From positions 1-64,000 of the forward strand of contig CAMPDV010002907.1 in NCBI GenBank assembly GCA_946699065.1: a stretch of DNA of 64,000 nucleotides, in the 5' to 3' direction. Every line of letters begins with the position of its first letter. The first letter of the stretch is position 1. This document shows, piece after piece, positions 1 through 64,000 of this stretch. The notes below the pieces were generated by a model. That model was not told the DNA's origin. It saw only the letters and a list, made by a program, of their open reading frames with translations, and made no database searches. The DNA comes from Loxodes magnus (Eukaryota; Ciliophora; Karyorelictea; Loxodida; Loxodidae). The translations under genes and the position numbers were made by a program.

Positions 1-1300
1 TGTAAAATATTTTAAATATTTATAGATGGTAGATATTTTAATACTTATAGGAGGTAAGATATTTTAAATATTTATAGGAGGTAAGATATTTTTAATATTT
101 ATAGAGAGTAAGATATTTTATTTTAGGAAGTAAGATATTTTAAATTTATAGAATGTAAGATAGTTTAAATATTTATAGCACGCAAGATATTTTAAATATT
201 TATAGAAGGTAAGGTATTTAAATATCTATAGTTTGTAAGATATTTAAATATTTATAGTTTGTAAGATATTTTAAATATTTTAAGTTGGTAAGATATTTTA
301 AATATTTATAGACTGTAAAGTATTTTAAATATTTATAGGGGGTAAGATATTTTAAATATTTAAAGTTTGTAAGATATTTTAAATTTATAGAATGCAAGAT
401 ATTTAAATATTTATAGATTGTATGGTATTTTAAATATTTATAGGGAGTAAGATATTTTAAATATTTATAGAATGTAAGATATTTAAATATTTAAAGATTG
501 TAAGATATTTTAATGATTATAGGGAGTATGATATTTTAAATATTTACAGAATGTAAGATATTTTAATACTTATAGAATGTAAGATATTTAAATATTTATA
601 GTTTGTAAGGTATTTTAAATATTTTAAGTTTGTAAGATTTTTTAAATATTTATAGAATGTAAAATATTTTAAATAATTATAGGGAGTAAGATATTTTAAA
701 TATTTATAGCACGTAGGATATTATAAATATTTATAGTTAGTAAGCTATTTTTTTATTTATAGAACGTAAACGTTTTAAATTTTTATAGAATGTAAAACAT
801 TTAAAATATTTATAGATGGTAAGATACTTAAATATTTATAGTTTTTAAGATATTTTAAATATTTATAGAATGTAAAATGTTTTAAATATTTATAGTTTGT
901 AGGATATTTTAATATTTATAGAATGTAAAATATTTTAAATATTTGAAGTTGGTAAGATATTTTTAATATTTATAGGAAGTAAGATATTTTAAATATTTAT
1001 AGGAAGTAAGATATTTTAAATATTTATAGTGAGTAAGATGATTTAAATATTTTTAGTGAGTAAGATATTTTAAATTTATAGGTTGTAAGAAATTTTAAAT
1101 ATTTATAGGGAGTAAGATACTTTAAATATTTATAGTGAGTAAGATATTTAAATATTTATAGTTTGTAAGATATTTAAATATTTATAGTTTGTAAGATATT
1201 TAAATATTTATAGTTTGTAGGATATTATAAATATTTATAGGGAGTAAGATATTTCAATATTTATAGGGGGTAATTATGTTTTAATATTTATAGAGTGTAA
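1..1300. repeat. AT-rich tandem array, ~27-bp unit
   Basis: Imperfect head-to-tail units of roughly 26-29 bp fill the first 1.3 kb, with the core GATATTTTAAATATTTATAG followed by a variable 4-6 base spacer (gaatgtaa, ggaggtaa, tttgtaa and similar) that always ends in GTAAG or GTAAA. About 45 units are visible and the array runs off the left edge. Toward 1300-1700 the units fade into single relics (tatagggggtaat, tatagaatgtaat). Spacer bases vary far more than the core. This looks like a satellite or minisatellite; I see no gene in it. Confidence 0.95.
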
Positions 1301-2730
1301 GATGCTTTTTATTTGCAGTTTGTATTTAAAAACTATTACAGTTGGTATTTCCTTTTTATTTTTAGAGGGTATTTAATTACCTCAGGCGGTAAGAATCTAC
1401 TTAAGGTATTTTTTTAAATTTTGATTTGTGAGAAATAATTATAAGATGGTTTTGATTTTATTTAAGACTGTATTTTCTTATATGAGCTTGTATTATTTAA
1501 GCTTAGTCAGTAATAAATGATATAGAATGTAATATTAGTATTACTTATAGGGGGTAATAATTGATTTGAAAAGAAAGTAATATCTAAAACAATTGATTAA
1601 AGAATGTTATAGTAATGATTAATATTAGATTATTTATATTAGGTAGTTATTTTTCTATTTTAGGATGTAAAATATTTAAAGATAAGTAAATTTTGATTAT
1701 AGAGTGTAATTTTTGATATAAGCGAGATGGAAATAACATTTGACAGTTTTAAATATTTATCTTAAATTAATGTTTGATTATTAGTTAATTTTTGAGTTAG
1801 ATACTTCAGTTATTTTAAAGTTATTAAACATATTAACATTTATTTTTAGATCTATTAATTTTCTTACTTTTTTTCTCTATTAAATAAAAACGATTCCTAT
1901 TAAGGAGATGTTGGAATTAGTAATTTAGGTAATATTTTGATAATTATTAGAGTTTTTTTGCTGATGTATTAGATTTCTTATAATAGTTCTTTGATTCTTA
2001 AAATATGTTTAGAAGTGTTGATATTATATCCTTTCTATTATTATTTTTTAAATATCTTTAGTAATTTTTGAATAGAAAGATAATATGTAATGATCTAATC
2101 TCCTCTCTATAAAATATGTGCTAGATAAATTATAAAATAATGTGTTTAAATAATAGTAAATTAAGCATGTGGCTAGTTAGTTTTAATTAGTTATGCTTGC
2201 AAATGTATAAAGTGTCAAAGTGTAACTATGATATAATTGTTCTTATTCATTAAATCTTTAATATATAATTTTTAATTTAGAAACTATAAAATGTAAAAAT
2301 ATGATTGAAACAGATATAGGAATTTAGCTTATTTAATATTATTATTCTTTTTATAAACTACTACTTCAATATTATTCATTTTCATTACTAATATTATAAC
2401 ACACTATATAGCTTTATAACCCTATTTTATATTCTAATTCATACATCAACTACTTATTTTTTATAACTCCTATTTATTAATTTCCTCTATCTCTAACTTC
2501 TATTTTATTTCATCATATTATTACTAACAATTCTCTTGCTATATACTATTAAGATGAAGTGCACTCTTTAAATATTCCATTTGCATATGCTTTTCTAGTA
2601 ATTTATGCTTTTAATCCTAGTTATTTATTTCTCCTAGTATTTCTAATCTTAAGTACAAAGAAAAATTATTTTTATCTTATTATATAAAAATATTTTAATT
2701 AATGTACTTTAGAATAAAATAAAATCAGTT
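1301..2730. other. AT-rich stretch with no supported gene
   Basis: The first 400 bases hold decayed units of the neighbouring array. The rest is T-rich unique sequence with no motif, RNA gene or paralogue elsewhere in the window that I can recognise. Confidence 0.5.
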
Positions 2731-2750
2731 ACCAATAGGAGTTGCCAAAA

Positions 2751-3050
2751 ATGTATTTGATGAGGAAAACTGAAAAGGATAAGAAGATTTTAAAAGAATA
2801 ATATAGTATCATATAAAAGTAAAATAATACAAAATATAAATAAGTAATAAATCTGTTTAAGATTAGACTTTATATAAATTCATAGAACTAGAAGAGGAAA
2901 AAAAGGACTGATCTTGAAAACTTAGTCGAAGAAAAAGAATAATAAAAAAGTCTATGAGCAACTTTGCAGGAAACAGCAGAAATTTTTTAAAAGCAAATAC
3001 GATTTAACTTAAAGTGGATAATCTGATAAGAGTAGAGCAATTATAATTAT
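2751..3050 (+). pseudogene. Possible remnant of a basic, charged coding region
   Basis: This is a purine-rich island between T-rich flanks. Read with TAR as Gln from the ATG at 2751 it gives a lysine/glutamate/glutamine-rich peptide with a basic run QKRKKR followed by DLENLVEEKEQ, which loosely recalls a basic region leading into a coiled coil. The other two frames also give charged peptides and no single frame is clearly best, so the reading frame is not settled. It may be a decayed exon. No family is assigned; the bZIP-like look is weak and could be chance in A-rich DNA. Confidence 0.22.
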
Positions 3051-3939
3051 TTTTTTATTATTTATATTAAAAACATTTTTAGAATTAAAAAATATAGATA
3101 AATTTTCGTACATTAAAGCAAATAAAGAACTAGTTGAAAACGATTATTTACTTTACCTTGAATCATTTAAAAAATAATATTTAACAGCAAATAATAATAA
3201 AGTATTATTAAAATAAGATTATTATAAAAAAGCTCGAATATAAATAAATTATTTTACTAAAAAAATGATATAAATAAACAACAAAAAAAACAAAAATCAA
3301 ATCAAATTTTTATTTAGAGCAATCTAAAAAAATCAAAATATTAAAAAAATATATTAATAGAAAATACGAGAAAATAAAAAAATATAAGCAAGAAAATTGA
3401 TAAAGCAATGCAAATGAAAGTAATCTGAAATTAAAAAATAAATTTAATTAAAAAATCTTAAATTCTTTTAATTTATCAAAAATTACTATAAATTATATCA
3501 AAAAAGAAATTATTAAAACATTAATTTATGCAAAATTTTTAAATCTTTTAAAGATAAAATATTTAAAAATACAATAAAGAATTAAAATAATATTTTTCAA
3601 TAGAATAAATTAATTTTTTAAATAAAAAATGAAAAAAAGATTGTAAAATAAAAAAAAATCTGAATGTAAAAAAAGAAAACGTCAAAAAATTTATATAGAA
3701 AAAAGAAAGTGAATTAAAAAAGAGAATCACAATAAAAATAAGAAATAAATAAAGAAAACCAAAAAAGATAAAAGAGAAAAAACTAAGAAAAAATATTTTA
3801 TTTTATTTTATTTTATTTTGAAGCATTTATTCTTTATATTTTTTAATTTCGTATAAAATTTTACTTGCGTTCGTTTTTTCTATCTTAAGCATTAAGAAGA
3901 TTTGAATATATATTATTATGTTTTATATATGGACGATGA

Positions 3940-4450
3940 TTCTTAAGCTAGTCTCTAGCTTAAGACTCAATACCAGAAAAAGGTAGTCTTATTCTGTAGT
4001 CCGCGCCTCAGAAGCTCTCCTATTTACTATGCCGTCAACTTGGATAAGAGCTTGGTGGAAAGTAAGGCATAGATGAGGCAAAAATAAACTAAGATTTTTA
4101 ACTATAGAAGATGCTTAAGACTAACTTTTGTACTAGAACGAGAATTCCTTAAGAATTTCAACTCTGGTCTTAGACAGAATCGCTAGAATAGAGAGAAGAA
4201 GGTTTCACATTTGTGAATTAAAACAAGGAGAAAAGAGTATCAAGACTGTTTTATTAAAACATTAATCCATGGATAGCCTATAATGGCAGACCCACATTAA
4301 TTTATTTATTTAGGTTTTATCCAATTTCAAATAAAAATTATGAAAGAAGAAATCCAATATAGAATGAATATAAACCCAAAAATGAACTAGATTAAAACTA
4401 AGGAATCTGGGGACCAGTTGATACTCAGGAAAGGATAATTTATAAATAAA
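3940..4450 (+). CDS. Unknown protein segment in a GC-richer island
   Basis: One frame is free of TGA from just after the TGA at 3937 to beyond 4450, about 170 codons in DNA of roughly 40% GC where several chance TGAs would be expected. It uses TAA/TAG as Gln and has three TGG Trp codons. The peptide is well mixed, for example NPWIAYNGRPTLIYLFRFYP and later GIWGPVDTQER. No start codon was identified, so a 5' exon or truncation is likely. The end is also uncertain: the frame runs on into poly-T sequence without a TGA. The base composition is unlike the surroundings and a family-B repeat lies about 200 bp downstream, so the island may be part of a mobile element. I do not recognise the family. 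Confidence 0.45.
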
Positions 4451-4639
4451 TATTTTATTTTTTATTTAAATATAAAATTATTTTTATTATTTATTATATA
4501 TTTAATATTTATATTTTTATTTATTTTTTTATTTTTTTATTAAAAAAACTTCGATTATTGAGCGCTCATTTCATTTAATCAAATTTTTAAAGCTTTAATA
4601 AATTTTTCAATTAAAATCTCCCTAGTGATATTATTTCTT

Positions 4640-4860
4640 TTAAAATCTCTACTTATACAATACCATAATTGGAGTGCTCTAAGAAGCTCTAATATCTGAC
4701 ATCTTTCAATATTAATGCTATTTGATACCTCTCCAATCATGTCCATCATGGCTCGTGCTCTGATTTTTGTTTATTTCTTCGTACGTGGTGTACTTCTTAG
4801 TAGTATGTTTAAGTAAATCACAATGGAAGGAATGATACTTCTTATTTAAACTAGATTTAT
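4640..4860 (+). repeat. Interspersed repeat family B, copy 1
   Basis: GC-richer block resembling 13076-13310 and 58840-59020. Shared landmarks in order are an ATCTTTCAA-like start, GCTATTTGAT, a TCTTGCTCG/GCTCGTGCTC segment, a TTCTTCGYRYG block and a closing run leading to TATTTAAA. This copy is the most diverged of the three. All three copies have the same orientation. No coding frame is evident. Confidence 0.6.
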
Positions 4861-5020
4861 CATAATAAATGTTATATTAGTAAATTAATTAATTTGCTAA
4901 AGATTATATTTTTATACTTATATTACAATAAAATTAATTTCTTTCTTTTTATATTTTAATTTTTCTTTTTTTTTCCAAAATAATTAATTTCTTTTACTAA
5001 TCATTTTTATCTTTTAATAG

Positions 5021-6900
5021 ATGTTTATCAGTATCCAAATTGTCCGAAACCTTTCAATTAAGATAATGCCTAGCAAAATAATCTCCATGTGGATGAATTT
5101 CTTGCTTATAATACCCTAAAAGAGTTTATCAACTTACAAAAAAGATACTTGTATTAATCATATAGAAGTATTTAATATAAGACTTAAAGAATTATAAAAT
5201 ATAGCATTATCAGATCAAAACACGAAAGCATCAAAAAATATCTATAATGATTTATAGAAAAACAATTATATAAGATGTTTTAAGTATTTTTAAGAAATAA
5301 AATAATTATAAAAGTTTAATGGCATAACTAAATGACAGTCAAAAGCTTTTTAGATCTCTATTAAATTTGGTTTACTAGCAATTTTAGAATTTTTAAAGGA
5401 AATTAAAAAATAATATTCATCATTAAGGTAATTGCATAAGCCAGCTAGATAAAATAAAGAAAAGATAGAGTAATTAACATTTTAACAAAATTCGTTTTCA
5501 TAGTAGATAAGATCATAGAATTAACACAGGTAGTAAAAATTTTATTTTTATTAATATTTAAGAAAATCAGGAGTTATATGAAAATAAATTTAATTATAGG
5601 ATCTGAATAATTTTAAGATACTGAAGCAATATTTAATTCTTGAATTTTTTACATATTTAAAGAAGTAGTTTTAGAGCTAATTAATAATGGAGTGATAAGT
5701 TCACTAATTAATTGATAATTATTTTCAGTAGAATAAATCCTAAATTAGCAGAAAGATAATGAAGCAAAAGATTCAAGAAAAAGTTAAATTTTAAGGAACT
5801 TAATAAAATATTATTAAGTTTAGCTAAAAGTAAAATATTATATTAAAATAAGAGTAAACAAATATCTCAAATTATAAAATATAAAACTTTAATAACATTA
5901 CTTTTGATCAACTCCTTTAATTCTTGAATCAATTAAGAAAGAAAATATAGACTTATAAATCTTGATTTAGAATCCTTTGAATATAAGTCCAATTTTAACT
6001 CGAATAATGATATAATGTCGTAGTTGTAGTTATCTTAAATGAAAAACTAAGAATTCTAGTAAAAGTTAGTGCAAATGATAGAATTATCAAGATAATCTTA
6101 AGACTTATAGTAAGCTTAAGCTAATACAATTACTTTCTTAAATTTCAAAAACTTTAATTTCAACTAAGTTAATCTAAATAATTTAAATCTTACTAATGCA
6201 GATATATCCGACAATATTTTCACCAATTACAATTTTTCTAACAATAACTTGCAATTTTTTAACTTAAGAAATGCAAAGTTCAAAACTGAAACTTTACTAG
6301 ATCCAACCTCACCTCAATCATATCTGAACACTCATATTATTAAAGGCTACTCGTCATATGTAAACTTTGTAGCAATATCAAGTGATAGAAATTAATTGTA
6401 TCAGATTCAACATCTCTGATAATACAATAAAAATACGGGAGTTTACATCTGGTTAGTTAAAGAGTAATTTGTAGGAGCATACAAGTTATGTATGATCTGT
6501 AGCGATTTCAAGTGGACAGAAATGAATCTTATCAAAAAATAATGATAAAACAATCAAGATTTGGGATTTACAACTGGCTAGTTAAAGAATATTTTGTAGG
6601 AACATACGTATACTGTATGTTCTGTAGCAATATCGAGTGATCATAAATGAGATGTATCGGGAAATCATGATAATACGTTAAAGATATGGGACTTCTCTAC
6701 TGGTCAATTTATTCAAACTTTATCTGGTTATTTATGTGCTATATTAGTATTTGAGATGACATCAAATAATAAGCATATTATATTGGGTTAAGTGACAAGA
6801 CCATTATATGAAATACTGCAACTAATTAATGTGTATGTACTCTTATGGGTTATACTGATTGTGTAGGTAGTTTTGAATATATCAAGGAACAATAAATGGC
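5021..6900 (+). pseudogene. Broken gene: Asn-rich pentapeptide-like repeats plus WD40 repeats
   Basis: Three regions are recognisable. Near 5030-5130 a frame reads YPNCPKPFN and HVDEFLAYNTLKEF, a zinc-finger-like start. Around 6150-6290 are pentapeptide-like repeats (NLNLTNADISDN, NYNFSNNNLQFFN). At 6350-6720 there are three WD40 units, the clearest containing SYVWSVAISSGQK and DNDKTIKIWD-type ends (DKTIKIWDLQ, DNTLKIWDFSTGQ). TGA falls at Trp-compatible positions (YV-TGA-SVAIS). The WD units lie in different frames: a single missing base separates unit 2 from unit 3 near 6570, and at least one more shift lies near 6400. One WD has become RE. The order zinc finger, pentapeptide, WD40 suggests a protein-interaction scaffold. 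Multiple shifts favour a pseudogene, although undetected mini-introns could explain some of them. Confidence 0.6.
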
Positions 6901-8685
6901 TAATAGCTATGTTAACAATCATCTATGGTTTACATTTTCAAGTATCGAATACATTATAACAAGATAGAATATATAGAGAATATTAAGTCGAAACTATGAT
7001 TTAAAATTGCTAGTAATAAAAATAGGTAAGTATTATTAATAATATTACTAAATAATAAAGTAGGTAGATTTGAAATTAAATATATTCATTTATGGTTAGA
7101 GGTTTAAGAAGTGTGATATAAATAATATTTAGATGAGTGTGAAGGATAAAAAGAGATATTTGAGGAACTGATGAGAGAGAGTATGAGAAAGAAGAAGAAA
7201 TAAACTTATTAATAAAAAAGTTAGTTTAATTATGAGTTTTAATAATATCTAATTAAAATTAATTATAGATAATTCTTTAATTTTATATAATTAAATAAGT
7301 TTAAATTTTTATAATAAATAAATATTAAAAATTATAAAAGGATTAATATTAAATTTAATTTTTTAAATATTTTGTTTGGTTTAAGTGATAGTAATATTGA
7401 GTTTAGTTTAAAAAGGTTTTAAGGATTTTAAAAATTATAAAATTTGTCTTTTTTCTAAAAAATTTAAGCAATAAGAGTTTTTGGGAAAGAAGTAGAGATT
7501 CTATAATTTGAATTATAAATTTTAAATAAAATATATCAAAAGACAATTCTTATAATATTATTCAATTTTAAGAGAAAATTTTAAATATATTAATTCATAA
7601 TTACTATTTTAATTATAAAAGGGATGAAGGAACAAATTTTAAGGCTAACTTTTTTTCAAATAATATGTGAATATCTATAGATTTTTTCAAAATGTTATAA
7701 TATTTTCAGCAATTAAATAAATAATAGTTAAGTAAGTAATAACTTAATAAATAATAGTTAAATAATTAGATACTAAATAAATAATAATTATATTATTAGT
7801 AATTAATTAAACAGAATAAGTTTAATATATCCATAATACATATCTAAAATTTGTAAATATTTTATTTTTGCTTAGTGTTTTAGACTAGAGGGAAGTTTGA
7901 GGACATATTAAATAATTTTTTTTTGAAATTAATAAAAAAAATTGAAATTAATAAATAAAAAAAATAAAAAAGTAAAAATTAAAAATAATTATTTAAAAAA
8001 TGAAACATTTAGAAATGAAAATTTAAAAAAATTAGAGGAAATTAAAATAGGATTAATTTTTTTTTATTCCAATACTTTTTTAGTTAAGAAAAAAATTGAA
8101 AAATAGAATTTAAACAAATTTTTATTTAAAAATTGAAATTAGAAATTTATGATTTTTTGTAAGAGTAATGTTTATGAGACTTTATACAATAAAAAGTAAA
8201 TGGAGTTATAATTAAGAAAAAATATTAAATCATGAATAGAAATTAAACATTAAAAAATGATAAATTTTATTTTTCTTTTTCGCTCAAATTTTTATGGATA
8301 CAAAGTTTTTTAGAACTGAATAACTTGAAAAAATTTATTTAGTATATAAATATATAAAAATAATAAAATTGTTTATATATATTTTGAAAAATTAGCCATA
8401 ATAAAATAAATAATTTTCCAAGTTCTAATTTTTAAATTCTTTTTAATTGCTAAATTTCGTTTTTTCTAGTTTTATAAAATAGTTTTTATATTTTTTATAT
8501 TTTTTACATATGATACTATAAAATTGGCTTATCTATGAAAATTAAGATAAAAGTGATAAATTTCGTAAAATTAAACATTAAAAAATATATTAATTTCCAG
8601 CTTATTTACGAATAAATAATATTTAATATAAAAATTAGATAAAAAAGAATATCTTTTAACATAAATTATAATAATTAAAAAGACG
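6901..8685. other. AT-rich stretch with no supported gene
   Basis: Low-complexity A- and T-runs dominate (for example 7900-8110). A short charged purine-rich stretch at 7130-7205 may be the tail of the broken WD40 gene. Nothing else could be supported. Confidence 0.4.
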
Positions 8686-8689
8686 AAAG

Positions 8690-8980
8690 GAGTTGAGGTT
8701 AATTCTTTGATAAAAACCTTCTAGATTTATGGTCAAGGTCAATTCCTATCCTGTCGCTGAGAAGGTCCTTGGTTAGAGTCAATTTCAGCAAGGAAAACAA
8801 AATCTTTCTGGCTATTCACTCTTGCTAGCAGCTTGATTCCTTTAGTATATAGTATTAGAACTCCCTAGCCAAAACTTATTGGATTAAGTAAAAGGATATC
8901 CGCGTTATGTGCATCAAGAGAATGGCCTAGGTCGTTAAAGCTGTAAAGGAGTTTCAATCCTTTGAAAATTTTTAAGTTAA
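8690..8980 (+). repeat. Interspersed repeat family A, copy 1
   Basis: About 290 bp at roughly 40% GC in a 20% GC background. It aligns with 13980-14265 (same strand) and 56792-57062 (opposite strand). Shared landmarks: GGTTGAG start, CTTTCTGG/CTTCTAG, GGTTTTATGACTA, TTCCTWTCCTGTCGCTGAGAA, the AGAGTC block, GCTTGA, a GATGGAGCTCCCT-like segment, AGGATATCC and a closing AAGGAGTTT. This copy is the most diverged. It ends only about 80 bp before reverse-transcriptase homology begins. Confidence 0.8.
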
Positions 8981-9044
8981 TAGGTAATAAAGATAAAAAT
9001 AATAAAAAATGATAAAAGTAACAAATAATTGATAACTATCGGAA

Positions 9045-11040
9045 ACGTACTAAAGGTAAGACAAAGATGATGGCAATACTGATTGATGTTGAAAAAATAT
9101 TTGATTCTATTGAATGAGAAGACTTTTGTTTGATTAGCTTCAGAGAGTTAAACTACCACTTGAAATAATAATAGCCTTAGAATCTTTTTACAAAAATCTG
9201 AATTCTTCATTTATCATAGATGGAAAGAACGCCTGAACATTATAATATAACAATGGATTTATGTAGGAAGTTCGCATGGACCAGTTTTAGTATTGTTGTA
9301 TTATGAATAGTAATTAGATATTTGAAAAGAAAAATTACCTAATTAGGATTCAAATGCCAGGATTCGAGTATTATTTTCACTTACAGAGGATGGGTGAATG
9401 ATCTGATTCTTCTTACCAAATCGGCAAAGTAGATGTAGGAGTTAATAAATGAAACAAGAAGATTTTGCATAAACTCACTTAAAGATCAATGCTAGCAAAT
9501 CTGAATGCATCTAAATTTTAAAGAAATATTAGAAATAATAAAACTTAAATTTATGATTAGAAAATTAACCAATTATTTAATAAGAAACAAGTAACATATT
9601 TAAGTGTAATTCTACATCAGAAGAAGAATTTTAATCCCCATTGTAGAGAAGTCGCGTTCAAGTATTTAGCTGCAATGAAAAAAGCTTTTTTTAACTAATG
9701 ATATATAAGAATGTGACTCTTTTATATTTTAAAACTTCATGCAGACTTTTTATACTACCTAAAGCAGAATATGGAGGAGAACTAGTGCTATGGTGTAATC
9801 AGAAAGGAATAACTGGAGTTTTGAATAGAATTGAGTCAGCCATGAGAATGAAAAGTATTTTAAGCAGCAATTTCAACATTTAACGAAACATGTTATATGT
9901 TATATAGATTTAGACAAGCTACCTTTTAAGCACATTAAGACAATAAAGTTTTTAAATTCTATTATAAAATGAAATTAAAAAGCATTTATTTTCCAAGATC
10001 GAAAATAGGTTCTCTTTTCATTACGAACAGGAAAAAATGATTTCAATACTATAATCAAGTTTAGCATTTATCAGACCTATATAATATCGACCTGTAGACT
10101 TTCAAGATTAGTACCAATTAAATAATTTTTACTAAATATATAAGAAACAAAATACAACAATATTTTTATAATACAGCTACTCGAAAATTTAAAAGAATTA
10201 AAACAACTAAAATATATACTGAGCAGTTAAGTAATCTTAGCCAATTTCCAGTAATAACTTACACTAAATTGAACAAAGAATTAGACAAGAAATTATCAGT
10301 ATATATAAACTTAGAACCTAATCCTATAATTTTCTAAAAAATATTTACTATTCTTTTGATAATTCCTACTGTATGTACGGAGAGTATGATACATTCGAGC
10401 ACATTTTAAATGTAAATACTATTCTAATATAAGAGATTAACTATCATAGAATATTGAAATTATGACTTAAGACTCCTTATATTATATGAATAAGGACTTA
10501 TAAACTCCTTTCCTAAGTCTTATATGGGATATTTAGATTTGTAAATAAAATTATTTCACTAGAAACTTATGTAAGAAGACTAGTATTATTAGAAATGGAA
10601 AAAATAAAAAAGAAAGAAATAAAAGATAAGATTATAACAAGAGTAATTAAAAATTGATGAGATCAAGATTATAGTTGAAAAGCATTAAAAGCATTTACTA
10701 ATGTCAATATCTGAAGGAAGCAATTCTTGCAGTTATAGATGCCAAACAACTTGTTTATTTTATAATCTATAATTTAAATATTACAAGATAAAGAACCTTT
10801 TATATGAATAGCAAACCTATTTCTAGTTTTATTTTAAGAAAAAATGCTAATATAAAAAAGATCTTCAATGATTAGTTTTTAATAGTAATGGGTTTATCCT
10901 AACAAAAAATTGACTTAGACTGTGCAGAATTAAATTTAATTGGCAAGGAAACAACTTAGAGATATTCTAAAAAAGCATTTAGCTTTAATTTAGTTTATGA
11001 CGCAGTTAAATAATAATAAATTCCTTTAAAAAAAGTAGAT
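9045..11040 (+). mobile_element. Decayed LINE-type (non-LTR) retrotransposon: reverse transcriptase and C-terminal zinc finger
   Basis: Reverse-transcriptase motifs appear in order but in shifting frames. Near 9075 there is MAILIDVEKIFDSIE-TGA-EDF, the usual DxxxAFDSxxW block with TGA at the Trp position. Then ALESFYKNLNSSFIIDG, a GSSHGPVLVLLY block in place of QGxPLSPxLF, and near 9390 WVNDLILLTKSAKQMQELI in place of the YADD box (one Asp lost). The thumb-like YLSVILHQKKNFNPHC and the AEYGGELVLW segment follow (to about 9880). Near 10370-10410 is a CxxxGEYDTFEHIL segment like the zinc-binding end of LINE ORF2. At 10590-10760 the tail has adjacent TGA codons (KN-TGA-TGA-DQDYS-TGA-KAL) that read naturally as Trp. 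No endonuclease domain was seen upstream. Inactive, 5'-truncated copy. Confidence 0.8.
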
Positions 11041-11099
11041 TTTTAACTTTCTGATAAATTATAAATAATTAAGAAATTCTAAAGCTTTTATTTAATTGA

Positions 11100-11995
11100 A
11101 TTAAAATAACTAAATAAATTAATAACTGCATATAAAGGGATAGCTTGTCATGCTTATATATAATCAAAGCACATGCGAGTTATTAAATAAAAAGAAGATG
11201 TAAATTTATAGTAAGTTTTAAAGTTTTAGATGTAACTAGAAAGATATGATTTGATGAATATGTAGTAGGACAACCCAAATATCTGAGATACATAAAAAAT
11301 AGAAAAAAAATGCTAAATATTTAGAATAAGAACAAGATGTAATGGTAGCTAGGATTGTTTAAAAGAAAGAAATCTAGTTGTGACAAGCTAATACCCTTTC
11401 TACAATGATGCAAGAGAAAATGAAAGCCATATCTTAGAAAAATGTTGAGACTACAAGGAAGAAAGAAAAACGTGTATATTAAAACAAAGAGTAATAGGAG
11501 TAGAGAGGTAAGGATGGAACTATTTGATATAATATGAAGTATGACCAAATTCGAAAAATTCATTAGTACCTAAGAAGAGTAAAAAGATCTAAAACTGACT
11601 TGATTATAAAAAATTATATCAAAGATTTACTAGAAAAAAAGCATAAGTAGAAATAAAATTGAATTAAAAAAATAGGAAAAGACTATAGAACAGGAAAAGG
11701 ACAGTTTTTATGAGCTTATAAAAGCTTGATTAAGAAGAAAATAATTAAAAACGAAAACTAGCAAGATATATAAGATAAAATAAAGGAAACTTGCAATAAG
11801 ATCTAAGGAAGCATAGATAGTTAGAAGATAGAAGAACAAGAGATAATATAGAGGAAAATTATTAAGATATGTAATTAGTAAGAGAGAAATTTCTATTGCC
11901 TGAAGGCTTACTTGAAGAAAAGGACATATATTGAAGTATTGAGAGAGCTGCACACCACGAATACTACGCGCTCTATAATAAAAAATGTTTAATAA
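11100..11995 (+). mobile_element. Second LINE-type fragment, ORF2 C-terminus only
   Basis: At 11400-11445 is a zinc-finger-like segment (YNDARENESHILEKC followed by DYKEERKTC) parallel to the one near 10380 in the preceding element. After a frame change near 11530 comes YDQIRKIHQYLRRVKRSKTDL, then a basic coiled stretch, then TGKGQFL-TGA-AYKSLIKKK. The order of zinc finger, basic helix and Trp-containing tail repeats that of the first element, so this is probably the end of a separate, related insertion rather than its continuation. The last readable residues fall near 11990. Nothing upstream of the zinc finger is preserved. Confidence 0.6.
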
Positions 11996-13070
11996 AAAAT
12001 AATATAATAATTTATAAAAAATCTTAATTGATTAAAATTAGCTAATAATTTACTAAATATTTCTAAATTTATAATTTTTTAAATTTAATCAATATTCATA
12101 CCATTTAATTAAATTATTTTTATTTTTAATTTTAATTTAAGAATATTGGAATAATAAATTTATATTTCATTAGAATTTTTCAAAGAAAAATAAAATATCA
12201 TTTTCTCAATTATTATTCTATTAATTTTCTATGTTAAAATAAGGGTTTTTCCAATAAAAGTAAACTTATTAAAAAATTATGTTTGCCTTTATTTTAATAA
12301 TAATTTCACTTTTAACTTGAATGATTTATAATTAATTAAAATGAATATTCTTAATTCTATATTTTTATATTTAAGTTTAAAGATACATGCTAAATAAATA
12401 ATATCTTTGTTAATTATCCAATTTTTATAGTTATTTTAAAATAATAGCTATAATTATATTTAAAAGTAAGATTAAATTTGCAGGATAAATTATATTCAAT
12501 TATTTTAATTTTCTAAGCACTTTTATTATAAATTAGGAAATTTCTATAAATAATAAAATTGCTTTTATATTAATTTTAAATAATTTGAATGATAAAATAA
12601 ATTAAATCTGAAATATCATAATGCTAAGCATAACCTTTTTAATTTCTTTATTTGTATTTTTTAAGTTAGAAAATTATTAATATAATTAATTAAATTATCC
12701 CTCAAATACATTTTTATTTAATTTATTTAATATTATCAAACTTTAACAAGTTATCTTTATATTAAAGGTTGCTATAAATAATTTATTTATAGCAGACAAT
12801 TAATTTAATAATTACTATTTAGATTGCTAACTTAATATTCTAATTAAATAATTAATCATATAAACATTTCTATCTTCTACTTACTAGCTGGTTGATCTCG
12901 TAAAAATGATTGATAGCCATTAAAATATTATCAAATTAGTTTAAGTTAGTAAGAGATAAAAAAATTAAATAATTAATATAATTAAACAATTTAGAATTAT
13001 AATTTAAAATTCAATTAATTCTTTAAGCAGCTTAATTAAATTTAATCTGCTTATATAAAAAACTATCATA
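11996..13070. other. AT-rich stretch with no supported gene
   Basis: Unbroken low-GC sequence. No RNA gene, repeat or coding motif could be supported. Confidence 0.5.
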
Positions 13071-13075
13071 TTTTA

Positions 13076-13315
13076 CCACTAGCGCTATTATTCCCTTTAA
13101 TATCTTGTCTTTCAATAGGGCTATGGTCGAAGTGATATCCTAAAAAACCTAATCGTCCAGCGTCTTTCACCTATAACGTTACTTTGATGTCTTTTGTCCT
13201 GTCCTTATTGACTCCTGCCAAGATTCTTGCGTTGTTCTTCGCGTCCAGTGTTTCTTTACTTATGATTTTGACGATTTAAGTTGAAGGATTGCTTCTCCCT
13301 ATTTAAATTATTTAT
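13076..13315 (+). repeat. Interspersed repeat family B, copy 2
   Basis: Longest of the family-B copies and closely similar to 58840-59020: ATCTTGTCTTTCA near the start, GATTCTTGC then GTTCTTCGCG, a block ending TTGAAGGATTGCTTCTCC, and the shared terminus CTCCCTATTTAAA. GC content is about 40% against about 20% around it. It carries an additional internal segment (13120-13165) absent from the other copies. No coding frame is evident. It lies about 670 bp upstream of a family-A copy in the same orientation. Confidence 0.75.
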
Positions 13316-13975
13316 TTGACAAAGTTTTATAAGATTTATCTTAGTTACACTTATTTTAGTGTATCCTCTTTTTTTCTTCAGAAAAAACAACAAATTTAGT
13401 AATTTCCTTTAAGAAAGAATAAACAAATAATATTAATTAAATTTCTTTTTTTATAATAACTATTATTTCTGCTATCTGACTATTATTTCGTTTAATTAAT
13501 TTCTCATTATGGAATTAATATTATACTCAGTGTTCTTTATTTCTATAACAATTTTAATCTTATCTTTATTTAAAGTGTAGCAGCAAAGCTATAAAATTAT
13601 ATCTATATGGTTTTCTATTATTAATTAGCATTAAATTAACAATTTAGTTTTATCTTCTACTCTGTGTATTTTCCTTAATTATATCTTATGAAGTCATCAC
13701 TTAATTAAAAATTCATATTATAAATTTGATCAATTACCAAAAATAACTTTACGTCGATAGTAATGGAGTGAAATATAGTAACTATAAACTTTTATGTTTT
13801 AAGGTTTTATTATATGAATATAGATCTATATTCTATAATGCTTTATAAATACTTTTGTAATAAGATTGATTTAATTTTTAAATATTAGGTATATTAAATC
13901 TATGACTAACAATTAAAAACTTAGCTCAATCAAATTTAAGACAATAATCTAAATAAAATAATTTATGCTATAAAT
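13316..13975. other. AT-rich spacer between repeats B and A
   Basis: No feature seen beyond short homopolymer runs. Confidence 0.5.
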
Positions 13976-13979
13976 AAAA

Positions 13980-14268
13980 AGATGATGATGGTTGAGATTT
14001 ACCTTCGTGAAAACACTTTCTGGTTTTATGACTAGGAACAAGTTCCTTTCCTGTTACTGAGAAAGTCCCTGATCAGAGTCGATTTCAGAAGGAAACAACG
14101 TCTTCAAGATTATCCACTCTTGATAGGGGCTTGAAGCCTGGCTACTCATAGCGATGGAGCTCCCTGGCAGCTGTGTCTGGAACACAACAGGATATCCTCA
14201 TTATTCCTTAAAAAGAGAGCGTTGGGTCGTCTAACTGAAAGAAGTTTCCGGTCCCCAAAATTTTAGTT
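13980..14268 (+). repeat. Interspersed repeat family A, copy 2
   Basis: Best plus-strand copy of family A. It begins GGTTGAGATTTACC, contains CACTTTCTGGTTTTATGACTA, TTCCTTTCCTGTTACTGAGAA, GCTTGAAGCCTGGCT, GCGATGGAGCTCCCT and ACAACAGGATATCC, and ends GTTTCCGGTCC. It matches the inverted copy at 56792-57062 along its whole length with scattered substitutions. TGA and shifts occur in every frame, so protein coding is unlikely. Its size suggests a SINE-like or MITE-like element, but I could not find convincing pol III boxes or terminal inverted repeats. Confidence 0.85.
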
Positions 14269-14862
14269 AAAATTAATTAATTAATTAATTAAATAATTGA
14301 TGCTATATCCAAAAATTTAGTATGCTAATGGATTTAGGAATTAATTAGTACAGTCATTTAATTAGATAGATAGAAGCATGAGGGATATGATTCTTATTTG
14401 TATAGTTTGCTTTTCTAATTTTGTTTAATTTTAAATAAAGATTGAACATAGCTACTTAAATAAGGAACTTAAAAGTAATTTAAGATGCTTTCATTATATT
14501 TATAAATAAAATTAAGTTAAGTGCATTGAAAATTAAATAATAGAGTTTATACCTTTCTCATCTATTTATTTAATACAAGGAGATAATAGAAATCCAACTA
14601 AAATAAGTTTTGAATTTAATGCCTAAATATAAAATATGATATATTTGGAAATAAAATAATAATATTTATCAGCTTTATTTATTAAAATTTTGTATTATGA
14701 ATCTCCAAAATCTCCTACTTATACTGCTTATATTATTCAATTTGCTTAAAGCTGAAATATACCAAATGAAAGGCAAATAATTTTAACATTTATTTAGATA
14801 ATTTAAACTAAAGCATTTCTTTAAAGACTAAATTACTAGGTAGATTTTAATTAGTCTAATAA
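14269..14862. other. AT-rich stretch upstream of the glycosyltransferase-like gene
   Basis: Contains the simple run (TTAA)n at 14270-14295. An ATG at 14697 opens a frame beginning MNLQNLLLILLILFNLLKAE that looks like a signal peptide, but it does not join in frame to the conserved domain downstream. It could be an alternative first exon or chance. Confidence 0.35.
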
Positions 14863-16175
14863 ATGAAAGAATACTTTTTAAACATTCTTCTCATTATTCT
14901 CATTTTGGCTTTATTCCTAGATTTACTTTCTCTTTATATATGCACGACAGATTATCAAAATTCAAAGTAATTAAGCGATTTTTTTATAACTTAAGATATA
15001 ATTACTAGTAGATAAATAACTATTCAGGCTAGAGATAATTATTTTATAGACTGAACTTCAAATATTAATAAGCAAAGCTAGGTTTAAGAAATTTTTTTAT
15101 GACAAAAGTGAGTAGAAGTATTTAAGTCCTGGAATACATTTTGTACCTCAATTATTTAAACTGTAGGAAGAAGAATAAAACTTTAAGATATCAGATATGT
15201 ACAAAAAATACTTAATACTAGACAAAAAAATGATTAAAAAATAATTTAGTTCAAATCATTACTCAAGAATAATAGACCACGAAACATTATAAAAATAATG
15301 CATGCTTGATTGGAATAAGTTTAAGTTATCTAATGCAAAACTAACTTTTTGAACATCATGAAATCAAGGGTAAGTAACTAAAAAAATTTTATAGTTCATT
15401 GAGACTTTTTTTTATTACCATAAAGAGGCTTAACTGATTATATTAACTGAAGATATTTAAAATCTTAACTGTAATGTGGTTAGTTCATTTTGATAGTATA
15501 ATTATCCTATTTACATTATGAAGTTCGATTAGATTCTTTTTTTCTAAGATAGTCCTATTGCATCACTTATTGAGAACTGAGAAGGTCTAACTCTAGTGAT
15601 TGATAAGAAGACTTGCCAATATTTATTAAATATACATTACTATACAAATTTGGTGGTATTTACTTTGACATTGAACGAGTATGACTTAACGAGTTTCCAC
15701 CAGTAATAAATGCCTTTCCTTTGTATACTAACAGTTACAATTACTTATATTAACAGGATGTTCTGGTTTTCTAAAAAGGACATTACTTCTTAGAGTAGGT
15801 TTTGGAATGGATAACTTTAAATTATATTCCAAATATCAAAAATTGAGAAATTACACTTCCTTAGAAAGTACTCAATCAAAACTATAATGGAACAATGCCT
15901 TTTGTAATTCAAAAGGACTATTTTCACTATTTAAGCCAATGGATAAATATGAACCTTAAGAACCTAAATAAATGCTAAAGATGCTAATCTAACAAGCAAG
16001 TTCGCAAAAAATTAAGTAAAAACTTCAGAAACTTCAAAACAAAACAATTTCTATTTTAATTAACGACGAAAAGCTAAAAAATGACGATTACACAGTTTAA
16101 ACTGGAAACATTCTAACAGCTATTTTAAGCAAATTCACTGTGATACCTCATAGATTTTAGTAAGAATGTATATGA
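14863..16175 (+). CDS. DXD-type glycosyltransferase (A4GALT/Gly_transf_sug-like), frame interrupted
   Basis: From the ATG at 14863 the product begins MKEYFLNILLIILILALF, a type II membrane anchor usual for Golgi glycosyltransferases. From about 15080 to 15600 a second frame carries LTFWTSWNQGQ, FIETFFYYHKEAQLIILTED, YPIYIMKFDQILFFQDSP and IENWEG, typical of the sugar-binding DXD family. At 15652-15675 a third frame has GGIYFDIE, the DXD-like metal and nucleotide-sugar site, then ER-V-TGA-LNEFPPVINAFP. The C-terminus (to the TGA at 16173) reads DDYTVQTGNILTAILSKFTV in yet another frame. TGA codons lie at Trp-compatible sites next to normal TGG. The shifts may be mini-introns, assembly errors or decay; I could not place consensus splice sites. 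Expected role: transfer of sugars to glycoproteins or glycolipids in the Golgi lumen. Confidence 0.65.
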
Positions 16176-17950
16176 TAATACTTTTATTTAATTTGTTACA
16201 TATAAACTTTATATTAAGTGATATAACACTAGACATCAAATTAATTATATAAAATAAAGCATTTATTAATTTTGGATGCATATACTAGTTATTTAACTAT
16301 TATCTATATCCTCTATTATTTATCAAGGTAACTAAAATTTTAAAAAGTATCCTTTTGTTCCTTTAACTACTTCACAAACTATCATTATTATTATTATTAT
16401 TTAAATCTCAAAGATCATTGATATTAGACTCAATTAGTCTGTTAGATATTTGGTAGCCAAATACTAAATTTAATATAATTAAATAGTAAACTGAATTGTA
16501 TATAAATGTTGATCAGTAGTGATTTATTAATTAATAGATGTAGATTAACTTATTTTAAAATCTATATTTCTTAAAAGTAGAAAATATCTATATCAACTAA
16601 TTTTTTCATTTAGATATCTAATTTATCTATAGGCTTTCTTTTATTTTTCTACTAGTTATCATGACTGAGGTTGATATCTATCATAAGTATAGAGAATTTA
16701 CTTATTAAGCTGATAAATGTTGATGGAATGCTTAACATTAAATTTGGTTAAAATCTAGAATATTTATATAATAAAACATAGATAGGAGTTTATACTTCAA
16801 CTTGGGATTTACTTAGCAGGATGACATATAAGAAAAAGTAGAACATTAAATTCAAAGTTAACTTACTATAATGAACATACCTTTTTAACTAATGCTTATA
16901 AGAATTTTGCTTGAAATATCTGCTTATATACTTGTTTTAATTTAGTTATTTCCAAGGTATTTAGAATGAGAAATGCTATAAAGGGAAAAATAAAAAGGAA
17001 TGAAAAAAGTGATAATTTAATATGGTAGCTTTTGATGAGTTTAGATACAAATTTAATATAGAGAGTATATAACTGAAAAGTAGTATGAAGATTAAGCTAG
17101 TGTAGAATAATTGTTATTAGTCTTCTTAAATTCATTGCAAGATTTATAATTTTCCTTAAAATTACGCATGATACATATAAATATTTCAAAGGAAAAAGAC
17201 ATTCAAAAATTCTAGTGCTGTATAGTAGATTAATTCAACTCTGATTCGTTAAAGATAATAAGAAGAAGTAGACTCATAGCTTATTTGCATATATTAATCA
17301 AATGTAGGCTAAAAAAATGTTTATTGAGTAACTAAATTATCATTCTTAAGCTCTTTTAGATGAAGCAAAAAGATCAAAGAAAGATATAAATAAAAATATC
17401 TCTCCTTAGTAAAGAAAATAATAAAAGCTTAATATCAGAAGCAGAGAAACATAATATTAATGTATAAAATTTAATTGCATGTATATAATTAAAGAACTTA
17501 AAAACTATAAATAATGTATATAGATGTCAGATAATTAGAAATTTGAAGAGTATATAGAAAGATAAAAAGAAAACATTATTAAAAGAGAAAGAAATATAAA
17601 TAAGATATAATATCATAGGAATTATTTCAAGGCTTTATTAATCCAAGAGATAAATTGTGATATGACAATTTAAACAAAAAAGACCTTAACTATAAATAAT
17701 TTTAAAGTTACTTAATTTAGAATAAATAAAAGTTAAATTAAAATAGATTAGCCATTAATAAATCTTTAAAAATCTAATTCTTTGGAAAACATACCAAAAT
17801 ATTTTTCTTAATAATATAGCTTTATTAATAAATTCATTAAGATATTTAATGAGGTGGTTAGTGAATTGAAAGATGCGTATCAGAATAATTATTCAATTTG
17901 CTTCCTTTTTTAATATAAATGTATTGTGAATATTCAAATAAAAGTATTTT
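16172..17950 (+). CDS. Coding-like stretch, unknown membrane-associated protein, exon structure unresolved
   Basis: An ATG at 16172 overlaps the TGA (16173) that ends the preceding gene. Its frame starts MIILLFNLLHINFILSDITL, signal-like, and continues through hydrophobic segments and TEVDIYHKYREFTYQADKC to about 17200. G is concentrated at first codon positions (gat, gaa, gct, gta), as expected for coding DNA. TGA occurs where Trp is reasonable (C-TGA-W). Further on a different frame looks better, with QMQAKKMFIEQLNYHSQALLD and AKRSKKDINKNISP. A later segment near 17780-17890 reads NSLENIPKYF and NEVVSELKDAYQ. Because TGA is not an absolute stop here, openness is weak evidence. No family recognised. 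It could be two genes or one with mini-introns. Confidence 0.35.
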
Positions 17951-19740
17951 TCACAATAATTTTTTAATTAAAATAGATATAAGCTGTAATCATCTCTTTA
18001 TTTACATTTAAATCATGTATAGATTATAATTTCTATTATTTTAAGCTGTTTTAAGTTATTAGCTTTTTTCTTAGTTTCTTTATATTATAAATATTATTTT
18101 TCAGATTTTGGATTTCTGATATTTTTATAATTTTTACCTAATACATCTAAAGCTTTAGAATTTCTTTTTAGCTTTATGTCTTTTTTGTGTATTTAACAAT
18201 TCTTATTACTAGGATTATACTATATTATACCAAGATACATTATATATAAATATTAAATTAATTATAATACTAATTCAATAATTTAAAGTTTTAGTTCTTC
18301 TTAATAATTTTAACATGCTTAAAGTTCCAGATTTATTCCTAACTTCTGGAAAAAGATTTATTATTTAAACTAAATAATAAGGTAATTAAAAACTATTTAC
18401 TAACTTTAATTATATCTCTAATTTATAAAATTATAAGTTCATTTATATTATATTTCTAAGTATTCCTTTTAGTTAGGATATATTTATCACTATTTAAAAT
18501 TTATAATAGTTTTATATATTTTTATATAATCAAATATCTTTAATTTAGCTTTAATTAATTCACTACTTACCTAAGATTTACTATACCTTGTAATTTTTAA
18601 ACTGCTGCTTTTAAAAATAAAACTTAAAAAGAATATTCTAATTTAAATTCTAAGCAAAATAGTAGCTAATTGAATATATAAATAATGTATCATTATTATA
18701 TTTTTAAAATACCTTGGTGCAAATACTTTACTTACAACAAAAAAGAACTTCTATCTTTATGGTTTTTTAATTTATCTGTATAAAAGAAGATTTTTGTAAG
18801 TTTTCTAAATCCTGTTTTAAAAAAAAGAGTTTAGATCTATAAATAATAGTTTAAATGCTAACATGATAAACTGATTATTATTGTTAATAGCTTTGATTAA
18901 AGGAGATTAAAGAACTATTAGCTATAAATAATTAGATTTATAATAGTTGTATTAATGAGATATTTAGATTTAATTACTTAAATCTAATTATTTTTTATTC
19001 TATAAACTAATTAATAAATATTAAATTATATTATCTTATTCTCTATTTTTCAAATTATATTCATTATAAAAGAACCTAAATGTTTATTTATCTCACTAAT
19101 TAATATAATGATGAGATTAGAGCAAAAGAATGAGAAATCTAATTTAGGCATGTAATTAAGATGATATTATATAGTTACTAATATCTTAAAAAATTACCAT
19201 ATTCAATAAATAAACAAAATAAAAGGGTATTAGTTTAATTATTTAGAATACATCTTTATTTTTATAATACTAAGCTTTAATATAAGTAAATAATTATTTA
19301 GATTTGATGCTTTAATTATTAAAGTTTTTATATAAGTCTAAAATAAATTACATTCTAATATCATAGAAATAGAAATTTATGAGTATCTAAATATACATAA
19401 CTAAGCTTTTCAATTTTACTAGGATTCTTAAATTAAGTTATTTTGCTTAAAATTAATTTTCTAATATTTTAATTAGAAATTCTTGCTTAATTAAATACCA
19501 TAAGCTTTTATTAACCTTGCTTTGTAAATTCTACATAGTTATAATTTTCATAGCTATGATTTGCTAAATAAAATGTATGCATTTCTTTTTTAATTTCCTA
19601 TATTCAACTATTTTATATCATTTTAAATAATAATTAAATGATTATAGTGTTTCAATCTGACACTCTGTAAAATAGACTGCTAAATAAGCTACCTACAGCT
19701 AAAATATTCTCATTTCCTACACAGATAGAAATCCAAGATA
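17951..19740. other. T-rich stretch with no supported gene
   Basis: Very G-poor sequence; 18000-18850 has a single TGA triplet on the plus strand in any frame, which is explained by composition rather than coding. Translations are featureless Phe/Ile/Leu/Tyr strings. Confidence 0.45.
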
Positions 19741-19752
19741 GATTAAGATAAT

Positions 19753-20500
19753 ATGCATTAATAAGTGAAGATTTATATGCTGGAAAGAAAACATAAAATT
19801 TAACATTTTACACTATTGATAGTTTATCTATAGGAAGATCTAACTTAATTTGAGAACGGAAATATAAAATTAAAAACTCTGGCTGAAAATGGAAACAAGA
19901 GCTTTGATAACAGAATTTCAAAATGAGAAAGAGAAAAACATTTATTTCGAAGAGTAAATGAACAACTAAAATTAGCGAAGAGATATTGGGATAATTATAG
20001 TCAATTTTGAAAATTAAAAATAATTTATGGAGAGTAAAGAATAAAAAATAAAGAAGTAAATATGATATAGTAGAAACTGAAGTGAGCTATTTCCAATTAT
20101 TATAGAAAAGGAAGAGAATGTCTTGATTTTTAAGCATGAATTATTTCAAAAGATAAAGAAAAATTATCAAAGATTTGAAAAAATACTGAAGATATTAAAA
20201 ATAGAGGATTTAAAGCCAAAAGACTTTATTATATTGACTAAGAAAGAGTATTAATAAAAAATTCAGATGAATTATAGATTAAGAAAAACAGATACCTTAA
20301 ACTATTAAGGTTTTCAAGATAATAGAGAAAGTTGATGAGAGTTTATACATTAAGTGCAAGAAATAAGGAGTAAGGTACAAAAGCCTTTGCATTTATATTA
20401 AATAACAAGCTTCAGATATTTATTAATTATCTAAGTTAATAAACTGATCATTGCATTAAAAATTCTACTTGTGATATTATAAGTTAAAGAAATAAAATAA
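19753..20500 (+). CDS. Probable coding region, frame not settled
   Basis: A purine-rich block with clear 3-base periodicity. Two frames compete. One starts at the ATG at 19753 and contains NGNIKLKTLAENGNKSFDNR, VNEQLKLAKRYWDNYSQF and NSDELQIKKNRYLKLLRF, but needs five TGA as Trp. The other, good from about 19890 to 20350, reads METRALITEFQNEKEKN, then EENVLIFKHELFQKIKKNY and KIEDLKPKDFIILTKKEYQ with fewer TGAs. A charged, probably coiled-coil cytosolic protein fits either. It lies just upstream of the pseudokinase gene on the same strand. The matching region of the right-hand inverted copy lies outside the window. No family recognised. Confidence 0.35.
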
Positions 20501-21340
20501 GATAAAGCTAACTTTAATTATATGATAAACTAACTGTTAATTTTAATTTAAACTGTATCTGATTAAGAAATTATATAAATTCAAATCGAATATATAGCAT
20601 CATTTTATTATTTGCTTTTTTTTAAATGCCTAAATGCATAAACCATAACAAGCTATTTGAATAAATTAAGAACGATTCTCTCAATAAAATGATCATATTA
20701 TATAAAAGATTTATAAGATCAAAACTTATTAATTTTTAGACTATGTCATCATCACTCTTTATTCAATAAAAAGGCAATACTAACAAATCCTTTAAGCTTA
20801 TACTTTTAACTAAGCCTTTAAAAGCAAAAATTTATATAGCTAGAATTAAAACATAACATCGGGCTGAGTAGCAATTCACTTATTAATTGATTAATTATCG
20901 AATTAAATAGCAGCAAAAATCTCAAGTAATAGCACTATCTCTATTATAATTTAAACCTTTCATTAAGCAAATTACAATCTTTCTTTACCATAGACACCTT
21001 CCCTACTATTATATCTATAGAAATAATCAAAAAGTATGTAAAATAGGCAGAAGCTAGAAATAAAGTTACCATGATATATTAAATTTAGAGGCAAATGATA
21101 TATAATAATGCCTTTATTTTTACACTAGAAGAATTAGTTTTTTAGATTTAATATTATTAACTATTATTTAATTAATTTAGCTTAGTCAATTTACTCTTCA
21201 CTACACTTTTAGACTTTAGATGTTAATAACTCATTATAGGATACAATATATGTGGAAGTTACTAGGAATATAAATACTTTTATTAGGGATGGAAGAGGTT
21301 TAAAAGAAAGGGCTATAAAAGTTTGAAAATTCTTTCATTT
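20501..21340. other. Upstream region of the pseudokinase gene
   Basis: No gene seen. From about 20930 onward it matches the reverse complement of the last bases of the window (for example TAATAGCACTATCTCTATTA here against the inverse of TAATAACACTATCCCTATTA at the right end), so it belongs to the inverted duplication. Confidence 0.6.
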
Positions 21341-21356
21341 TTTAAATTTATAAAAA

Positions 21357-23086
21357 ATGGGGTTGGAAATCTCGTGCTGTGGTGAAAATCGTTAAAACGA
21401 TAAATAGAATTTGGAAGGAAGCATGAATAATGGAGATGAAGTTTTGAATCCAGAACTATCACTTTTAAGTGTAGAAATGACAGAGGAAAGAAAAGATTTA
21501 AATAAGGCCTTTGTTGACTTAAGATCAGTTCCTTTTAAAAATATACAGGCGAAACTTTCATATTTCGAGGATTTGAAAAATGATTTTACCTTTGATAACT
21601 TGTAAATAAAGAGTGAAAAGTATGATTTATACTACAAGAATGTCCTAAGTACTTTCCTCTAGCAGAAGTTTACTCTCCAAGTTTTTTAGGTAAAAGGCTA
21701 AAATGGAAAAATAATTGATAAATAAATAGAATTTCTACAAAGGTTAGATCATCCTTTTCTAGCTTCTTCTGTGGAATATTTCTAAGATTAAAACGAATTT
21801 ACAGTAGTAATGAATTAGCTTCCAAGCTATTCATTGTAAGACATTATTAATTAATAAAAAAAATTTGAAGAAATCTAAATTCGTAAGTTAGGATATTCCC
21901 TGCTACTTTTAGCTCGCTACCTTCGTAAGAATAAAACTATTCTTTTTAGCTTCACTCCTGAAAATATTTTCATTTAGAACCCAAGAAACTTTAAGATCAT
22001 CAAACTTACAAGATTTACGGAGTCAATTATATTCGAGCATCAACCTTCAAGCAAATCTATTGAGAGATAGTTTGACTAAAACTATTATTTTTCAAATGAG
22101 CTTTATGATTACTCTCAAAAAGTAAACTGCTCAGCTGATATATTTGCCATTGGAATAATTCTCCTATAGATGGCTTTAGGAGATCATCCTAAAAATATGA
22201 TTAAAGGCTGAGAGTAAAATACATAGAATAACAAGAATAGTAATCATGAGCTACTTTTTAAGTTACTACGGTAAAATAAAAAGTATATGTCTGAAGCATT
22301 ATACGATCTATTATAAATGTGCTTTCAAATGGATACCTAAAAGCGTAATTAACCTGAATAAATGCTACAATTAGGCTTTTTCTAGGCTAAATCATCACTT
22401 AAAAGACAGAATAGAGAGTTCTTTTATAAGCTCACTGCATATTCAAAACTTAACGTTTGGCAAAGAATTATCTTCTAGTTTACCGTGCTGAAATTATTTA
22501 AATCTCAGTCAAAAATTAAATACGAGCAATCATTTTTAAGGTTGGACAAGTAAGGAAAAGGTTTCATAACTGAATCAGATTTATGTTAGATCCTGCTTAA
22601 TATAAAATAGGATAACTAAATTTATTATGATACATTTTCTTCTGGAAAGGAACCTTTCGCCCTATCTTAGCAACTGTTTTCAGTAATAGATACAACAGGA
22701 GATGGAGAATTTAACTTCAGTGGTATCCTTTTTATATTTAGAATACCTAGTTACGCATATGTTTTGGAAAATCAGTTCTCAAGAAATAGATCTGACTTTA
22801 GATTTCCTCTTTTCATGGATGGATACAGTAATATTTTATGCAGTATTAATAAGAACTAATTTAGTTCTATAGCATTTCCAATATTCCCCAGTTTAGTAAA
22901 GACTAGCAAAAAGCTCTATTAAAGCTCCTTAAGGAACTTGATTAGGATGGAAAGAAATAATTAACTAGGCAGTAGTTTGTTGATGGAATTAAGAAAAAAC
23001 TAGAAATGAATTTTAAAATCTTAAATGAATCTATTCAGAATTAGCACTTCGACTACTAGATATTTGACTCGCTTTATTACTCTTGA
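21357..23086 (+). CDS. Myristoylated CDPK-like pseudokinase with three EF hands (564 aa, two mini-introns)
   Basis: Starts MGLEISCCGEN: Gly2 fits N-myristoylation and Cys7-Cys8 fit palmitoylation, so it probably sits on a membrane. Residues ~90-320 have a protein-kinase fold pattern: LQRLDHPFL, EYFQDQNEFTVVMNQL, FTPENIFI, then SADIFAIGIILLQMALGDHP. Key catalytic residues are gone. HRDLKPEN is LFSFTPEN (Ser198 for Asp), DFG is replaced at Lys216-Leu-Thr and the VAIK Lys is not visible, so it is predicted to be catalytically dead. EF hands lie at ~397-408, 445-456 and 517-528. Removing introns 22723-22741 and 22828-22843 leaves exactly 565 codons, ending at TGA 23084. The first intron also restores the Glu at position 12 of EF hand 2. 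TGA at 22209 reads as Trp285 and is shared with the right-hand copy. Likely a calcium-responsive scaffold. Confidence 0.9.
22723..22741 (+). other. Mini-intron, 19 nt
   Basis: GTATCCTTTTTATATTTAG, GT-AG, phase 1. Splicing turns AGT-G|AA into Ser-Glu, giving the EF-hand loop DTTGDGEFNFSE with the expected acidic last residue, and restores the frame downstream. The same 19 bases are present in the right-hand copy (about 62188-62206, minus strand). Confidence 0.9.
22828..22843 (+). other. Mini-intron, 16 nt
   Basis: GTAATATTTTATGCAG, GT-AG, phase 0, between ACA and TAT. Removing it joins FSWMDT to YQQELIQFYS and leads into the third EF hand in frame. The right-hand copy has GTAATATTTTATACAG at the same place. 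Substitutions between copies just downstream are mostly synonymous in this frame (gac/gat, tag/taa, caa/taa, cag/caa). Confidence 0.88.
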
Positions 23087-25120
23087 CCTTTAACTTTTAT
23101 AAAGTTTATCTTTTTTGTCTTTTTTCCGTTTTTTATTACTATATATAATTAGTTCCCTTTTAGCAAAGGCATCCTTTTGTCTAAAGTTTTTAATTTAATT
23201 ATTTAAGTTAATATGGATTGAGATAAATCTAGGTTTTTATTTTTCTTTTAGATATAAATCAAGAAATCAATAAACCTATCTCATTATAATCACTTCTAAT
23301 TAGATCAATATTCTCTTTCACATCTTAGTAAAATGCCTTACTAAATGGTATTAAGCAAGCTATTTTCCCTTATATGTTGTAAATATTTTAAAGCCATATC
23401 ATATATGTTTTTAATTAAGAACATAAGCATTTAAAATAAAACCTTGCTAGTTGTTTAAAAAAGACTGAAATTATTTGAGAGATAGAGAAGAATGGATGTA
23501 ATTCAACTAATTTTGCTTCATATTATATAGAAAAAAGAATAAATTCCTTTTCTAAAAAACATAATAATAGCAGAGGAGAGATTTACGAATTGGATACAAT
23601 GGCAACCATCAGTATATTAGCCCTTAACCAAAAATTTTATTATCTAAATCTGATTATTTAATTTCTAAATAAAATCTCTTTCCCTAAAAAAGATTTTTAA
23701 GTAAATAATAATTGAAGATTTATAAGAAAGCATAAACATTGGAAGAGCCATATAAATATTTATATCTTAAAACTTTAAAATACTCTAGTTAAGTCTAAAT
23801 TTCTAGGTTTATAAAATTGAACGATCTCTATTTTAAATAAAGACATTTAATATAAAAAAAGATATAGTAAATGATTTTAGGATTTATAGACTTAAACTAA
23901 TTCAGCACTTTTTATGTAGTTTATCTCGAAACTCGTAAGCTTAAAAACACTTTGAGATTCAAATTCTAATTAAAGTGTTAAAGAAGCTAATTTTTTGTAT
24001 AATGATTGAGTTTAGATATGAATTTGTAAATTAGTTAATCATAAATCATGTGTGGAGAGATTAGAATAATAAGGTACCCTTCTTATTTAGTTGCTTAATA
24101 TCTATAAAAATAATGTAATACATAATAAAATAAATAAAATAAGGACTATAGAAGCTATTTATGATCAAAAGCAAGCAATCTTATACAATCAACTAGTCTA
24201 ATATTTTAGCTTTATCCGCTATATGCTCTAATTTACTTTTCTATAATAGGATTTTGTTTTATTCATACCTTTTTCTCATTTTATTATCTTGATTTCACTT
24301 TATCTTACTATTTTCAGTAATGACTTTCTTTTTTTCTATTTTGCTATTAATGAACTAGCATTAAATATACAGTCTATTATATTGAGTTATCATTAATAAT
24401 CATTATATCATGCTTCTAGCTTTTTCTATTGCATTCTTTCTATTGATTTTCTCCCGAAAATAAGCGACTTTTAACTATTAAAAATTTATTCTAAATTCAT
24501 AGTCTAGTCAAGTTTAAAAGCTTACAAGAAATAATACAAAGAAAATTTGTTTTAAAAGTATTCTAAAAGAAACACTAAATAAAGCATTTAAAGGCAATAA
24601 TTATTGCTCAATAGCATTCAATAAATTGGCTCGCATCTCCTAAAAAATTGATATAGTTAAATAAATGAAAATATGAAAAAGCAAGAAGATATAGAGAATA
24701 AAATCTCTATAATAAAATGCATAAAAAGATATCCTAAAAAGATTTATTCTTCTAAGAATGTCTAATCTAAAGTAAGATTGTATATAAATTGCTTGAATTT
24801 TAACAATAGTGCAACTTCATAAATCTGAATACAAAGATATAAACAAAATAAATGATCCATAAATTTATATCTAATAATACCTGAGAAACTAAGCTCTAAA
24901 ATAATTTAGGACTAAAAAGTAACGAAATTTACAATGTAATAAATTTTTTTGTTTATAACCTTTAATCTTACACTGAACTTTAATTATTTTTCCTGGATAT
25001 AATAAAAATTCTATCTGTTCGAAGATATTAATAAAATAACTTCTATTTCATAATTTTTTAATTTTTTTCTTTCTTCACTTTTTTTTAATTTGATTTAATG
25101 TAAAGTGGATGTTTTGCATT
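23087..25120. other. AT-rich stretch with no supported gene
   Basis: The first 250 bp match the inverted right arm closely; beyond about 23400 the match becomes hard to follow by eye. No gene supported. Confidence 0.45.
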
Positions 25121-25129
25121 TAATAGTAA

Positions 25130-25798
25130 GTAAAGTAAAATACTGAGTTGCAAGTATTTTTTTAAGCTTTGTTCTTGAGTAGAAGATTTTTACTTTCTTT
25201 TGCAGCTATTGTGTTTGTAGAGTGTTAAATACTCTAAGTTATAATGTATATAATTACTTGCCTACTTTAGCTTGTCTACATAATTTTTTGCAGATCTTTT
25301 CAAATTGCTTTGCTATTTGGTTAGGAAATAATAGGAGAAGTAGTGCTAATAATATCTTATTCTCTAAATTTTTATTATAAAGTAAAGAGAGATAAAATAT
25401 TAGTAAGTGAACTAGAAGAAGCTGAAAACTTAGGTAAGTTTCTAGTGTTTACTTGCTGCTTTTATACAATTTTTGCTTTAGCAATTTCAATAATCTTATT
25501 GATAAGAGATTTTTATGTTTCATAAAAATAAAAGAAATATCAGAAAACTAAAGTTTAGCAAGAATTTTTGGAGTAAAGCCAGCAGAATTTAGATATAAGA
25601 AATGAAAGCAATTTATAACGAGAATTAATGATGACTACTAAAGTAACCTAAAGAGATGATTTAATTTTTATAGATAGAACTTAAGATAAAATATCATATG
25701 ATGAGATAAAGTAACCTTAATTTGAATCCCTCTAACTAAGAGAGCAATAAAATTAGAAAAGTGAAGAGAATGAAATAAATCGAAATTTTAAAGACTGA
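25130..25798 (+). pseudogene. 3' fragment of a cysteine-rich surface-protein gene (C-terminal membrane domain only)
   Basis: Reads continuously to the TGA at 25796: ELQVFFQALFLSRRFLLSFA, CQILQVIMYIITCLLQLVYI, FGQEIIGEVVLIISYSLNFY, ENLGKFLVFTCCFYTIFALA, then a charged tail with KVTQRDDLIFIDRTQDKISY. The same order is seen in the three minus-strand paralogues (for example KITKREDQVYIDHTKDKISQ in the 33-36 kb gene), so this is the last four or so membrane helices plus the cytosolic tail. The extracellular part and the first helices are missing; homology starts abruptly near 25130 and no ATG precedes it. The frame is open and the tail well preserved, so the truncation looks recent. Opposite in orientation to its paralogues and located inside the left arm of the inverted duplication. 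Confidence 0.85.
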
Positions 25799-28690
25799 GT
25801 TGAACTTTTTATACTGATTAAAATTTAATTTTTCATTCAAAGCATCTTCTAGATTTGTATTAAATTTTAAAGCAATAAAGTTATTGCATATATATTTTTG
25901 ATTTATTCTAACTAAATTTAACTAAGTAGATTAATTTATAAAATTGCAAATAATTTTAAATTATCTGAGATTTTAGTATATTTATTTAGTTTTTCTCTTA
26001 AAATAGCAGATTAAATTTATACAAATATATTAAATAAATTTTAAAATTATAAATCTAAATTATTTTTTTTGTATCAATTGAGTAAATTTTTAAACTTTTT
26101 CAAGCATAAGAGTCTTATTATAAGGATCACAACTGATTTTCAGGTATTTGTAATAAAATATTTGGCTAAACCTTTTTAAATTAAATTATTTATCTGGAAT
26201 ATTAAATTAATAATTTAGTAATTATTAAAATAATTATCTATTATAGCCTAATTCATATTCAAACTTTATAGTTAGAATTAAGTTTTTAAGATTTTTTAAA
26301 ATTAAAAAATTGAAAAAAAACTTAGTGAAGGATGAATTTCTTCACTATTTCGATAATTTTCTAGCTCACAAATATCTTGCAAATAAAGAAATTAAAATAG
26401 TTTTTATTGCATTACGATAATCCCAAATTTAATAGATTTTTATATTTTAACTTATTAAAATTTTATCATAACAATATTATATAAATATCAAGAAGTTATT
26501 CTATGATAAAAGTTATTTAAAAATTCAAATAATTGATTATAATGCATCCTGTATATTTCTTTTAGAGTTTATACATAATTTGACAATTGACATAGCATCT
26601 TTTTAAAAAAACTATAATTGTTTAGATAATTTACAAAGATGCTTTATTATATAATCTATTATTAAGCATAAATATAAAATATAATGCTAAATTCATTCAA
26701 ATTATTTATAAATCATGCAAGTCTATCTTGATGTTAATAAAAAATTTAAAGCGTATATTAAAGTAGGCTTATATTTCTTTTTGACTAAATTTTTTTTCCA
26801 TAAAATAATAATAAAATTAAAATAAAGAAAAATAAAAAAGCTAGATTATACCTTCTTCTTGAAAAATAGTAGGAAATATTAATAGTTTGCTACAATATTT
26901 TTAATTTAATAATTGAAATAAGAATTTAGATAAATGATATTAATAAAATAAAATTTTAAAATTGGAAAGTTAGCAATACATAATTAAATTATTTTACTAT
27001 TCTTAAGAAATTAATTTTGCCAACAAGTTATGAAATTATTTATGAGATTAAAGAATGAGAGTTTAAATTTAAACATAAGTAGATATTTATCTTAATATAC
27101 CAAGAATCTAAATTAAAGAAAGCTATTTTAATATTTAGTGAATATTATAATATTCAGATAAATAAAATTTACTATAACAACTGATTAAAGGTTGCTAACT
27201 AAATAAAATAAATATTTAAATTATTATTTTTACATAAATTTACTTAGGTAAACTTAATTTTCTAAATTTACAATTTTTGTTAGAATAGAAAGAGACAAAT
27301 AAAAAATAGAAATATAAGCATAAAAAAGAAGTCATTTTTTATAATTTTAATTTAAAAATTAAAAAATAAAAAAAAACTTATATTAGCAAGTTATAGAGGC
27401 AAGTGGAAAAATATTTTAGTTGGAAGATAGTATTTTATAAAATATATTTGAAAATTGTTGAAAATCGAAGATCGAAGAAAATTTAAAAATATAGGCAAAT
27501 GAGCTACTTTAAAAAATTGCTAAAGCAGATTGACATTAAATATATATTGGAAATTTAGAAACAAACCATAAAGGGAGAAAACTGCATAAATAGCATAATA
27601 ACAAAAACTTTAAATAAAAAATAGAATTTTTTAAATTAAAAGGAATTAAAGCATAAAAAGAAAATTTTATTATTTTAGCAACTATTCTGATTTACACCAC
27701 AATAAATTCATAAGGAAAGTAACCTAAAGTTAAAAATAGTTTAATAATTTTTTTAGCGCTAACTTAAATGGAAAGTGTGTAATCCTAATTTATTTTATTT
27801 CTTTAAGATTTAATAAGCTTATTAGATTAAAATAATTTTTAAGAGAGATTTTGATTATCTTTTCAATAATCAAATGAGATTGGATTGTAGTGGATCATAG
27901 AAATTATAAATTTATTAATTAAAGTAAAAAATATAAATCTATTTATTTTATTTTATAAGTTATGATGGAAAATTAAAATATATAAATTCTGGTTAAAGTA
28001 AGAGGTAAGCTAGAAAAATGTAAAAGCTTTATCTAGATGCTTATAATTTTTTAAATAAAGATATCTACAATAATTATTTTTATTTGTTTAATTAAAAAAA
28101 TTAGAAAAAATCTGAGACTAAATAAGAGAAATAAATAATTCTTTTATCAAAATATAAGAAATATATTAAATTCCTTTCTTAGGTTTATGTAAATAACTTA
28201 AATAAATTTAATTATTTTTTTATTTATCTTTATGTAATAATCATTTAGATAATTCAAAGCTAATAATGCTATGCAATCATTTAGCTTTAGTCTTGAGTTT
28301 ATTATTATAAAAAGTTTTTACCTTAATTATTTAAGCTTATATTTTGTGATTTTTCTAAAAAGCATACTTAATAACATTTTTTAAATTAAAAAAATATAAG
28401 AAAAAAATTAAAAATGTTAATAATTTTAGATAAAGATATAAAATACTAATTTACTATTTTTTAATTCCTTTAAAATCTATATATGTGCTTAATTTAAATT
28501 AAGTTACTTCAATATCATACATTAATATTAATCTAATGAATGTATTATCTTAAAGTAAAGTCATAATCTTTTTAATTAATTATTTTTAGGTAAATATGAA
28601 GATAAATAGATTTTTATAGTTGTATATAAAATAAAAAATAGTACTAACTAGCTTTTATTTGAAAGTATTCATATAAATTTAATACTCTAA
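25799..28690. other. AT-rich stretch with no supported gene
   Basis: No coding motif found. The last 140 bp before the tRNA match the right arm of the inverted duplication. Confidence 0.45.
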
Positions 28691-28697
28691 ATTATAA

Positions 28698-28770
28698 GCC
28701 TCTATGGCTCAGTTGGCAGAGCATTCGCTTAGTAAGCGAAAGGTCCGTGGTTCGAGCCCGCGTGGAGGCT
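28698..28770 (+). tRNA. tRNA-Thr (anticodon AGT)
   Basis: A 73-nt cloverleaf: acceptor GCCTCTA pairs with TGGAGGC (one G-T), D arm GCTC...GAGC, anticodon stem TTCGC/GCGAA with loop TTAGTAA giving AGT, T arm CGTGG-TTCGAGC-CCGCG, discriminator T. Intronless, followed directly by a T run as pol III terminator. Internal A box (TGGCTCAGTTGG) and B box (GGTTCGAGCCC) are intact. An identical copy lies at 58155-58227 on the minus strand. Confidence 0.97.
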
Positions 28771-28817
28771 TTTTCAGTCTTATTATTTAATAATAAGTAA
28801 ACTAAAAATATAAAAAA

Positions 28818-28891
28818 CGCCACCGGGTGGACTTGAACCACCGACCTTTTGGTTAACAGCCAAACGCTCTAACCTATTGAGCTACGGAGGC
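28818..28891 (-). tRNA. tRNA-Asn (anticodon GTT)
   Basis: A 74-nt cloverleaf on the minus strand: acceptor GCCTCCG with CGGTGGC (one T-T mismatch), D arm GCTC...GAGC, anticodon stem TTTGG/CCAAA with loop CTGTTAA giving GTT, T arm GGTGG-TTCAAGT-CCACC. A T6 terminator follows. It faces the tRNA-Thr gene with 47 bp between their 3' ends. No partner exists beside the second tRNA-Thr, so it lies just outside the inverted duplication. Confidence 0.95.
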
Positions 28892-31800
28892 TCTTATTAA
28901 TTCATGTTTCTTTACAATTAATATATAATTCAAAAAATAATTGAATAATAATAAGGAAAAATTGTGATGAGACTTATATAATAACTTTGCTCTTGAATAT
29001 TAACTTAATATACATTTATAGTAAAAATTAAATATTAATAATATACTTTTATTTTTGGTCCATTTTATTGAAATTTTATACAAAAAACTTAAACTTAAGG
29101 TTTTAAGTTTCTCGCTTAATTCTATCATATTTTAGTAGAAAAATACATAATATAGCTTATTTTAATATACTACCTATATAAAATTATTGAAATTTAAGCA
29201 TGTCTAAACCAACTTCTTAATCTTTCTTTATATAAGAAAAATTGATAAAGTGCTTTAATAATCTTTAGTTAGAAATAAATATTTTGATAAATTTATTATT
29301 TAAATCTCAAAAAATAAAAGAAGCATTCTATTGCAAGAAAATTATGACACTAGTTCTTATCTTACAATCTCTTTTTTAGTTAAATATATAATAATTTTCA
29401 CTAATTATTTAAACCGTTAAAGACTAAATCAATGAGAGATTGTATTTATAAATATCATAGAATTTAGTAATAAGCGAAAACTTAATTTTACTTACTAATA
29501 ATTTAGTAAAATTTACACTTGAATAATTAAAAAACCTTAATACTAAATTTAATAGATTATCTAAATAAATAATTATAATACTTTAATAAATCAACTTAAA
29601 TTAGAATACTCTAATATTAAGTTATCTATAAACTATTTTAATGTTTAGAACGAAATATTGAAGCAAGAACTTGATATCATTATAATAATTTTTTAATTTG
29701 AAATGGTAGATAAAGAATAAAGAATTAAAAATATATAAATCTAATAGATATTTAGTTTTTTATAACTTTATTTCCTTTATGTATCATTACTATGCTGGAA
29801 ATGTAGTTAAACCTTATGCTCTTTAATTTAAGGATTTAATTAATAAAAAATCTATATAAAAGCTTTTACCTTCAGTTATTTGTTTGAATTTAATTATAGT
29901 TTCAATCTTTAGTTTTTAAACTTTTTGCTTTTACTTTTTCTAAAAGAATAATTGCTAAAATTGTGCTATTTAAATAATAATTAGTAAACTAAAAAACTTG
30001 ATAAATAAATGTATAAGAATAGTAATAGCCAAATTTTAAGAGAAATGCATTTTTTAGTCCCAGATTCAATGAAATGCTATGTTGAAGAAAGGGTATTTAT
30101 CCTTTTTCTTTTGAGATTAAACATAAGAAAATAAAAATAAATAAATAAATAAATAAAAATATAGATATAGGATTTAAATTAAAGTACATGGGCTAAGACA
30201 AATAATTAAATACGATGGGATCTAATTACTATTAATGATAAAGGAAGAAAACAATTATAAGCTAAATTAAATAAAAATTTTTAATTATAATTAAAATTAT
30301 TATAAATTCTCATCTAAATAGCAAAATTATATATAGTGTGATGTAAAACACTTATAGCTTAATCCAATTATATAATTGATGGAATGGAGATTGTTATATA
30401 ATTTATAACATCTATTTAATAATTTTTTTTCTAATTGTGATTTTTTCTCTTATAATGATAGCTTAGCATAAGTTTTAGATTTAGAATAAGATATAAATAA
30501 AAGGATTGAAGTAGTAAACTATAATTAAATAAATAGCTGTAATATAATTATCTAATATTAGAAAAATAATAATAATACTAAATTAAAAGATAGTAACTTA
30601 GACTGCTAAAGATAGCTATCTATATCTAATTATTCTTTTATTATTTTTTATAAAACTAATTATGAAATTAATTCTTAGTTATATTGCTTGCTTATATATT
30701 AGTTATTTATATATATAATTTAATTTAGATAAAGCAAATATACTTATTAATATGGTTATCATAACTAATGATACTACATTTATCAATATAAATCCTAAAT
30801 ACATATAATTAATTACCAAGATAGTTACTGAGATAACTTTATAAATTCAGTTAACTAAAGAATTTAAGATTATAATCAAATAACTATAGAAAGATGAAGA
30901 ATTAATTAAATCTCATATTATCACATTATTACTATTAATGCTTTTTTAAAAGAAGTTAGAATGTTCTTAAGTTTTTCTCTAATCTTTCTTTAGTTTTGAG
31001 TAAACTTTTTAGATAATTAAGTTAAAATAATATAACTTGAATCAGAACATTATACCAATAAAACTCTGAAAATTGATAGTATATAGTTGAGTATAAGCAA
31101 AATTATAATGCTTTAACATATTTTAGTTAGACTTCTTTTTATTATTTAATTTGAAAGCTTATAACTATTTTAGCTTTTGTAGCACATAATTTTCGTATAT
31201 TTGACTAAATATGAATGATTATTACAAAACTATTACTATGATATAAATTAACTTCATTATTAAGCTGAAAGAAATACCTTACTTATTAAACTTCTTTTAT
31301 TAATAAATTATTAAATACAGAGATAGCATTATTTAGTTTATAATAATTTAAGCTAAGCACATAAACTAAAATTGAATATATCTTTATATGAATTATATTG
31401 CTTTATCTATAATTAAATTAAATGGTTAAAGTAAGGATAGTAGTAGTTAAAAATTAAACAAAATGAAATAAATAAAGTTATTTCCTAAGATTTAGTATTA
31501 ATTAAAGTAAGCTTATTATAAATAAAGCATTATTATATTTAAGTTTAATAATGCTTTTAGAAATACAATTGAAACATAAACATTTTTATTGTATAAGATC
31601 AATTTAAATTTAATGCTTTCGTTTATTATATGAATATTATATTTATCTTTAATAAAAATGCATTTAAGTTTTAGGAACTTTCTAAGTATTTTATCTAATT
31701 CTTTTTAAGTTATTTTATACTAAAATATTAGTCTAAGCATAAACAGCTCCTTAAATTAGTAAAAGAAACATAATTTTAAAGGAAATGCCAAAAGGAATGA

Positions 31801-33277
31801 AGACATTAAGAATGCTTATTTGTAAAATTTAATGTTTATATCAGATTATATATTTTCCTCTTTTTCCAAATTAACTAAAGCTTTGATAATGTAATTAATA
31901 ATTATAAAAGAACTTTCTTTTTACTAGATTCTTTATTAATAGATGTTTACTTAATTATATTAAAAGCAGCTTTATATTTTATAAATCTTTCACTTTAATA
32001 AAAAAATTTAATTTTATATATCTAACCTTCTTATTCTACAATTATAACGTTTCAATCATTTGTTTAATGAAGTTCTTTTATTTTTTAGTTGCAAGCTTTA
32101 GCTTGCTATTTAATATACCTTTATTATAATTTATTAGATTTTGACAATTTAATCACATAGTTGTATCTTATAGGATAAGCTTGATATTAAATCAATTTTT
32201 ATAGAATTAAAGATCTTAACTATCTTCAAATTATATTTGATTACATTTAGAATTTTATACAATTATTTGCTCCTTTTAATTTTAAGAAAATATAGCCTTG
32301 TTTATGAGACAAGCAATCTCTTAGTAATTTAAATGATTTTATCCAATTAGCCTACTATTAAGTTATTTAGTTGTTTAATTATATAAATAAGGAATCAAAA
32401 TAGCAATCAAAGCTATTAAGTAATTTAGGTATAAGATACAAATATTTTTAGATGGGATTTATTTAGCGAAACAAAGTGAACATATGATATATCTATTAAA
32501 GATAGTTGCTAGGGTCAAATTACTAACCATATAATCACTTAAGTTTTAGGAATAATTGCAAAATCCTTAAATCCAAATGTTTTAAAGCTTTGTATAAATA
32601 GAAGCCTATTATCTACTATACTTATTAAATACTTAGAATAAGCTTAAAAGTTAGGAATAATTAAATCTCTAGTAAATAAATAATAAAGTAGATAGATTAT
32701 ATATAAAGCTTAAATTATCTAGATCTTTTATTAAATAATAAATAATTTACCTCTACTAAGCAAAAGTTATCTGGTATATATGGCTTTATATTTATAGTGA
32801 GATATAAGCTTATTATTATTTAAAATTATTTCTCTTAATTTTATTACTTTTGGTTTACAATTCTTAATATAGAATCTTAAAAGAATTTTACAGTCTACAT
32901 CAGTAAGAAGATTTAGTTGCTTCTTATTATTCTTAGATGTAAAACTTAGTTGATTATTTATAGAAATTCTATTAACTTAAATCTATTCTTTTAATATAAT
33001 TTCCAGTTAGATTTCTTTATCTATTTTAGACATATAATTAAAAAGAGTACGAAAATTGAGAGTTAATTAAGAAAATGTATATATATAATGGATTTAAGAT
33101 AAATCTGATTCAAATTAATTAAAATATAGAGAAAGTTATTAAACTATCTTTGCTTTATATCCAATTTTAGTAATATAAGCTAAAATTAAAAATAGCTAAG
33201 CTTAGCCAATAAGCTATTCTTTTATTTAAAAACTTTTAATTATTCTTAATTCTTAGTAAATTGTAAAATGTCTAATT
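28892..33277. other. AT-rich stretch with no supported gene
   Basis: 4.4 kb with simple runs (AAAT repeats near 30140) and no recognisable coding, RNA or repeat feature. Confidence 0.45.
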
Positions 33278-36200
33278 TCATCCTTTTAATCTCAATCTGA
33301 TTCTTCTCTTTGCTTTTCTATTTTGTTTACTTTCTTCTTTATCATGATTAAAATAAAGATAATTTATCTCATCTTATGATATTTTATCTTTAGTATGATC
33401 TATATAAACTTAATCTTCTCTTTTGGTGATTTTACTAGTTATCATTTGTTACAACTAATTTTAACTTTTTGCATCTTATTTCTATTAGTTTTACTCTATA
33501 ACTTCTTATTAAACTTTCCTTTTCTTTTATTTGCTTAACTTTCATTAATTATAAAGATCTCTTATTAATCAAATTATCGAAATTCATACAGCAAAGATTG
33601 AGTAAAAGCAACAAATAAACACTAGAAACTTACCTAAGTTTTCGGCTTCTTAAAGTTTTTCATGTTTTAATGCTTTAGCACTATTAGCTCTATAGTAGAA
33701 GTTGAAGAAATAGATTATTATAAGTACTGATTCTCCTATTATTTCCTAACCAAATAACAAAGTACTTTAAAAAGGCCTACAAATTATCAAGTAAAAAAGC
33801 TAAAACAGACAAGAAAATAGACAGATTATAACTTAGAGTATTTAACACTCTACAAGCACAACAGCTGCAAAAGAAAGTAAAAATCTTCTACTCAAGAACA
33901 AAGCTTAAAAAACTACTTGTAACTTAGTATTTTACTTGATATACTCAAAGTATATCACATACTTTTCTTTCATCTCTTCTAACTCTTTGTTCACTTATTC
34001 CTAATTACTAATCTCTTATTTAAATTTATAATATTTTATGCATATTTGATAGCTTTAGAAAATATAATATAGTTGAATGTTCTAAATTAAAAACTTACTA
34101 AAATAACTACAGCAAGGAAAGAATTAAAGCCAGTATACCAATCATTTATACTAAAGTGATATAACTATAACATAACTGCATTTGTAATTTGAATATATTT
34201 TAAGTTATATATCATTGAAATATACTTTTTGTTTGTTAATTTGCTTCTCAATTTTTCTATTTTACCTTTCCATTTTAATCTTCATATTACAATAAGTATA
34301 AAATCCATTAAATAAAGTATTACTAAAATGAACAAACTACTTATTAGATTAGCTATTAAGGTATAACTCTAAAAATTCATTAAAATGTAAATTTCTTAAT
34401 TTACTTCTAGTTTCTTAGAATCTAAATCAAAATTTAGAAAGTCATTGTTATTTATTCCTGACATAAGTTCGTTATTTCTAAAGTTAATGTAATAATATGC
34501 TTTTATATTGTCTGTTCTTTTAACATCTACAAAAGCATTCATTAAAATAAGCTAAGTAATAAGAACTGCTGATAAAAATTAAGCTTAGCTCGATGAAATT
34601 TAAAATATACTAATAGTAGAAGAAACAGTGACTATAGCTAATCCAGCAAAATTTGCATAAATTTGTATTTAAGTTATTAGATTTGTATTTTAAATAAACT
34701 ATTCTTCTTAAGTAGATATATTAAAGTCGTCTAGGCTGTTATAAGGATTTAAGTTATCATCATTTTAATTTTCATTAGGGAATACTTCTACACAACTTCC
34801 GTCATACAAAACATATCCTTCAACACATTATGTGCAATATTGTCCATGCTCTTCACATCTTTCACACTTATCAATTTATTCACTACACTACTTACATTAT
34901 AAATCATTTTAAGTTAAAAAATACTCATCTGAAATACATTTTTTATAACTCTTATTTATATCACATCTCTCGCAATTTTATATCACTTCACTACAAAGTT
35001 TACATACTCCATCTTAATCGTAATCTTATTCTGTCTCTATACAGCTCTATTCACAATAATTATTTGTTAACTTCAATAAAATACTTTCGCACTTGTAACA
35101 TTATTTTCCATCTTAAGAACACTCTGAACAATTATAAAGAGTTTCTTAACATTATATGCATTATGATGATTAAAGAAAATACCTAACTTTACATTGCAAG
35201 CATTCTGTATCATTACATTTTAAACAAAAGCTAAATTACTTATCACAAGGTAAACAAATATCATCTTAATCAGAATCTTACTCCGAAGCTATACAATGAC
35301 CTTAGCATGTCTAGTTGGTAAGTTTTTTATCTTAAAAACATGAAAGACATGTTTGATTGTTACAAGTAGCGCAAAATTAGTTATAGGAAGTACATGAAAT
35401 ACAAGAATTACCATATTTGTATGAGGAATTAAAGCATTTGTAACAGATATCTCCAGATTAGGAGCATTCTTCACAAAAGGGAATAGTCACATTGCAAGAT
35501 TCACAATAATTATCCAAATCTTCATCTTGTTGGGTAGAAGGACAAGTTTAAGAACAAACTAAATCCAAAGAAAGCTTATAGTAACAAGTACAAGAATCGT
35601 TTAAGTAGCTTCAACTATCTAAGCACTACAAACAGTTATTAGCCCTATTTCCATAACATTTTGTACAGTTTGATTCACATGAAAGGGGAATAGAAAGAGA
35701 GATAAAACCTTAATTGGGCTAATTGAAAATAGTTTAAAGCTCAATTAATTTTAAAGCATAATTTTTATAATATTTATGAGAGTATATATACCCTCTATAT
35801 TTTAAATTTGGCATAATTTAAAAAATATTTATTCTCTAATCAAAATCTATTCAGGTTGCATTTTGACTTGAATTTGCTACGAGTACATTATTGAGTTAAG
35901 AGTGAGTTATAGCAAAGAAAATTTATCCATCTTAAGTTAGAGAAAATCCAACGAAAACTCAAATATCATTTATTAAACTGACTTTTATATCATAGGATTA
36001 TGCAGTAATGCTTAAATTTATTATAGCAGTGAAGTAGTTTTTTAGTTAAAAGAATCTTAAGATAAAGCTAACCTAAAAAAATGACTTTAATTCATTCAAA
36101 TTTGACTATAAACTCCTAAATTATTTTTTGGTTGTTAGTTTTAATCAAATTTAATTCAAGCTGTAATGCTCATTTAAGTTTGATTTGAAGGATCATATCC

Positions 36201-36347
36201 ATAATCTTTAAATTTTTTGAATTAACTGCTCTAGTTTCCTGTATAAAATGTAGGTTAATTTGGAACTTGAATGTAGAAAAAATCCTGATTAGCCAAAGAA
36301 ATAGAAAATATCAAAATGCTGAGCATAAGGTGCTTTTCCATTTTCAT
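33278..36347 (-). CDS. Large cysteine-rich multi-pass surface protein, paralogue 1 (one frame break)
   Basis: Starts MKMEKHLMLSILIFSISLAN, a signal peptide. Next comes a concanavalin/LamG-like domain (MSITAWIKFDQ, INDIWVFVGFSLTQDGQIFF), then CxxC furin/growth-factor-receptor-like repeats, then about six membrane helices (SYTLIANLIS, RRFLLSFAAVVLVECQ, EIIGESVLIIIYFFNF, FVFICCFY-type) and a charged cytosolic tail ending at TGA 33278. A 17-nt phase-0 intron lies at 34082-34098. Frame arithmetic needs one extra base: near 36105 the lectin domain slips by one base between NNLGVY and SNLNELKSFFQ. This is a single-base loss, real or from assembly. One TGA (near 34289) sits where paralogue 2 has Gly. 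Probably a cell-surface receptor or adhesin. Confidence 0.85.
34082..34098 (-). other. Mini-intron, 17 nt
   Basis: On the minus strand GTAAGTTTTTAATTTAG, between AVVIL and NIQLYYIF. Phase 0. The same 17 bases occur at the same place in paralogue 2, and a 20-nt version in paralogue 3. Confidence 0.9.
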
Positions 36348-39300
36348 AAATCTTAAATTTTATTAAAAATACAAAAGATAAAATTAAAAATCACTTAAAA
36401 TAAAATCATTTTATTGCCTCTTTTATAATTCTTAAGTTCAACCTATTAATTTTTAAGATTATTCTAATTTACTCACATAACTCTCCTTAATTTTTATGAT
36501 AAAGATTATTTAATTTAGTCTACTTCACAAATACTCAAATTAGCCTGAGTACTTCAAAAATATTTGCTTATCATTCTTTTAATGTTGGTTATATTTAAAA
36601 ACATTTTTAAGCCTTTATTCACATTGTCAATAGCTTTATTCCGCTTTTTAGTTAAAGATATTAATTATATAGTTAATTTTATGTATTTTATTTCTTTTAA
36701 TATTTTATCTATTTGATTTTGTATAATTAAGTTGAAAGCTATTGAAGGTCTTTTTACTAAATTTTTCTTGTTTCTTCATTCTAAATTTTTTTTTAATTAT
36801 ATTCACTCTTATTTTTAGAGTATATTGAACTCCTTATTTTTCTCAAAATTTACAGCTCTAATTTACATATTCAAATAGTGGTTTACGTTAATATCTAATT
36901 GTTTAGTGATGGTATGTTTTAGAAAAAATGCAAATGTTCCTCGGTTTTAAATAGATTTTTCTCTTTAAAATGTTTATTTCTTATTTTAATGTAATTAATA
37001 ATGAGGAGTTCAAAACCTCACTATCTTTATTTGTTTTAAAATTTAAAAATCTATATTAAACTTATCTACGATGCTTTCATAACTTTATAATTTTAATTAA
37101 ATTAATAAATTTATATATCAAATCTTAAAATTAAAGTATAATTGTTTGCAAAAGTTCTCTCTTTCCTTCTTTTGTTTCAAACATTTATCTTTTTAAACTT
37201 TTTAAAGCCTTGTAAACATAGAAATTTTATGTTTTCTACCTTTCTTTGATTTAATTTTCTTATTAATCATTCTTTTTCCTTTTTGCTCTACATTTTTTAC
37301 AAGCTAATAATTGTTATAGATTCTAAATGAACTTATTAAGTTTTCTTAATACAAAAGAACGCACTAGATAATTAATAAAAATAAAGGAATATAATATTTC
37401 AGAAGTATATTTATAATAGTTACTTTATTATTATTTAGTAGAACATGCAAAATTATTAAGATAAATTTATAAAGAATAATAAAATTATTAAGTGTCTTTT
37501 ATCTATTTCTATACATTTATTATAAACCAAGCTACTTAAATTTTAAGATTAAGCCTTATTATTTAATTAAAAAACTTCATTACGAAATTAAATTAACTTC
37601 AGCGTACTCTTATTATTTGTATTATTTTTAGGAAAAATTTCTTTGAATTTTCTAAAATTATTAAATTTATACTAAATGAGGACTAATTAAAAATCCTTTA
37701 TTTCTTTTGGACTTATATAAAGAAGATGCTTCTTTATATAATAAAATAATAAATTTATTACTATATACTTTAATTACCTTTATACTTCTTTATTTTTTTT
37801 ATTTTTATGATACACATTAATTTTAGATTTTCTGTTTTGAGTATTAAGATCCTTGAAAAATTATCTAAATTAATAAAAAACGAAATCCATTTATCATAGT
37901 TAGTCGAAGACACTTTTAAATTAATTAAAATTGTTTATTATCTAATATATCAGGAATTAAATAATTCCTTTTTCTTCTTTCTAACTTTCCATTTTAGGTA
38001 ATTTTACTTCTAAACTAAGTATCTTAATAAAAACATCAGATTCATGTTTATAGAATAATAATTCTAGTTGCTTTATTTAATAAAAGTTTTTATCTAAATA
38101 ATTATCATTCTAATATTCATGTAGTATGAGTGCTAGATTCAATCATCTAAGTTTTAAAATTCATTAGCAAGATAGATAAAAGAATTATAAAATGCCTATT
38201 TTTCAAGCTTAATTATTAGGTCTCTGATAAAGAAATAATTTGCTTTGTATTCCTATTTAGATGTAAGGTATCTTCAAGAATGAGATTTATAATTTATATC
38301 TAATTTTATTTATACATTGCAGATTTATCTTGACACATTTTGTGTTGCAAGGATTTTTCACCAAAGTTCTTCAAATAGCCTTCGATAAATTAAAAAATCA
38401 AATAAGCTAAATAATTGAATATAAATTTAGTCTAATTCCTCTAAATAAATTAAAAGAAACTGGATATATTCTAAAGAAATTTTATTGTCTTTAAAAAATT
38501 ATTTATATTTCATCTGCTGTCTTGATTCTAGCTCTTTACACTTTTCTTTAAATTAGGTAGTCTAAGTCTAAAAAAGATATCATATTAAGAAAAGCTTGTA
38601 TTTAACGACCAGCTGCTTTACCTATTTTTTATAAAATTAAATAAATATACAATTAATCTTAATAAAGTTGATTCAAATAAATAAAATGCTTTATTAATAT
38701 CTTAATTTTTACAAAGTATAGGTAATTTGTCTCTCACTATTTGAGATATAAAGAAATGATTGCTCTTTCTCTTAAGTGATTTAATAACTCTATTATATAA
38801 TTATCCTTTTTCATCATATCATATGTTTAAAGTTATTAATATTAATTTTAATTTCTAACTTTTATTATATTAGCTTATTACATTTTCCTTTATCTCTTAA
38901 TTTATACAGAAAGTAACTCTTCGCTTCTTTCTTTTAGAAGGAGATTCAAGGATAAAAATATAGTGAATTTTTTTGTTGTTGATATAGAAATAAAATTTAA
39001 CTTCTATCTTTTAATTCTAAAGCTAATTTATGTAATAAGCTTATCAACTATGCTTTATACCTGTTAAGTTTATTCTCTTTTTGCATTCAATTAGCTGAAT
39101 ATTTACTAAAAATGACTATCTTTCTTCTATATGTTTTTGATTATTATTATATAAAGTAAATTAGAATCTCTAAGCTGTAGGATATCAAAGTAAATAATTA
39201 ATGTTTCGCGAAAAGAAAAATTAATTAAAATGAGATGAATGCTAGATATATTTTTATTCTATTGCTAGCTTTAGATTATATATTTACTTCTTTTAAATCC

Positions 39301-40043
39301 TATTTATCCTTTCTTTTCCCTAAATATTGCTAATTTTTAAAAATTTATAATAAAGAGGGGAAATAAAAGTTTAGAGTATCTAAAATTTTAGTAAACAATA
39401 AATAAAAAAGCAAGCTAAAATGATATTACTAATAACTTTAGTTATATCCTTAAAAGCTTAATATAATGCAATTGGTTTACATTAATGTAAGCTAAGCATA
39501 AAGTTTATTTTAATAATTATCAATTAAATAAATAATTTTAAGTTGCTTAATCTAACTACATAATGTAATACATTTATGAATTAGGGATAATAGTACAATA
39601 CCCTATTACATCAAAAAATCATATTTATTTTTAGATAACTAAACTAGCTAAATTCATGTTTTAAAACTATTTAAGAGAATTTAGAAAGTTAATTCAAAAA
39701 AAATAAATAAAAAGTGAATATTATGATGAAAATTGATATAATGCTATGAATCTATGATAGCTATATTTCCAAAGAATTTTATACAAGCCACGAATATTAA
39801 AATCTAATAACTTTGATAATATAATTAAAAATAATAAATGTATATAAAATAAAAATTTAATAAGAATAAGGTTCTTAGAGAATAAAATAAATAATGGAAG
39901 ATAATATTTAAAGAGAATTTCAATTAACTAACTAATAGAAAATAAAATAGCTAGTTAAGCTTTATAATGATAAGCCAGCAAATTGTTTATAATTGTATAA
40001 ATTTAATTAACTAAATTCTAGTAAAAAAGTTAAAAGTTAAATC
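36348..40043. other. AT-rich spacer between paralogues 1 and 2
   Basis: No gene supported. A minus-strand stretch at about 38250-38620 gives a fairly mixed peptide (ARIKTADEIQ, YPVSFNLFRGIRLN) and could be a small exon, but there is no motif or paralogue to confirm it. Confidence 0.4.
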
Positions 40044-42991
40044 TCAATTTTCTAAAATCATAATTCTCCTTTTCTATTCTTTGATTTTCTACTTCCTTTT
40101 CCTGCTTTTAACACCTTGATTTAAAAATTTTATTTTTGAATCGTTTTGTTAAACTTTATCTTTAGTGAGATCTTAAGAACTTTTTTCCTCTCTTGAAGTT
40201 AATTTATTTGTAGAACTTAGCTCTAATTATATGACGCTTTCGTTCCTTATATCTATGTTCATTAATCTTTATGCGATAATTTCTTATTAAACTTTCTTTT
40301 TCTTTTATTTGCTTTATTTTCATTAAGCATGCAAATCCCTTATTAATAATACTATCGAAATTGTTAATGCAATTATTGTATAAAGGCAGCAAGTAAACAC
40401 TTGAAACTTACCTAAATTTTCAGCTTCTTAAATTTTTTCATTTGCTAATGTTTTGGCACCATTTGCTCTATAATAAAAGCTGAATAAATAAACTATTATA
40501 AGCACTACTTCACCTACTATCTCCTAAAACAGTAATAAAGTACTTATAAAAGGTCTGCAAAGAACTAGGTAAGCAAGCTGAAGCAAACAAGTTAATAGAT
40601 ACATTATTACTTAGATTATTTAGAACTCTACAAGTATAACAGCTGCAAAAGAGAGAAGAAATCTTCTAATCAAGAAGAAGATTTAGAAAATTACTTGTAG
40701 CTTAGTATTTTACTTTATTTACTCAAAGTAAATCACATACTTTTCTTTCATCTCTTCTAACTCCTTTTTCACTTGCTCATCATTTGTCTAATTAAACTAT
40801 ACCTTAAGTTTAAAATATTTGATACATATTTGATAGTTTTAGAAAATAAAGTATAGTTGAATGTTCTAAATTAAAAACTTACTAAAATAACTACAGCAAG
40901 GAAAGAATTTAAGCCAGTATACCAATCACTTAAACTAAAGTGATATAACTATAACATAACTGCATTTGTTATTTGAATATATTTTAAGTTATAGACCAAA
41001 GAAATATATTTCTTGTTTGTTAGTTTGCTTCTCAATTTTTCTATTTTATCTTTCCATTTTAATCTTCCTATTACAATAAGAATGAAATCTATTAGGTATA
41101 ATATAGCTAAAATAAAGAAAGCACTTATTAAATTAGCTATTAAGGTATAGCTCTCATAGTTCATTAAAATGTAAATTTCTTTATCTACTTCTAAATTCTT
41201 AGAATCTAAATCGAAGCTTAGAAAATCGTTGTTATTTATTCCTGACATAGGCTCGTTACCTCTGAAATTCATGAAATAGTATGCGTTTATATTGTCAGTT
41301 CTTTCAACATCTACAAAAGCGTTCATTAATATAAGTTGAGTAATAAGAACTGCTGAAAAAAATTAAGCTTAACCTGATGAAAATCTAGATAAAGCAATAG
41401 TGGAAGAAACTGTCATAATTACAGACCCAGCAGTATTTATGTAAATTTCAATTTAAGTTACTATATTTGTGCTATAAATAAACTATTTTTCAAAAGTTGA
41501 AATATTAAAGTCATCTAGGTTGTTATAATAAACAAGTTCATTATCACTTTAATTCTCAGTTTAGTTTAGCAAGCTTTAATTAGAAATTTCTTATATGCAA
41601 CTATTATTATTAGTAAGAGTATAATTCTACTAGCAGCTTATGCATTCAACACTTTAGTTGTTATTTGCTCAAAAATACTCGCAGTTAGAAATTATTGAGC
41701 AAGGTTAGCAAGTCCCGTTAAATTCAAATTCCCTTTCTTCACATTTACGACATTCTTTTCCATCTTAAGAGCATTCAGAACAATTATAAATAGCTTCTTA
41801 GCATTATTTGCATTATTACTAATAAAGGAAATAACCTGCTTTGCATTATAAGCATTATGTATCATTACATCTATCACAAAAACTAAATTACTAATCACAA
41901 GGTAAACAAATACCATCTTAGTTATAATCTTATTCTTAGTCTATACATTAATCTTAGCACGTTTAGTTGATAAGCTTTTTACCTTATTAGCATGTAAGGC
42001 AAGTTTAATTGTTACAAGTAGCACAAAATGGATTGTATGAAGTACATTAAACACAAGATTTTCCATCTCAGTACGAAAAAATAGAGCATTTATAGCAGAT
42101 ATCTCCAGCTTAAGAACATTCTTCACAAAAGGGAATAGTCACATTACAAAAATCGCATTGATTATCTAAGTCCGAGTCTTATTAGGTAGAAGGGCAAAAT
42201 TAAGCACAAACAATATCAAGAGAAAGTTTCTGAAGACAAATACAAGTATCGTTCTAATAAGTTAAACTTTCTATACATTATAAGCAATTATTGCTATTTT
42301 ATCCATAACATTTTAAGCAGTTAGAATAGCATGGAAGATTATTACCAAGAGAGGTAAATCCTTGATTTGGTTGATTAAAAATAGTTGTAATATCGTCTAA
42401 ATTTAAAGCATAATTCTTATAATATTTAGGAGAATAAACAAATCCTCTATATTTAGCAGCTTAAACAACTTATCAAATAAAGTCACTTTAATTAAATTAT
42501 ATTCAATAAGCATTTTGAATTGTATTTGTTTAAAATATATTATTAAGTTAGGAGTGAGTTAAAGCTAGAAAAAGCTATCCGCTTTAGGTTAAAGAAAATC
42601 CTACAAATACTCAAATATCACTTACAAAGCTGACTTTCAAGTTATTTTATTTTTTATCATTATTTAAATTAGTTTAAATGTAGAATTCAGTTGATTGCAT
42701 TGTAAAATTTTGATTAATTATTAAATTAATGCAGTTTTGCGGATTTTTTAAAATTTTTGCAAAAATACCCGAATTTTAAGGTTAGTCTTCTTTATCGAAT
42801 TTAATTCAAGCTGTAATGCTAATTTTAGTTTGATTAATAGGATCATATCCATAATCCTTAAATTATTTTTATATTATAGATTCTGTACCTTAGTAATATC
42901 TCACAGCATCTGTATCTTAAATAGGAAAAAAATCAGGATATGCTTAAGAAATAGAAAAGGCTAAAAAGTCTAGAATCAGAATAATTTCCAT
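40044..42991 (-). CDS. Large cysteine-rich multi-pass surface protein, paralogue 2 (976 aa, intact)
   Basis: Best-preserved member. With the 17-nt intron (40866-40882) removed the span is exactly 977 codons. The start MEIILILDFLAFSISQAYPD is a signal peptide. A LamG-like domain follows (ISITAWIKFDK, VSDIWVFVGFSLT), then cysteine-rich repeats (CYSNCLKCYG, CEECSQAGDICYKC, CNNQTCLTC, CDRCNDTQCLQCKAGYF, CSECSQDGKECRKC), then a membrane domain starting about residue 560 (NIVTQIEIYINTAGSVI, SYTLIANLISAFF) and a Lys/Gln-rich tail ending at TGA 40044. Internal TGAs read as Trp at sensible sites: SD-I-W-VF, FSY-W-DGKSC. Homologues would be the ciliate membrane proteins with growth-factor-receptor Cys-rich domains; the function is unknown, perhaps surface recognition. 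Confidence 0.92.
40866..40882 (-). other. Mini-intron, 17 nt
   Basis: GTAAGTTTTTAATTTAG on the minus strand, identical to that of paralogue 1 and in the same codon position. Its removal is required for the exact 977-codon frame. Confidence 0.92.
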
Positions 42992-45900
42992 TTTATTTTA
43001 TAAAAATAGTGGTTCTATATGAAACTAAAAGAAACTAGTTAAATAATTAATTAAAACTTAAATATACATAAAATAAAATTATTATTAAAAATATCTACTT
43101 TGTGTTTAGTTAAATTCTTAAAATAAATAAAGATAAGGCTTAATACTAATTTAAAGGTATATTAAAATATATATAGAAAAATATTTATTTGAGAAACTAA
43201 TTTTAATAACTTATTTGATTGTATCTATATTTATTTCACTCAAATAATTATTAAAGGAGAACATTTTTTTGTAATTAACTAAAAAAGGATTTAATTTAAA
43301 AAATTCCTTTAATTTCAAATTTTCATGATAAAATTTAAAATCTAAGAGCTGGAAACTCAATAAAAACTTAAATATTAAATTTAATTTTAAATAAAATTAT
43401 TTAAAAAATGTTTTATTAATAAAGGAAATAGTTAAATCATAATAATTTTAATTTAAAAATCAAATATCTTTTTAATTTATTCAAATTTGGTTAAATTTAA
43501 ATAAAATTAAAATTAAAATTTAACATTATTTATCATATTTAGAAAACAACTTTTTTTTATTTCTACTATTTAGTAAAAAAGAGTAACAATTTTTAAATCT
43601 CTAGCAAAATAATTAGGTGAATATATTACAATCAGTAAATTGTAATTTTTAATTTTTTCAAAATCAAATAATTTAATGATCACCTTAAAAACAGCATCTT
43701 TAACTTTATTTGAATAGAATTTTTCTGTGATATTATCTGTTATATTAGATTTAAAAAATATTAAATTATAAAAAATCAAATTATAAAGTATTTTATAAAA
43801 AAATAAAAATCACAAAATGAATAAGCAAGAAATTAGTTTATTAATTAAAAATAATAATTAAATAAGTACTTTAAAAATAATTAAGTTAATTTAAATAAAA
43901 ATATTTATTTAGAAAACTTTATTAGCAATATCAATAAAGAAAAAATATTTTATTTAATTGATTCTAGAATTTAACTTAACTTGATGATTACAATATGTTA
44001 AAATAAAATGAAAGAGAAAGGTGATAACTAAAAGAATTTAACGTATAAAAAGGAAAAGTTATTGATTAATTTTATAATACTTAGAAATATTTATGAAATT
44101 TGAGTTTCTATATCTAATATTCGAGCTGAAGTTAATTAAAAAATTATATTATTAAAAATTTTAAATAATAAAGATATATAAATTTAAAAAATCTCTATTA
44201 ATTATTTTTAATTTTTAAATAATTTAATTATTTTATCATAGCTTTTTAGATAAAAATTAATTACAAATTTTTTTTCTTTTGCATGATTCTACACTTTTAA
44301 CTTTTACTATTTTAATTGAAATTTCTATAAAATTTGTATAATTTCTTTGCAACATAGATTTCTTTAATCCATGTAAAAAATTTAAATTTTAATATAAAAT
44401 TAAATAAAAAAGTTTAGATAATTAATTAAAAGCTTAAAAATATTTGTTAATTATAATTTAAATATAATTCACAAAGAGTAGATTATTTATTTATTTTAAT
44501 TAGTTTATTTTATTTTCTTTTATATCTATTAGATCTATTTTATTTTTATTACTTTTGGCTTTTAATTTTTTGTAAAGATTAATTTAAATAATTATCTTAA
44601 TATTTTTATTTGCATATTTAATGAAGATATTTATTTTATCTAGTATAATTTTAATACAATCAAAGAATAAATAAATTCAATTTTTCAAATTAAAATAATA
44701 ATAATAATAAATTAATTTGATTCTTCCTTTAATATGATCATCACTATTTTAACTAGTTAAATTATTACTAATAAAAACCAAATAATAATATAAATAATGT
44801 TTATTAAAATCTCTATGCTGATTCAATTTAATTTTCTTAAATATAAAAAGCTTCTCTTTCTTATATGATAAAATATTAAAATTGGAATATTGATTGTTTA
44901 GATGCTAATGTATCTATAAGAAAGCTATTAATTTTTTAAATATTTTTAAATTTAATTAAAATAGTGAAAAATGATGAAGCTAAGTTTGCTAATAGCTCCT
45001 AAATTTAGTTTTCTATTTATTATAATTTATTAATGAAAAATTAAAATTAAAAGAAGCTAATATTTAATTATTTTAAGGTATCAAAAATAGCTTTATTTCA
45101 TCTTTTCATGTTGTTAATTAAGTTTTTCGAATGTTGAGTTAAAAAGGATTTTTAAATGAAACTAATAACTTTTTTAAATTAAAAATAAACATTATGTATA
45201 GAGCATACCTAAAGGATGTTTCTTATTATTATCTTAATAGAGAGATAGAAAATCCAATTTTAAAAAGAGTAAAATCACATTTAAATCTAATTTTGCAAAT
45301 ATTAGGATTAAGCAGGTATTATAAAGATAGATATGAATGTTTCTTTATACAAATTACTTAACTATTGTAAATAGTTCCTAAAATATAAAGTTGTTAATAC
45401 ATTATGAAGAGATTATAATAGATCTAATAAATAAAAGATAGAAATACTAAAAATCATTTAAGCAAGCTATCTCTAAAATAAAAATAATTTACTTAAATAA
45501 ATATTAAAAGCTATAAGATTAAGATATTAAGGCTTAAATGAGTATAATTTAAAATTTATTTTTTATTTTGTTTAAGATATTGATAAAATAATATAAACTT
45601 TAAACTGAATAACTAAAGTTAAATAAATCATATATATTTATAGCATCAAAAATTTAATTATAAATAAATATTGTTGATTGAATTGTAGTGCATATTAGAA
45701 TTATTTGGAATTAAGTTTAAGCCAAATTTAGGAAGATAGGAAAGTGGAATATTTTAAATAAATATATACTTTCTTAGCAATTAGATTTATAAGTTACTCA
45801 TTATGAAATTTATTAAGCATTTGATTTATAAAAAATTTAGTTATTTTTCAATCCTCATTCTACTTTCGTCGCATTGAAATCTATTTAATAGTGTTTTAGT

Positions 45901-48900
45901 TATATTTAACATGGATTTTATTTTTAAAGATAATCAAAAGAAATTATTAAATCATTACTTTTATTACTGAGAATACATAAAATTCCTTTAAGGACTAGAA
46001 ATTAATTGGAGACTACTTCTTATATATTAATTTTATATTTTTTTATTCTTTCTCTGTTAAATTATTCTTTCATTTTTTGATAAATTTATATTAAGAAGAA
46101 AAAAAGTTAAAGATAATGTTGAAAAGAAAATATTAAGCGAGAGTAAGAGCTTTTAGATAAAAAGTGTAATAATTTAAATAAAATAAAAGTTTTAAATGTT
46201 TATCTTAAAAAATAAATAAAAATAACAATTTAAAAAGCCCTCTTTAAGCTAACTAATAAAGCAAAAATAACTATTTATAAAATTTCAAAAAAATAAGCTT
46301 AATTAAATCTTTGAAGCCACAAAAAAATCAAAGATATATTAATGAAATATTTTATCTAGCTAACAATGTCATATAGACATCAAAGATTTACTATCACAGT
46401 TATTTTTATATTTATGAGGATGGAAATAAATTGACTAGTTAAATGTATAAATTTAAAGTTTTTTTTATTTTTCCTTTTAGCTATTTATTTTCTTTATTAC
46501 TAAATAATTGGCTTTACAATTTAACCTTTCTTAATAATTAAACTTATAAAATTCATTTTAGATTTTCCTTTGCATCTATTTAGCAAAATAAATTAAAATA
46601 AAATAAATTATTTTTTAATTTGAAATAATTTTCATGAAATTACCTTAGCTAGCACTTTAGCATAAGAATAGAAAAGATTATTGTTTAAAAGATCTTTGCT
46701 TCTAAAATAATATTTTAATAGTTAATTTAATTATGAATTCTGCAATAGATTATTAGAATCTATATGCCTTACTTATTAAATTTATTAAAATCCATATCAA
46801 ATTTATTTTTAGCAAAATATCTAACTTTAACTATAACTGTGAAGTTAATATATATTAGTGCTATTCAGCTCACATAACTAAGTTTAGTTAAACTTATAAA
46901 TGCCATAAGAATAATTATTACACCAGATAACGACAAGACTCAAATCGCTTATATACCAAATATTCTCTTATAATTAAATAAGTAATTTACTTTTTATAAG
47001 TTACTAACTTAAATCTTGGTATGCTCATTTAATACTTCCTTACCTTTATATTTCTAAATTAGGAATATTTATTAAGTTCTATTTAATAAAATTATTTACC
47101 AACTATTTTTACTAAGTTACCATTAATTATCTTTAAATAGCTAAATTAGCAAACTAACTCTGCTATAAGTTTAGAATCTATTTTTACTTAGATCTCCTTA
47201 TTAATATAAATATCTAAAGCAAAGTTATAAAATACTCTATTTAGTTGTAAATCAATCTACAATTTCTATTTCAAGCTTCTTTTAGGTTAAAATTATCTTT
47301 AATTTAGTTTTTTTAACTTAAAAGCTGGAACATATCTTATAAAATAATAACTCATTCATATTTCTTACTCTACTATTTTATTTATATAGCTAAAGTCTAT
47401 TCTTTAATAGATATTCTTTACTAAAAGTAAATTGAAAACTATTAGCTCTTTATTTTAAATTTTATGGGTTATAAGTAAAATAATTAGAAAAATGTATTTA
47501 AAATTCCTACCTACTTCTATAAAATTTATAGGTGGGAAACATTTATTTAGTTATTTACTAGGTAATTAAATAAAGAAAGAGGGACAAAAATTAAAAATCT
47601 TGAATAAACGATTAAAGAAAAAAATTACAAAGGCAAGACAAGTATAAGTTATGATATAGATTAAATAAGCATTAAGATTGAAAATGTAGACTAATAAAAA
47701 AATGAAATTTTTTAAATTTCCTAAATTATTTTAATTTTAAATTCAGATATACGATAAATTTTGTTGTATACACTTAAATATAAGTATTAAATTAATAACT
47801 AAAAGATATCAATAAGGAATATTTTTAGCTATAAAAAAGCTTTTGAAATAGTTAAGGATAGTTAAAAATTATTTCTTAATTTAAATTTTTAAAAAGGAAT
47901 TTCATTAAAGAGGTAAAGGATAAATCATTAAATAAGGTAAAACTTAGCAAATTTAATAAATGTTCATATTAATATGAAACACTTTAATCCAATTTTATTC
48001 CTTTTTATTTTAAAGTCTTAGCTGCTCAAATTTTGATTGTCTTAAGCCTTCAAACTATAATAAATTCCACTATATTGACTAGAAGTATAATTATTAATAA
48101 TTTGATGCTTTAAGCTATAAATAGAATGTTCTATTATATTTAATTGAAAATCTGATTTCAGGCTATTAATTAATCTTAGTTATTTAGTGCAATTTTATTA
48201 TTCTTTTTAACCTTAACTAATAGTAGCCATAGATCTCATATAATTGGATTTATTTATCTTATGATAACTAAGTTTCTTAATTAAACGTTCTTCTTGACTT
48301 TATACCTTATAGCAATAAATTATATCTAGTTTCATAATGCTTTTACTATTTAGAGTCTAATTAATATATAAAGGAGCTAAGAGTAAATTATTGGATTGAA
48401 GTTATCTTTATTTAAGCTAAATTATATCTAACTAAAAGCTCCATTACTATACTAAAGAAGTTCCAATACCCTCATATACAATTTTTATAGTTATAGCTTT
48501 CTCAATTAAGCAATAGGACTAAATATTGAATAAAGGAATTTTACTTTCTATCCTAACTAGAAATATGAACTTTATCCCCTAATGAACTTAATATCTCTTC
48601 TTAATTATCGAAGAATTAGCTATAAAATAAGCTAAGAAATAAATAAATTCTAGATTTAATAGTAGTCAGCCTTAGAACACTTTGATTCTGATTTAATCTT
48701 TAGCCAACAGTAAAATATATAATTAATAAATCTTAATAGCTTAAAGGTCATAGTAAGGTTTCGATAAATGAGTATGATAAAGTTTATTGTTTATCGTAAA
48801 GGTAATTACTCGCTTTATTTGTATCTAATTTATACGAAAGCATTTCAAAATTATCTTTTGGAATATTTTACTATGATAATATAGAAGACTTTCAGCTTTT

Positions 48901-49305
48901 CTCCTTTGCTCAATTTTCTTAATCCAAAACTTAAAGTCAATTTTTTAAAAAGAAATAATCCTAAATTTATTCTGTATATGAGTAATGTTTTAGAAAGAAG
49001 ATAAAAAATAGATAAAACATATAGGTATAAAAAGAATTAAATGGAAAGAGAGGAATTAAATTAGCTAGGAGAAAAAGCATAATTTTAATTATAATTAGCA
49101 TATCTTATAAACTCTATGCTGTCAAAAAATCTAATTAGTCCTTTAGTAAAAAGGTTTGAATTTATCTAAAATGATTAGAGACACTAATTAGAAATATTTC
49201 TAACTCTACTAAAGAGAAAATAATTAGTAGATATATCTTTTAAGTATATGAAAAAGGTAAAGTTGGAAGAACGTTTATAAAGGATAAGCTTTATTAAGAA
49301 ATAAA
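42992..49305. other. AT-rich spacer between paralogues 2 and 3
   Basis: 6.3 kb of very low GC DNA. No gene, RNA or repeat could be supported by eye. Confidence 0.4.
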
Positions 49306-52300
49306 TCATTAAAATTTAATTATTAAGTAAAATATATCGATTTCATATGTCTATCGCCATATGTATTTTTCTTTTTACCTTTTGCGTGCTTTTTAATGAG
49401 ATGTAAATATGGGTTCTTTAATCTCCTCTTATAATATTATGTCTTTAGTAAGATCATTTTATAATTTTTGTTTTCTTCGAGTAATCTTGGTAGTGCTAAT
49501 TTATTCTATCTTCAATGTATTATGTCTTTATGTGATTTATTTGCTTTCTTCTTAAGATGACTATTAAATTTTTTATTTTTTCTACTTATAAATCTTCCAA
49601 GATTCTTATAAATCTTCCAAGATTCTTATAAATCTTTAGCTACTAAGAAAGTTGAAATGGCCAGTCCACAGATGGTGTAAAAGCAACAAATTAGTACTAG
49701 AATCTTCCCTAAATAATCAGCTTAATTAAATTATTTTTCTGTCAACTGCTTTTTACTTATTGCATGATAATAGAAATTAAAGAAGTATATTACTATCAAC
49801 AATCCTTCTCCTACTATTTCTTAAATAAACAATATAGTTCTTGAAATAGGTCTACACAAAACTAAGTAAGTAAGCCAAATCAGACAGTGAATTAGATACA
49901 AAATAATTTGGGCTATTTAAGTTTCTACAAGTAAAACAGCTGCAAATGAAATAAATAGCCTTCTCAATAAGAAGAATGTCTAGAACATCGCTTGAGGCTT
50001 TGTATTTTATGCTTTATGGTCAAAGTGTATAATATACTTTTCGTACATTTCATCTTACTCCTTTTTAACTTTTTCATCTTTAGCTTCTTCGTTTTTGACC
50101 TTTAAATAAAAATATTATTTATTTATTTAATAGCTATAGAAAATAAAGTAGAGTTGCGTAATCTACAAAATTTAAAACTTACTATAATAAAAATAGCTAG
50201 AAAAGAGTTAAAGCCAACATATCAATCGCTGATATTAAAATGGTATAACTAGAGCAATGCAGCATTTGTGATTTGAATTGATTTTAGATTGTAAGCCATT
50301 TTGATAAAATTCTTATTGGTTAATTTTCTTCTTACCTTTTCTATTTTTTCTTTCCAAATGAAGCAACTTATGATTATAAATAAAAAGTCTATTAAATATA
50401 AGATAATTAAAACAAATAATGCGCTTATTATATTAGCTATTAAAGTATAGCTATTGAAGTTCATTAAGATGTAGATCTTTTTATTTACTATCAATTTCTT
50501 AGAATCCAAGTCAAAATTTAGAAAGTCATTGTTGTTTATTCCTGACATAGGTTGGCTGCCTCTGAAGATCATGTAATAATAAGCATTTATATTTTCTGTT
50601 CTTTTAACATCTACAAAAGCATTCATTAAAATGAGCTGATTAATTAGAAGAATAGATAAAAATTGAGCTTAACCTGCTGAAAATTAGATATAAGTCACAG
50701 TTGCTGAAACTGAAGTTAATACTAATCCAGCAAAAGCACCATAAGTAGTGGCCTAAATTGTTATATCAGTATTGTAAATAAACTATTTTTCAAAATCTGA
50801 TATTTCGAAATCATTAAGGCTTTCGTATTGACCGTCGTCATCATCACTTTTACTTTCAGAGAAATTTTTTTAATTTTCGTTAGAAATTTATGCTTAACAC
50901 AAAAAGTTATCAAGGCTGAAATCTTGTTTGCATTTTGTACATCCAATCGTATAATTCTAAATTACTATGCATTATTCACATTAAGGAATCGCTGAGCAAG
51001 GAATGCAAGATTAATTTAATAAAATCTGATATGACTCGCAAGTTATACAGGCATTTTCTAAAGAAAATTTATGTGATTCGTAGCATTTAATGCAAACTTG
51101 TCCTTAATAATTGCATCTCTCACAGTATTAAATGGAATAATCACACTTTAGGCATATTTAACCTTATCTATAATGAGTTTCGTTTGGACATTATTAAACA
51201 CAATAATTTTCGAATAAAGCAAAAGGCTCTAAACACTTATCACAAATTTGTCCGTTTTTACTGCATCTTTCACAGTTTTATATGGATTTTTCGCATTTAT
51301 AGCATTCTTATCCCTAAGCAAAGTAACTATCATCTGGACAATTTTATACGCAAATACTTTCTAGATTTAAAAAAGGTTTTTAGCATTTAACACAAAGAGT
51401 TCCATTCTCACTACATTTTTCGCAATATTAGATTGATTAATCACATTTTTTGCATGTTTAATCTTAAACATAATAAGATTAATTAGAACACTCCTAATCA
51501 CAAGAATTCTCAAATCAAACAAAAAATTCGTTACATTAAGAGCAGATTTTACCATTTTCGATACACTTATAACAATTTTAAATTAAATTATCACATTTAT
51601 AGCATTTTTGATCTTAAACTCAGTGAGTTTCATTTGGGCATTTATCTGCACAGCTTCCATTATATAAAAAATATCCTTCAATACATTTTGAGCAATATTA
51701 ACCATGCTCATCACATCTTTCGCAATTCTTTATTTCTTCGCTACAAAGTTTACATTTTAAGTCTATTTGAGTTTAAAAATATTAATCCGATATACATTTT
51801 ATGCAAATCCTGTTTACGTTGCATCTCCCGCAATTTTATATTGCTTTACTACAATATTAGCATACTCCATCTTAATCATAATCTTATTCTGTTTCTAGAC
51901 AATTCAACTCACATGAGTTATTAGTTAATTTTAAATAATCATACTCACACTAATAGCATATTTTTCCATCTTAAGAGCATTTAGAACAATTCTTAGCTGC
52001 TTCTTAACATTATTTGCATTATTATGACTATAGAAAATATCCTAATTTGCACTCTAAGCATTCTATATCATTACATGTGTAGCAAAAGTTAAACTAATAA
52101 TCACATGGTTAGCAGATTTCATCTTAGTTGTAATCTTATTCAGTTTCAATGCATTAATCTTCACATGTATAATTGGTCAGTTTTTTATCTTGTTGACATT
52201 AAAGACATTTTTAATTGTCACAACTAATGCAAAAAGTGTTGTATTCTGTACAAGATACGCATATATTTTCCAATTAATAAGATGAACTTGAACATTTATT

Positions 52301-53200
52301 ACAGATATCTCCTTATTATCTACATTCCTCACAAAGTGGAATAGAAGCATTACAGAAGTCGCATATATTATTATAATCTGAATCTTATTGTGTAGAAGGA
52401 CAGTTTTATTAACAAATACCATCCAAAGAAAGTTTTTGATTACAGATGCAAGTATTACTACTAAAATGGAAAGACTCATAGCATTGTAAACAGTTATTCT
52501 CAGCAGATCCGTAACATTTGCTGCAAAGTTAATTGCACGAAAGATTATCGGATAAAGAAATAAATTGTTGATTAGGTTAATTATAAATATCTCATAAATC
52601 ATCAAGTGCTAAAGAAAAATTTTTATAGTATTTGAGAGAGTAAATATACTCTCTATATTTATTAGCTTAACCTGAAATGTAAAAATTACTACTTAGATCA
52701 AAACCTTACCAAACAGTTAACTGCTGCTCTATAGTGGAGAATTTATTAGCTTAAGAATGAATTATACCCAAAAAAAGTTTCCCACTTTTTATAACTGAAA
52801 ATCCAACAAAAATTCAAATGTCATGAATCAAAGTTACTTACAGGGTAGCGTCTTAGTTTGCTACTTAGGTTTAAATTTTAACTAAAAAGATAGTTTATTA
52901 GTTATTTTAACTTTGTTCCACAGATAATTATATAAATCCTGAAGGAGATTATCTAACAAGAATATAAGTTCCTCATTAATTTTACTAAGCATTTCTATCA
53001 AACTTTAGCCAGGCAGATATACTTATTTTTTATTAAGTCTAGGGATTGTAATTATAGTACTGAAATGATTCTATAATATTATCTTGAGAACCAGAATAAT
53101 ATGTAGACTCATTAGGAACTAAAATATTAAAAAAATCAGTTTAAGCGTTGCTAAAGGAAATAGCCAAAAGGCAAAGTATCAAATTCTTTACCACATGCAT
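49306..53200 (-). CDS. Large cysteine-rich multi-pass surface protein, paralogue 3 (longest, tail frame broken by a 20-bp repeat)
   Basis: Starts MHVVKNLILCLLAISFSNAQ (signal peptide), then the LamG-like domain with SISAWLKFDRN (Trp coded TGG here) and a Cys-rich region much longer than in the paralogues. Extra units repeat the pattern CxxC-E-NG-x-CxxC-(F/Y) (CERCSKNGQICDKC, CEKCSENGTLCVKC, CERCDEHGQYCSKC), about 60 residues each pair. The membrane domain matches its paralogues and a 20-nt intron lies at 50163-50182. The span minus the intron is 3875 nt. Removing one 20-bp tandem unit at 49584-49635 gives 1285 codons and restores the tail (LTKDIILQEEIKEP aligned with HTKDKISQDEINY), ending at TGA 49306. 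So the allele has an expanded repeat that shifts the last ~90 residues, or the assembly does. Confidence 0.87.
49584..49635. repeat. 20-bp tandem repeat, 2.6 copies, inside a coding tail
   Basis: Unit CTTATAAATCTTCCAAGATT at 49584-49603 and 49604-49623, then 12 bases more. The unit is not a multiple of three. The paralogues have one copy-equivalent here, and only removal of a single unit puts the conserved C-terminal tail back in frame. Confidence 0.92.
50163..50182 (-). other. Mini-intron, 20 nt
   Basis: GTAAGTTTTAAATTTTGTAG on the minus strand, at the same codon junction as the 17-nt introns of the other paralogues. The length difference (3 nt) with conserved ends argues that it is spliced, not translated. 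Confidence 0.88.
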
Positions 53201-56200
53201 TTATATTTTAAACAAATTTTAAATGAATTAAAAGTTAAATTCACAAGACTAAAACTTATAATGTAGATTCTTTTCAACAGATTAAAATCAAAGTCATTCA
53301 ATAAGAGAATTTAATTAAATTATAAAAAGCAAAAGTAAAATCAAAAGCAAAAATTAGAGAATGAAAGTCATATTTAAGTTGAAAATGAATATTATAATTT
53401 ATTATTGATTTTTATTTTTGGTTATTCTGATCTTTCCCTCATGTTTATTTTAAAATTAATAGTTATATTTTTAACTAAAAATAACTTGCTTATTGAAAAA
53501 AATAAAGTCAACTTTACCTTAAGAAAAGCTATTTTATAAGCATGCTATTTCTCTATCACTTTTTTTATATTTTTAGTAAAGATTTTTTGCTGAGTTTCTA
53601 TATATTTATGAAGTCTAGCAAATTTCCTAGAATACAAGAATTGAGATACTTTTGAATAAATAGTTTCTTTAAAATTCTAAATTTTTATTTTGTTTTAGTA
53701 TAAAATTCAAATAATAATTTGTATGCAAGGATATTAGTACGAAATATAAAATTCTGCCTTTAAAAAATTTCTTTATCTAAGCAAAAAACTCAGCAAATTT
53801 TAACCTAATATACAAAGCTTGTTAATAAACAAAAAGAAGGATTAAAGCTTAAGGAGCTTAAAAAACTGTATAAAAACAGAAGTGAACCATAATAAAAGAA
53901 AATTATAATTAATACAGCGCACTACTTTGACCAATATTCGTCATATAACAATTTAGATGAAATATTCTTTTTTAATACTATGTTCATGCTTTTAATTCTC
54001 AACATAGCTTTTAAATTAGCTTGCTCTAATTTCAAGTTATGCGAATATTATAAATTTTAAATAAAGAAAAAATCTAAAAAAGTAAAATAATAATTAATTA
54101 GCGTTATCTTGAGTTAAGCTTCTAAATTTTCTTCATTGCTGTTTTAAAAGTTTAATAAATGCTAGTGATTTATTTTCTTAGATTTATATTCGTGTATTAT
54201 GGTAGGTTATAAAATATATTATGCTTATATAACTAGATTGAAACTTTATTTTCATCTTATAATAGAAATTATAAAAGCTAACCATTTTAAATTATTTTCT
54301 CATGATTGAAATCTAAAACTAAATTTAAAAGAAAGAATTGATAAAATATAGCCAAGTAACTTTATATTATAATTATAAGTAAGATATTTTATAACTATTT
54401 AATAGCAAACCTAGCCAGAGATTTAAATCACATTTTAATTAGATATTAAAAGATAATTAAGAAATTGCAAAACTCTCTTCTTAATCAACTACTATACAAG
54501 CAAAATTTATTTTTTCTCCTAAATTAAAATAATTAAATCTTAACCCTATACAAAAAATAACGATCAAGTTTCTAATTCCTAGAGTTATACTGCAATCACA
54601 AAATATCCTATTTAATTTGTTTATTTTTTAATCTAAATTTTCATTTATAAACAGCATATAAGTCGCATTTATATTTATCTTTTTAATAACCTTAATGCCT
54701 TTCCTCTAAGCTAGAAAATAAAAAGGAAACCAATCATTTAATTGAAAAATTAGTTAAATTTCCTGATCATGTTTGTATAAGTTTATTAAGAGCAACAAAA
54801 TAAAATAATAATATATGAAGAAATAAGCGAAAACTATAAAAATATATAGATAAAATAACCTCAAGTCTGTTTAATAAGATGTAATAATTATAGACAAAGG
54901 AGTTATTTAATGGATCTACTAGCTAAATTTTAATCATTTTTCTTTTTAATATCCAAACTTACTTAAAATATCCTTATTTAATATGGTACTAATGTCTGTT
55001 GTACTTTTAAGAATTTATAGAGCTTAATCATGAAATACTTAAAAGAAATCTCTTTAGTTTTTATTTATCTTTGTATGATAGAGGTAAAATGAATTACTTC
55101 AAGAAGAGTGAACAATTTTTAATGCTATTTATTCAATCTCGTTATAATCTCCAAAGCTTCCTTTTTATATATTATACACGCATATATTTAACTATATAGT
55201 TAATGCATAATTATAGATTTCATTTGCTTGGTAATTTCTATTTATCTTTTTTTATTTTCTATCTTCGAGAATAAAGGATATAAATTGTATATTTAAAGAG
55301 TCAAAATCTTTTAATACTATATTTATATAAATGAAACAAAGCTCTATTCACATGAAAACTAATATAAGTTTTTATTTGGAATCTTAATTAATTTGAATAA
55401 AATAAAAAAATATTTTTGATTACATCTAAAGTATTTACATTAATTTAGTTTTCTTTTTTCTTTTGCATAAGTATCTATAATCTTTTAAGCCAAATTTGCT
55501 ATATAAGCCTTTTTGTTTCATTTTAATCTCAGCATATCATAATTATGTTTATCTGAAAATATGATGATTTCCGTTGTTAATAGGCGAAGAAATTTTGATA
55601 TTGCTGTTATATTGAATCTAAGCATAGTTAATCTGAAAGTTCATGATAAATTTTACAAGCAAGTATGATTAATTGAAGCTTAAGGTTTCTCTACTTTATG
55701 AAACTAACCTTTTATCTACTTTATAATTATTTTGCTATCAAATTTAAATTTCTATAGCAGTTCTAATAAATCTAAATTTAGCTATCTAAATTTGGCTAAA
55801 TAATAATTATAAAGTTATTTAGCTAATAGAGCTTTAAGTGAAAGAAGTGTTTTAATAGTTCATATAATTATATCAATGATTGTAATTTCTTTAATTTTAA
55901 TGTTTAATTGTCAGAAGTATCATAGATAAATTAGTATCAAGTAAATAATTTGCTAGGGCTAGTTAAACTTAAATATTATTCTTTATCTATAAAAGTGTAT
56001 GAAGTTTCCAATGCAATGAGCATAAAATAAGAAAAATACTTTGTAAGCTTAATGTTTAATTATGTAGAATTTACAAAGGGTAATTAAATTAAGGATATTT
56101 GAATCACAAGAGTTTCTAAACTGTTTAAATGAAAAAATTATAAAATAAATTTGAGCAAAAGAACTTAATTTAAGAATTATAGTAAAGTTGAAAAAACTTA

Positions 56201-56790
56201 ATTATGATATTTATAAGTTCTCATAAATTTCTATTTCTAGGATGTAGAATATCATTTATTTTATATCTTATACAAATAATTTAATGATTATAGTTCAAAT
56301 CAAAATAGTTCTTTATTCATATTAAGATTTTAGTATATCAATAAAAAATAGCAAAACTATTAAGTTTATAAGTAATAGTTTCTTAATATAATTTGATTTT
56401 TTTAATTACTATTACTTAAATAACACTAAATTTAAGTTACTTTCACTAACTCATTGAAGTATTAAATATTAGTAATAATTTATTTTTACATTAATAATTT
56501 AAAATAAAGGTTTATGCTTTACTTATATTTCTTATAATTATTTTAATTTATTCTCAAAGAAACATCTGAGTATTTTTATATAGCTATATTAGAATCATTT
56601 AGAAAATAATATAATCTTTAATTTTTATATTTCTATGCTTACTTTTTAAATAAATTAATTTTATTTAAATCTAACTAAAGTTTGTAATATATAAAAAAGT
56701 AAAAAAATAAAATAGAATTTTAAAAAATTTAGATAATCTGGTAAAGTTTAAAAATAAATGTAATTAATTAATTTCAATTAAAAAAGTTTT
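53201..56790. other. AT-rich stretch with no supported gene
   Basis: Upstream of paralogue 3. No coding or RNA feature recognised. Confidence 0.45.
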
Positions 56791-56791
56791 T

Positions 56792-57062
56792 GGACCGAAA
56801 ACTCCTTTCCGATTGCACGACCTGACGCTCTCTTTTTATGGAATAATGGGGATATCCTGTTGTGCTCCAGGCACAGCTGCTAGGGAGCTCCATCGCTATG
56901 AGCAGCCAGGCTTCAAACCCCTGGCAAGAGCTGATAATCTCAAAGACAGTGTTCCCTTCAGAAAATGACTCTGACCATGGACTTTCTCAGCGACAGGAAA
57001 GGAACTTGTTCATAGTCATAAAACCAGAAAGTGTTGTCACAAAGGTCATTCTCAACTCCCAC
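56792..57062 (-). repeat. Interspersed repeat family A, copy 3 (inverted)
   Basis: Reverse complement of the 13980-14265 copy: it reads on the minus strand GTTGAGAATGACC, CACTTTCTGGTTTTATGACTA, GTCGCTGAGAAAGTCC, GCCTGGCTGCTCATAGCGAT, AACAGGATATCCCC and ends GTTTTCGGTCC. At ~48% GC it is the most GC-rich block in the window. An apparent plus-strand reading frame across it is a product of the base composition. Close similarity to copy 2 suggests fairly recent spread. Confidence 0.88.
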
Positions 57063-58154
57063 AATCTTTTCAATTATTAAAAATAAATGTAAACTAAAGA
57101 ATGAAATAAAGACTTATGATAAATAAAGAAGTCTTTTTATTAAATATTAGGTTTTTAAATTTAAGGATGTATATTTTCACTCTATTTTAATATTATTAAA
57201 TGTAAAATATAAATCTAAAAGCTTTCATGTAATTTACTTTAAAGATATTAGCACACAATTCTTTTTTAAGTGCAAATTTAAATTTTTCAATTTTATAGAT
57301 GCAAAGTTAATAAAATACTGTAGCACCTCTATTTATTACATTCTATTCTAAAAATATCTAGAGAAAATAATAGAGTATAAGCAGATTATGCATAGAAAGG
57401 ATTTCAATCTTATCAAATTTTTAATGGAGTTTAATCATTTAAATTTTAAGCTTCTTGTAAATGTTTTTATGTATAAGGCTGTAGTCTTCTTTAAAAATGC
57501 TTTATTAATTTACAATAATTAGCTTTATATTTAGGATTTATTAGCGAATTTTTTATAAGCTTTAATATATTAGATAAAAGAAGACTTTAAGCGTTAAAAT
57601 GCTTAATTAAAAACTAAAAAATAAATGTTTTTTCGTAAATAAGCCAAACTATTAATAAATCATCGAAATTTATATAATTTATGCTAAAATAAGGACTAAA
57701 TAGTCACTATATTAGACATATTAAACTAACAAACTATAAATAATTAATTTTTAATTAAGTTTGAGAAGTAAATAATTAGGAACTAAGTATGTATGATTTT
57801 CTATATTTTAAGTACTAATAAATTTTATTATATCTTAGTTTTTATTTTTATTAAGAAAGTTTATTTAATCACTTTTCGTAATTAGTTATTTAGTGATGCT
57901 TTATTTATTTTTATTAGTATTATATGAGATTAATAAATAGAAAATAGAGGATTTCTAGTTATGGAGTTATATCAGAATATATTTTATGATGTATTAATAT
58001 CTACAGAGTTTATAAGGAAAATATAGGCATGGAAGTTGATATAATGAGAATTACTCTAACTCATTAAGCTAGAGCTTTAGGATACTTGTGTAAAATTTTA
58101 GAAACTCAAGTCCAAAAATTAATATTTTTTAACATTTAATAAGTATCTTAAAAA
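57063..58154. other. AT-rich stretch with no supported gene
   Basis: Nothing recognised. It does not match the flank of the other tRNA-Thr copy, so it lies outside the inverted duplication. Confidence 0.5.
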
Positions 58155-58227
58155 AGCCTCCACGCGGGCTCGAACCACGGACCTTTCGCTTACTAAGCGA
58201 ATGCTCTGCCAACTGAGCCATAGAGGC
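58155..58227 (-). tRNA. tRNA-Thr (anticodon AGT), second copy
   Basis: Identical over 73 nt to the plus-strand gene at 28698-28770, with a T6 terminator after the 3' end. The 5' flank is homologous but diverged between the copies (insertions and many substitutions), so the tRNA body has been kept under selection while its surroundings changed. It marks the inner end of the right arm of the inverted duplication. Confidence 0.97.
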
Positions 58228-58838
58228 TTATAATTTAAGTATTTAAATTCGTATAAATATTTTCAACAAACTATAAGTCATTTATTTTCATATACAACTG
58301 TAAATTTTATAATTATTTTCATATTTACCTAAGACAATTATTTTCAAAAAGATTTTTATTTAGTTTTTAAAGGAAAAACTAAATCAAAAAATAATGTTAA
58401 ATTAGTGCTATTCTCTTTTATAATTTGTAAGTAATAATCTAAACTTAAAATTATAATAATTAACCTATAGACAATTCTTTTTCCTATATTTTAAACGAAG
58501 AAAGAGTAAATAAGAATAATTTTAAAAGAAATCCAAAACTATAAACTTGATTAAATAAATATAGAAAACTTTAAAATAAATAAGTAAATAGTAATAAAAG
58601 TTAAGTTATTTTAAAGCACTATCAACTTTTTATTATCTAAGTGATTTATCAGCTAAATATTATTTGGATATTATAATAACAATTAGTTAAATTCTTTATT
58701 TATATATTCAAATAAATTTATCATTTTTTAGTATTTTTGGTAAAAGATATATCTGAATTCTCTCATTTACTTTCAGATATTATGAAAATGTTTTTAGAAA
58801 AATATATAGAAAACTATAGTCCATTTAAGAATTAAAAG
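58228..58838. other. 5' flank of tRNA-Thr, AT-rich
   Basis: The first ~150 bp match the left arm in inverted orientation (for example CTAGGTAAATATGAA-type blocks). No gene seen. Confidence 0.5.
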
Positions 58839-58839
58839 A

Positions 58840-59020
58840 AAGATACCCTAAAAGATCTTAGTATCTGGCATCTTTCAACATTAGCGCTATTTGATTCCTT
58901 TTCAGTCTTTTCTTTTTTGGCTACTATCAAGATTCTTGCTCGGTTCTTCGCACATGGACTACTTCCTGGAACCAGAGTTTAAGTCAATCTCAGTTGGAGA
59001 ATTTTTCCTCCCTATTTAAA
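58840..59020 (+). repeat. Interspersed repeat family B, copy 3
   Basis: Close to the 13076-13315 copy: TGGCATCTTTCAACATTAGC, GCTACTATCAAGATTCTTGC, GGTTCTTCGC, and the terminus TCCTCCCTATTTAAA. All three family-B copies share orientation and this 3' end. Confidence 0.78.
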
Positions 59021-60041
59021 ATTAATTATAAAAAATCTTTATTAGTTTAAGATAAGATGCTAAAGAGTGATTTTTAAATAGCAACTTAAAAATTTTTAAA
59101 ATGCTTAAAGTGATAAAAATGTTTTCTCTCCTAAAGTAATTTAGAATTATTTTAAAGGAGAAGCCAAATATTTAGAAAGAAATTTTGGATGAAAAGCTAT
59201 TAAGAAAATAAATTAAGATATAACTAAATATATTTGAAATATTCTGAGTTTTATTAAGAAGATATTCCAGAGAAAGAGATTAAATCTTATATAATAAAAA
59301 AAGACAAAAATAGGAAAATAAATAGAACTATGTAATTAACTTTAAATTGCTTTAGAAGCAAGAAAAAATACTTGAAATAACTTCATTCATTCCATTTATT
59401 ACAATTAAAGTTTAAAATATGGAAAACTAGTTAGTAGGTTTGCTTTAAATAATGCAACCAAAATCATTTAAAAAGCGATTTAGATTAAAATTATTTCTAT
59501 TTTGAACTAAGTTTAAGCTCTCAAGTATCTTTGCTACTTCAATATTTTTAAGTTAACTATTTAATGTTCTTTTTATCTATTGCCGTTCAATTAAATGCAG
59601 CATTTATAAAATTATAAAATCTACCTTTTAACTCTTGAGCTTCTGACAAAGTTAATTACCAAGCTAAAAATGTAAAATGAATTTTCACAGTTCTGCTAGA
59701 TTATTGCTAATTTATGTCTAGATTTCAGCTTTAATTATTATAAACACTTTAAAGTAAGAAATTAATGTTTAACTATATAAGTTGGATTCCCTTGAGACAA
59801 ATCTTAAGAATTTAAAGATTTTCTTTATTCCTTAGTAAGAAAGATAGCAAACAAATATTTTAAGTTAACAGCATTAGTTGCAACTTTATTTACACAAGTA
59901 TAGAAAGAATTGAATTATTATTGATTTATTGAAAAAATGAAAATTAAAATATAATTAAAAGAGAATGAGCGTTGATACCTAAATAGCCTTGAGTTATTCT
60001 ATACTTGCTAAAAAAGACATTTCTTTTAGATAATTTACAAA

Positions 60042-60224
60042 ATGAATCTTAATGAAATGGAAAGCAAAGCTTTGCTATGCCAGTTCAAGGTGTACTTTAC
60101 TTATTTCTACAACATACATTTTAAATATTTTAGATGTATGTTTACCCTTTTATTAATGCTCATGTCTTTAAGTTCTTTTCTAGTTATTAATTTAATTATA
60201 TAGTTGAATAAATCTTAAGAATGA
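60042..60224 (+). CDS. Possible small membrane protein, 60 aa
   Basis: ATG at 60042 to TGA at 60222. The peptide starts MNLNEMESKALLCQFKVYF and has a hydrophobic helix (MFTLLLMLMSLSSFLVINLI) near its end. One in-frame TAG as Gln. Composition is more balanced than the neighbourhood, but there is no paralogue or motif and the frame is short enough to arise by chance. Confidence 0.25.
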
Positions 60225-61081
60225 AGAAGAGTTATAATAAAATCATGGTTGAATCAATGCATGATTTAAATTTATGTATTTAGGGTATTAAGAAAGGAAA
60301 ATAAAGAAATTTACATGATAAGACTTTTATTTAAACTTCTGACTTTAGTTAATTTCCATAACAAAGATACCTTAAATTATAAAAAGCTTATTTAGAGAAT
60401 GAAAACAAAACTTTTAGGCTTATAAGGAAAAAGGTATAAAGACCTAAATTTGTTTCCTAAGTAATTGTTTTTAGTAAAGTTCGCTTAAAAATGACCAAAG
60501 AGTATACTTTATTAAGTCATTTAATTATGCATCTTAATTCAATCATTGTTTAACAGACTAAGGAATAAGCTTGAGAAGATATAGAGAAAAAGTGAATAAT
60601 TATTTTCCTTAGTTCTTTATTCATTCTTTATCTATTATTAGCTAGGGAATCTCCAATTACTCATTAAGCTATATTATAGGATTTTTTTTTGAATAACTAA
60701 TGTTATCAATGTCTATATGGTTGATCTTTACTTTTATCTCTAATCGATTAAATACTTTTTATAAGTTGAGACAAAAGTAGCTAATAAAATGAAAATTTAA
60801 AGAAAGATATAATCAGAAGAGAATTTTAATGAAAGCTGAAAATACTTAAAATATCGTACTTTTAGTACAGTTTAGTAGATAAAAAAAAGTTTTAATCTCT
60901 TTGGTCAAGAGATTGTGTATCCATTACTATTTAGTTAATTAATATTGATTCATTATGGATTATTTATAAGGATTTTAATACCATCTAATTTTATTAAGAT
61001 TAACTTTAAGCTTCTTCAAATAAAATCTGAGGAAACATAAGACTTTATAAATATGTTTATTATACATAAGTTTTATAACAT

Positions 61082-61280
61082 GATAAAAAAGATAAAGAAA
61101 AAACTCCAAAAGGAATATTAGATGGAGCTAGAAGCGATAACTTAAGCTATGATAACAACAAAAATTCTTAAATTGCTATATCTCAAAAGGCATCTTAAAG
61201 AGCTATTATCATGCTTAAATTTGGAGTTCTAAAAGAAAGCAAGAATGGTTAGTCATTTAATTATAAATACTTTCTAATAT
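61082..61280 (+). CDS. Possible short exon, unknown
   Basis: A TGA-free frame with G enriched at first codon positions reads DKEKTPKGILDGARSDNLSY, NNKNSQIAISQKASQ and KFGVLKESKNGQSFNYK. No start was found and the frame then runs into T-rich DNA. It lies in the right arm of the inverted duplication, about 550 bp beyond the 3' end of the pseudokinase copy. Confidence 0.25.
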
Positions 61281-61837
61281 CTTTTAAAGTTAATATTGTT
61301 ATTTATCATATATCACTCTGCAAGGATCTCTTATATTCAATAAATGGAAGATAGTTAGCATAAGCAGAATTATTATATTCTTATCTTTATACTAAACTTA
61401 ATTTTTGAACTGTATTATGCAAAATAAAAAGCTATTTAGCATGCTAGTTCTTTTTGTTAGAATAGCTAAATTATTTTTAATATAAGAAACTTGAACATGA
61501 TAGTTACAATATGACTCTAAATATATTAACAGTATATATGGAAATTAGCTAGTTTAGTACCATACTATTATGATGTTTTACTAAGATGTAAAAAGAGAAT
61601 ATTGATCTAATAGAAAGTGATTATAATGAGATAGGTATATTGATTTCTTGATTTATATCTAAAATAAAAATAAAAACCTAGATTTATCTCAGTCCACATT
61701 AATTTAGATAATTAAATTAAAAACGTTAGACAAAAGGATGCCTTTTGCTGAAAAGGAACTAATTATAAATAATAATAAAAAACAGAAAAAGATAAAAGAC
61801 AAAAGACAAAATAGATAAACTTTATAAAAGTTAAAGT

Positions 61838-63570
61838 TCAAGAGTAATAAAGCTTGTCAAATATCTAGTAGTCGAAGTTCTAATTCTGAATAGATTCATT
61901 TAAGACTTTAAAATTCATTTCTAGTTTTTTCTTAATTCCATCAACAAACTTCCGCCCTAGTTAATTATTTTTTCCCATCCTAATCAAGTTCTTTAAGGAG
62001 CTTTAATAGAGCTTTTTATTAATCTTTACGAAATTGGGAAATAGTGGAAATGTTATAGAACTAAATTAGTTCTTATTGATACTGTATAAAATATTACTGT
62101 ATCCATCCATGAAAAGAGGAAATCTAAAGTCAGATCTATTTCTTGAGGACTGATTTTCCAAAACATATGCGTAACTAGGTATTCTAAATATAAAAAGGAT
62201 ACCACTGAAGTTAAATTCTCCATCTCCTGTTGTATCTATTACTGAAAACAGTTGCTAAGATAAGGGGAAAGGTTCTTTTCCAGAAGAGTATGTATCATAA
62301 TAAATTTAGTTATCCTATTTTATACTAAGCAGGATCTAGCATAAATCTGATTCAGTTATAAAACCTTTTCCTTGCTTGTCCAGCCTTAAAAATGATTGCT
62401 CGTATTTAATTTTTGACTGAGACTTAAATAATTTCAGCACGATAAACTAGAAGATTATTCTTTACCAGATGTTAAGCTTTGAATATGCAGTGAGCTTATA
62501 AAAGAACTCTCTATTTCTGTCTTTTTAGTGATGATTTAGTCTAGAAAAATCCTAATTCTAGTATTTATTCAGGTTAGTTTCGCTTTTAGATATCCTTTTG
62601 AAAGCACATTTATAATACATCGTGTAATGCTTCAGACATGTACTTTTTGTTTTACCGTAGTAGCTTAAAAAGTAGCTCATGATTATTATTCTTGCCGTTC
62701 TATGTATTTTACTCTCAGCCTTTAATCATGTTTTTAGGATGATCTCCTAACGCCATTTATAGGAGAATTACTCCAATTGCAAATATATCAGCTGAGCAGT
62801 TTATTTTTTGAGAGTGATCGTAAAGCTCATTTGAAAAATAATAGTTTTAGTCAAACTATCTCTCAATAGATTTGCTTGAAGGTTGGTGCTCGAATATAAT
62901 TGACTCCGTAAATCTTGTAAGCTTGATGATCTTAAAGTTTCTTGGATTCTAAACGAAAATATTTTCAGGAGTGAAGCTAAAAAGAATAGTTTTATTCTTA
63001 CGAAGGTAGCGAGCTAAAAGTAGCAGGGAATATCCTAACCTACGAATTTAGATTTCTTCAAATTTTTTTTATTATTTAATAATGTCTTGCAATGAATAGT
63101 TTGGAAGCTAATCCATTACTATAGTAAATTCGTTTTAATCTTAGAAATATTCCACACAAGAGACTAGAAAAGGATGATCTAGCCTTTGTAGAAATTCTAT
63201 TTACTTATCAATTATTTTGCTACTTTAGCCTTTTACCTAAAAAACTTGGTGAGTAAACTTCTGCTAGAGGAAAATACTTAGGACATTCTTGTAGTATAAA
63301 TCATACCCTTCGTTCTTTATTTGCAAGTTTTCAAAGGTAAATTCATTTTTTAAATCCTCGAAATATGAAAGTTTTGCCTGTAATATTTTTAAAAGGAATT
63401 GATCTTAAGTCCAAAAATACCTAATTTCAATCATTTCTTTCCTCTGTCATTTCTACACTTAAAATTGATAGTTCTGGATTTAAATCTTCATCTCCATTAT
63501 TCTCGCTTTTTTCCGATTTCTACTTCTTGCTTTCACGATTTTCACCACAGCATGAGATTGCCAATCCCAT
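61838..63570 (-). pseudogene. Second copy of the CDPK-like pseudokinase, decayed
   Basis: Starts MGLAISCCGENRESKK, so the myristoylation/palmitoylation signature is kept. It follows the left copy along its whole length, including the kinase-like region without HRD and DFG, EF hands, both mini-introns (19 and 16 nt) and the same TGA-coded Trp. Damage relative to the left copy: an extra base near 63380 (aatattacagg against aatatacagg), an extra G near 61956 that shifts the third EF hand, and a TTA-to-TGA change near 63435. It terminates at the matching TGA (61838). Much of the central part still reads in one frame. Either a young pseudogene or a copy with assembly errors. Confidence 0.8.
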
Positions 63571-64000
63571 TTTTTATAAATTTAAAAAAATGAAAGAATT
63601 TTAAAAACTTTTTCTTAGTTTTTTCTTCCAAAGCTCTTCAATCCTTAATAAAAGTAATTCTATTCCTATAAATCCACATATATTGTAAAGATTTACGTAA
63701 CATCTAAAACCTAAAGTGTAGTGAAGAGTAAATAGACTAAGCTAAATTAATGCTTTAAATAATAGTTAATAATATTAAATCTGAAAAACTAATTCTTCAA
63801 GTGTAAAAACAAAGGAAATATTATACATCATACGCATCTAAATTTAATATATCATAGTAACTTTATTTCTAACTTTTGCTTATTTTCCATACTTTTGGGT
63901 TTTTTTATAGATATAATGAGAAGGTAAATTATCTATGGTAAAGGAGAATTGGTAATTGGCTTATTGGAAGATAAAAACTATAATAGGGATAGTGTTATTA
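63571..64000. other. 5' flank of the second pseudokinase copy
   Basis: Matches 20928-21356 in inverted orientation up to the window edge; no gene of its own. Confidence 0.7.

Follow-up and report, generated by a model that had tools for sequence, protein, structure and literature searches.

TGA as a tryptophan codon and probable sole stop codon at a Loxodes magnus locus

Can a single codon specify tryptophan in the body of a gene and yet terminate translation at its end? The question is raised by a 64,000-nucleotide stretch of DNA from the ciliate Loxodes magnus (contig CAMPDV010002907.1), called here the window, which contains three paralogous genes, A, B and C, on its minus strand (Table 1). 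The original prediction, made from the sequence of the window, was that TGA is read as Trp, since a Trp conserved between the paralogues is coded by TGA in A and B and by TGG in C. It also held that TAA and TAG encode Gln, and that TGA is a sense codon or a stop according to context. Reading of the minus strand bears out the three codons at the conserved Trp.

Table 1. Positions of genes, domain matches and Trp-column codons in the window
Feature	Position	Strand	Basis or remark
WD40 repeats, two matches in two frames	6454..6692	+	Pfam PF00400
Protein-kinase match, then EF-hand matches	21708..22724	+	Pfam
Paralogue A	33430..36407	-	ends approximate
Paralogue B, same family as A	40208..43048	-	ends approximate
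Paralogue C, same family as A and B	49628..53290	-	ends approximate
TGA at conserved Trp, paralogue A (SITA-W-IKFD)	36156..36158	-	direct codon reading and alignment
TGA, same Trp column, paralogue B (SITA-W-IKFD)	42806..42808	-	direct codon reading and alignment
TGG, same Trp column, paralogue C (SISA-W-LKFD)	53009..53011	-	direct codon reading and alignment
TGA, second mixed Trp column, paralogue A (QNAT-W-IDFD)	35851..35853	-	alignment
TGA, second mixed Trp column, paralogue B (QNAY-W-IQFN)	42503..42505	-	alignment
TGG, second mixed Trp column, paralogue C (QLTV-W-QGFD)	52709..52711	-	alignment
TGG, third mixed Trp column, paralogue A (SIND-W-YTGF)	34138..34140	-	alignment
TGG, third mixed Trp column, paralogue B (SLSD-W-YTGL)	40922..40924	-	alignment
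TGA, third mixed Trp column, paralogue C (NISD-W-YVGF)	50222..50224	-	alignment

The paralogues were compared in a three-way alignment in which TAA, TAG and TGA were all masked as X, presupposing no codon meaning. Four columns of the alignment carry TGG. At one of these TGG is present in all three paralogues, at the other three TGA occurs in a paralogue, and no codon other than TGG or TGA is found in any of the four. When every pairing of TGA with an ordinary codon among the paralogues is considered, the partner is Trp in 6 of 31 pairs, corresponding to 3 of 17 columns. The remaining 25 pairs have Leu, Tyr, Cys, Phe, Ser and other residues as partners, and for this reason the window alone is suggestive, but falls short of being conclusive.

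Judged by eye, paralogue A comprises a signal-peptide-like start, a lectin-like domain, Cys-rich repeats and a hydrophobic C-terminal part. Its reading frame is broken by a single base relative to B and C near 36.0 kb, downstream of the codon at 36156-36158. An intron was considered as the cause, but inspection by eye showed no convincing GT-AG pair, and we have kept the interruption as a frame break. The label 'lectin-like' comes from the original prediction and found no backing. In a Pfam search at E 0.01 neither A nor B matched a family, and C had one weak match, to Furin-like_2 (E 0.0058, 17.3 bits, under the cut-off of 28); the label therefore stays a term of that prediction.

TGA had been placed at Trp sites in other genes of the window too. 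The WD40 repeats are present (PF00400, E 1.5e-6 and 4.7e-9), and TGA is seen by eye at Trp positions of the repeats. The kinase-like gene was likewise recovered (PF00069, 21708-22379 on the plus strand, E 1.8e-23), with EF-hand matches at about 22524-22724, and in-frame TAA, TAG and TGA are all found in it. Two other attributions fared less well. The proposed glycosyltransferase corresponds to a weak match to PF04488 (E 0.0079, 17.3 bits; cut-off 23). Adjacent TGA codons, assigned to a LINE, are indeed present as TGATGA at 10655; the region 8001-12000 gave no Pfam family at E 0.01 in the three plus-strand frames, and the LINE is therefore without confirmation by a family match. Little was found by codon-model gene finding when the model was seeded on the three paralogues. 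With training on kinase domains instead, a codon model called 21.75% of the window coding; its codon frequencies were reused only for estimating coding ends, not for further gene finding.

We examined codon meaning across the genome using protein-kinase domains from the same assembly as the window (705,730,643 bases, or 705.7 Mb; a size of 706 Mbp is published for the L. magnus macronuclear assembly, PMC11441545). There were 5592 candidate loci, from which 136 were scored and 70 read for codon statistics. The domains contain 67 TGA sites, and 66 were counted, one being excluded because its column had fewer than 20 ordinary codons. The mean Trp share of the column is 0.578 for TGA (n = 66) and 0.588 for TGG (n = 109). 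Majority-Trp columns hold 50 of the 66 TGA codons and 83 of the 109 TGG codons, with 16 and 26, respectively, lying outside them, and the TGG/TGA counts in columns with at least 40% Trp are 39/23, 14/18 and 30/9. Trp is enriched 88.7-fold for TGA and 90.2-fold for TGG. Evidently TGA tracks TGG in these domains, as expected if it encodes Trp inside genes. The assignment of TAA and TAG to Gln is upheld by the same data, Gln being enriched 4.3-fold for TAA and 4.8-fold for TAG (CAA 6.2-fold, CAG 4.3-fold), and by two eRF1 genes, in both of which the Gln of the GGQ motif is written TAA.

If the internal TGA codons were real stops, the genes that contain them would be pseudogenes or products of assembly error. 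The frame break in paralogue A and the 25 paralogue pairs with non-Trp partners could be understood in this way. However, in high-scoring kinase domains TGA and TGG fall in Trp columns equally often, and random stops would not select such columns; we consider pseudogenes or assembly errors extremely improbable as an explanation. Nor is TGA likely to have a different sense meaning, whether selenocysteine or the Cys of Euplotes. Among the 17 paralogue columns, two (1073 and 1128) do have Cys as the only ordinary partner. In the kinase domains, by contrast, Cys is absent from the four residues most enriched for TGA, among which Trp is enriched almost exactly as for TGG, while for TGT and TGC it is Cys that is enriched (15.7-fold and 11.9-fold), with Trp outside their top four. 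On these column statistics we give the Cys or selenocysteine assignment very little chance of being correct.

With Trp as the meaning of TGA inside genes, where does translation end? Coding ends were estimated from codon frequencies, not taken from transcripts, and 39 of the 70 kinase loci were usable; the other 31 were excluded, having no end within 1500 bases or an end less than 8 codons from the domain. Near the estimated ends in-frame TGA accounts for 28 of 585 codons, compared with 24 of 3120 upstream (odds ratio 6.5, p = 2e-10). No enrichment was found for TAA (31/585 near the ends and 151/3120 upstream, p 0.60) or for TAG (14/585 and 51/3120, p 0.23). In-frame TGA lies near the estimated end in 25 of the 39 genes, the corresponding numbers for the other two frames being 12 and 9, and it is absent from the interval -5 to +9 in 14 of the 39. 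The two eRF1 genes both finish in TGA, with no internal TGA before it. The role of TGA as terminator thus holds for genes outside the three paralogues. Moreover, these ends, which are estimates and in 14 of 39 cases lack a nearby TGA, indicate that TGA is probably the only stop, as in the karyorelict code. Depletion of coding TGA just upstream of the stop has been published for L. magnus (PMC11441545).

A tRNA-Trp with a UCA anticodon, or a tRNA-Trp(CCA) able to misread UGA, had been suggested as a possible basis for this decoding, along with eRF1. The genome was searched at the DNA level with one tRNA-Trp query; 40 of the 131 candidates were scored, and 9 of the 40 were read. At least 34 tRNA-Trp(CCA)-like copies of one score lie on contig C148, 33 of them in tandem at a spacing of 241-242 bases. 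The three copies read (two tandem copies and an inverted one) share one and the same tRNA sequence, with anticodon CCA, and all three have an anticodon stem of 4 bp with a U27.C43 mismatch. With the top pair of the stem open and a loop of 7 nucleotides, they appear to be the 4-bp-stem tRNA-Trp(CCA) that is cited for Loxodes in PMC13092985 and PMC12005148, and so fit the published explanation. The 4-bp gene is not the sole form, for the stem has its full 5 bp in three further tRNA-Trp(CCA) genes read from contig C110 (L082, L083 and L095).

The genome was also searched with one D-arm pattern, giving 15 matches, of which 10 were read. The reversed-pattern control gave 44, and most of the matches are therefore due to chance. 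Eight of the 11 UCA-type matches were read, and neither ARAGORN nor Rfam (E 1) recognises a tRNA in any of the eight. The pattern demanded GGTAG and therefore missed the C148 genes, which have GGCAG. It had led to the conclusion, against the literature, that the genome has only tRNA-Trp(CCA) with a 5-bp stem, and this was overturned when the DNA search found the C148 genes. ARAGORN revealed no tRNA-Trp in the loci gathered before the tRNA searches.

The two eRF1 genes have 41 synonymous and 19 non-synonymous codon differences over 436 codons under the table 27 code. Alignment with human eRF1 reveals the changes E55A, T58R, S60Q, S70A and Y125F, which affect positions that other studies have named as sites of stop-codon recognition; these alterations too fit the published explanation. 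Another candidate, L079, was rejected as an eRF1, resembling pelota instead by eye.

In a Condylostoma-type code, known from another ciliate class (PMC4967479), TAA and TAG would also act as stops at transcript ends. The 14 estimated ends without a nearby TGA mean that a few other stops are possible on that evidence alone. Yet the estimated ends are enriched for neither TAA nor TAG, and TGA terminates both eRF1 genes, making such a code scarcely credible here. A further alternative concerns the adaptor, in that an overlooked tRNA-Trp(UCA) might be the principal reader of TGA. The search was indeed partial, relying on a single genome-wide pattern of a kind that would have missed the C148 genes, and on the scored fraction of the candidates from a single query. 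Against this, none of the UCA-type matches read is a tRNA, every Trp tRNA gene read carries CCA, and the 4-bp stem is an alternative route published in the two papers cited above for Loxodes. An overlooked tRNA-Trp(UCA) as the main reader of TGA is thus unlikely.

The window is almost certainly karyorelict macronuclear DNA under NCBI table 27, in which TAA and TAG encode Gln, and TGA encodes Trp inside genes and is the sole stop at their ends. The Trp, Gln and terminator parts of the original prediction all hold within the genome. The tRNA-Trp(CCA) with the 4-bp stem would read UGA besides UGG through a near-cognate match that is tolerated, and would outcompete the altered eRF1 at sites distant from the transcript end. 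Closeness to the poly(A) tail would then let eRF1 win at the last UGA. We suggest only tentatively that reading UGA as Trp could depend on gene dosage, the C148 copies supplying the UGA-reading form in mass and the changes to eRF1 at Glu55 and Ser70 tipping the competition. The 5-bp-stem genes read may form part of a distinct tRNA cluster on C110, one that seems to be in decay. The portions of the karyorelict-code literature examined contain no account of the tRNA amplification or of this set of eRF1 residues, both of which may already be in print.

TGA as a Trp codon is already known for the Loxodes magnus group, and the published code of L. magnus is NCBI table 27 (PMC11441545); the finding therefore correctly recovers a known code from raw sequence read blind. 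Passages of PMC6935857 give UGA as stop and UAR as Gln for Loxodes, and mention no sense use of UGA. Added here are the quantitative agreement between TGA and TGG in 70 kinase domains, and the tRNA-Trp and eRF1 genes from the same assembly. Gene predictors that rely on fixed tables fail when one codon serves both as sense and as stop, and the ambiguous TGA provides a natural test of how ribosomes distinguish the end of a message from its middle.

How does this genome compare with known codes? We found no difference from the karyorelict nuclear code (table 27; Loxodes and Parduczia), in which TAA and TAG are likewise Gln and TGA is Trp or stop by its place in the message, the transcript ends here being estimates. 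The Tetrahymena/Paramecium code (NCBI table 6) has TAA and TAG as Gln and TGA as stop in common with this genome but, unlike here, TGA is not known as a Trp codon there. Condylostoma magnum shares the context-dependent TGA, but all three of its stops are ambiguous, whereas only TGA is enriched at ends here; moreover that species is said to have tRNA-Trp(CCA) in the 4-bp form alone, whereas 5-bp genes are also present in this one. In the Blastocrithidia nonstop code, as here, UGA is read as Trp via a tRNA-Trp(CCA) with a 4-bp stem and Ser70 of eRF1 is changed, but UAR is Glu, UAA is the stop, and the substitution is Ser70Gly where Loxodes has Ala (PMC12153298).

The original prediction read TGA as tryptophan within genes from one conserved site in three paralogous minus-strand genes (A, B and C). 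The codons are confirmed: TGA at 36156-36158 (A) and 42806-42808 (B), and TGG at 53009-53011 (C). We aligned the paralogues with TAA, TAG and TGA masked. Four columns hold TGG; TGA occurs in some paralogue in three of these, and no other codon is found in any of the four. The inference was correct, and has support at three sites, not one. Nevertheless, the window by itself would make a thin case, with six of 31 pairings of TGA with an ordinary codon facing Trp (in three of 17 columns) and the remaining 25 facing other residues, among them L, Y, C, F and S. TAA and TAG are paired with Lys 34 times, with Gln 33 times and with Ser 28 times; Gln makes up 2.2% of the background. Compared with B and C, the reading frame of paralogue A is broken by one base near 36.0 kb, which might reflect a pseudogene, an assembly error or an unrecognised intron.

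Codon meaning was examined in protein kinase domains across the assembly (705,730,643 bases in 7,843 contigs, including C2907, which holds the window). A PF00069 search scored 136 domains among 5,592 candidates, of which 70 were read and aligned after masking TAA, TAG and TGA, and each TGA was set against the ordinary codons of its own column. The mean Trp share of the column was 0.578 for TGA (n = 66) and 0.588 for TGG (n = 109), and 50/66 TGA and 83/109 TGG sites lie in majority-Trp columns. Trp reaches 40% or more in three columns, where the TGG/TGA counts are 39/23, 14/18 and 30/9. For TGT and TGC the enrichment is for Cys (15.7- and 11.9-fold), not Trp. This agreement of TGA with TGG is as near to proof as sequence allows, and at that level the codon meanings are demonstrated. 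The reading of TAA and TAG as Gln also stands: Gln enrichment is 4.3-fold for TAA and 4.8-fold for TAG, compared with 6.2-fold for CAA and 4.3-fold for CAG, and TAA encodes the Gln of the GGQ motif in both eRF1 genes.

The use of TGA at gene ends, also predicted, is borne out on other genes. For 39 of the 70 kinase loci, codon bias gave an estimate of the coding end, in a score that set TAA, TAG and TGA to zero. In the span from -5 to +9 codons around these ends, TGA accounts for 28 of 585 in-frame codons; upstream it accounts for 24 of 3,120, giving an odds ratio of 6.5 (p = 2e-10). In-frame TGA lies in this span in 25/39 genes, compared with 12/39 and 9/39 for the other two frames. No in-frame enrichment at the 39 ends is seen for TAA (p = 0.60) or for TAG (p = 0.23). 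The 14 genes lacking in-frame TGA in the span are likely to reflect rough end estimates and unmodelled introns.

Features of the window and of other contigs of the assembly (prefix C; L, loci read from them)
Feature	Location	Strand	Remarks
Kinase-like gene	window 20976-23538	+	Pfam matches to kinase and EF-hand
Similar kinase-like gene	window 61327-63950	-	inverted relative to its partner
tRNA-Thr(AGT)	window 28697-28771	+	tRNA-Asn(GTT) adjoins
Second tRNA-Thr(AGT)	window 58154-58228	-	opposite orientation to the first
Paralogue A	window 33430-36407 (about 36.4-33.4 kb)	-	
Paralogue B	window, about 43.0-40.2 kb	-	
Paralogue C	window, about 53.3-49.6 kb	-	
eRF1 gene L080	C196:19713		GGQ Gln is TAA
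eRF1 gene L081	C196:54613		GGQ Gln is TAA
Tandem array of at least 33 tRNA-Trp(CCA)-like copies (L092, L093)	C148:157290-165068		spacing 241-242 bases
Inverted tRNA-Trp(CCA)-like copy (L094)	C148, 155434		

The window (64,000 bases, G+C 21.9%) has other features. Both kinase-like genes contain SADIFAIG where many kinases carry Trp, and are therefore possibly pseudokinases. Positions 1-1303 hold a period-27 tandem array of 46 GT...AG units by one regular expression, mostly 22-24 bases long with variable, mostly 3-base spacers; a stricter expression gives 42 units (shuffled mean 3.7), 30 starting GTAAG and 36 ending TATAG. By sequence it resembles tiny introns set back-to-back with 3-base exons. 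'Orphan introns' are mentioned once in PMC11441545, within a legend.

The eRF1 genes, which the original prediction had named for checking, are two in number and lie about 35 kb apart. Under the karyorelict code each is open for 436 codons without internal TGA and terminates in TGA at codon 437; 60 of the 436 codons differ between them, 41 synonymously and 19 non-synonymously. In the 60 bases past this TGA, G+C drops to 0.18 from 0.32, with values of 0.28, 0.15 and 0.23 following. Ungapped identity between the two copies falls from 0.98 to 0.52 because of what appears by eye to be a one-base indel about 15 bases downstream, with flanks that remain alike. Alignment to human eRF1 reveals an altered N-domain (E55A, T58R, S60Q, S70A and Y125F) that retains the NIKS core.

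The search for tRNA-Trp genes that the original prediction had proposed gave a tRNA-Trp(CCA) with a 4-bp anticodon stem, a candidate reader of TGA, and no tRNA(UCA) in a partial search (8 of 11 UCA-type pattern matches read; 40 of 131 candidates scored). A D-arm/anticodon pattern matched 15 places in the genome and its reversed control 44, so the matches are mostly chance; two of ten read are tRNA-Trp(CCA) genes with full 5-bp stems. A DNA search with one of these gave, among the 40 of 131 candidates scored, 34 matches on C148, five on C110 and one on C7736. Of the C148 copies, two from the array and the inverted one were read; these three are identical throughout the tRNA, with anticodon CCA and an unpaired U27.C43 that leaves a 4-bp stem and 7-base loop. 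L095 is a third gene with a 5-bp stem, and L096 a poor one that ARAGORN does not call. On C110, L097 (7-79) and L098 (8-80) carry Arg(CCU) and Met(CAU) anticodon arms on an acceptor stem and T arm nearly those of the tRNA-Trp gene L082; it looks as if anticodon arms were swapped onto one body. The T stem has an additional U in L082, L095, L096, L097 and L098, but not in L083.

UGA would be read by the 4-bp-stem tRNA through a near-cognate match, this tRNA outcompeting the altered eRF1 in mid-message, and eRF1 would win near the poly(A) tail. For this final step, that is the model put forward in PMC4967479 and PMC11441545. PMC13092985 and PMC12005148, both after Swart et al., report the same 4-bp-stem form of tRNA-Trp(CCA) for Loxodes. 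The karyorelict-type code itself is already known, since the same three assignments are published for Loxodes magnus in PMC11441545; the original prediction was a correct call made blind from sequence.
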